From positions 1 to 38,811 of the forward strand of contig JAFRKJ010000078.1 in assembly GCA_017431785.1 (NCBI GenBank): DNA of 38,811 nt. Reading direction: 5' to 3'. This DNA comes from Bacillota bacterium. GTDB lineage: Bacteria > Bacillota > Clostridia > Peptostreptococcales > Anaerovoracaceae. The position numbers and the translations under genes were made by a program. The notes beneath the pieces are model-generated. The model saw only the letters and a program-made list of their open reading frames with translations. It was not told the DNA's origin and made no database searches. How positions within the stretch are numbered: position 1 is the first letter of the stretch; each line of letters starts with the position of its first letter. Positions 1 through 38,811 of the stretch are shown piece by piece.

Positions 1-49
1 AAAGGCAAGTCAGGCATTAATGTGCGCTTTTGAAGATTTCAGGCAATAA
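1..49 (+). CDS. 3' end of a gene, possibly rsmE (partial)
   Basis: Frame 2 is open from the window edge and ends KASQALMCAFEDFRQ-stop (TAA at 47-49), five bases before a terminator stem. The pattern ASxAL...F resembles the C-terminus of RsmE, the 16S rRNA m3U1498 methyltransferase (usually ...RTETAxxxAL...). In many Firmicutes rsmE lies just upstream of mtaB, so position supports this. Only 15 residues are visible. Frame 1 also reaches a stop (TGA at 31-33), so even the frame is not certain. Confidence 0.4.
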   Translation, partial: KASQALMCAFEDFRQ

Positions 50-53
50 AACA

Positions 54-97
54 GCGCATCCCTATGAATTCTTTCATGTGGATGCGCCGTTTTCTTT
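54..97 (+). terminator. Intrinsic terminator, probably bidirectional
   Basis: An 8-bp perfect stem pairs GCGCATCC (54-61) with GGATGCGC (80-87) around an 18-nt loop. A T-rich stretch follows and an A-rich stretch precedes it, so it could also work on the minus strand. It closes the gene ending at 49 and separates it from mtaB. Confidence 0.6.
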
Positions 98-237
98 GAT
101 TTGTCGTGCGGCTGTCACCTTAACTTAATGACATTGGCGTTTGACGCGGGGATGGTTTTTTTATTGTTTGAACGGAATCACGGGATCTGACTGTGCTAAA
201 ACTGCAGTTAGAGGGCGAAAGAGCACAGTATTTTAAT

Positions 238-274
238 TTGATGAGTCGCAAAATGCGGTGCTATATATTATAAT
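238..274 (+). promoter_or_regulatory. Promoter region of mtaB
   Basis: Two overlapping choices exist. TTGATG (238-243) with TATATA (262-267) at 18 nt is one. The consensus TATAAT (269-274) is only 9 nt before the mtaB ATG, and would give an almost leaderless message. The rest of 98-237 holds no gene; it contains an inverted repeat CTGTGCT (191-197)/AGCACAG (222-228) of unknown role. Confidence 0.45.
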
Positions 275-283
275 GGTTGCATT

Positions 284-1756
284 ATGAAAGTAGCATTTCA
301 CACACTTGGATGCAAAGTGAATCAATATGAATCCGAGGCCATGGCGCAGATGTTCCGCAGCCGAGGTTGGGAGACTGTGGATGAGCGTGAGTTCGCTGAT
401 GTCTATGTCATCAATACGTGCACGGTGACTGCAATCGCGGACAAGAAGTCGCGCCAGTACATCCGCAGGATGAAGAGAGTCAACCCTGACAGCATCATCG
501 CAGTGACGGGATGCTATGCGCAGATCAGCCCGGATGAGGTCACGGCGATTAAGGGTGTAGATATTGTCACAGGGACAAATGAGAAGAGCACGTTGATCGA
601 CTACATTGAGAAACTTGCCGTGGAACGAACATATGCGGAGGAACCGTTCACCGCGATCCACCCTTACGAGGAACTCGGCGTATTCGATGAGATGGGCAGG
701 GTGACCAGTACGGAGAACCGAACCCGTGCCTACATCAAGGTCCAGGAAGGGTGCAACCGGTTCTGTTCCTACTGTGTCATTCCCTATGCGAGAGGACCAG
801 TCAGGAGCAGGGCGCTGGAAGATATTGTGGAAGAGGCGAAGGCGCTCATTGCGGCAGGATATAAAGAACTGGTTCTGACAGGCATCAATACAGCCATGTA
901 CGGCATGGAAGGCCGCGATCTCTACGCGGCGAAGGTAGATGACACAGAACACGGAGCATCGGCAGCAAAAGCAACAGGCACAGCAGATGGAGCACCGGCA
1001 CCAACCGATGCAGAGGAAGGCAAATACGGCATTGAAGAAGCCATCGCAGCGGTGGATGCGCTGCCGGGAGAGTTCAGAATCCGACTCAGCTCACTGGAAC
1101 CTGCCGTCGTCAATGCGGATTATGTTAAGAGGCTGTTCCAATACGACAAGCTTTGCCATCACTTGCACATGTCAGCCCAGAGCGGCAGCGATAAGGTGCT
1201 GAAGTCCATGAACAGACCGTACGACAGAAGTCAGTACGTGGATATGGTGGAAGCACTGTATCAATTCGACCCTTGCTACGGAATATCGACGGATATCATC
1301 GTCGGTTTCCCGGGCGAGAAGGACAGAGATTTCGAAGACAGCTGTAGTCTGATCAGAGAGTGCAGCTTTTGCAAAACCCACATCTTCCGGTACTCTAAGA
1401 GACCTAAGACAAAGGCAGCAGTGATGAAGGAACAGGTCTCTCCGCAGGTCAAGCAGAAGCGAAGCGATGAGCTTCAGAAAGTCAGCAGCGAGGCGGCAAA
1501 GGTATTTTTTGAGCGGAATATCACAGCTGCGGAGGTCGGAAGAACGGAGACGGTTCTGTTTGAAGAAATCGTGTCTGCCAACGAGGAAGGATCCGGCATT
1601 ATGAAAGGGGATAAGCTGCTGACTGGCTATACGGGGAATTACATCAGGGTGTATGTGCCCGTCAGAGGCGTTGGCGAGGAGATACTCGGAGCATTTGCCA
1701 AAGTGAGACTCGAAGCAGTTTTTCAGGACGGAATCGCCGCAAGTGTGGTACAATAA
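284..1756 (+). CDS. mtaB: MtaB, tRNA t6A37 methylthiotransferase
   Basis: Radical SAM enzyme that adds a methylthio group to t6A at position 37 of ANN-decoding tRNAs, giving ms2t6A. The N-terminus MKVAFHTLGCKVNQYE is the family hallmark. Three cysteines of the N-terminal UPF0004 domain (C10, C46, C77) should hold the second Fe-S cluster. The radical SAM CxxxCxxC is C157/C161/C164. A TRAM-like RNA-binding region occupies about the last 65 residues. At 490 residues it is longer than usual (about 430-450): an Ala/Thr/Gly-rich insert lies at about residues 210-245. No clear Shine-Dalgarno precedes the ATG, although the start matches the family exactly. Gene order with HIT, rpsU and yqeY downstream is typical of Firmicutes. 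Confidence 0.95.
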   Translation: MKVAFHTLGCKVNQYESEAMAQMFRSRGWETVDEREFADVYVINTCTVTAIADKKSRQYIRRMKRVNPDSIIAVTGCYAQISPDEVTAIKGVDIVTGTNEKSTLIDYIEKLAVERTYAEEPFTAIHPYEELGVFDEMGRVTSTENRTRAYIKVQEGCNRFCSYCVIPYARGPVRSRALEDIVEEAKALIAAGYKELVLTGINTAMYGMEGRDLYAAKVDDTEHGASAAKATGTADGAPAPTDAEEGKYGIEEAIAAVDALPGEFRIRLSSLEPAVVNADYVKRLFQYDKLCHHLHMSAQSGSDKVLKSMNRPYDRSQYVDMVEALYQFDPCYGISTDIIVGFPGEKDRDFEDSCSLIRECSFCKTHIFRYSKRPKTKAAVMKEQVSPQVKQKRSDELQKVSSEAAKVFFERNITAAEVGRTETVLFEEIVSANEEGSGIMKGDKLLTGYTGNYIRVYVPVRGVGEEILGAFAKVRLEAVFQDGIAASVVQ

Positions 1757-1842
1757 CCATGCGGTACTGCTGCATAATGAGAATGCAGCTGCTGCATTAT
1801 AGCAGTGAATCATTTATTTCATAGAGATAAGGAGATAAAACT

Positions 1843-2184
1843 ATGAGCGATTGTTTATTCTGCAAAATCAGAGATGGCGAGATACCATCCAACAAGGTTT
1901 ACGAAGACGATAAGGTGCTCTGCTTCCACGATGTGGATCCGCAGGCTCCTGTACACTGCCTGCTCATTCCGAAGAAGCACATCGCATCCATCGATGATGT
2001 TACTGAGGAAGATGCGGATATCCTGGCTTATATGATGCTGAAAATCAAGGATATCGCTGCGCAGCTTGAACTAGAGAACGGGTACAGAGTCGTCATCAAC
2101 TGCGGTGAGGACGGTCTGCAGACCGTACAGCATCTGCATCTGCACATCCTCGGAAAGAGAAAACTGACTTGGCCTCCAGGCTGA
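1843..2184 (+). CDS. HIT family nucleotide hydrolase (Hint-like)
   Basis: A 113-residue histidine-triad protein of the Hint branch, expected to hydrolyse AMP-linked phosphoramidates. The triad HLHLH lies at residues 97-101, and the central histidine (H99) is the expected nucleophile. C4, C7 and H46 match the zinc-binding positions of the family. Length is normal. A good ribosome binding site (AAGGAG) precedes the ATG. It sits 86 nt after mtaB; that gap holds an imperfect inverted repeat around CTGCATAAT but no convincing terminator, so co-transcription is possible. The physiological substrate cannot be told from sequence. Confidence 0.92.
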   Translation: MSDCLFCKIRDGEIPSNKVYEDDKVLCFHDVDPQAPVHCLLIPKKHIASIDDVTEEDADILAYMMLKIKDIAAQLELENGYRVVINCGEDGLQTVQHLHLHILGKRKLTWPPG

Positions 2185-2218
2185 TGAAGAAAAGCCTCTG
2201 TGCCGATGAAAATATGTC

Positions 2219-2247
2219 TTGCATTGCAGGCTCAGTGATTGTATAAT
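2219..2247 (+). promoter_or_regulatory. rpsU promoter
   Basis: TTGCAT (2219-2224) and TATAAT (2242-2247) are separated by exactly 17 nt. Transcription would start near 2254 and leave a leader of about 80 nt. The leader contains an imperfect hairpin around 2266-2289 (CCTTTGTC...GACAAGG). Confidence 0.7.
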
Positions 2248-2334
2248 AACTGACGTTGCAGGATGACCTTTGTCATTACGACAAGGACCGTTTTCAAGAC
2301 GAAAAACTAAAAAAGTCAAGGAGGTGAAACGGGA

Positions 2335-2514
2335 ATGGCACAGGTAATCGTAAGAGAAAATGAAAGCTTAGAAAGTGCTCTGAAGAGATTCAAGAGATCA
2401 TGCGCCAGAGACGGCGTCATGGCAGAAGTCAGAAAAAGAGAGCATTACGAGAAGCCAAGCGTAAAGAGAAAGAAAAAATCTGAAGCTGCTAGAAAAAAGG
2501 CTAAGAAGTACTAA
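2335..2514 (+). CDS. rpsU: Ribosomal protein S21 (bS21)
   Basis: A 59-codon frame beginning [19 protein letters not shown], the conserved start of bS21. It is very basic, with a lysine/arginine-rich C-terminus ([17 protein letters not shown]). S21 binds the small subunit near the anti-Shine-Dalgarno end of 16S rRNA and helps initiation. A strong AAGGAGGTG site precedes the ATG by 8 nt. Length is normal for Firmicutes. It is followed by a perfect terminator and then yqeY, its usual neighbour. Confidence 0.96.
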
Positions 2515-2533
2515 GCGAAAATATGCACTTGAA

Positions 2534-2558
2534 ACGGCATCAGTTTTGATGCCGTTTT
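2534..2558 (+). terminator. Terminator after rpsU
   Basis: Perfect 9-bp stem ACGGCATCA (2534-2542)/TGATGCCGT (2547-2555), loop GTTT, then a short T run. It lies between rpsU and yqeY. No separate yqeY promoter is seen, so partial read-through probably sets yqeY expression. Confidence 0.85.
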
Positions 2559-2576
2559 CTATAGGAGGAGAGAATT

Positions 2577-3029
2577 ATGTCATTAAAAGAAAAATTGAAC
2601 GCTGACTTTAAGGAAGCGATGAAAGCAAAGGACAAAGTCCGCAAAGATACGATCAGTTTCGTAAGAGCTGCCATCAAGCAGGTGGAAGTGGATACGAGAG
2701 AAGAAGTCGATGATCAGGGCGTAGCATCCATTCTGGCCAAGCAGGTCAAGATGAGAAAAGACGCGATCAAAGATTTCGAAGCCGGCGGCAGAGACGATAT
2801 GGTTCAGGAGTATATGGCAGAAGTCGAGATCCTCATGGAGTACATGCCGCAGCAGCTCACCGATGAAGAACTGACAGCAATCGTCAGGGAAACAGCGGGA
2901 GATCTTGGCATCGAAGAAGGCAGCGGCAAAGCTTCCATGGGCAAGCTCATGGGTCCTGTCATGGGCAAGGTCAAAGGCCTGGCCGACGGCAACGATGTCA
3001 AGAACATCGTTCTGAAATTCCTCGGATAA
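2577..3029 (+). CDS. yqeY: GatB/YqeY domain protein
   Basis: A 150-residue member of the YqeY family, related to the tRNA-binding tail domain of GatB in the tRNA amidotransferase. The N-terminal half (residues 1-95) is the helical part, and the C-terminal half (100-150) carries the conserved stretch GKASMGKLMGPVMGKVKG with the ending VKNIVLKFLG. A role in tRNA binding or amidation is assumed from GatB; the exact function is not established. The start has an AGGAGG site 8 nt upstream. It follows rpsU, its usual neighbour in Firmicutes. Confidence 0.92.
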   Translation: MSLKEKLNADFKEAMKAKDKVRKDTISFVRAAIKQVEVDTREEVDDQGVASILAKQVKMRKDAIKDFEAGGRDDMVQEYMAEVEILMEYMPQQLTDEELTAIVRETAGDLGIEEGSGKASMGKLMGPVMGKVKGLADGNDVKNIVLKFLG

Positions 3030-3061
3030 GTCGAAGCAGACGGATAAGAAGACGGATAAGA

Positions 3062-4903
3062 ATGAGTGGTTTTCTGCCGGTAAACAGAAAAGAAATGCAA
3101 GAAAGAGGATGGGATCAGGTGGATTTCGTACTTGTTACAGGAGACGCCTATGTGGACCATCCTTCTTTTGGTACGGCCATTATCAGCCGGCTTCTGGAAT
3201 CCAGGGGGTACAAGGTGGGCATCCTTGCCCAGCCAGACTGGAAGGGACCCGAGGATTTTCAGCGCTTCGGCAAGCCGCGTCTTGGCTTTCTCATCAACAG
3301 CGGAACCGTAGATTCCATGGTCAACAATTATTCCGTGCAGAAGAACCGCAGAAAACGGGATGTATATTCTCCCGGCGGCAAGACAGGGAGGTGTCCTGAC
3401 AGAGCCGTTATCGTATACAGCAACAGAGCGCGTCAGGCCTATCCTGACATGCCGATCATCATCGGAGGTCTGGAAGCGAGTCTCAGACGATTTGCCCACT
3501 ACGACTATTGGGATGACAAAGTCAGAAGATCCATACTTCTGGACAGCCGCGCGGACATTCTCATATACGGAATGGGCGAGCGTGCTGTACTGGAAATCGC
3601 AGAGGCATTAGACAGCGGTATTGAAGCCGGTGATATCAGCTGGATCCGCGGAACTTGTATCAAAGCAAAGGCAGCAGAAGAGGGCGGAACGCTCTACCTG
3701 GAAGAAGATGATGTGATTCTGCCGGCATATGAACGTCTGATGGACGATTCACCAGAAGCAAAGGCGGCATACAATGAGAGCTTCCGCATGCAGTACAGGA
3801 GCAATGATTCCGTACTCGGCAAAAGGCTGCTCGAACAGTATACCGATGGATTCTACGTAGTACAGAATCCGCCGCCGCAGCCTTTGGAGAGGCAGGAACT
3901 GGATGATCTCTACGAGCTGAATTTTGAACGCACATGGCATCCTTCCTATGATGAGGAAGGCGGCGTCCCGGCCATCGATGAAGTCCGCTTCAGTATCACT
4001 TCCAACAGGGGGTGCTTCGGAGGATGCAGCTTTTGCGCGATCACATATCATCAGGGAAGAGAAGTCAGAAGCAGGAGCTGCGAGTCTATCGTCAGAGAAG
4101 CGGAGCTTATGACACAGGATGAGAATTTCAAAGGCTACATCCACGATGTGGGCGGTCCGACGGCGAATTTCAGGAATCCATCCTGTGAGAAACAGCTGAA
4201 GCATGGGATGTGCGGCAGGAAGGACTGTCTGTTCCCGAAACCGTGCAGTCAGCTCAACACGGATCACGATGACTGCACCCGCGTTCTGCAGGAAGTCAGC
4301 AAAGTCAGAGGGATCAAGAAGGTTTTTGTACGCTCCGGCCTGCGCTTTGACTACATCATGGCGGATATCAGGAAAGGCGGCAAAAGCTCTTCCGGATACA
4401 GATTTCTGGAAGAACTGTGCAGGGCGCACGTTAGTGGTATACTAAAGGTGGCGCCGGAACACTCTTCCGGGAAGGTCCTCAGACAGATGCATAAGCCAGA
4501 CATCAGCGTATTTGATGCTTTTGCATCAGAATACAGGGCGATGAACAAGAGATTGGGCTGCAGACAGTACATGGTGCCGTACTTCATCTCATCTCATCCG
4601 GGCAGCACTCTGGACGATGCGGTGGACCTTGCGCTCTATATGAAGAAGACAGGATTCGTGCCGGATCAGGTGCAGGATTTCTATCCTACGCCGGGGACTC
4701 TGGCCACGTGCATCTATTACACGGAGAAGGATCCATTCAGCGGCAGGGATGTGTATGTCGCCAAGGATCCGATGGAGAAGAAGATGCAGAGGGCTCTGCT
4801 GCACTTCAACAAAAAGAAAAATGAGAAGCTGGTGCGCCAGGCCCTGCAGAGGGCAGGCCGCACAGAAGCCGAAAAGGAACTTCTGGGAGGCAGAAGACGA
4901 TGA
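3062..4903 (+). CDS. YgiQ family radical SAM protein
   Basis: A 613-residue member of the YgiQ family (UPF0313). An N-terminal cobalamin-binding-like domain (about residues 1-280) precedes a radical SAM core whose CxxxCxxC is C318/C322/C325 (CFGGCSFC), then a C-terminal extension ending with basic stretches. Family function is unknown; substrates have not been established. The start follows yqeY by 32 nt, in which the octamer CGGATAAG occurs repeatedly and the Shine-Dalgarno is weak. Its stop overlaps the start of the DNA methyltransferase (ATGA), so the two are translationally coupled. Confidence 0.93.
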   Translation: MSGFLPVNRKEMQERGWDQVDFVLVTGDAYVDHPSFGTAIISRLLESRGYKVGILAQPDWKGPEDFQRFGKPRLGFLINSGTVDSMVNNYSVQKNRRKRDVYSPGGKTGRCPDRAVIVYSNRARQAYPDMPIIIGGLEASLRRFAHYDYWDDKVRRSILLDSRADILIYGMGERAVLEIAEALDSGIEAGDISWIRGTCIKAKAAEEGGTLYLEEDDVILPAYERLMDDSPEAKAAYNESFRMQYRSNDSVLGKRLLEQYTDGFYVVQNPPPQPLERQELDDLYELNFERTWHPSYDEEGGVPAIDEVRFSITSNRGCFGGCSFCAITYHQGREVRSRSCESIVREAELMTQDENFKGYIHDVGGPTANFRNPSCEKQLKHGMCGRKDCLFPKPCSQLNTDHDDCTRVLQEVSKVRGIKKVFVRSGLRFDYIMADIRKGGKSSSGYRFLEELCRAHVSGILKVAPEHSSGKVLRQMHKPDISVFDAFASEYRAMNKRLGCRQYMVPYFISSHPGSTLDDAVDLALYMKKTGFVPDQVQDFYPTPGTLATCIYYTEKDPFSGRDVYVAKDPMEKKMQRALLHFNKKKNEKLVRQALQRAGRTEAEKELLGGRRR

Positions 4904-6234
4904 GCAGGATACAGGATGTAACAAGGGCTCTCAGAGACGCGAAACGCGCTTATGAGAGGATTATGAAGAGAAAGAGGTACACACACTTCTATACGAATGA
5001 AGTGTACACTCCGGGGCATTCTGAAGCGCGGGGGACAGAACCCGGCAATATTCTTGCCGCCTGCGATAACCTGGCTTATATGGAGTATCTGCTGAAGGAA
5101 AAAGATATGGCAGGGAAGATCCAGCTGATTTATGTGGATCCTCCGTTCTTCTCGAACAGCAAGTATCAGGTTTCCGTACGGTTGGAATCCGATAAACTCG
5201 GCAAATCACCGACCATCAGGACAGGAGCCTATGACGATACCTGGGAGGACAGTCTCCAGCAGTATCTGACTATGCTCGGCGTACGGTTCTATCTGATGAA
5301 GGAACTGCTTGCAGACACAGGCTGCCTGTGGGTTCATCTGGATTGGCACAGCTCTCACTACATGAAGATACTGCTTGACGAAATATTTGGTTATGACAAC
5401 TTCATCAATGAGGTTGCCTGGACATATAAATCAGGTGGCGCGTCCAAGCGAAGCTTCGCCCGAAAGCATGACACGCTGCTGTTCTACTGCAAAACCAACA
5501 GATACAAGTTTCATCCGCTCAAGGAGAAATCCTACAACAGAGATCTGAAGCCTTACCGGTTCAAAGATGTTGAGGAGTTCCAGGACGATTTGGGCTGGTA
5601 TACCATGGTCAACATGAAAGATGTCTGGACCATCGACATGGTGGGCAGGACATCCAGTGAGCGGACTGGATACGCGACGCAGAAGCCGGAGAAACTTCTG
5701 GAGCGCATTGTGGAAGCCTGCAGCGATGAAGGGGATCTCTGCGCAGACTTCTTTGCCGGTTCCGGTACTCTGGGCGTTGTCTGTGAGAATCAAAAACGCA
5801 GATGGATCATGTGTGATGAAGGGGAGGTGTCCGTCTCCAATCAGATCAGAAGGTTCATGAACACTAAGATGGAAGACGACAGGCGTTTTGATGCCTTTGC
5901 AGTAGTCAGAACCGAAAAGGATCCTGACGAGGCCCTTAGCCGCCTCGTGCGGTGCGGCGAGGAGATGGGATGCCTTCGCATCTACGATTATGTTCCCGAT
6001 GTTTTGAAACTCAGTGACGCCGATGAAGAAATCGCCCTCAAGTATCTCCACGATGACAGCAGATCCGTTATCGACTTCTGGAGTCTGGACGCAGATTACG
6101 ACGGGCATGTGCACCGGGCATATGAAATCATCAAGGGAAACGATTTCTGCACACTGCCGGAGGGAAAACTCCACGTCATCGGGTATGATGTGTTCGGGAA
6201 CCGGTTCTGCTGGGAAGAGGTAGACGCCGAATAG
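4900..6234 (+). CDS. Orphan DNA methyltransferase, beta-class adenine type
   Basis: A 444-residue amino-methyltransferase with motif order IV then I, as in the beta class. Motif IV is DPPF at residues 80-83; a block like those of type III Mod subunits follows (AWTYKSGG...KHDTLLFYCK, about 172-200); then the ATQKPEKLLERI motif and the AdoMet-binding motif DFFAGSGT at 283-290. The last 115 residues form an extra domain that I do not recognise. N6-adenine is the most likely target given DPPF and the Mod-like layout, but N4-cytosine is not excluded. There is no restriction subunit nearby. It overlaps the ygiQ-like gene by 4 nt, which suggests a stable chromosomal gene and not a mobile cassette. 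Confidence 0.85.
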   Translation: MSRIQDVTRALRDAKRAYERIMKRKRYTHFYTNEVYTPGHSEARGTEPGNILAACDNLAYMEYLLKEKDMAGKIQLIYVDPPFFSNSKYQVSVRLESDKLGKSPTIRTGAYDDTWEDSLQQYLTMLGVRFYLMKELLADTGCLWVHLDWHSSHYMKILLDEIFGYDNFINEVAWTYKSGGASKRSFARKHDTLLFYCKTNRYKFHPLKEKSYNRDLKPYRFKDVEEFQDDLGWYTMVNMKDVWTIDMVGRTSSERTGYATQKPEKLLERIVEACSDEGDLCADFFAGSGTLGVVCENQKRRWIMCDEGEVSVSNQIRRFMNTKMEDDRRFDAFAVVRTEKDPDEALSRLVRCGEEMGCLRIYDYVPDVLKLSDADEEIALKYLHDDSRSVIDFWSLDADYDGHVHRAYEIIKGNDFCTLPEGKLHVIGYDVFGNRFCWEEVDAE

Positions 6235-6276
6235 TTGATACCGAATAGGAGATAGATTCTGATACCGGAAGTATAG

Positions 6277-6282
6277 TATAAT
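6277..6282 (+). promoter_or_regulatory. -10 box directly before the HutD-like gene
   Basis: A consensus TATAAT lies 6 nt before the ATG at 6289. No Shine-Dalgarno is present and no good -35 is found 16-18 nt upstream. If used, the message would start at or next to the start codon. Confidence 0.4.
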
Positions 6283-6288
6283 CAAATT

Positions 6289-7398
6289 ATGAAAAAACGA
6301 ATTTACAAAGAGGAAAACTACAAGACAAGCAAATGGTCCGGCGGCAACACGCGGGAACTGGCTATTTACCCGGTCAACGCCGAATATCTGGACAGGGATT
6401 TCTTGTGGAGACTGAGCAGCGCCGATTCGGATCTGGAGGAGTCGTCCTTCACGAAACTGCCGGATTACGATCGAATCCTGATGGTTCTGGAAGGCTCTGT
6501 TGTTCTGGCCCACGGGGATGAGAGGACAGCCAGTCTGGATGCCTTTGCATACGATGAATTTGATGGGGCGGTCAAGACGAAGTGCTTCGGCAAACTCATC
6601 AAAGATTACAATCTCATCTACCGCAAAGGCTGCAAAGGCCGTATGGAGCTCATTGAGCTGGAGGATGCTGCGAAACATATTGAGAGCAGGTTCGAAGGAT
6701 GCAGATCCTTCGGGTTGTTCAGCGCGGAAGGATATACCGTCGTATCCGCAAACGGCCACACGGATATGGTCAAAGAAGACCAGCTGATGGTGATTGAGCT
6801 GGAACCGGGTGAGCTGGCGGAGATCTCTGTCATGGGTTCCGGTAAGTGTGTCCTGACAGAAGTGGCCTTTGAGAGAGAAGAGGTCATGGATTTTTCCGTT
6901 CCGGAGGAAAGGGCGGATGGAGAGAAAGGCGCATCGGATTTTGCTCTTGCGCTGAAACTGTCTCTGGGCAACAACCGCTGGAGTGCGACCATGCGGAGAA
7001 TGAAGAAGAGCGGCGTATTGTACAGCCCTGCGATGGAGAAGAAACTGAGGATGCTGGACAGGTTCTTTGTGACCGGTATCGTCTGGGCAGTGGGTGTGAT
7101 CCTCTGCTTGCTTCTGGTGCCGGCTGGCGTCAGTCCTGAAGCAGTGCTGGGGATTCTGGTAGCCTTCTCTATTGTTGATGTATTCCTGATTTCACCGCTG
7201 ATCTATCTGGCAGTTCTGCCGAGACCGATCAGCGCCCACATCAAGAACGCCCATGAACTGAATGCATATGAACAGAAGATCTTCGAGGAGCAGCTGAACT
7301 ACGATCCGCGCAAGGAAAGTCTCATGCGCAAGTACAGAGACAGAAAAGGCGAGAAGTACGACGGTATTGGAGACTTCTGGAAGAAGATGAATAAATAG
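6289..7398 (+). CDS. HutD-like protein with C-terminal membrane segment
   Basis: The first roughly 200 of 369 residues match the HutD/Ves family, a double cupin-like fold, with the hallmark SKWSGGNTREL at residues 15-25. HutD has been linked to histidine utilisation, but its chemistry is unclear. The rest is unusual: a basic linker (about 235-255), two hydrophobic helices (about residues 263-281 and 286-310), and a charged C-terminal tail ending FWKKMNK. The domain would therefore be held on the inner face of the membrane. No histidine catabolism genes are nearby. The start lacks a Shine-Dalgarno and sits just after TATAAT. The C-terminal domain is not recognised. Confidence 0.75.
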   Translation: MKKRIYKEENYKTSKWSGGNTRELAIYPVNAEYLDRDFLWRLSSADSDLEESSFTKLPDYDRILMVLEGSVVLAHGDERTASLDAFAYDEFDGAVKTKCFGKLIKDYNLIYRKGCKGRMELIELEDAAKHIESRFEGCRSFGLFSAEGYTVVSANGHTDMVKEDQLMVIELEPGELAEISVMGSGKCVLTEVAFEREEVMDFSVPEERADGEKGASDFALALKLSLGNNRWSATMRRMKKSGVLYSPAMEKKLRMLDRFFVTGIVWAVGVILCLLLVPAGVSPEAVLGILVAFSIVDVFLISPLIYLAVLPRPISAHIKNAHELNAYEQKIFEEQLNYDPRKESLMRKYRDRKGEKYDGIGDFWKKMNK

Positions 7399-7428
7399 AT
7401 CGCCGGACAGATCGGAATTAACGACAAC

Positions 7429-8550
7429 ATGTTTGAATTAATCGCAACAGCCACCTTCGGGCTTGAAGCCGTCGTACGGAGAGAGATCGAAGAGCTGGGA
7501 TATGAAATCATAAAAACAGAAGATGGCAAGGTGACCTTTGCAGGGGATGAGCGGGCGATCGTCCGCTCAAATTTATGGCTGCGTTGCGCAGACCGAGTTC
7601 TGCTGAAGACCTGTGAATTCCAGGCGCTGGAATTTGAGGACCTCTTTCAGGGTATCAAGGCGTACCCATGGGAGGAGATCATCCCCGTGGACGGCAAATT
7701 CACAGTGACCTGTTCCACCGTCAAGTCAAAGCTCCACAATCCGCCTGCCATTCAGAGCGTATCGAAGAAAGCCATCGTAGAGCGCATGAGCGAGGCCTAC
7801 GGGGTTCAGCATTTCGAAGAGACGGGCGCTGAGTACACAGTCAAAGTCACCATGCTCAAGGACAGGGCAACCATCACGATCGATACGAGCGGAAGCGGTC
7901 TGCACAAAAGGGGATACCGCGCAGCAGCAGTCGATGCGCCGATCAAGGAGACACTGGCTGCAGCCCTTGTACAGCTCAGTTTCTTCCGTCCGGGGAGAAT
8001 TCTGGCAGATCCATGCTGCGGCAGCGGGACGATTCCTATTGAGGCGGCCATGATCGGCATGAATATCGCGCCGGGGCTATCTCGGACTTTTGCATGTGAG
8101 AAGTGGGACATCATCACGCGCCAGATCTGGAAAGAAGAACGCAGTGCAGCCTTTGCGGCAATTACAAGGCCGGAAGGAAAGATCTATGCTTCGGATATCG
8201 ATCCGAAGGCGGTGCGCGCAGCGCAGGAGAATGCGGCAGAAGCAGGTGTGGACGAGTATATCGAGTTCAAACGCGCAGATGTGAAGGAACTGGATCGGAT
8301 AGGCGAACGCGGCATCATCATCACCAACCCGCCGTACGGGGAGCGGATCGGCGAACAGGAAGAGATCGACCGCGTGTTCAAAGCGCTGCGCAGCTTTTGC
8401 AGAGAGAATCCCGATTGGTCTTTGTTTATCATCACACCGGACAAAGATGCGGAGAAGAAGATCATGGGCCGCAGAGCCAACCGGCGCCGTAAACTGTTCA
8501 ACGGTAACATTGAAACGACATATTATCAGTTCCACGGAGTGAAATCATGA
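7429..8550 (+). CDS. rlmL: THUMP-domain rRNA m2G methyltransferase (RlmL/YpsC type)
   Basis: A 373-residue protein with a ferredoxin-like N-terminal domain, a THUMP RNA-binding domain (about residues 45-160) and a class I AdoMet methyltransferase domain. Motif I is DPCCGSGT beginning at D194; the catalytic NPPYGER begins at N300. The size and layout match B. subtilis YpsC and the N-terminal half of E. coli RlmL, which makes m2G2445 in 23S rRNA. It lacks the RlmK half. The target base is inferred from the family. The ribosome binding site is weak (CGGA). Its stop overlaps the start of the pyruvate kinase gene (ATGA). Confidence 0.88.
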   Translation: MFELIATATFGLEAVVRREIEELGYEIIKTEDGKVTFAGDERAIVRSNLWLRCADRVLLKTCEFQALEFEDLFQGIKAYPWEEIIPVDGKFTVTCSTVKSKLHNPPAIQSVSKKAIVERMSEAYGVQHFEETGAEYTVKVTMLKDRATITIDTSGSGLHKRGYRAAAVDAPIKETLAAALVQLSFFRPGRILADPCCGSGTIPIEAAMIGMNIAPGLSRTFACEKWDIITRQIWKEERSAAFAAITRPEGKIYASDIDPKAVRAAQENAAEAGVDEYIEFKRADVKELDRIGERGIIITNPPYGERIGEQEEIDRVFKALRSFCRENPDWSLFIITPDKDAEKKIMGRRANRRRKLFNGNIETTYYQFHGVKS

Positions 8551-9620
8551 GAGAGGTCACAATACAGTGCACAATTGGTCCGTCATGCAATGATCCGCAT
8601 GTGCTTGCGGAAATGATGGAAGCAGGAATGGGCGTTGCGAGAGTAAACCTGTCCCACGGAAGCGCCGCTTCCCAGGAGGACAAGCTCGTCAACTTCAGAA
8701 GGGCGGTCAGAATGACCGGATCCATGGAAACTGCCATCATGTTCGATATACGCGGACCTGAAATCAGAGTCAAGGAGATTCCGGGCGGGAGCATTTTCGC
8801 AGCGACCGGGGAGACACTGGTGCTGCGATGCGAAGATGTGGAAGAGCACGATCCGGATGCAAACCAGTGGGGAAGCTATACGGAAAACATCATCAAAGTC
8901 AACTACGAAAATCTCTGCAATGAAGTCTTCGTCGGAACCCAGATCCTGATCAACGATGGCAAGGTCAGCCTTACTGTCGAGAGCGTGAAAGGGAAGGACA
9001 TCGTCTGCTATGTGGACAGAGGCGGACAGATCCAGAGCCGCAAAGGCGTGAACGTCCCGGATGTGAAACTGCAGATGGAGTACCTGGGCGAGGATGATAT
9101 CGAGGATATCCTATGGTGCATCGAAAACGGTGTGGATTACATCGCGGGATCTTTCATCAGAAGGGTCGATGATGTGCGTGCCATCAGAAAGCTGTTGGAT
9201 GAAAACGACGGCAGACAAATCGGCATCATCGCTAAAATCGAAAACAAAGAGGCGGTCAGCAATGTAGAGGCTATTGCGAAAGAAGCGGATCAGATTCTCG
9301 TGGCAAGAGGGGACATGGGTGTTGAAATCGGCTTTGAGAAAGTGCCGGCGGTTCAGAAACGCATCATCCGCAAGTGCAGAGAAATGGGAAAGGCGGTCAT
9401 CATTGCGACCCAGCTGATCGATTCCATGACGGAGAACCTGACGCCGACCAGGGCGGAAGTTTCAGATATCGCCAATGCTGTCTTTGACGGTGCGACGGAT
9501 CTGCTTGTGACCGGTGAGACAGCATCAGGAAAACATCCTGTTGAAGTTGTGAAAGAGATGGCGAAGATCATCGATCAGGCGGTCATCGACGTGCAGAGAT
9601 ACGGGGAAGAGATTCTGTAG
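8547..9620 (+). CDS. pyk: Short pyruvate kinase lacking the C-terminal domain
   Basis: A 357-residue protein with the pyruvate kinase barrel and B domain: CTIGPS near the N-terminus, ARVNLSHG, DIRGPEIR, the catalytic lysine in AKIENKEAV (K230), the metal-binding ARGDMGVE, the IIATQ threonine, and PTRAEVSDIANAVFDGA followed by TGETASGKHPVEVV. The active-site set looks complete, so it may convert PEP and ADP to pyruvate and ATP. It stops where the roughly 110-residue allosteric C-terminal domain would begin (usual length 470-580), so normal effector control should be missing. IDSM replaces the usual LESM. It overlaps the rRNA methyltransferase gene by 4 nt and is followed 26 nt later by the MocR gene. 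A different phosphotransfer substrate is possible. Confidence 0.82.
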   Translation: MREVTIQCTIGPSCNDPHVLAEMMEAGMGVARVNLSHGSAASQEDKLVNFRRAVRMTGSMETAIMFDIRGPEIRVKEIPGGSIFAATGETLVLRCEDVEEHDPDANQWGSYTENIIKVNYENLCNEVFVGTQILINDGKVSLTVESVKGKDIVCYVDRGGQIQSRKGVNVPDVKLQMEYLGEDDIEDILWCIENGVDYIAGSFIRRVDDVRAIRKLLDENDGRQIGIIAKIENKEAVSNVEAIAKEADQILVARGDMGVEIGFEKVPAVQKRIIRKCREMGKAVIIATQLIDSMTENLTPTRAEVSDIANAVFDGATDLLVTGETASGKHPVEVVKEMAKIIDQAVIDVQRYGEEIL

Positions 9621-9646
9621 AGAATGGTGGCACCAGGGGCTGACAG

Positions 9647-11128
9647 ATGAAAATCGAAATCAACAGAGCAGACAAAACACCTGTCTACATTCAAATCGCA
9701 GGTCAGATCAAGAATATGCTCCATACCGGCGCAATCACCGACGGCTACATGCTTCCGTCAGAGAGAGTGCTGGCGGAGGAGCTTGGCGTGCACCGGAACA
9801 CTGTAACGAAAGCATACGGTGAGCTGAAGAGTGAAGGCCTGATCTATGCGTCTCAAGGAAGGTGCTACAGAGTCAGTTTCGGACGGGAGACCGTTGGCGA
9901 TGAAACGATCGTGCCGGACAGGAGAAAAAACGTCAGCTGGGAAGCCGCTATGCGCCGTGAATTCGACGATTTCAGCAGCGACTTCGATGAGCTGTACAGC
10001 GAGAGTTTCGACCCATCATATATTTCCTTCGCGGGGGGCGTAGCAGCGAGAGAACCTTATCCGCCGGAGGAAATCGCAGACGTATTCGAAGAAATCCTGA
10101 GGAACAGCGGGGACAAGGCCTATTTCTACGTGCCATATCAGGGAGATCCGGAACTGATTCGCGAGATCGTGAAATACATGGCATCAAGCGGCATCAGAAC
10201 GAAAGCCTCCAATATACAGATTTTCAAGGAGAACACCCAGGCGCTGGATTTTATCGTGCAGCTCATGCTTTCTCCGGGGGACAGCGTTATCGTCAATGAG
10301 ATCATGGCTTCCGATGTGTACAGAACCATCGAGCTGGCCGGCGGGAAACTCATCACAGTACCTTCCGACGAGCACGGCATGATTACCGATAATCTGGATA
10401 AAGTCATTGAAGCGAGCAATCCGAAGTTCATCTATGTGGACTCCAGTTTCAATAATCCCAAAGGATCGGTCCTGACGTTGGAACGGCGCAGACAGATCCT
10501 GGAGTTATCTTACCAGTACAGAATCCCGATCGTCGAAGACGATGAGAGCTCTGAACTCTACTATGGCGGGAAGACACCACCATCTATCAAGTCGATGGAT
10601 CACGGAAACAATGTCATTTACATGTATTCCTTTTCCCTGGATATGGTTCCGGGCATCGGTATCTCCTTCGTATCGGCAGACAAGAAGATCATAGAACAGT
10701 TTTCAAACATGGTTTCCCTGCGGGGAGCAAATCCTGAGTGGGCGTCCCAGATGCTCATGACACAGTACATGAAGAACGGCATGTTCGCAGAGCGTCTCAA
10801 TGATTTCCGAACTGTTTGCAAAGGCAAGAGAGACAGGATGTGCGCAAGGCTGGAGAGCATGGCAGGAAGGTTCGGCCTGCGGTACACAAAACCGGAAGGC
10901 GGCGTCTACATCTGGGTGGAGCTTCCGGAGCACATGAATTCAAGAAAGCTCCTGAAGGAGACCCAGAAGAGGGGAATGACATTCATGCCGGGATACCTGT
11001 TCTTCCCAAAGAAGCAGATGGGAGCGCATTATTTCAGATTGAACTTCTCCTATCCGACTGCAGAAGAAATTGAGGAAGGCATGGACATACTGGAGGAGAG
11101 CCTTGCAGCGCTGCAAAAGGGTTTGTAG
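9647..11128 (+). CDS. MocR-type regulator (GntR wHTH plus aminotransferase fold) without the PLP lysine
   Basis: A 493-residue protein. Residues 1-75 are a GntR winged helix (YIQIAGQIKNML, LPSERVLAEELGVHRNTVTKAY). From about residue 110 it is a fold-type I aminotransferase domain with SFNNPKG, the PLP-N1 aspartate in IVEDDESSELYY, and the carboxylate arginine in FRLNFS. The Schiff-base motif, normally SFSK, reads SFSLDMVPG: the lysine codon is CTG, giving L331. The domain therefore should not form an internal aldimine. It may bind an amino acid or PLP non-covalently, or act as a pure effector sensor. MocR factors usually bind direct repeats; such repeats lie 33 nt after its stop, before the arginine deiminase operon. 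The start has AGGGG 8 nt upstream. Confidence 0.88.
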   Translation: MKIEINRADKTPVYIQIAGQIKNMLHTGAITDGYMLPSERVLAEELGVHRNTVTKAYGELKSEGLIYASQGRCYRVSFGRETVGDETIVPDRRKNVSWEAAMRREFDDFSSDFDELYSESFDPSYISFAGGVAAREPYPPEEIADVFEEILRNSGDKAYFYVPYQGDPELIREIVKYMASSGIRTKASNIQIFKENTQALDFIVQLMLSPGDSVIVNEIMASDVYRTIELAGGKLITVPSDEHGMITDNLDKVIEASNPKFIYVDSSFNNPKGSVLTLERRRQILELSYQYRIPIVEDDESSELYYGGKTPPSIKSMDHGNNVIYMYSFSLDMVPGIGISFVSADKKIIEQFSNMVSLRGANPEWASQMLMTQYMKNGMFAERLNDFRTVCKGKRDRMCARLESMAGRFGLRYTKPEGGVYIWVELPEHMNSRKLLKETQKRGMTFMPGYLFFPKKQMGAHYFRLNFSYPTAEEIEEGMDILEESLAALQKGL

Positions 11129-11135
11129 TCTTTGG

Positions 11136-11157
11136 AATAATGTCTTAATAATGTCTT
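11136..11157 (+). repeat. Tandem 11-bp direct repeat upstream of the arc operon
   Basis: AATAATGTCTT occurs twice back to back (11136-11146 and 11147-11157), one helical turn apart. It starts 8 nt after the MocR gene and lies about 40 nt before the arc -35 box. Confidence 0.7.
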
Positions 11158-11160
11158 TTT

Positions 11161-11194
11161 GAACTGGCACACAACAAAACAGAAGAACTGGCAC
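11161..11194 (+). promoter_or_regulatory. 10-bp direct repeats abutting the arc promoter, candidate MocR operator
   Basis: GAACTGGCAC is repeated exactly at 11161-11170 and 11185-11194, 24 bp start to start. The second copy ends one base before the -35 hexamer, the usual place for an activator that touches RNA polymerase. MocR family members such as GabR and PdxR bind direct repeats, and a MocR gene ends 32 bp upstream. Assigning this operator to that protein is inference. Confidence 0.5.
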
Positions 11195-11195
11195 T

Positions 11196-11223
11196 TTGTT
11201 GGGGATATACCCTATAGTATATT
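11196..11223 (+). promoter_or_regulatory. Promoter of the argF-arcA-arcC-argH operon
   Basis: TTGTTG (11196-11201) and TATATT (11218-11223), spacer 16 nt. An inverted repeat TATAC-N6-GTATA (11206-11221) covers the spacer and the -10. The leader of about 75 nt is A/T-rich and ends in AGGAG before argF. Confidence 0.6.
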
Positions 11224-11304
11224 CTAGACAAGGTGCTTTTTAGTAAGACAAAAAGAACGTTACAACTAATTTAGAATCATATTTTAGAAAAGGAGAATAA
11301 TGTT

Positions 11305-12303
11305 ATGGCTGTTAATTTGAAAGGAAGAAGTTTTCTCACACTGATGGATTTCACTCCGGAAGAAATCAGATACATGCTCGATCTGGCACACGATCTGAAG
11401 GCTAAGAAGAGAGCTGGCATCCTGGGCGAAACAATGAAGGGCAAGAATGTTGTACTGCTTTTCGAGAAGACTTCAACCAGAACAAGATGCGCATTCGAAA
11501 CAGGCGCACTGGAAGAAGGCGCTCATGTTACATTCCTGGACAGCAAGTCCTCACAGATGGGCAAGAAAGAATCACTGGAAGACACTGCTAAAGTTCTCGG
11601 CAGATTCTACGATGGTATTGAATACAGAGGATATGACCAGAAAGTCGTTGAAGATCTGGCCAAGTACGCAGGCGTTCCTGTATGGAATGGTCTGACTGAC
11701 GTTGATCACCCGACTCAGATCCTGGCTGACCTGCTCACAATCGAAGAGCACGTTGCAAAGCCGCTGAGAGACTGCAAGGTCGTTTTCGTAGGTGACGTAA
11801 GAAACAACATGGCTTACGCTTGGATGTACGGCTGCGCTAAGATGGGTATGCACTTCGTAGCATACGGACCACAGGAACTGTGCGATCAGGTTGACGCTGA
11901 CGTCGTTGCAAGAGCGAAGGCTGTAGCAGAAGAAACAGGCGCTGTCATCGAAGTAAGATCCGATGTAGAAGCAATCGAAGGCGCTGACGTTCTCTACACT
12001 GACATCTGGGCTTCCATGGGTGAAGAGGATCAGATTCCTGACAGAGTAAGAATGCTGACTCCTTACAGAGTAGATGAAGCTATGATCAAGGCTACAGGCA
12101 ACGACAATGTAATCTTCATGCACTGCCTGCCATCCTTCCATGACTTCGAAACAACAATGGCTAAGAGCCAGATGGAACTGGGCTACGACATCCGCGAGGT
12201 TACCGACGAAGTATTCAGAAGCAGACATTCAAAGGTATTCGACGAAGCTGAGAACAGAATGCACACAATCAAGGCTGTCATGGTTGCTACAATCGGCAGA
12301 TAA
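11305..12303 (+). CDS. argF: Ornithine carbamoyltransferase, probably catabolic
   Basis: A 332-residue transcarbamylase. The carbamoyl-phosphate motif STRTR is at residues 57-61 ([11 protein letters not shown]). The ornithine/citrulline motif is HCLPSFHD, against the usual HCLPAFHD. Beside arcA and arcC it should run phosphorolytically: citrulline plus phosphate gives ornithine and carbamoyl phosphate. In that role it is often called arcB. Arginine codons are almost all AGA (one CGC), which fits strong expression. It is the first gene of the operon, with AGGAG 9 nt before the ATG, and arcA follows 42 nt later. An anabolic role in addition cannot be excluded, because argG and argH are close by. 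Confidence 0.95.
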
Positions 12304-12345
12304 TCGAGGCCGCATTAGTCAAAAGTAATTCAGGAGGTTGAAGAA

Positions 12346-13566
12346 ATGATACCTGGAATCCATAATTATTCGGAAATTGGCAAACTGAATAAAGTTCTGC
12401 TGCACAGACCGGGACTGGAACTGGAAGCGCTGACGCCGTCCACTATGGAGAGGCTGCTCTTCGACGATATTCCGTTCCTCAAAGTTGCTCAGCAAGAGCA
12501 CGACAGATTTGCCGAAGTACTGAGAGAAAACGGCGTTGAAGTAGTGTACTACGTGCAGGAAACTGCAAAGGCATTAAGCACGCCGCAGCTCCAGCAGAGT
12601 CTGATCGAAGACTTCCTCGATCTTTCTCTGATTACATCAAAGGGCATGAGAGAGAGCCTGATTTCCTATCTCATGACATTCACGCCGGAGGAGATGGTTG
12701 CGAAACTCATTGCCGGCATCAAGAAGAATGAAGTACCATCCGATGAAGTACACTCCCTGATGGACCTGATCCACGATGACTATCCGTACATCTCAGATCC
12801 AATGCCGAATCTGTACTTCACAAGAGACCCGGGCGCATGCGTAGGAGATGGCATCAACATCCACCACATGCACACCCAGGAGAGAAGAAGGGAATCCCTG
12901 CTGCTCAGATACATGTACAAGTACAACAGAGATTTCGCAACGGAAGAAAACAAGCAGTGGTACGATCTCGATCAGGATTTCTCCATCGAAGGCGGCGACG
13001 TACTGGTTCTTTCCAAGGACATGGTTGCCATCGGTCTGTCCCAGAGAACGACCATCGCAGGCATTGAGCGTTTCGCCAAGAACCTGCTGTCAAACTCCAC
13101 ATTCAAGAAAGTGCTGGTGTTCGATATTCCTAAGACGAGAGCATTCATGCATCTGGATACCGTATTCACCATGGTTGACTATGATAAGTTCACCATCCAC
13201 CCTGAGATCGAAGGCCCGCTGGGCGTATATGAGATCACCATGGGTGCAGGCGGCGAGCTGAAGTTCAACGCTATGAAAGACGAACTGCAGAACATTCTGG
13301 CTATGGAGCTGGGAATCCCTGCAGTAGAACTGATCAGATGCGGCGGCGGCGACCTGCTGGCCGCACAGAGAGAACAGTGGAACGATGGATCCAACACACT
13401 CTGCATCGCTCCGGGAACCGTTGTTACGTATGAGAGAAACTATGTATCCAATGAACTCCTGGACAAGAAAGGAGTCAAGGTACTGTCCATTCCGAGTGCA
13501 GAGCTTTCAAGAGGAAGAGGCGGCCCGAGATGCATGAGCTGCCCGGTAAACAGAGTTGATTTATAA
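12346..13566 (+). CDS. arcA: Arginine deiminase
   Basis: A 406-residue arginine deiminase that converts arginine to citrulline and ammonia. Family motifs are present in order: HRPGLELEALTP near the N-terminus, NLYFTRDPGACVG, IEGGDVLVL, FMHLDTVFT, and the C-terminal GPRCMSCPVNR, with the nucleophile at C396. Length is normal. The start follows a full AGGAGGTTG site. It is the second gene of the operon, with 42 nt after argF and 11 nt before arcC. The protein should be cytoplasmic and fed by the ArcD-type antiporter at 24316. Confidence 0.97.
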   Translation: MIPGIHNYSEIGKLNKVLLHRPGLELEALTPSTMERLLFDDIPFLKVAQQEHDRFAEVLRENGVEVVYYVQETAKALSTPQLQQSLIEDFLDLSLITSKGMRESLISYLMTFTPEEMVAKLIAGIKKNEVPSDEVHSLMDLIHDDYPYISDPMPNLYFTRDPGACVGDGINIHHMHTQERRRESLLLRYMYKYNRDFATEENKQWYDLDQDFSIEGGDVLVLSKDMVAIGLSQRTTIAGIERFAKNLLSNSTFKKVLVFDIPKTRAFMHLDTVFTMVDYDKFTIHPEIEGPLGVYEITMGAGGELKFNAMKDELQNILAMELGIPAVELIRCGGGDLLAAQREQWNDGSNTLCIAPGTVVTYERNYVSNELLDKKGVKVLSIPSAELSRGRGGPRCMSCPVNRVDL

Positions 13567-13577
13567 GGAGAAAATAG

Positions 13578-14531
13578 ATGTCAGAAGCAAAAGGTAAAAT
13601 TGTAATCGCTCTGGGCGGAAACGCCCTGCAGTCAGGCAAAGGCCCTGCAACGGCGGAAGCACAGCTGGAAGTCGTCAGAAGGACTTGCGAACACGTAGCG
13701 CAGATCAGCGGCATGGGATATGAGATCGCTGTCGTGCACGGCAACGGACCACAGGTCGGACGTATCGTCATGGCCAGTGAAGCAGCGAAGGATGTTACGC
13801 CGTCGATGCCGTTCGACGTATGCGGCGCTATGTCCCAGGGATATATCGGATATCACATCCAGCAGTGCCTGCTGTACGCTTTGAACAAAGAAAACAGACA
13901 CGTTCCAGTCGTGACAGTAGCGACCCAGATGATCGTGGATGAAAACGACCCTGCCTTCCAGAAGCCGACCAAGCCGATCGGACCATTCTACACGGAAGAA
14001 GAAGCGAAGGCTATGGAAGAAGAAAAAGGCTGGACCATGAAAGAAGACGCCGGCAGAGGCTGGAGAAGAGTGGTAGCGTCACCGAAGCCGCTGCGCATCG
14101 TTGAAATCGAAGCAGTGAGACAGCTCTGGGACAACACCATCGTCATCACATGCGGAGGCGGCGGCATTCCTGTCATCGAGAAGATGGACGGACACCTGGA
14201 AGGTGTTGCGGCTGTCATCGACAAGGACTTCGCGGCAGAACTGCTGGCAGAGCAGGTGGAAGCGGATACGCTCCTGATCCTGACAGAGGTAGAAAAAGTT
14301 GCGATCAACTTCAATAAGCCGGATCAGCAGGATCTGGATCATCTGACTCTGATCGAAGCGACGAAATACATCGAAGAGGGACAGTTCCCGGCAGGAAGCA
14401 TGCTCCCGAAGGTGGAAGCCGGTATGAAGTTCGTCAGAATGTTCCCGAACAAGAAGGCGATCATTACTTCCCTCGACAAGGCAGTCGAAGCCCTGAACGG
14501 GGAAACAGGAACGGTAATCACATTCAACTAA
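13578..14531 (+). CDS. arcC: Carbamate kinase
   Basis: A 317-residue amino acid kinase family member starting KIVIALGGNAL, followed by VVHGNGPQVG and, later, TCGGGGIPVI and the AAVIDKDFAA segment typical of ArcC. It converts carbamoyl phosphate and ADP to ATP, ammonia and CO2, the energy-yielding step of arginine fermentation. AAGGAG precedes the ATG and only 11 nt separate it from arcA, so the two are co-translated from one message. Length is normal. The next gene, an argH paralogue, follows after 13 nt. Confidence 0.97.
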   Translation: MSEAKGKIVIALGGNALQSGKGPATAEAQLEVVRRTCEHVAQISGMGYEIAVVHGNGPQVGRIVMASEAAKDVTPSMPFDVCGAMSQGYIGYHIQQCLLYALNKENRHVPVVTVATQMIVDENDPAFQKPTKPIGPFYTEEEAKAMEEEKGWTMKEDAGRGWRRVVASPKPLRIVEIEAVRQLWDNTIVITCGGGGIPVIEKMDGHLEGVAAVIDKDFAAELLAEQVEADTLLILTEVEKVAINFNKPDQQDLDHLTLIEATKYIEEGQFPAGSMLPKVEAGMKFVRMFPNKKAIITSLDKAVEALNGETGTVITFN

Positions 14532-14544
14532 AAGAGGTGATGAA

Positions 14545-15882
14545 ATGAAACAGACTGCGAAAGAGTTTATGTCGTCCATCAGTGTCGACAACATGCTCTA
14601 TGATGAAGAAATCATTGCAAGCAAAGCGCATGCGCGCATGCTGAAGCAGAACAAACTGATCACTGCAGAAGAATGCGATCAGATGATCAAAGGTCTGGAC
14701 GAGGTACTGACCGCTGTTGAAGCGGGTGAGGTGGAGTTCAAAGTTGCGTACGATGACATCCATGGATGCATTGAGCAGGTGCTGGAAGAGAAAATCGGTC
14801 CTGTCGCCAGAAAACTCAACCGTGGACGCAGTGTAAACGATCAGGTCGTCATTGACACCAGATTGTTTCTGAGGGCGGAGAATGAGTCCATCATGGGTTC
14901 TCTGAGAGAACTGATGGATACACTGGAAACGCTGGCAAAGGAACACGTGAACACGATCATGCCCGGATACTCTCATCTGCAGAGAGCCCAGCCGATCACG
15001 CTGGCGTATCATATGCTGGCTTATTACCAGATGTTCCGCCGCGACTTGAAGAGATTCGAACACTGTATGGAGAGCATCAATGTCATGCCGCCTGACTGTG
15101 GCGCGCTGGCCGGCAACGTCTTCGATACAGACCGTAAGAAGATGGCGAAGGAACTGGGTTTTGACGGGATCCTTCCCAATGCCATGGATGCCGTCGCCGA
15201 CAGAGACTTCGGTATGGAGTTCATCAACGACTGCTCCATCACGATGATGCATCTGTCAAGATTCTGTGAGGATCTGATTCTCTGGAGTTCCGTAGAATTC
15301 GGATTCATCGAGATCGACGACGAGTTCACAACCGGAAGCAGAGTGCTTCCTCAGAAGAAGAATCTCGATGTTGCGGAGCTGATCAGAGGGAAGACCGGTA
15401 GAGTATACGGCGATATGATCAATCTGCTGACCGTCTTCAAGGGACTGCCGATGTCCTATAATAGAGACATGCAGGAAGACAAGTACGCAATGCTTGATGC
15501 TGCGCATACTGTAGAAGCATGCCTGACTCTGTTTGTTGAGATGATCAAGTCCATGAAGATCAACAGAGGCGAGATGCAGAGAGCTGCGAAGTACGGCTAC
15601 ATGAACGCTACAGAACTGGCAGAGTATCTGATGGAGAAGGGCATTGAGACTGAGAAAATCGGAGATATCATCAGCAAGGTCGTACAGTACGCCATCAACA
15701 ATAATAAGCCAATCGAAGAACTGTGGCTGGATGATTTGAAGCAGTTCACACAGGTCTTCGACAGCGATGTCTATGACAAAGTGGCAATCAGAAATGTCAT
15801 CGCGTCCAAGGTTTCCGACGGATCGACATCATTTGAGAACGTTGAGAAGCAGATCAAAGAGATTGCAAAGAACAAGAAATAA
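14545..15882 (+). CDS. Argininosuccinate lyase paralogue with altered active site
   Basis: A 445-residue member of the fumarase/aspartase superfamily, clearly ArgH-like (GYSHLQRAQPITLAYH with H144 kept, [25 protein letters not shown]). Key positions differ from the true ArgH at 20603. The LWKGRF N-terminus is missing. HTARSRND reads NRGRSVND (residues 92-99). The signature [12 protein letters not shown] reads GSRVLPQKKNLD, so the catalytic serine is R266. Ordinary argininosuccinate lyase activity is therefore unlikely. Choices are a pseudo-enzyme, a regulatory partner in mixed tetramers with ArgH (active sites in this family use three subunits), or a new reaction. It is the last gene of the arc operon, 13 nt after arcC with its own AGAGGTGAT site, and is followed by a strong terminator. 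Confidence 0.85.
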   Translation: MKQTAKEFMSSISVDNMLYDEEIIASKAHARMLKQNKLITAEECDQMIKGLDEVLTAVEAGEVEFKVAYDDIHGCIEQVLEEKIGPVARKLNRGRSVNDQVVIDTRLFLRAENESIMGSLRELMDTLETLAKEHVNTIMPGYSHLQRAQPITLAYHMLAYYQMFRRDLKRFEHCMESINVMPPDCGALAGNVFDTDRKKMAKELGFDGILPNAMDAVADRDFGMEFINDCSITMMHLSRFCEDLILWSSVEFGFIEIDDEFTTGSRVLPQKKNLDVAELIRGKTGRVYGDMINLLTVFKGLPMSYNRDMQEDKYAMLDAAHTVEACLTLFVEMIKSMKINRGEMQRAAKYGYMNATELAEYLMEKGIETEKIGDIISKVVQYAINNNKPIEELWLDDLKQFTQVFDSDVYDKVAIRNVIASKVSDGSTSFENVEKQIKEIAKNKK

Positions 15883-15903
15883 ACAGTCATTGCAGTTCAG
15901 AAA

Positions 15904-15946
15904 CCGCTGCGTGGAATGAAATGATCACTCCATGCGGCGGTTTTTT
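15904..15946 (+). terminator. Terminator of the arc operon
   Basis: A 12-bp stem, with two G-U pairs, joins 15904-15915 and 15929-15940 around a 13-nt loop, followed by six T. The preceding AAA can extend the stem into the T run. It closes the operon after the argH paralogue. Confidence 0.88.
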
Positions 15947-15967
15947 GCATGCAAGAAAAAATAAATG

Positions 15968-15996
15968 TTGCATATTTATGTAATGAAATGTATAAT
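15968..15996 (+). promoter_or_regulatory. carB promoter
   Basis: TTGCAT (15968-15973) and TATAAT (15991-15996), spacer exactly 17 nt. The predicted start of transcription is near 16003. Confidence 0.78.
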
Positions 15997-16003
15997 TATC
16001 AAC

Positions 16004-16039
16004 ATGAAGGCTGAACAGGCAACATAAGTTGCTTGTTTT
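16004..16039 (+). promoter_or_regulatory. carB leader: 7-codon frame inside a terminator-like hairpin
   Basis: At the predicted 5' end of the message, ATG at 16004 opens a frame MKAEQAT that stops at TAA 16025-16027. Its last codons lie in the hairpin CAGGCAAC (16016-16023)/GTTGCTTG (16028-16035), which is followed by TTTTATTG. The stop codon fills most of the loop. This could be a compact attenuator, or chance. Confidence 0.35.
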
Positions 16040-16065
16040 ATTGTGACAGACACACGGGGGTGAAC

Positions 16066-19000
16066 ATGCCAAAGAAAGAGTATCTGAAGAAAATACTGAT
16101 CATCGGGTCAGGACCGATTGTAATCGGACAGGCTGCGGAATTTGACTATGCCGGCACACAGGCCTGCAAAGCAATCCGGGAGGAAGGAATCCAGACGATT
16201 CTCGTCAACAGCAATCCGGCAACGATTATGACGGATCACCAGATTGCAGACATCGTCTACATGGAACCATTGACAGAGGAGACGATTGAAGAAGTCATCC
16301 GAAGAGAACGGCCGAATGGGATGCTGGCTGGCTTTGGCGGACAGACAGGACTCAATCTGGCGATGGAAATGGAACGCAAAGGCATACTGTCCCGTTACAA
16401 CGTAGAACTTCTGGGTGTCAACAAAGAAAGCATCAAGAAAGCGGAAGACAGGGAGGCGTTCAAAGCCCTCATGGAGGAGATCGGCGAACCTGTTCCGGCA
16501 AGCACAATTGCCACAACGATCGATGAATGCCATGCGTTCATAGAGAAAGAAGGATTGCCTGTCATCATCAGACCCGCGTATACATTGGGCGGTACAGGCG
16601 GCGGCATCGCGGAGACGATGGAAGAACTCGATGATCTTTGCTACAGAGGGATGGAGAGCAGTGCCATCGGACAGATTCTTCTCGAGAAGTCCGTTGCAGG
16701 ATGGAAAGAGATCGAATATGAGGTCATGCGCGATGGGGCTGACCACTGCATTATCATCTGCGATATGGAGAACGTCGATCCCGTTGGCGTACATACGGGA
16801 GACAGCATCGTCGTTGCACCGACACAGACCATCTCGGAAGAAGAAAACAACATACTCAAAAACGCTTCGATCAAGATTATCCGGAGTCTTGGCATTGAAG
16901 GAGGATGCAATATCCAGTTTGCTCTGGATCCGGACACCGGCGACTACATTGTCATCGAGGTGAATCCGCGCGTCAGCCGTTCTTCAGCGTTGGCTTCTAA
17001 GGCCGCCGGATATCCGATCGCCAGGATCGCAGCCAAGATCGCGCTTGGGTATCATCTCGATGAGATACGCAACAGTGTGGCAGGAGGATCGGCACTATTT
17101 GAGCCGTCGCTGGATTACATTGTTGTGAAATATCCACGTTGGCCCTTTGATAAGTTCAGAACAGCATCGCGTAAACTGGGGACACAGATGAAAGCAACCG
17201 GTGAGGTCATGTCTTTGTGCAAGAGCTTCGAAAGCGCTTTGCTGAAGGCGCTGACTTCTGTAGAAATCAAATGCGACGGTCTGCATACACCAACTGTTTC
17301 CGGCTTGGGGGATGTGGAATTGCTGGCAAAACTGAAAGCCTGTGATGATGAGAGAATCTTCTGTATCGCAGAAGTGCTGAGAAGAGATCTGATGACGGTG
17401 GATGAGATTTACGAGGTCACAAAAATCAATCCATGGTTTCTGAATAAAATCAAGTATCTCATCGACCTTGAAAAACAGCTGAAAGAAGGCCCATTGACGA
17501 AAGAACTGCTTATCGAAGCAGAGTCGAAGGGTTTCACGGACAACGATATCATCGGCCTGTCCGGTGTTCCACGGGAGGTTATTCAAGACATTCGTATCTA
17601 CAATGATATCTATCCTGTCTACAAGATGGTCGATACGAGCGGCGGCCGCTCAGCGATTTCGACGCCGTACTACTATTCCTGTTACGAAAAAGGAGATGAA
17701 AACGTCATCTCAGATCGTGAGAAGATACTGGTAATTGGTTCCGGCCCGATCAGAATCGGACAGGGAATCGAGTTCGACTATTGTTGTGTGCAGTGTGTCA
17801 ATGCAGTCAGGGAACTTGGCTATGAGGCGATCATCGCCAACAATAATCCGGAGACAGTAAGCACAGATTCGGATATTTCAGACAAATTGTATTTTGAGGC
17901 GCTCCATATTGATGATGTGATGAACATCATCAAAAGAGAACGTCCTAAAGGTGTCATCGTACAGTTCGGCGGACAGACCTCCCTGAATCTTGCAGAGCAG
18001 CTCGACAGCCGTATGATCAACATTCTGGGTACATCATACAAGAACATCGATCTGGCGGAAGACAGGGAGAAATTCAATGCGCTTCTGAAAGAATTGCACA
18101 TTAAAACGCCGAAGGGATATGCGGTTACAGGAGAACAGGAAGCGTTCGCTGCAGTCGCAGAACTCGGTTATCCAGTTGTCGTTCGCCCGTCCTATGTAAT
18201 CGGCGGACGTGCCATGCAAGTTGTTTACAGCGACGAAGAGTTGCAGAGCTACCTGAGGGAAGCGGTTTCTCTGTCAAAGGAGCATCCAGTCCTGATCGAC
18301 CAGTATATTGTAGGTAAGGAGATTGAAGTAGACGCTGTATCTGATGGTGAGGATGTGCTGATTCCGGGAATCATGGAACATATTGAACGTGCCGGCGTCC
18401 ATTCCGGGGACAGCATCTCAGTCTATCCGGATTTTTCCATCGCCAAAGAGGTGGAGGATACGCTGGCGGTCTATACGAAAAAGATAGCAAAAGCATTGCA
18501 TGTCGTCGGACTGGTCAACATCCAATATGCGTATGACGGACAGACCATTTACGTCATTGAGGTCAATCCGCGTGCATCCAGGACGGTGCCGATCCTGAGC
18601 AAAGTTACAGGCGTGCCGATGGTCAAACTGGCCGTTGCAGCTATGCTGGGTCAGAAACTGAAGGACAGTGGGTTCGGGACGGGGCTGTATCCAAAGTGTG
18701 ACAAGTACTCCGTGAAAGTTCCTGTATTCTCCAGTGCGAAGCTGACCGATATGGATATTGCACTGGGACCAGAAATGAAATCTACCGGCGAAGTACTCGG
18801 TATTGATGCTGATCTGAAGAAGGCACTGTATAAAGGCTTCGTTGCAGCAGGTACGGCGATTCCGACAGCGGGCAATATTTTCGCAACTATACGACAGGCT
18901 GAACTGACGCCGTACACGGCGGAAATACTGAAAGATTACATCGATGCAGGATTCAAGCTGTATGTATCGTCAGATAATCTTGATTTTGCAAAGCAACACG

Positions 19001-19263
19001 AAATCAACGTGAATGTAATGACGTACGATACAGCCATCAAATGGATCGGAAACCATGATGCCAGCAGTGAAATGAGGATCGATCTGGTTCTGAATGTTCC
19101 GGAAATGGCAAACAGCAAAGAAAACGACAGCTTCCCGGTCAGAAGGAAGGCTGTCGAACGCGGGATACCGACCATGACCTGCATGGATACCGCGAAAGCG
19201 TTTCTGGAGGTCATCAGGCTCAAGCAGGAAGGCGCAGAACTGCAATATGCCCAGCTGGGTTAA
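16066..19263 (+). CDS. carB: Carbamoyl phosphate synthase large subunit
   Basis: 1065 residues, full length. Two homologous ATP-grasp halves begin ILIIGSGPIVIGQAAEFDYAGTQ and ILVIGSGPIRIGQGIEFDYCCVQ, and each carries an EVNPR motif. It makes carbamoyl phosphate from bicarbonate, ammonia and two ATP. The C-terminal MGS-like regulatory domain (about the last 130 residues) is diverged, keeping IDLVLNVP and RRKAVERGIP but not the usual N-terminal part. The start at 16066 is chosen because GGGGGTGA lies 5 nt upstream and MPKKEYLKKILIIGSG is the normal beginning; an upstream in-frame ATG at 16033 has no such site. No carA lies in the window, so the glutaminase subunit is elsewhere or ammonia is used directly. 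It has its own promoter between the arc and argGH units. Confidence 0.95.
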   Translation: MPKKEYLKKILIIGSGPIVIGQAAEFDYAGTQACKAIREEGIQTILVNSNPATIMTDHQIADIVYMEPLTEETIEEVIRRERPNGMLAGFGGQTGLNLAMEMERKGILSRYNVELLGVNKESIKKAEDREAFKALMEEIGEPVPASTIATTIDECHAFIEKEGLPVIIRPAYTLGGTGGGIAETMEELDDLCYRGMESSAIGQILLEKSVAGWKEIEYEVMRDGADHCIIICDMENVDPVGVHTGDSIVVAPTQTISEEENNILKNASIKIIRSLGIEGGCNIQFALDPDTGDYIVIEVNPRVSRSSALASKAAGYPIARIAAKIALGYHLDEIRNSVAGGSALFEPSLDYIVVKYPRWPFDKFRTASRKLGTQMKATGEVMSLCKSFESALLKALTSVEIKCDGLHTPTVSGLGDVELLAKLKACDDERIFCIAEVLRRDLMTVDEIYEVTKINPWFLNKIKYLIDLEKQLKEGPLTKELLIEAESKGFTDNDIIGLSGVPREVIQDIRIYNDIYPVYKMVDTSGGRSAISTPYYYSCYEKGDENVISDREKILVIGSGPIRIGQGIEFDYCCVQCVNAVRELGYEAIIANNNPETVSTDSDISDKLYFEALHIDDVMNIIKRERPKGVIVQFGGQTSLNLAEQLDSRMINILGTSYKNIDLAEDREKFNALLKELHIKTPKGYAVTGEQEAFAAVAELGYPVVVRPSYVIGGRAMQVVYSDEELQSYLREAVSLSKEHPVLIDQYIVGKEIEVDAVSDGEDVLIPGIMEHIERAGVHSGDSISVYPDFSIAKEVEDTLAVYTKKIAKALHVVGLVNIQYAYDGQTIYVIEVNPRASRTVPILSKVTGVPMVKLAVAAMLGQKLKDSGFGTGLYPKCDKYSVKVPVFSSAKLTDMDIALGPEMKSTGEVLGIDADLKKALYKGFVAAGTAIPTAGNIFATIRQAELTPYTAEILKDYIDAGFKLYVSSDNLDFAKQHEINVNVMTYDTAIKWIGNHDASSEMRIDLVLNVPEMANSKENDSFPVRRKAVERGIPTMTCMDTAKAFLEVIRLKQEGAELQYAQLG

Positions 19264-19303
19264 AACAGTTCCCCAATGAGACAATTTAAATACGATTACA
19301 GGG

Positions 19304-19331
19304 TTGATTTATATACAGAGATATGTATAAT
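19304..19331 (+). promoter_or_regulatory. argG-argH promoter
   Basis: TTGATT (19304-19309) and TATAAT (19326-19331), spacer 16 nt. An inverted repeat TATAC-N8-GTATA (19312-19329) covers the spacer and the -10. Confidence 0.68.
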
Positions 19332-19338
19332 AATGCAC

Positions 19339-19368
19339 ATGGGCATAGATATGCATAAATACTATTAG
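19339..19368 (+). CDS. Possible 9-codon leader peptide before argG
   Basis: ATG at 19339, 7 nt after the -10 box, opens MGIDMHKYY and ends at TAG (19366-19368). The stop overlaps the AGGAGG ribosome binding site of argG. The position suggests a leaderless peptide whose translation could affect argG initiation. No Shine-Dalgarno is possible, and a frame this short can arise by chance. Confidence 0.25.
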   Translation: MGIDMHKYY

Positions 19369-19380
19369 GAGGAAAGAAAA

Positions 19381-20652
19381 GTGGCTAAAGAAAAAGTTGT
19401 ACTGGCGTATTCCGGCGGACTCGATACATCCGTCATCATGAAATGGCTCAAGGAGAACTATGATTATGATGTGATTGCAGTATGCTGCAATGCCGGACAG
19501 AAGGAAGATTTCAAAGCAATTGAAGAGAAAGCGATGGCGACAGGAGCGATCAAAGCGCTGACCCTGGACATCAGGGAAGAGTTCATCACAGATTATATCT
19601 GGCCTACATTGAAGGCCGGAGCAACCTATGAGAACTATCTGCTGGGTACTGCGATGGCGAGACCGCTCATGGCGAAGAAGCTTGTTGAAGTTGCGCAGAA
19701 TGAGGGGGCGTTCTACATTGCCCATGGATGCACAGGTAAAGGTAATGACCAGGTAAGATTTGAATCTGCGATTCATTCCCTTGATCCTGCAATCAAGATC
19801 ATCGCGCCTTGGAGAATGCCGGAGTGGGAATTCGAATCCAGAGAGGACATGATCCAGTATTCCCATGATCACGGTATTCCGATCAGTCAGTCCAACGCCA
19901 AGATTTATTCAAGAGATGAAAACATCTGGCACATCAGCCATGAGGGCGGAGAATTGGAGAATCCTTGGAACGTGCACTATGATTCCATTCACGTACTGAG
20001 TGTTCCGCCTGAACAGGCGCCTGATGAGGTCACTTATGTGGATATCGATTTTGAAGACGGTATTCCTGTTGCAATAGACGGAGAAAAGCTGGGACCGATC
20101 GAACTGCTGACGAAGCTCAATGAACTGGGAAGCAAAAACGGCATCGGCACCATCGATATCGTTGAAAACAGACTGGTCGGCATGAAGTCCCGTGGCGTCT
20201 ATGAGACACCGGGTGGAACGATTCTTTTCAATGCACATGCCGGTCTGGAAGAGCTGATTCTCGACAGAGACACAGCTCACTACAAGAAAATCGTGGGAGA
20301 GAAATTTGCAGAACTGCTGTATACAGGTCTCTGGTTCACACCACTCAGGGAGGCAATCTGCGCCTTTGTCGACAAGACCCAGGAGAACGTAACAGGAACC
20401 GTAAAGATGAAACTGTACAAAGGCAATGCAACGGTTGCCGCCAAGAAGGCTCCATATTCACTTTACAACGAAGAATTTGCTACCTTCAGTAAGGATGAGG
20501 TATATAATCAGTATGACGCGGAAGGCTTCATAAATCTGTGGTCGCTGCCGCTGAAGATCAGAGCGATCCAGAAACAGACAGCTGAAGGAGGTGCAGTATA
20601 CAATGAAGCTCTGGAAAGGAAGGTTCTCAAAGGAAGCGACTTCGTCGAGTGA
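19381..20652 (+). CDS. argG: Argininosuccinate synthase
   Basis: 423 residues. The PP-loop ATP motif SGGLDTS is at residues 11-17 ([11 protein letters not shown]). Also present are [15 protein letters not shown], the family signature for citrulline and aspartate binding, and the late GRNSPYSLY-like region, here [11 protein letters not shown]. It joins citrulline and aspartate using ATP. The start is GTG at 19381, supported by AGGAGG 8 nt upstream and the normal [13 protein letters not shown] beginning. Its last 50 nt overlap the start of argH in another frame. Its own promoter separates it from carB. Confidence 0.96.
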
Positions 20653-21967
20653 TGAATTCAACGCTTCGATTCCCTTCGATCAGAGAATGTATGAAGAGGA
20701 TATCAAAGGCAGCATAGCCCATGCGGGAATGCTGGCGAAACAGGGCATCCTCACGGAAGAGGAAGGCGCCCTGATCATCAAGACGCTTGGTGAAATACTA
20801 GAGGATATCAAGGCCGGGAAGATCGAATTCTCCATAGAAGGAGAAGACATCCACATGAGCATCGAGACCATTCTGACCGAGAGAATCGGGCAGACGGGGA
20901 AGAAGCTCCATACGGCGAGAAGCAGAAACGACCAGGTCGCCGTGGATTTCCGGCTCTGGCTCCGCAAGGAGACAGCTGAAATCGACAGCAAGCTGGATGA
21001 GCTGATGAAAACACTGCAGGAGTTGGCGGAGGCACATCAGGAGACAGTGATGCCGGGATATACCCATCTGCAGCGGGCGCAGCCTGTCACCTTGGCGTAT
21101 CACTTGCTGGCGTACTATCAGATGTTCAGCCGCGACAAAGAGCGGTTTGCCGACGGCCTCAAGCGGATCAACAGACTGCCGCTTGGGAGCGGTGCGCTGG
21201 CGGGTACCACCTACAATACAGACCGTCAGTATCTGGCTGACCAGCTCGGCTTCGACAGCATCCTTCCAAACGGAATGGACGCCGTCGCCGACAGGGATTT
21301 TGCAATAGAGTTTCTGAATTGCTGCAGCATCTGCATGATGCACTTATCCAGATTCTGCGAGGAGCTGATTCTGTGGAGCAGCGTGGAATTCGGGTTCGTT
21401 GAGATCGACGATTCCTATTCGACGGGAAGCAGCATCATGCCGCAGAAGAAGAATCCGGATATGGCGGAACTCATCCGCGGTAAGAGCGGCCGGGTCTACG
21501 GAGATCTCATGGCGTTGCTCACCGTATGCAAAGGCCTCCCAATGGCCTACAACAAGGACCTGCAGGAGGACAAGGAGCCTGTTTTCGATGCGTCTGATAC
21601 CGTGAAGAACTCGCTGGGAATCTTCACTGAGATGATTTCCACCATGACGGTCAAAAAAGACACCATGGCCAAAGCGGCAAAGTACGGTTACATGAATGCT
21701 ACGGACGCCGCCGACTATCTGGTGGGCAAAGGCATCCCATTCCGTGATTGCCACGAGATCATCGGAAAGATGGTGCTCTATGCCATAGGAGAAGGAAAAG
21801 CTTTGGATGAGCTGACCATGGATGAGTTCAAATCCTTCTCGGATGCTTTTGCAGAAGATATCTATGATGCAATCTCCATAGAGAACTGCATCAAAGCGAA
21901 ACAGTCAGAGGGATCCACATCCTTCGAAAGTGTCCGCAAACAGCTGGACAAAATTAAGAGTGACTAG
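20603..21967 (+). CDS. argH: Argininosuccinate lyase (canonical copy)
   Basis: 454 residues with a full active site: MKLWKGRF at the N-terminus, [10 protein letters not shown] (residues 103-112), [10 protein letters not shown] with the catalytic histidine, and [13 protein letters not shown] with the catalytic serine at S277. It splits argininosuccinate to arginine and fumarate. The start at 20603 is chosen over an in-frame ATG at 20591 because GGAGG lies 10 nt upstream and MKLWKGRF is the family start. The gene begins inside argG, with a 50-nt overlap in another frame. Compare the paralogue at 14545, which lacks these residues. Confidence 0.96.
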
Positions 21968-21991
21968 CCACACTATTCTCAATAGGTACGG

Positions 21992-22041
21992 CAGAGGCAG
22001 TTGGTGTGTTGATTGAACGGATCAGCTGCCTCTGTTATACT
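21992..22041 (+). promoter_or_regulatory. Fumarase promoter with 9-bp inverted repeat
   Basis: TTGAAC (22013-22018) and TATACT (22036-22041) with spacer 17 and an extended TGn motif. A perfect inverted repeat CAGAGGCAG (21992-22000)/CTGCCTCTG (22026-22034) has one arm before the -35 and the other in the spacer. It could be an operator, a terminator-like stem for argGH (a T run follows at 22041), or both. Confidence 0.6.
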
Positions 22042-22063
22042 TTTTGCGGGAGGTTCTGAAATA

Positions 22064-22906
22064 ATGAGAGAACTAAATGTAGAAGAAATCACGAAGGCTG
22101 TAGCACAGATGTACGTACACGCTAATTACTTCCTCGGAGAGGATGTGAAAGAACGTATCGCGGAGTGCGCACAGTGCGAGACATCACAGCTTGCACGAGA
22201 AGTCTTTGCGAGCGTGGAAAAGAATATGGAAATCGCGGCAGAGGGTGTGTTCCCTATCTGTCAGGACACCGGCATGGCCTGCGTTTTTCTGGAAATCGGG
22301 CAGGATGTGCATCTGACGGGAGGAAATCTCCATGAAGCAGTCAATGAAGGTGTCAGAAAGGGGTGTGCTGATGGATATCTGCGGCAGACCATCGTTGAGG
22401 ATCCGTTCCGGCGGAAGAATACCGGAGACAGTACGCCTGCCGACATCATTATAGATATCGTCCCCGGGGACAAAGTGAAGATTACTGTGGCGCCGAAGGG
22501 ATTTGGTTCGGAAAATATGAGCCAGATCAAGATGCTGACACCGGGCGCAGGTGTGAAAGGCGCAGAGGATTTTATCGTCAAAGTCTGCGAGGAAGCGGGC
22601 GGCAGACCGTGCCCGCCGATTGTCGTAGGAGTAGGAATCGGCGGAAACTTCAACAAGGCTGCTCTGATGGCGAAGAAAGCGCTGCTGCGGCCATTGGGTG
22701 AGCACAATGCGAATCCGTTCTATGCCGAGATGGAAGAACGGCTTCTGAAGCGAATCAACGACCTGGGCATCGGACCGCAGGGATTCGGCGGCAGTACGAC
22801 AGCGCTTGCTGTGAATGTCATCGCTGCACCGACGCATATAGCAGGACTTCCGGTGGCAGTGAATATCAACTGTCACGTATCGAGACATGAGGAAAGAATA
22901 TTATGA
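22064..22906 (+). CDS. fumA: Class I fumarate hydratase, alpha subunit
   Basis: 280 residues of the Fe-S hydro-lyase family (tartrate dehydratase/fumarase alpha). Cysteines likely to hold the 4Fe-4S cluster are in ICQDTGMAC and near the C-terminus in NINCHVSRH, with another in RPCPP. GSENMSQIKML and GVGIGGNF are family motifs. It interconverts fumarate and malate together with the beta subunit. The start at 22064 has GGGAGG upstream and matches the family; the in-frame ATG at 22013 lies inside the promoter. The oxygen-sensitive cluster suits an anaerobe. Tartrate dehydratase is the main alternative. Next to argH it would remove fumarate. Confidence 0.9.
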   Translation: MRELNVEEITKAVAQMYVHANYFLGEDVKERIAECAQCETSQLAREVFASVEKNMEIAAEGVFPICQDTGMACVFLEIGQDVHLTGGNLHEAVNEGVRKGCADGYLRQTIVEDPFRRKNTGDSTPADIIIDIVPGDKVKITVAPKGFGSENMSQIKMLTPGAGVKGAEDFIVKVCEEAGGRPCPPIVVGVGIGGNFNKAALMAKKALLRPLGEHNANPFYAEMEERLLKRINDLGIGPQGFGGSTTALAVNVIAAPTHIAGLPVAVNINCHVSRHEERIL

Positions 22907-23430
22907 AGCATGAATTGAAGGAACCTTTTACAAAGGACAAACTGAAGCAGCTCAAAGCAGGGGATACCGTCTTGCTGACCGGTACGATTTACGCTGCCAG
23001 AGATGCCGCGCACAGGAAGCTGATAGAGCTGATCGATGCCGGTGAGCCGCTGCCTTTGCCTATAGAGAATCAGATCATCTATTACATGGGACCGACGCCG
23101 GCAAGACCGGGTCATCCGATCGGCTCAGCCGGACCGACGACCAGTTACCGGATGGACGATTTCACACCGGCGCTCCTAAAGCTGGGGCTTTCGGGCATGA
23201 TCGGCAAGGGCCCGCGAAACGAAGCGGTGAAAGAGAGCGCGAAAGAAGAGGGCGCTGTCTACTTCGCAGCCATTGGCGGCGCCGCCGCTCTGATCGCCCA
23301 GAGCAGTAAGCAGTCAGAGGTGGTTGCCTTTGCAGAAATGGGGACAGAAGCGATCCGCAGCTTATATGTAGAAGAGATGCCGCTCATTGTCGCCAACGAC
23401 GCAGCCGGCGGAGATGTCTTCCAACGGTAG
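22903..23430 (+). CDS. fumB: Class I fumarate hydratase, beta subunit
   Basis: 175 residues of the Fe-S hydro-lyase beta family: LLTGTIYAARDAAHRKL, YMGPTPARPGHPIGSAGPTTS and MIGKGPRN are typical. It supplies the substrate-binding half of the enzyme. The ATG overlaps the alpha subunit stop (ATGA), so the two are coupled. In bacteria with one-chain FumA these parts are fused; here they are separate, as is common in anaerobes. Length is normal. Confidence 0.9.
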   Translation: MKHELKEPFTKDKLKQLKAGDTVLLTGTIYAARDAAHRKLIELIDAGEPLPLPIENQIIYYMGPTPARPGHPIGSAGPTTSYRMDDFTPALLKLGLSGMIGKGPRNEAVKESAKEEGAVYFAAIGGAAALIAQSSKQSEVVAFAEMGTEAIRSLYVEEMPLIVANDAAGGDVFQR

Positions 23431-23435
23431 TTGGG

Positions 23436-23464
23436 TTGTATTCTGTATACAGCAGTGGTATAAT
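23436..23464 (+). promoter_or_regulatory. Promoter of the DDAH-arcD unit
   Basis: TTGTAT (23436-23441) and TATAAT (23459-23464), spacer 17 nt. The perfect palindrome CTGTATACAG (23443-23452) lies in the spacer. TATAC-N7-GTATA (23446-23462) resembles the repeats in the arc and argG promoters. Confidence 0.72.
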
Positions 23465-23517
23465 CTATACAAGATATTATTGCTGCTAGTTATATGATTT
23501 ATGGAGGAATTAATATC

Positions 23518-24300
23518 ATGGTAAAATTCAACAATGTTATTGTCAGAAGACCTTGCAGAGCGGTTTGTGACGGCATCACATCAGCCCCTGAGCTGGGACA
23601 GCCGATCTATGAGAAAGCACTGCAGCAGCACGACAAGTACATCGAAGCGCTGAAGAAGTGCGGCGTCGAGGTAACCGTGCTGGAAGCGGATGAAAGATAT
23701 CCGGATTCCTGCTTCGTAGAAGACCCGGCCCTCATCACCAAAGCATGTGCGATCATCACAAATCCGGGCGCAGAGTCCAGAAACGGTGAAAAGGATGAAA
23801 TCATTGGTGCTATCAAGAAGTTCTTCCCGGAAGACAAGATTGAGTACATCAAAGACCCGGGCACGCTGGAAGGCGGCGATGTCATGATGGTCGATGATAC
23901 ATTCTATGTTGGTCTTTCCGCAAGAACAAACGAGGAAGGCATCAGACAGCTGGGAGAGATTCTGAACAAGTACGGTATGAAGTGCGTTCAGGTTCCCCTC
24001 GAGAAGGTTCTGCACCTGAAGACAGGCGTCAACTATCTGGAACACAACAACATGCTCGTTGCCGGCGAATTTATCACAAAGCCTGAGTTCGAGCAGTACA
24101 ACAAGGTAGTTGTTCCTGAAGAAGAAGCTTACGGCGCAAACTGCATTTGGGTAAACGAAACAGTTATCGTACCAGAAGGATATCCATCTGTACTGAAGGC
24201 GGTTCAGGATCTCGGATATGAGACACTGATCGTAGACACATCAGAATTCAGAAAGATCGACGGCGGACTGTCCTGCCTGTCACTGAGATTCTGGGCATAA
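23518..24300 (+). CDS. Dimethylarginine dimethylaminohydrolase
   Basis: 260 residues of the guanidino-group-modifying superfamily. The catalytic set is E118 (LEGGD), H166 (HLKTGV) and C253 (GLSCLSLRF). Spacings of 48 and 87 residues equal those of E114/H162/C249 in Pseudomonas aeruginosa DDAH. The expected reaction is N-omega-methylated arginine to citrulline plus methylamine or dimethylamine. The product enters the arginine deiminase route. The start at 23518 is chosen for GGAGG 10 nt upstream and the family start; an in-frame ATG at 23494 precedes that site. The neighbouring transporter suggests joint uptake and use of arginine compounds. A related hydrolase activity on another guanidino compound is possible. 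Confidence 0.85.
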   Translation: MVKFNNVIVRRPCRAVCDGITSAPELGQPIYEKALQQHDKYIEALKKCGVEVTVLEADERYPDSCFVEDPALITKACAIITNPGAESRNGEKDEIIGAIKKFFPEDKIEYIKDPGTLEGGDVMMVDDTFYVGLSARTNEEGIRQLGEILNKYGMKCVQVPLEKVLHLKTGVNYLEHNNMLVAGEFITKPEFEQYNKVVVPEEEAYGANCIWVNETVIVPEGYPSVLKAVQDLGYETLIVDTSEFRKIDGGLSCLSLRFWA

Positions 24301-24315
24301 GAGAGGTGATTTGAA

Positions 24316-25773
24316 ATGCAAACCAATCAAAAAACTCTGGGTATGCTGCCTCTGGTCTTATTCTCAGTAGGCTGCACTCTCGCATCAGGAGTATTCGCTC
24401 TTTCCGGTGACTTCGCATACGCAGGTGCATACACACTTGCCACACTCATTGGCTGGGGCATCACGTTCGTAGGAATGCTTGGCCTTGTTGGCTGCTTCCT
24501 CAGACTGACAATCGTCAAGCCTGAACTGACATCCGGCATCTACAGTTACGCACGCGCAGGATTCGGTGAGTACATCGGTTTCAACTCCGCATGGGGATAC
24601 TGGCTCTCAGCGATTCTCGCTTATGTAACATTTTCAACAGGATTCCTGGGATCACTGTCGGAACTGCTGCCTTTCCTTGGGGACGGCATGAACTTAGCAT
24701 CCCTCATTATTGGTTCCATCATCCTGTGGCTGCTTGTGCTTCTCCTTCTCAATGGTGTTAACCAGGCAGTCATCATCAACGCAGTAGCTGTTATTTTCAA
24801 GGCGATCCCTATCGTGTTCCTTGTTATTGCCGCTCTGATCGCCGGAGCCTTCGACTTTGATACATTCATGAACAATTTCACAGGAGAGGGAAGCGGCATG
24901 TCCCTGTTCGATCAGACGAAGGCATGCATCTTCACGACTGTCTGGGTATTCATAGGTATCGAGGGCGCAGTCGTTATTTCGACCAGAGCCAAAGATACGA
25001 AGCTGGCAGGCAGGGCATCGATTATTTCATTCATAGCTCTGTTCGCTCTGTACTTCATCATTTCCTTCCTGTCCATGGGTGTTGCAGATCACGATACTCT
25101 GGTATCATTCACTGACAACTACACATTCTCAATGGCAGGTGTAATGGAATACATCGTAGGGCCATGGGGTGCGCATCTTGTCAATATCGCAGCAGTAATA
25201 TCCATCGGCTGCGCTCTGCTGACATATGTTATCCTCTGTTCCGATTCAGCATTCGGACCTGCAAACATGAAGTGCTTCCCTAAGATCTTCGTTAAGAGGA
25301 ACAAGAAGGATCAGCCGATGTACTCGATCATCTTCAGCGCACTCTTTGTTGAGCTGTTCATGATCGTTGCAACGATAAATTCAGCTTCATACCAGAACTG
25401 CTACTATCTGTCCACCATCGCCATCATGATCCCATACATGCTTTCTGCATTCTATGCATTCAAGCTTTCATGCACCGGGGAACTTACCGAAGGTCTTGGC
25501 GGCAACGGTAAGGTCTGGACTTGGATCGCAGCCATCATCGGTTCCATCTACGGAATCTGGATGCTGTACGCATCATCGTTCTCATACATTCTGGTATGTG
25601 CTCTTATGTATCTGCCGGGCGTGATCATCTACATCATCAAGAGAAGAGAAGAAGGCGGTCCGATATTCCCGAAGGTTTACGACAAGATCGTATTCATTGT
25701 GCTGTGCGCATTGTTCGTACTGTTCTTCGTACTCCTGGCATCAGGAAATCAGTTCGTCCTTTCAGGATTCTAA
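24316..25773 (+). CDS. arcD: Arginine/ornithine antiporter, APC superfamily
   Basis: 485 residues with about 12-13 hydrophobic helices, starting GMLPLVLFSVGCTLASGVFALSGD, the helix 1 pattern of basic amino acid antiporters in the ArcD/APA family. FIGIEGAVVISTRAKD in the middle is also typical. It probably exchanges outside arginine for inside ornithine with no net energy cost, at the cytoplasmic membrane. It follows the DDAH gene by 15 nt with an AGAGGTGAT site and is closed by a terminator, so the two form one unit. Substrate is inferred from context; methylarginine uptake is an open alternative. Confidence 0.9.
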   Translation: MQTNQKTLGMLPLVLFSVGCTLASGVFALSGDFAYAGAYTLATLIGWGITFVGMLGLVGCFLRLTIVKPELTSGIYSYARAGFGEYIGFNSAWGYWLSAILAYVTFSTGFLGSLSELLPFLGDGMNLASLIIGSIILWLLVLLLLNGVNQAVIINAVAVIFKAIPIVFLVIAALIAGAFDFDTFMNNFTGEGSGMSLFDQTKACIFTTVWVFIGIEGAVVISTRAKDTKLAGRASIISFIALFALYFIISFLSMGVADHDTLVSFTDNYTFSMAGVMEYIVGPWGAHLVNIAAVISIGCALLTYVILCSDSAFGPANMKCFPKIFVKRNKKDQPMYSIIFSALFVELFMIVATINSASYQNCYYLSTIAIMIPYMLSAFYAFKLSCTGELTEGLGGNGKVWTWIAAIIGSIYGIWMLYASSFSYILVCALMYLPGVIIYIIKRREEGGPIFPKVYDKIVFIVLCALFVLFFVLLASGNQFVLSGF

Positions 25774-25793
25774 AGGCAAAGACAACGCTTATG

Positions 25794-25823
25794 CGGACTG
25801 CCGGAAATCCCGGCAGTCCGTTT
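25794..25823 (+). terminator. Terminator after arcD
   Basis: Perfect 11-bp stem CGGACTGCCGG (25794-25804)/CCGGCAGTCCG (25810-25820), loop AAATC, then only a short T run (TTTGTC). Confidence 0.8.
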
Positions 25824-25852
25824 GTCATGAAAAAGCAGCGATGCTTTTGCAG

Positions 25853-25881
25853 TTGACATTTGCAGTATAAAATACTATTAT
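25853..25881 (+). promoter_or_regulatory. Promoter of the CYTH gene
   Basis: Consensus TTGACA (25853-25858) and TATTAT (25876-25881) with a 17-nt spacer. One of the strongest promoters in the window, with a leader of about 55 nt. Confidence 0.8.
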
Positions 25882-25942
25882 TGACGGGTATTCGCTTTTT
25901 TGGGCAGGGGGTTAGAGCAATTCTATCAAGAGAGGTAATACA

Positions 25943-26563
25943 ATGGAGATAGAACTGAAGTATACTATTCCTGATGAAGAAACAGCCAGGCAGATCTGGG
26001 AGGATGCGCTCTTCAGCGAGTTCGAGGAAGAGGGAACAAGAGAAGAACTGAAGATCGATGCCAGGTATTTCGATACAGACAGCTTCGATCTCGCCAGAAA
26101 TGAAGTCGCATACAGAATCAGGCGTGAAGGTGACCGTCTTGTCGCAGCCCTCAAGTGGAAGGGGCACAGCGAGGACGGGCTGCACGTAAGAGAAGAAATC
26201 AATGTTCCGGTGCAGGACGATACGCCTGATCTCGATGTGTTCCATGAAAGCAGCGTCGGATGCGAAGTGTATAAGTTCGCTGAAGGTAAAGAACTCAAAT
26301 GCATCCTGCAGACTTCATTTCTCCGCAGGAAGTTCAGAATCGATACCGGAACCGGATTGTTTGAGTTCTCCGTCGACAGCGGAGAAATCGTCACGGATTA
26401 CGGAGTCCAGCCGATCATGGAAGCAGAGGTTGAACTGTTTTCCGGAGAAACAGAAGAACTGGTGGAAATCGGCAGGCGGCTTCAGGAGGAGTACGGACTC
26501 GAGGAGGAGAACAAGAGCAAGTACTACCGCGGCATTCTGATGATCGAAGAAAACCGCGCATAA
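25943..26563 (+). CDS. CYTH domain protein, probable inorganic triphosphatase
   Basis: 206 residues. The N-terminal signature ExExK is present at E2-E4-K6 (MEIELKYTI), followed by alternating charged beta strands that would form the triphosphate tunnel (AYRIRREGD, ALKWKG, RRKFRID, EAEVELFSG, SKYYRGI). Bacterial CYTH proteins commonly cleave inorganic triphosphate or nucleoside triphosphates; thiamine triphosphate or adenylate cyclase activity is less likely. No CHAD domain is attached. It is a single-gene unit with its own consensus promoter and a strong terminator. Confidence 0.88.
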   Translation: MEIELKYTIPDEETARQIWEDALFSEFEEEGTREELKIDARYFDTDSFDLARNEVAYRIRREGDRLVAALKWKGHSEDGLHVREEINVPVQDDTPDLDVFHESSVGCEVYKFAEGKELKCILQTSFLRRKFRIDTGTGLFEFSVDSGEIVTDYGVQPIMEAEVELFSGETEELVEIGRRLQEEYGLEEENKSKYYRGILMIEENRA

Positions 26564-26575
26564 AAATGCATATTG

Positions 26576-26602
26576 GAGAGGCGCAGCCGCCTCTCTTTTT
26601 TT
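26576..26602 (+). terminator. Terminator after the CYTH gene
   Basis: Perfect 8-bp stem GAGAGGCG (26576-26583)/CGCCTCTC (26588-26595), loop CAGC, followed by seven T. Confidence 0.92.
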
Positions 26603-26605
26603 AGG

Positions 26606-26643
26606 CTTTTGTCCTTGTAAATCAAGGGCAAAAGAGGTATAAT
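26606..26643 (+). promoter_or_regulatory. Trigger factor promoter with overlapping inverted repeat
   Basis: TTGTAA (26615-26620) and TATAAT (26638-26643), spacer 17 nt. A 12-bp inverted repeat with one mismatch, CTTTTGTCCTTG (26606-26617)/CAAGGGCAAAAG (26623-26634), covers the -35 and most of the spacer. This is the layout of a repressor site. It does not match CIRCE or the CtsR box. Confidence 0.65.
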
Positions 26644-26684
26644 TATTTGCACTATATGTAAAAAACCGAGGAGGAAATATATTA

Positions 26685-27968
26685 ATGAAATCAACATTTA
26701 TTTCAAAGGAAAAAAACGAAGTCAAATTCAAGATGGAATTCACAGCAGAGGAGTTCGAAGACGCTATCGTTAAGGTCTACCAGAAGCAGAAAGACAACTT
26801 CCAGATAGACGGATTCAGAAAGGGCAAAGCCCCTAGAAGCCTCATCGAGAAGAGATACGGCGAGACCATCTTCTTTGACGATGCCATCAACAATCTGTTC
26901 TCACTGAATTACCCGCTGGCAATGGATGAGCTCGATCTGAACGTCATCGATTATCCGAAGACAGAGATGAGTCAGACAAAGAAGGGCGAGGGATTCGACA
27001 TTACAGTAACGGTTGAAGTATATCCGGAATTCGAAGTGAAGGATTACAAAGGCGTTGAGATAGAAAGAGTTCCTGCTGAAGTTTCCGATGAAGACGTAGA
27101 CAAGGAAATCGCCAACATGGCTGACAGAAACTCACGCATGGTTGAAGTAGACAGACCTGCACAGGATGGAGACACGGTTCTGATCGATTACGCAGGATTC
27201 GTCGGCGACGATCAGTTCGAAGGAGGAACAGCTGAGAGATATCCGCTGAAGCTGGGTTCCGGTACATTCATTCCTGGATTTGAAGAGCAGCTCATCGGAG
27301 CATCCAAGGACGATGACGTAGAAGTTAAGGTTACATTCCCTGAGGAATATCACTCCGAAGAACTGGCAGGCAAGGAAGCGATCTTCAAGTGCAAGGTTCA
27401 TGAAATCAAAGAGAAGGAAGTTCCTACTATCGATGATGACTTCGTCAAGGATGTCAGCGAATTCGATACTCTGGATGAGCTGAAGGCAAGCAAGAAGGAA
27501 GAACTTCAGAAAGCAGCAGAAGCAAGAGCAGAAGACCAGATGAAGAACAGCGTCATCGAGAAGATCTTCGAAGCAAATGATATCGACGTTCCGAACGCAA
27601 TGGTCGAAGAAGAAATCAACAGCTCACTGCAGCAGTTCGACCAGCAGCTGAGAGTACAGGGTATGGATCTCAACACTTACATCAAGTACATGGGTGAGGA
27701 TATGGAATCGTTCAGAGAGAACATCAGAGAGGATGCGTTCAAAAAGACGAAGACCAGAATGCTCGTTGCTAAGATCGTTGATCAGGAAGAATTCGAAGTC
27801 AGCGAAGATGAGATCAAGGAATATCTTGAAGATATGGCAAAACAGTATGGCATGGAAGTCGACAAGCTGGTTGAAGCAATCGGACCTCAGAACATCGAGA
27901 CCGTAAGCGGCGATCTGAAGATGAGAAAAGCGATTGACTTCGTTTATGAGAACGCTGTCATCAAATAA
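26685..27968 (+). CDS. tig: Trigger factor
   Basis: 427 residues. The ribosome-binding signature GFRKGKAP begins at residue 43. The PPIase (FKBP) domain spans about 155-245 (GDTVLIDYAGFVG, FIPGFEEQLIG), followed by the helical chaperone arms. It binds at the exit tunnel of the ribosome and shields new chains. A strong AGGAGG site precedes the ATG. The order tig-clpP-clpX-lon-ysxC is widely kept in Firmicutes. tig-clpP spacing is 26 nt with no terminator, so they are probably co-transcribed. Confidence 0.97.
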   Translation: MKSTFISKEKNEVKFKMEFTAEEFEDAIVKVYQKQKDNFQIDGFRKGKAPRSLIEKRYGETIFFDDAINNLFSLNYPLAMDELDLNVIDYPKTEMSQTKKGEGFDITVTVEVYPEFEVKDYKGVEIERVPAEVSDEDVDKEIANMADRNSRMVEVDRPAQDGDTVLIDYAGFVGDDQFEGGTAERYPLKLGSGTFIPGFEEQLIGASKDDDVEVKVTFPEEYHSEELAGKEAIFKCKVHEIKEKEVPTIDDDFVKDVSEFDTLDELKASKKEELQKAAEARAEDQMKNSVIEKIFEANDIDVPNAMVEEEINSSLQQFDQQLRVQGMDLNTYIKYMGEDMESFRENIREDAFKKTKTRMLVAKIVDQEEFEVSEDEIKEYLEDMAKQYGMEVDKLVEAIGPQNIETVSGDLKMRKAIDFVYENAVIK

Positions 27969-27994
27969 GATAATGGCAAGGGAAGGATAAGAAG

Positions 27995-28570
27995 ATGATT
28001 CCATATGTAATAGAACAGTCCGGCGGAGTTGAGAGGCAGTACGATATTTACTCAAGACTTCTCAAGGACAGGATTATTTTCATAGGAGAAGAAATAGACG
28101 ACCACGTTGCGAGCGTGGTCGTAGCTCAGCTTCTGTTCCTGGAAGCAGAAGATCCGGATAAGGATATCAATATTTACATAAACAGCCCCGGCGGCAGTGT
28201 GACCGCCGGTATGGCTATTTATGACACGATTCAGTACATTAAGCCTGAGGTGTCCACCATTTGCGTTGGACTGGCAGCCAGCATGGGTGCATTTCTTCTT
28301 TCTGCAGGAACGAAGGGGAAGCGTTTCAGTCTTCCGAATGCAGAGATCATGATCCATCAGCCATTGGGCGGCGTCAGAGGCCAGGCTGAAGATATCAAAA
28401 TCCACGCAGAATGGATCATGCGCACCAGAGAGAAACTGAACAGGATCCTGAGCGAAAATACCGGTCAGCCTCTTGAAAAGGTGGCAGCTGATACAGACAG
28501 AGACAATTTTATGTCTGCGGATGAAGCGAAGGAATACGGGATCATCGACAAGGTCATTACCGACAGATAA
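27995..28570 (+). CDS. clpP: ClpP protease subunit
   Basis: 191 residues. The serine protease triad is S96 (AASMGAF), H121 (MIHQPLGG) and D170 ([10 protein letters not shown]). [18 protein letters not shown] is the conserved substrate-groove segment. It forms the two-ring proteolytic chamber used by ClpX, whose gene follows after 21 nt. The N-terminus MIPYVIEQ is typical and short, so little or no propeptide is removed. AAGGATAAG precedes the ATG. Confidence 0.97.
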
Positions 28571-28591
28571 AAGGGGAAGTGTAAGGAGAGA

Positions 28592-29881
28592 ATGGCGAAA
28601 TACGACAAAAACAACGAACTCAGGTGTTCATTCTGCGGGAAACCTCAGAGTCAGGTCAGAAAGCTCATCAATGGGAACGGGCTTTACATCTGCGATGAGT
28701 GCGTGGAACTGTGCAATGAGATTTTAAGAGAAGAAGCCTCATCAAGAAGAGACGACAGCATTGACGGAGAACCTGTCTACATTCCTAAGCCTAAGGAAAT
28801 AGATGAGGTTCTCTCTCAGTACGTAATAGGTCAGGAGGATGCGAAGAAGACACTGGCAGTAGCGGTTTACAACCATTACAAGCGCATTCTGAGCCAGACG
28901 GATGATCAGAACGATGTGGAAATCCAGAAGAGCAACATTGCGATGGTTGGTCCTACAGGGTGCGGCAAGACACTTCTGGCACAGACTCTGGCAAGGATCC
29001 TCGATGTGCCGTTCGCAATTGCTGATGCAACAACTGTTACAGAAGCAGGCTACGTAGGTGAAGACGTGGAGAACATTCTCCTCAGACTCATACAGGCTGC
29101 TGATTTTGACGTTGAAAAAGCCCAGAAGGGCATCATCTACATCGATGAAATCGATAAGATTGCACGTAAATCCGAGAATCCGTCCATCACCCGTGATGTC
29201 AGCGGAGAAGGTGTACAGCAGGCGCTCCTGAAGATTATAGAGGGGACCGTTGCAGACGTGCCGCCGCAGGGCGGCCGCAAGCATCCGCATCAGGAATTCA
29301 TTCAGTTTGATACGACGAATGTCCTGTTCATATGCGGCGGTGCTTTTGACGGACTGGAGAAAGTCGTACAGAAACGTATCGGTGAGAAAGTCATTGGATT
29401 CAATTCCGACGTCAGCAGCAATAAGCTCGAAAAAGAAGAAATTCTGAAGCACGCTGCACCGGAAGACCTGATGAAGTATGGTCTTATACCGGAGATCGTA
29501 GGAAGACTTCCTGTACTCATAACACTGGAGGACCTTTCAAAAGAAGCGCTGATGGATATCCTCACAAAGCCGAAGAACTCTCTTGTGAAGCAGTACGAAA
29601 GACTGCTTGCTTTCGACGGCGTAGAACTGGAGGTGACGGATGATGCCATCGGAGCGATCGCTGACATGGCGATTGCGAGAAAGACAGGCGCCAGAGGTCT
29701 GCGTGGGATCATGGAGAAACTGATGAACAATGTTATGTACGAGCTTCCGTCAAGAAAAGATGTCAGGAAGTGCATTATAACAAAGGATACCGTCGAAAAG
29801 GGAGAAGATCCTCAGCTGATACTGGAAGAACAGCTTCCGGAAGAGCAGCCAGCGGAAGAAGGGGAGCACGAGGAAGAATAG
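28592..29881 (+). CDS. clpX: ClpX unfoldase
   Basis: 429 residues. The zinc-binding domain has C12, C15, C34 and C37. Walker A is GPTGCGKT (residues 120-127; a cysteine replaces the usual serine). Walker B is IIYIDEIDK. The IGF loop that docks on ClpP is present as VIGFNSD, and the substrate pore loop GYVGEDVE is intact. It feeds proteins to ClpP. The C-terminal tail is unusually rich in glutamate (last 25 residues). AAGGAG precedes the ATG. lon follows after 37 nt. Confidence 0.97.
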
Positions 29882-29918
29882 ATATTGACTGAAACAGAGC
29901 ATAAAAGGGGAACAGTAA

Positions 29919-32264
29919 ATGGAAGAAAACAGAAAAAACATAAACCCGTCTGATGCAGAATTTATGGACCTGCCGATGATACCTCTCAGAGGTCTCTCGG
30001 TTTTTCCAAACATGGTTCTGCATTTTGACATTGGCAGGGAAAAATCGATCAACGCCCTTGAAAAGGCTATGGTGAACAACCAGTATATTTTCCTTGCATC
30101 ACAGAAAGACGAAAATACAGATTTGCCGACGCCCGATGATTTCTATCACATCGGAACGATCGGAAAGATCAAGCAGATGCTGAAACTGCCGGGAGACTCA
30201 ATCAGAGTACTGGTAGAAGGTCTGCACAGGGGAGAAATTGAGGAAGTTCTCTTCGAGGTCCCTTACTTCAAGTGCCGTATCAGGCGCATCGATGACAGTG
30301 AGGAGGAGCCTGACTCTGAGGCAGAAGCACTCATGAGAACAGTGCTTGGCAGCTTCGATGAGTACATCAATATCGATCAGAACCTGGCTCCTGAAGTTTT
30401 TGCATCTGTCGTTACCATAGAATCTCCAGGAAGGATGGCGGACATGATCGCATCCCACCTCGAGATCAAAATCGAAGACAAGCAGACGGTGCTGGAGACG
30501 CTCGACCCGAAGGAAAGGCTGAGAAAGCTCAATGATATCCTCCGCAAGGAGATCGAAATCCTGACAATTGAGCAGGATATTTCCACAAAGGTCAAGAGCC
30601 AGATCAACCAGAACCAGCGTGAGTACTATCTGCGGGAACAGCTCAGAGCCATTCAGGAGGAACTGGGCGGTGCAGAAGAACTGGAAGATGAAATCGCAGA
30701 CTTCAGGGCAAAGCTTGAGGAACTGCATCTGGATGAGAAGATCACGGCAAAAATCGAAAAGGAAATCAGCAGATTTTCCAAGATGCAGCCGTCTTCCGCA
30801 GAAGCTACCGTCAGCAGAACATACATAGAGACTATATTGGAGCTGCCTTGGAACACGACGAGCGAGGATAACATCGATCTGGTTAAGGCGGAACGCATCC
30901 TAAACGAAGACCACTACGGACTGGACAAGGTCAAGGAGAGAGTCCTTGAGTATCTGGCTGTCATAAGACTTTCAGAGAGTCTGAAGGGCCCGATTCTCTG
31001 CCTCGTCGGTCCTCCGGGAACAGGCAAGACGTCCATCGCCAAATCAGTGGCGAGATCCATCGGCAGGGAGTTCGTCAGGATGTCATTGGGCGGCGTGCGT
31101 GATGAAGCAGAAATCAGAGGACACAGAAGAACATATATAGGAGCAATTCCTGGAAGAATCATCAATTCCATCAAAGAGTGTGGAACGAAAAATCCGGTAT
31201 TCCTCTTTGACGAAGTGGATAAGATCGGAGCCGATTACAAGGGTGATCCTGCGTCTGCTCTTCTCGAAGTTCTTGACCCTGAACAGAACAAAGACTTCAC
31301 GGACCACTTCCTGGAAGTACCGTTCGACCTCTCCAAGGTCATGTTCATTACAACGGCCAATACGACGGAAACGATTCCAAGACCTCTTCTTGACAGAATG
31401 GAAGTCATTGAGGTCAGCGGTTACACAGAAGAAGAGAAACTTAAGATCGCGCAGAAGTACCTGGTACCAAAGCAGATCAAAGAGAATGGGCTTACCAAGG
31501 ACAATATCGCCTTTACAAAAACGGGCATTAAGACCATCATCAACTACTATACAAGAGAGTCCGGCGTCCGTAATCTGGAGCGTGAAATCGGTACACTCTG
31601 CAGAAGGGTTGCCCGTCAGTATGTGACAGGAAACAAGGAAAAAGTCAGCCTGAACGCTTCCAAGGTGGAGGAACTGCTTGGTAAGAAGAAGTACCACTTC
31701 GATATCATCAGAAACAAAAAAGAAGTCGGTGTGAGCACAGGCCTGGCATGGACAATTGTAGGCGGAGTCACACTCTTTATTGAGACAACGGCTGTTCCGG
31801 GAACAGGCAAAATCGTCCTGACAGGACAACTTGGCGACGTGATGCAGGAGTCCGCAAAGACAGGAATCAGTTACATCAGATCCGTTGCGGACAAGCTCGG
31901 TATCGATGAAGATTTCTACAAAGACAAGGATCTGCATCTGCATATTCCGGAAGGAGCAACACCGAAAGATGGCCCTTCCGCAGGCGTTACCATGTGCGTA
32001 TCCCTCATCTCCACGCTGACAGGTATTCCTGTCAGAAAGGATGTTGCCATGACAGGAGAGATCACGCTGCGCGGCAAGGTGCTTCCTGTAGGCGGCATCA
32101 GAGAAAAGGTCATGGCCGCCCACAGAGCAGGCATCAGGAAGGTGCTGCTTCCGAAGGACAATGAACCGGATATCGCAGATATACCGGAAACAGTCAGAAA
32201 CGAGATGGAATTTGTGCTTCTGAACAGTGTGAATGACGCACTGAAAGAAGTACTGGTTCGCTGA
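29919..32264 (+). CDS. lon: Lon protease
   Basis: 781 residues. The N-terminal substrate-binding domain starts PMIPLRGLSVFPNMVLHFDIGR. The AAA+ module has GPPGTGKT and VFLFDEVDKIG, and the protease domain has the Ser-Lys pair at S687 (KDGPSAGVT) and K730 (GGIREKVMAA). The 43-residue spacing equals that in E. coli Lon. It degrades damaged and regulatory proteins in the cytoplasm. AAAGGGGAA precedes the ATG. ysxC starts 8 nt after the stop, as in B. subtilis. Confidence 0.97.
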   Translation: MEENRKNINPSDAEFMDLPMIPLRGLSVFPNMVLHFDIGREKSINALEKAMVNNQYIFLASQKDENTDLPTPDDFYHIGTIGKIKQMLKLPGDSIRVLVEGLHRGEIEEVLFEVPYFKCRIRRIDDSEEEPDSEAEALMRTVLGSFDEYINIDQNLAPEVFASVVTIESPGRMADMIASHLEIKIEDKQTVLETLDPKERLRKLNDILRKEIEILTIEQDISTKVKSQINQNQREYYLREQLRAIQEELGGAEELEDEIADFRAKLEELHLDEKITAKIEKEISRFSKMQPSSAEATVSRTYIETILELPWNTTSEDNIDLVKAERILNEDHYGLDKVKERVLEYLAVIRLSESLKGPILCLVGPPGTGKTSIAKSVARSIGREFVRMSLGGVRDEAEIRGHRRTYIGAIPGRIINSIKECGTKNPVFLFDEVDKIGADYKGDPASALLEVLDPEQNKDFTDHFLEVPFDLSKVMFITTANTTETIPRPLLDRMEVIEVSGYTEEEKLKIAQKYLVPKQIKENGLTKDNIAFTKTGIKTIINYYTRESGVRNLEREIGTLCRRVARQYVTGNKEKVSLNASKVEELLGKKKYHFDIIRNKKEVGVSTGLAWTIVGGVTLFIETTAVPGTGKIVLTGQLGDVMQESAKTGISYIRSVADKLGIDEDFYKDKDLHLHIPEGATPKDGPSAGVTMCVSLISTLTGIPVRKDVAMTGEITLRGKVLPVGGIREKVMAAHRAGIRKVLLPKDNEPDIADIPETVRNEMEFVLLNSVNDALKEVLVR

Positions 32265-32272
32265 GGACAGAT

Positions 32273-32860
32273 ATGAAGATAAAGAAATCGGATATTGAGG
32301 CGGTTGCTGTCAAGCCGTCCCAGTATCCGCCGGAAAACATGAAAGAGATTGCCTTTGCAGGCAGATCGAATGTAGGCAAGTCGTCGCTCCTGAATCTTCT
32401 TACAGGGAGAAAGAAACTGGCGAGAGTAAGCGGAAGCCCGGGCAAGACGAGGACCATCAACTTTTATTTGATCAATGATGCGTTCAGAATCGTTGATCTG
32501 CCGGGATATGGATATGCGAAAGTATCCAAATCCGTTTCCCAGGACTGGGGTGAAATGATGGAGAAGTATCTGAGCGGCAGGCAGAACCTCGTTAAGGTCA
32601 TCCAGCTTGTAGACATCAGGCACGAACCATCGAGACAGGACGTTGAGATGTATGAGTATCTGAGATACTATGGACTGGATGGAATCGTTGTTGCAACGAA
32701 GGCGGATAAGGTTTCAAGAAATCAGATACCAAAACAGCTGAAACAGATCAGACAGACATTAAAGCTTGGGAAAGAAGATATTGTGATTCCCGTATCTGCA
32801 TTGAAGCGTACGGGATATGAGGAACTTCTCGACGTGATCGAGGAGCTGCTGGGGGAATAG
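32273..32860 (+). CDS. ysxC: GTPase EngB/YsxC
   Basis: 195 residues of the TrmE-Era-EngA family. G1 is GRSNVGKSSLLN, G2/G3 are in GKTRTINFY and DLPGYGYA, G4 is TKADK and G5 is VSAL. It helps assemble the 50S subunit and is usually essential. The start lies 8 nt after lon, the classical neighbour. The next gene begins 2 nt after its stop. Confidence 0.95.
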   Translation: MKIKKSDIEAVAVKPSQYPPENMKEIAFAGRSNVGKSSLLNLLTGRKKLARVSGSPGKTRTINFYLINDAFRIVDLPGYGYAKVSKSVSQDWGEMMEKYLSGRQNLVKVIQLVDIRHEPSRQDVEMYEYLRYYGLDGIVVATKADKVSRNQIPKQLKQIRQTLKLGKEDIVIPVSALKRTGYEELLDVIEELLGE

Positions 32861-32862
32861 CA

Positions 32863-33231
32863 ATGCAGTTTTGGAGTTTCAGAGTCATTTTAAGCAGATT
32901 CAAGGCCATCCGCTTTATGATGGCTGATAAGACTGTGCCAAAGACCAAAAAGGCACTGATCATCGCAGGAATCGCTTATTTGTTCCTGCCTTTTGATCTG
33001 ATACCGGCGATGGTCTTTCCGCTCAGTCTGATTGATGATTTAGTCGTATGGCTGTTGATCATCTGGTATCTCAAAAAAGAGCTGGATGTTTATTGGACAG
33101 GGGAGAAGAAATATGACCTGTCCAAAAAATACAGAAGCAAAGACATCGTTGACGATGTAGAGTTCGAGGTCGAAGAAGACAAAGCAGAAGCAAAAGCAGA
33201 AGCAAAGGCGGAGGAGAAAGGCAATGAGTGA
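32863..33231 (+). CDS. DUF1232 (YkvA-like) membrane protein
   Basis: 122 residues. The DUF1232 core KALIIAGIAYLFLPFDLIPA...SLIDDLVVWLLIIW spans about residues 29-70 and would form two membrane helices; the motif (L/F)PFDLIP is diagnostic. The C-terminal third is soluble and very charged, ending in a KAEA repeat. Function of the family is unknown. It starts 2 nt after ysxC with GGGGGAA as ribosome binding site and overlaps hpt by 8 nt, so it sits inside a coupled operon. Confidence 0.8.
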   Translation: MQFWSFRVILSRFKAIRFMMADKTVPKTKKALIIAGIAYLFLPFDLIPAMVFPLSLIDDLVVWLLIIWYLKKELDVYWTGEKKYDLSKKYRSKDIVDDVEFEVEEDKAEAKAEAKAEEKGNE

Positions 33232-33751
33232 CACGATCGGAACAGTACTGATAACAGAAGAGCAGATCCATGCGAGAGCAAAGGAAATCGGCAAAGAGAT
33301 CGAGAGAGATTACGCAGGGAAAGAAATCATTCTGGTCGGAATCCTCCGTGGCGCAGTCCTCTGGATGGCTGATGTCATGAGAAACACCAATCTGGATATG
33401 ACGATCGATTTCATGGCTGTCAGCAGCTACGGTGCTGCAACCAAGTCATCCGGTATCGTTAAAATCAACAAAGACCTTGAAAGCGACATCGAAGGTAAAG
33501 ACATCATTATTGTTGAGGATATCGTTGATTCAGGTGTTACGCTGCATTATCTGGAAGGATATCTTATGAGCAGAGGCGCAGCATCTGTCAAGCTCTGTTC
33601 ACTGCTCGACAAGCCAGAAGGCAGACGTGTGGATATCAAGGCAGATTATGTAGGATTTACTGTTGATGACAGATTTATTGTCGGATATGGTCTGGATTAC
33701 GATCAGAAGTATAGAAACCTGCCGTATATCACCTGGCTCGAGTCAGAATAA
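33224..33751 (+). CDS. hpt: Hypoxanthine phosphoribosyltransferase
   Basis: 175 residues. The PRPP-binding motif is IIVEDIVDSGVTL, preceded by the flexible loop region SSYGAATKSSGIV and the N-terminal VGILRGAVLWMADVMR. It salvages hypoxanthine and guanine to IMP and GMP. The N-terminus overlaps the DUF1232 gene by 8 nt; GGAGGAGAAAGG upstream is the ribosome binding site. Length is normal. Specificity for hypoxanthine against xanthine is inferred from overall likeness. Confidence 0.94.
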   Translation: MSDTIGTVLITEEQIHARAKEIGKEIERDYAGKEIILVGILRGAVLWMADVMRNTNLDMTIDFMAVSSYGAATKSSGIVKINKDLESDIEGKDIIIVEDIVDSGVTLHYLEGYLMSRGAASVKLCSLLDKPEGRRVDIKADYVGFTVDDRFIVGYGLDYDQKYRNLPYITWLESE

Positions 33752-33784
33752 AAGAGTCGGAACCAGAGTAAGAAATCTGAGATT

Positions 33785-35338
33785 ATGGGAGAAAGAATCA
33801 GAGGGCTTTGGAAAGTCCTCTTTGGGCGTACAACGATATTCGTATTCCTCATACTGATACAGCTTACTGTCATCATAGGAGGGATCGGTCTTCTTGGCAT
33901 GAAGGAAATCCTCATTGCCAACTACGTGGTTGGTGTGCTCGCGATCATTGTTCTCATCTATCTGATCAACAACAGACTGAACTCCAGTTTCAAGTTGATG
34001 TGGATCATACTGATTGTAGCAACACCTCTGATTGGTGTGCCTTTTTTTCTTTATACAAGACTGCAGCCCGGCACCAGGTATATCGCGAGGAGAGTTGACG
34101 AACAGATCAATGAGCAAAGACCGTGGCTTTTGCCTGAGAATGATACTGTCGACAGATTGATCATAGACTCGGGAAATGAGTACGGCCTGTTCAAATACAT
34201 GTATGAGGAAGCCCATTATCCTGTGTATGATGGATGCGGACTGGAGTACTATCCATTCGGCCAGAACAAGTTTGAGGCGCTTCTGCGGGAACTCAGGAAG
34301 GCAGAGCGGTTCATCTTTCTTGAGTATTTCATCATAGGCAAAGGGGAAATGTGGGGTGAAGTACTGAAGATTTTGAGGCAGAAGGTCAAAGAGGGCGTTG
34401 AAGTCAGAGTTCTCTACGATGGAACCAACACAATGCTGCGTCTTCCGAAGAGCTATCCGAATGTCCTCAGGGCATGGGGTATCGACTGCAGAGTATTCTC
34501 GCCGATGAAACCGGTGATCACGACCCATCAGAACTTCAGGGATCACAGGAAGATCGTCGTCATTGATGGACATACGGCGTTTACCGGCGGTGTCAATCTG
34601 GCAGATGAGTACATCAACAGAACGAGCCGATTCGGTGTGTGGAAAGATTCCGCAGTCATGGTGAAAGGCAAGGCGGTCAATAGCTTTACGCTCATGTTCC
34701 TGCAGATGTGGAATATGAAGAGCAAAAATCCGGAGTACTATAACAGATATATGTTCAAAGGTATGGAGCATGATGAAAACGTCTCTTACGGCGGTTACGT
34801 GGTTCCATACGGCGACAATCCTCTGGATGATGAGGAAGTGGGGAAGAAGGTATACCTGGATATACTGAACAGAGCCAATAAGTATGTGCACATTATGACC
34901 CCGTACCTCATTTTAGATGAAGAGATGACGAATTCTCTCGTGTTTGCGGCACAGAGAGGAATCGATGTGAAATTAATTATGCCGCATATACCTGATAAGA
35001 AGTATGCATACGCTCTTGCAAGAACCCATTATGCAGAACTCATCAGGGGCGGTGTTAAGATTTATGAATACCTGCCTGGTTTCGTTCACGCGAAAAACTT
35101 CGTAAGCGATGACGAGAAGGCAGTTGTAGGAACGATCAATCTGGATTTCAGGAGCTTCTTCCTCCATTTTGAATGCGCTGCGTACATATGGGGCAATCCT
35201 GTGGTGGAAGATGTTGAAGCAGATTTCGCCGAAACGCTGAAAGACTGCCAGAGGATAACCTTAAAACACTGCAAAGAACTGCCTTTATATATGAAAGTTT
35301 ATGGACGGGCGCTGCGACTGATCGCTCCGCTTATGTAG
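33785..35338 (+). CDS. cls: Cardiolipin synthase, phospholipase D family
   Basis: 517 residues. Two or three N-terminal membrane helices (about 15-95) are followed by two HKD motifs: H254/K256/D261 (HRKIVVID) and H435/K437/D442 (HAKNFVSD). It joins two phosphatidylglycerol molecules into cardiolipin at the membrane. The segment IDCRVFSPMKP before the first HKD is usual for ClsA-type enzymes. The ribosome binding site is weak (no clear AGGAG), which may mean low expression. The gene follows hpt by 33 nt and the flippase gene follows 10 nt later. Confidence 0.93.
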   Translation: MGERIRGLWKVLFGRTTIFVFLILIQLTVIIGGIGLLGMKEILIANYVVGVLAIIVLIYLINNRLNSSFKLMWIILIVATPLIGVPFFLYTRLQPGTRYIARRVDEQINEQRPWLLPENDTVDRLIIDSGNEYGLFKYMYEEAHYPVYDGCGLEYYPFGQNKFEALLRELRKAERFIFLEYFIIGKGEMWGEVLKILRQKVKEGVEVRVLYDGTNTMLRLPKSYPNVLRAWGIDCRVFSPMKPVITTHQNFRDHRKIVVIDGHTAFTGGVNLADEYINRTSRFGVWKDSAVMVKGKAVNSFTLMFLQMWNMKSKNPEYYNRYMFKGMEHDENVSYGGYVVPYGDNPLDDEEVGKKVYLDILNRANKYVHIMTPYLILDEEMTNSLVFAAQRGIDVKLIMPHIPDKKYAYALARTHYAELIRGGVKIYEYLPGFVHAKNFVSDDEKAVVGTINLDFRSFFLHFECAAYIWGNPVVEDVEADFAETLKDCQRITLKHCKELPLYMKVYGRALRLIAPLM

Positions 35339-35348
35339 AAAGGAAACA

Positions 35349-36977
35349 ATGAGCAAAAAGTCACTGGTAACAAGTGCAGCAGTCCTGGCAATAGCCGGAT
35401 TGATTGTTAAAATACTGGGAGCATTCTTCAGAATACCGCTCACCAACTGGATCGGAGCAGACGGCATGGCTAACTATGCTCCCGCCTACGCGATCTATTC
35501 TGTGCTCCTTGTCATTTCTACAGCAGGTCTTCCTGTAGCTACGTCAAAAATGGTTTCAGAAAGATATGCGGTAGGGCAATATAGAGAGGCAGAGAGGGTA
35601 TTTAAGCTGTCGAGACTTCTCATGACGGCACTGGGCGTCATGGGCGGTTTAATTGTTCTTTTCGGGGCAGGTCCGATCGCAGATCACTTCATTCACATCC
35701 CTGGTTCAGCCCTTGCGATGCAGGCTACGGCACCAGCGCTCGTTTTGGTTCCGATCATGTCAGCGTATCGCGGATATTTCCAGGGACAGCAGAATATGAA
35801 TCCGACCGCTGTTTCACAGATTATGGAGCAGTTGTTCCGGGTAGGCATTGGACTGTCGCTCGGCTATTATATGATCAATGGTACGCTCTTTGCGGAGCAG
35901 TATGATCCAGGCGCCAGAGGTGCGGCAGGAGGGTGTTTCGGCGCGACAGCCGGAGCAGTTGCTGGTCTGATTACCGTTCTCCTGATCTATTCAGCAAACC
36001 AGAAAGCAATTAGAAGAAGAATCAGAAATGATAAGACCACAACCAGAGAGTCTTCAGGTCATATTCTCAAAACCATTACCATCATTGCCATTCCAATTAC
36101 CATAGGCGCAGCTTTGCTGCCGCTTATGAATTCCATCGATGCTTCTGTTGTTAACTACAGACTGCTGCAGACTGGATGGGAAACAGAGACAGCGAAGGAT
36201 CTCTATGGGCAGCTCACCAGCATGGCGGATCCAATCATCGGATTCCCGCAGGTATTCATGCAGGCAATCATCGTCAGTATCGTGCCGATGGTGTCTGCTG
36301 CGAAGAGAATCGGTGACAAGGAGAATCTGAACGCAACCATAGCCCTTGGATTCCGCATGACCACACTGATTGCTATGCCGTGCGCTGCGGGTCTTCTCGT
36401 ATTGGCGCAGCCGGCGCTGCTTCTGCTCTATCCTCTGCAGGTTGAGAGTGCCGTCAACGCGACCCCTTGCCTGCAGGTGCTTGCACTGGGATTCATCTTC
36501 CTTGCGCTGGTGACGACGATGACAGGGATTCTGCAGGGTTTGACGAAGCAGAACTGGCCGGTCATCAATCTTGCCATTGGTATCGCAATCAAAATCATCA
36601 TCACCTGGATTCTGGTCGGGATCAACAGTATCAATATCGTCGGTGCGGCAATCGGAACACTGTGTGCGTATTTCACTGCAGCGACGCTGGATTATCTGTG
36701 CGTCAGAAGATTCACCGGCGTGAAAATCCCTGTCAAGCAGACTGTTGTGAAACCTGCATTATCGGCTGTCATTATGGCGGTGATCGTATTCGGCGCATAC
36801 AAATTGTTCATGTTCAGCGGACACAACAGCATCGCTACGCTGGCCTCCATTATCGTCGGCGCGTGCATATACGGTGTGATGATCATCAAGACAAAAGCAA
36901 TCACAAGAGACGAGCTTATTTCCATTAAATTCGGCACGAAACTGGCAGGAATCTGCGACAAGCTCAGACTGTGGTAA
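35349..36977 (+). CDS. SpoVB/YtgP/MurJ-like lipid flippase (MOP superfamily)
   Basis: 542 residues with about 14 hydrophobic helices. The beginning AAVLAIAGLIVKILGAFFRIPLTNWIG followed by YAPAYAIYSVLLVISTAGLPVATSKMVSER is characteristic of the SpoVB/YtgP branch. Members move lipid-linked peptidoglycan precursors or other polyprenyl-linked sugars across the membrane. In B. subtilis a similar gene (yabM) lies near yabO (rqcP), as here with rqcP at 37471. AAAGGAAAC precedes the ATG. Whether it acts in growth or in sporulation cannot be told. Confidence 0.88.
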   Translation: MSKKSLVTSAAVLAIAGLIVKILGAFFRIPLTNWIGADGMANYAPAYAIYSVLLVISTAGLPVATSKMVSERYAVGQYREAERVFKLSRLLMTALGVMGGLIVLFGAGPIADHFIHIPGSALAMQATAPALVLVPIMSAYRGYFQGQQNMNPTAVSQIMEQLFRVGIGLSLGYYMINGTLFAEQYDPGARGAAGGCFGATAGAVAGLITVLLIYSANQKAIRRRIRNDKTTTRESSGHILKTITIIAIPITIGAALLPLMNSIDASVVNYRLLQTGWETETAKDLYGQLTSMADPIIGFPQVFMQAIIVSIVPMVSAAKRIGDKENLNATIALGFRMTTLIAMPCAAGLLVLAQPALLLLYPLQVESAVNATPCLQVLALGFIFLALVTTMTGILQGLTKQNWPVINLAIGIAIKIIITWILVGINSINIVGAAIGTLCAYFTAATLDYLCVRRFTGVKIPVKQTVVKPALSAVIMAVIVFGAYKLFMFSGHNSIATLASIIVGACIYGVMIIKTKAITRDELISIKFGTKLAGICDKLRLW

Positions 36978-37005
36978 AACACGTGAAAAAACACATTCAG
37001 AGCTC

Positions 37006-37035
37006 TTGACAATGCAATAGAAAAATGGGAAAATC
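37006..37035 (+). promoter_or_regulatory. Weak candidate promoter of hup
   Basis: TTGACA (37006-37011) is consensus, but the only -10-like sequence at 18 nt is AAAATC (37030-37035). A second -35-like TTGACT (37070-37075) would place its -10 over the ribosome binding site. The 129-nt gap surely holds the hup promoter, but its exact place is not clear. Confidence 0.25.
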
Positions 37036-37106
37036 ATTTCGCACGAAAAAAAGAATGACATCCTGGGAATTGACTTTTTAGATCAAAATAAAGGAGGAAT
37101 TGATGA

Positions 37107-37385
37107 ATGAATAAAGCAGATCTGATTACTGCAGTAGCAGAGAAGACCGGCTCAAAGAAGAAGGATGCAGAGGCAGCAGTAAATGCCATGACAGCATGCA
37201 TCGAGGAAGCTCTCAAAGTAGGAGAGAAAGTACAGATTATAGGATTCGGCACGTTCGAAGTACGTCAGAGGAAGTCAAGACAGGGAAGAAACCCTAGAAA
37301 GCCTGAAGAGATCATTGAAATCGCAGCAGCAAAGGCTCCTGTATTCAAGGCTGGAAAGGCACTGAAAGACGCTGTCAATAAATAA
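37107..37385 (+). CDS. hup: DNA-binding protein HU
   Basis: 92 residues with the full HU pattern: [51 protein letters not shown] (the DNA-binding arm, with the intercalating proline in RNPR) and the C-terminal [13 protein letters not shown]. It is a dimeric nucleoid protein that bends DNA. AAAGGAGG precedes the ATG. A terminator follows at once, so it forms a short unit between the flippase and rqcP, as hup genes do in several Clostridia. Confidence 0.97.
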
Positions 37386-37397
37386 GCCTATACAGTG

Positions 37398-37423
37398 CGG
37401 GCAGCTGCGGCTGCCCGTTTTTT
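37398..37423 (+). terminator. Terminator after hup
   Basis: Perfect 8-bp stem CGGGCAGC (37398-37405)/GCTGCCCG (37410-37417), loop TGCG, then six T. Confidence 0.92.
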
Positions 37424-37470
37424 ATTGATATAAGGAACAGACCCCGGAGGATCTGGTTTGAAGCAAGGAT

Positions 37471-37713
37471 ATGAGAATAGATAAGTTTCTGAAGAACAGC
37501 CGCATTATCAAGAGAAGGACAGTGGCGAAAGAAGCCTGCGAGCAGGGGAGGATCACCGTCAATGAAAAAATCGCCAAACCCGGAACGGAAGTCAAGGTTG
37601 GCGATATGATTCACATTGAGTTCGGCAACGGCTCTCTTACAGCAAGAGTGGAAGCCCTTACAGAATCCTGCCGCAAAGAAGATGCAGCAGGTATGTATAC
37701 AGTTATTGAATAG
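37471..37713 (+). CDS. rqcP: S4-domain protein RqcP (YabO)
   Basis: 80 residues, nearly all S4 RNA-binding domain: MRIDKFLKNSRIIKRRTVAKEACEQGRITVN, then KPGTEVKVGDMIHIEFG. In Bacillus the same small protein works with RqcH in ribosome quality control, helping add alanine tails to stalled chains on the 50S subunit. The start at 37471 is the only family-like one; AAGGA lies close to the ATG. It ends 6 nt before the stop of the convergent folT gene, leaving no room for a terminator. The heat-shock S4 protein HslR is the alternative, but the length suits RqcP. Confidence 0.88.
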   Translation: MRIDKFLKNSRIIKRRTVAKEACEQGRITVNEKIAKPGTEVKVGDMIHIEFGNGSLTARVEALTESCRKEDAAGMYTVIE

Positions 37714-37719
37714 TAAACC

Positions 37720-38271
37720 TTACTGAAAGATCCTGCGGCTTACCGGTACATATACATACATATATATAAGCGGTATGGTGATCATCTGAACGACGAACAG
37801 GAAGATGCAGTTCGGTATTCTGCTGATTAGCATCGGCCAGTATGGCGAACCGTACATGACAGCCAGACATAGTGTAGTGCCGAACAGTTTGACGATGCCG
37901 GCGACAAAGAGGGAAACGATTGCAGTGACAGCGATCAGCTTCTTGCCTTTGAGTTCTCTTTTGTAAAAGGCGAACCCATAGGCGAGACCGATGATTCCGG
38001 CGATTACTGTAAGACCCGGATTGATTGCGCCAAATGGCATCAGCATGGCGCAGACAAGGTCTCCTACCATATATGTGATCGCTGCACAGACAGGCCCGTA
38101 CAGACAACCGATCAGTACGACAGGCAGGAAATCAAATCCGATATGCAGAACATCGGTCGTGATCCCAAGAAACCGACTGAAGATAAATATAAGAGCAACC
38201 ATCAGTGCCATTGTGACAAGCTGCAGGGTTCGCTCTTTTCCTTTGCTGCTAGTATTGTTGAGAGACTGCAT
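37720..38271 (-). CDS. folT: Folate ECF transporter S component
   Basis: 183 residues with about six membrane helices. LVTMALMVALIFIFSRFLGI, DFLPVVLIGCLYGPVCAAITYMVGDLVCAMLMPFGAINPG and a C-terminal LISRIPNCIFLFVVQMITIPLIY match the FolT family of substrate-binding S components. It takes up folates using a shared ECF energising module encoded elsewhere. AAGGA lies 7 nt before the ATG. A tetrahydrofolate riboswitch in its leader confirms the assignment. It is convergent with rqcP. Confidence 0.92.
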   Translation of the reverse strand: MQSLNNTSSKGKERTLQLVTMALMVALIFIFSRFLGITTDVLHIGFDFLPVVLIGCLYGPVCAAITYMVGDLVCAMLMPFGAINPGLTVIAGIIGLAYGFAFYKRELKGKKLIAVTAIVSLFVAGIVKLFGTTLCLAVMYGSPYWPMLISRIPNCIFLFVVQMITIPLIYMYVYVPVSRRIFQ

Positions 38272-38278
38272 AATAAAA

Positions 38279-38355
38279 TCCTTTCTGTTCCAAGGTATAG
38301 CTTCCCGTTGTAACTACACCGGAATGAAAGGATCATTCTATATATACAGTGTAGT
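38279..38355 (-). promoter_or_regulatory. Likely expression platform of the THF riboswitch
   Basis: In the minus-strand RNA the 3' side of the aptamer (ACUACAC, 38355-38349) can pair with GUGUAGU (38319-38313) further on, in competition with aptamer helix P1. Between them GAAUGA/UCAUUC forms an inner stem. Its loop region carries GAUCCUUUC (38334-38326), which is complementary to the ribosome binding site GAAAGGAU (38285-38278). There is no T run, so control of translation is more likely than termination. Confidence 0.5.
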
Positions 38356-38445
38356 AGCGGACGCAATATTGCACCGCGGATCAATTCCTTCGTTCATGAG
38401 CAACATCCCATCTCATGACACTTGACGCGCAATATCTACTCTACG
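38351..38445 (-). ncRNA. Tetrahydrofolate (THF) riboswitch aptamer
   Basis: The minus strand reads GUAGAGUAGAUAUUGCGCGUC, AAGUGUCAUGAGAUGGGAU, GUUGCUCAUGAACGAAGG and CGCGGUGCAAUAUUGCGUCC-GCUAC in order, matching the known folT-type THF riboswitch consensus (GAGUAGAU, GCGU-AAGUGU, GGGAUGU, CGAAGG, CGGUG, UUGCGUCCGCU). Helices are AUAUUGCGCG with CGGUGCAAUAU and GUCAUGAG with CUCAUGAAC. It lies right after the promoter and before the folate transporter gene, where it should sense reduced folates. Confidence 0.93.
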
Positions 38446-38452
38446 TGGGAAA

Positions 38453-38481
38453 ATCATAGCATAACGTTATAGGAAAAACAA
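38453..38481 (-). promoter_or_regulatory. folT promoter
   Basis: On the minus strand TTGTTT (38481-38476) and TATGAT (38458-38453), spacer exactly 17 nt. The predicted start of transcription is at about 38446, at the first base of the riboswitch. Confidence 0.75.
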
Positions 38482-38539
38482 CTGAAAAACCTCTGAAATA
38501 CCGCTTTCAAAAAAACTTTAAAAAACATGAAAAAAGTTG

Positions 38540-38568
38540 TTGACAAGGGGTCATGGGTGAGGTAATAT
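38540..38568 (+). promoter_or_regulatory. Strong promoter, probably of an rRNA operon
   Basis: TTGACA (38540-38545) and TAATAT (38563-38568), spacer 17 nt, with an A-rich stretch just upstream (38507-38536) like an UP element. It diverges from folT. Confidence 0.8.
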
Positions 38569-38574
38569 ATAAAA

Positions 38575-38811
38575 GCTCGCGGTAAGCGGGCAGCGGCGAA
38601 AGCCGTGAACATTGAAAACTTCATAGTGTAGAAATTTGAGTCATAGACCGGACGGCTGCAATGCCGGAAGGTCACAATGAATCAAGAAACTGTGTATCAA
38701 ATCAGAAATGGTGAAATGCAGAGTTTCCGACAATTTCTAAAACCAAGCAAAAGCAATAATTCGGATAAAGAATTAAGACGCATAGCGTAATGAGTTTTAG
38801 ATCAGACAGAT
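38575..38811 (+). ncRNA. Structured leader, probably of a 16S rRNA operon (partial)
   Basis: No coding frame fits. The sequence begins with a GC-rich hairpin (GCTCGC...GCGGGC) and a GNRA hairpin GGCGAAAGCC. GTGAACATTGAAAACT (38605-38620 region) resembles the boxA-type motif TGTTCTTTGAAAACT of Firmicutes rRNA leaders. Further stems pair 38704-38709 with 38733-38738. The 16S gene itself (AGAGTTTGATC) is not reached before the window ends. Confidence 0.6.

Follow-up and report, generated by a model that had tools for sequence, protein, structure and literature searches.

An ArgH paralogue with a rebuilt active site in the arginine deiminase operon of a single bacterial genus

In the 38,811-nt stretch of DNA analysed here (the window), the gene directly downstream of arcC in an arginine deiminase (ADI) cluster encodes a 445-residue paralogue of argininosuccinate lyase (ArgH), here called PARA (14545-15882, forward strand). 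PARA is a genus-restricted, selected variant of ArgH, in which the catalytic core is kept while the active site around it, comprising the beta-carboxylate pocket and the N-terminal arm, has been rebuilt. It looks like a clean natural rewiring of an active site, with one duplication in one genus, coordinated changes at positions that are otherwise universal among the ArgHs compared, and strong purifying selection thereafter. With about an even chance of being correct, our best explanation from the sequence comparisons is that PARA is a neofunctionalised ArgH duplicate that would work as a beta-eliminating lyase on something other than the argininosuccinate made by ArgG. Searches of the literature outside subscription access, including ArgH and EDDS-lyase structures, SS-loop residues and neofunctionalised ArgH, found no description of an ArgH paralogue in ADI operons.

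Gene context of PARA

The gene cluster is preceded by a MocR-type regulator (9647-11128), which was assigned by synteny and by its best NCBIfam match, a PdxR-like MocR model (287.5 bits, below the cut-off of 320). It is followed by the genes for ornithine carbamoyltransferase (OTC; 11305-12303; TIGR00658, 384.1 bits, above cut-off), ADI (arcA, 12346-13566; TIGR01078, 504 bits) and carbamate kinase (arcC, 13578-14531; TIGR00746, 412.9 bits), then PARA, and then carB for the large subunit of carbamoyl-phosphate synthase (16033-19263; TIGR01369, 1448.8 bits), argG for argininosuccinate synthase (19381-20652; TIGR00032, 509.7 bits), the canonical argH (20591-21967) and a class I fumarase (22013-23430, with alpha at 22013-22906 and beta at 22903-23430), all on the forward strand. 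A dimethylargininase-like protein (23494-24300; NF045658, 390.6 bits, below the cut-off of 450) and a basic amino acid permease resembling arginine-ornithine antiporters (24316-25773; TIGR03810, 384.2 bits, below the cut-off of 591) complete the order. Judged from gene content, a citrulline-arginine cycle in which aspartate is deaminated to give fumarate and malate could operate with ADI, OTC, ArgG, ArgH and fumarase, all encoded within 11305-23430. At 20591-20652, the argG frame and the beginning of argH share 50 or 62 nt, the value depending on the argH start, which is more likely the ATG at 20603. The pyruvate kinase encoded at 8547-9620 has only 357 residues and matches positions 2-334 of a 476-position model, corresponding to the barrel without the C-terminal domain.

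PARA starts 13 nt past the arcC stop codon, behind a Shine-Dalgarno-like AAGAGGTG in the intervening gap (14532-14544, forward strand). An equivalent start is present in 15 orthologues, and the N-termini read MKQTAKEF in 10, MKLSAKEF in five and MILSAKEF in one of the 16 proteins. The start position and these shared N-termini show that the absence of the WxGRF arm does not result from a mis-called start. An initial annotation, made from the sequence alone, had described the LWKGRF N-terminus as lost, HTARSRND as changed to NRGRSVND, the gene as coupled to arcC and a canonical ArgH as lying about 5 kb downstream. These descriptions proved accurate: the (L)WKGRF arm is absent, NRGRSVND is present in PARA, arcC lies directly upstream, and the canonical copy, which carries HTARSRND, is found at a distance of 4.7 kb.

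PARA and the canonical ArgH of the window are identical at 243 of 437 aligned residues (56%). The ArgH model TIGR00838 (EC 4.3.2.1) matched PARA with 499.5 bits and the canonical copy with 646.9 bits, and the Lyase_1 domain PF00206 was found in PARA with 221.9 bits (cut-off 27). As PARA passes the curated ArgH cut-off of 279.5 bits, annotation by TIGR00838 would label it argH, and metabolic models of these bacteria would credit an arginine-synthesis enzyme even to genomes in which no argG was found. The monomer that AlphaFold2 predicted from the 16 PARA sequences is of moderate quality (mean pLDDT 67.1, pTM 0.59) and tells nothing of the tetrameric site. In a Foldseek search with this monomer, all 50 rows listed were ArgHs or delta-crystallins (TM about 0.64-0.68, rmsd about 9-12 Å), and identity to the solved ArgHs and delta-crystallins among these rows was 34-41%. 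Together with the full-length homology, this agrees with the earlier statement that the overall fold is kept.

Conserved catalytic core and remodelled substrate pocket

The initial annotation had taken R266 of PARA to replace the catalytic serine and had called the active site ruined, and neither claim could be upheld. PARA carries the motif GSRVLPQKKNLD (G264-S265-R266). In E. coli FumC, the first serine of the corresponding GSS is residue 318, presumably the catalytic base, and the alignment pairs G264-S265-R266 of PARA with G317-S318-S319 of FumC. In the PDB entry 1k7w, titled 'S283A Duck Delta 2 Crystallin Mutant', the chain reads GAS where the wild type reads GSS, which places the catalytic serine first in this pair (duck S283). 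The equivalent residue of PARA is S265, and R266 occupies the position of the second serine. Loss of the catalytic serine is ruled out by both comparisons and by the presence of S265 in all 16 PARA proteins; R266 as a variant of a single strain is likewise ruled out, as arginine or lysine is found at this position in 16 of 16.

The general-base serine, the His-Glu relay and the lysine-asparagine pair for the alpha-carboxylate of ArgH were all present throughout the 16 proteins (S265, H144, E278, K271 and N273), including the H144 that had already been noted as kept. Also invariant were N98, D71, H73, Y305, Q310 and K313. Within the GSSxxPxKxN loop, the first serine, the proline, the lysine and the asparagine were kept in 16/16, the second serine was R or K in 16/16 and the glycine was replaced in 4/16; SS-loop positions 264, 267, 268 and 270 vary among PARA proteins, whereas the catalytic residues do not. 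The YNxDxQEDK segment of ArgH is retained as YNRDMQEDK. Its arginine (K322 to R) was dismissed as a PARA-specific change, as YNRD also occurs in other ArgHs. In a study of goose delta-crystallin, H160, E294 and K323 are named as active-site residues and H160 bonds the fumarate moiety (PMC2779060); by motif, they are equivalent to H144, E278 and R307 of PARA. The PDB entry 1dcn, titled 'inactive mutant H162N of delta 2 crystallin', concerns the same histidine as H144.

A reference for the pocket is provided by the nitrosuccinate lyase CreD of the aspartase/fumarase superfamily. According to a study of this enzyme, the first serine, S302, represents the superfamily's general base, the alpha-carboxylate is bound by K308 and N310 and the beta-carboxylate by the second serine, S303, together with T122 and S123; an S303A variant is inactive, and the active site of the superfamily is common to three subunits (PMC13411527). 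Based on residue numbers and motif position, T122-S123-(N124)-D125 of CreD would correspond to S96-V97-N98-D99 of PARA.

The 16 PARA proteins were aligned with 82 other ArgHs (27 canonical rows, 23 from the family and 32 further ones, with one identical pair among them). At 108 positions the residue was identical in at least 80 of the 82 other ArgHs; 74 of these were kept in at least 15 of the 16 PARA proteins, 18 in at most three, and 16 fell in between. The combination of R112 to V or I (V in 15, I in one) with a replacement of the second SS-loop serine, S281 (position 266 in PARA numbering; R in 13, K in three), occurred in 16/16 PARA proteins and in 0/82 other ArgHs. R385 (PARA position 370) was changed to E in 11 and to D in five, again in none of the 82. 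The residues W8, G10, R11 and F12 of the N-terminal arm were lost, H107 was lost in 14 and kept in two, and P289 was replaced by L in 15 and retained in one. Further losses affected L198 (to P), G199 (to D or E), F332, V378, F384 and H388, while D37 to E, T158 to S and D372 to E were conservative. Among the other ArgHs, the four arm residues, H107, R112, S281, P289, F384, R385 and H388 were each found in 82/82, or 81 for W8, and in 0/16 PARA proteins except for the H107 and P289 cases above. When 100 homologue rows were inspected separately, 95 had GSS with RSRNDQ, and all five exceptions were PARA.

The change of T158 to S repeats the duck delta-2 crystallographic mutant T161S (title of PDB 1tju; equivalence by motif). 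We take R12 and R385 of human ArgH to be the arm arginine and the arginine of the PFR motif, respectively. Disease variants of human ArgH are reported at R12, Q286 and R385, and R113 is among the predicted active-site residues (PMC8574183). In a subgroup of four PARA proteins (L043, L045, L046 and L048), the SS-loop glycine is also lost (to F, T, S or Q) and S96 is changed to glycine; these changes beside a constant S265 indicate that the pocket is still diverging.

Distribution, inheritance and selection

Of 37 genomes from one genus of uncultured Clostridia-like bacteria (G000 to G036), 16 carry PARA, at 66-100% identity, with other matches in the genus at 44-59%. No PARA-level score (at least 859 bits) occurred outside the genus among the matches listed for 247 genomes of the family, nor in 297 genomes of the order, both samples being even draws from larger groups; other matches reached at most 698.1 bits. 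A contig scan for homologues returned five PARA genes among the 80 loci listed, on contigs that agree in length with those of G002, G008, G014, G017 and G027. PARA adjoins arcC in 15 of the 15 readable cases and 15 of 16 overall, the sixteenth gene (G018) starting at a contig edge, with arcC of this genome ending at another contig edge. A near full-length ADI gene was present in 28 of the 37 genomes, 16 with PARA and 12 without. PARA is therefore an optional addition to the arc operon. In ten ADI loci of genus mates lacking PARA (L052-L059, L062 and L067), arcC was followed by a CYTH-domain gene in seven cases, by a second OTC gene and then a CYTH gene in two, and by another gene in one. In L053 and L054, this second OTC gene sits where others have PARA.

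The initial annotation had proposed a search for a monophyletic clade of GSR-bearing paralogues linked to arc operons, and had regarded absence from all related arc operons as speaking against a special role. In a quick ArgH tree calculated without bootstrap, and with a program warning about long branches in its other parts, PARA formed one clade (SH-aLRT 100) with a stem of 0.9 changes per column, placed among ArgHs of the same genus. With this clade and its linkage to arcC, the expected pattern was found, though 12 of the 28 ADI-positive genomes lack the gene. The canonical ArgHs of 14 PARA genomes, together with those of G026 and G036, formed one set in the same tree (97), and PARA therefore looks vertically inherited within a subgroup of the genus.

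Along the PARA tree, at least three switches between R and K were counted at position 266 and at least four between D and E at position 370 (canonical R385), neither position ever leaving its charge class, and positions 143, 265 and 271 did not change. Pairwise dN/dS (Nei-Gojobori) ranged from 0.036 to 0.108 for 14 close PARA pairs, the only ones of 120 to be retained by the silent-site filter and in some cases with a dS of about 1.2, and from 0.019 to 0.059 for seven passing pairs among 10 canonical ArgHs. No internal stop was found in any of the 16 PARA genes. PARA is under strong purifying selection, somewhat looser than that on ArgH; the low dN/dS and the intact frames rule out a pseudogene, in line with the earlier view that the gene is not decaying.

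In G034, the canonical argH (L051 7084-8447) is split into two overlapping frames by a frameshift or an assembly error. A canonical argH accompanies PARA in 14 of the 16 PARA genomes. No argH match was obtained in the other two, G021 (96% complete, 7% contamination) and G029 (84% complete), both incomplete assemblies, and argG was found by search in neither of them but in all 22 other genomes given. On the G021 contig, PARA is followed by a CYTH-domain gene, and on the G029 contig by a dimethylargininase-like gene and a permease, with carB, argG, argH and fumarase missing in between. With the gap visible inside the contig in two lineages, and incompleteness as a caveat, partnership with ArgH or cleavage of ArgG-made argininosuccinate is unlikely to be the general role of PARA.

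No carA above the cut-off was detected in the 16 PARA genomes (best match 53.7 bits, cut-off 307.35), and the window's genome (81% complete), which carries carB, likewise showed none. The gene was present in 10 of 21 other genomes of the genus, none of which has PARA, and this pattern of absence may represent one clade-level event. A full carB was found in 11 of the 16 PARA genomes; CarB without CarA is possibly an ammonia-dependent synthase fed by ammonia from ADI. A role of PARA as CarA replacement or CarB partner was unsupported as a rule, as the remaining five PARA genomes also lack a full carB.

Possible functions of PARA

Several observations argue for a working lyase. The catalytic residues are invariant in 16/16 while neighbouring SS-loop positions vary, 74 of the 108 ArgH-universal positions are kept in at least 15 of 16 proteins, and the replacement states at 266 and 370 are conserved in charge under low dN/dS. 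PARA forms one clade, lies next to arcC in all readable cases and persists in two genomes where neither argG nor argH was detected. In addition, the second SS-loop serine and the C1 position, at which the substitutions occur, bind the beta-carboxylate in CreD (PMC13411527). That PARA catalyses something new, one of the options named in the initial annotation, thus remains the best fit.

By transfer from homologues, S265 would act as general base, H144 and E278 as charge relay, and K271 and N273 as alpha-carboxylate pocket, with N98 also part of the core, in a homotetramer whose sites would each be common to three subunits. Both R112 to V and S281 to R/K fall on positions that correspond to beta-carboxylate contacts of CreD, and the simplest reading of this analogy is that the charge has moved and not vanished: the positive charge facing the beta-carboxylate would have shifted from the C1 loop of one subunit (R112) to the SS-loop of another (S281 to R/K), which may change the fumarate adduct that PARA cleaves or forms. 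Taken with this charge move, the missing N-terminal arm and PFRxxH motif and the reversed charge at R385 suggest that the pocket and the way it closes were rebuilt, while the elimination core stayed intact. The amine partner would probably be a metabolite of the ADI pathway, such as ammonia, ornithine, citrulline or arginine. Only tentatively, PARA may be specified as a fumarate-adduct lyase whose cationic anchor for the beta-carboxylate has passed from one subunit's C1 loop to the SS-loop of a different one and which provides a fourth catalytic step of the ADI operon, linking ornithine, citrulline or ammonia to fumarate. Should PARA prove to be an enzyme, these bacteria would have a fourth step in the ADI pathway, which is commonly described with three.

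Some findings weigh against a lyase. As the S303A variant of CreD is inactive (PMC13411527), a serine-to-arginine change could kill the usual chemistry; the N-terminal arm, H107 and the PFRxxH motif are lost though universal in the other ArgHs; and the putative charge swap relies on binding contacts transferred from homologues by alignment, the predicted structure being a monomer of moderate quality (pLDDT 67.1). These losses, namely those of the second SS-loop serine, the C1 arginine, the arm and the PFRxxH arginine in 16/16, would fit the main rival explanation, a pseudoenzyme or ligand sensor that, as a homotetramer, binds but does not turn over arginine, citrulline or a dicarboxylate and thereby controls the ADI operon or its enzymes. 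The operon linkage to arcC would also fit, as would genus mates that run ADI operons without PARA, as expected for an accessory part. An inert binder should, however, not need the general-base serine, and S265, K271, N273, H144 and E278 are constant in 16 proteins whose flanking SS-loop positions vary. We regard a sensor as less likely than a lyase, and as an explanation that deserves serious consideration.

The 56% identity to the canonical copy, the full-length match to the ArgH model above its cut-off and the retained core and YNRDMQEDK segment would also be expected of an argininosuccinate lyase with merely changed kinetics, for example a catabolic one or one favouring the reverse direction. 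We consider this unlikely, given that R112, S281, H107, R11 and R385, present in 82/82 other ArgHs, are lost in 16/16 PARA proteins (14/16 for H107), and that G021 and G029, where no argG was found by search, show no obvious source of their own for argininosuccinate. Mixed tetramers with canonical ArgH, which had been suggested as a regulatory device and would tune arginine synthesis, might be envisaged from the presence of argH in 14 of 16 PARA genomes and from superfamily sites common to three subunits (PMC13411527). This arrangement is very improbable, and unlikely as a general role, as PARA persists without detectable argH in G021 (96%) and G029 (84%), both incomplete, in a contig neighbourhood lacking argG and argH.

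The lyase reading of PARA can be set against known systems. From ArgH itself, with which it shares fold and catalytic core, PARA differs by the substitutions described above and by its place in an operon with arcC. Delta-1 crystallin, the inactive ArgH paralogue of the bird lens, is likewise an ArgH duplicate beside an active copy; delta-1 and delta-2 crystallin are more than 90% identical and only delta-2 is active (PMC2779060). PARA, in contrast, is bacterial, belongs to a metabolic operon, is far more diverged from its ArgH and is changed at the beta-carboxylate pocket. CreD resembles PARA in having an altered pocket, its R341' meeting the C4 (beta) carboxylate, but keeps both SS-loop serines (S302 and S303), and its Arg341 is C-terminal of the loop by numbering (PMC13411527); the nitrosuccinate lyase model matched PARA weakly (20.2 bits, cut-off 650). 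An aspartase (AspA/AspB) would share the superfamily chemistry, and ammonia would fit an ADI operon, whereas the two best aspartase models gave PARA only 58.7 bits (cut-off 510) and 44.7 bits (cut-off 681.2), and its YNxDxQEDK segment is of the ArgH type. PARA as an aspartase is thus possible but unsupported by the profile models.

Besides PARA and ArgH, nine of the 24 genomes given showed Lyase_1 matches, all of them weaker (41.7 to 83 bits). Those of G008, G021 and G032 lay within a few kb of weak carA-model matches in frames of 515-529 codons, which we read as guaA, and they probably represent PurB.
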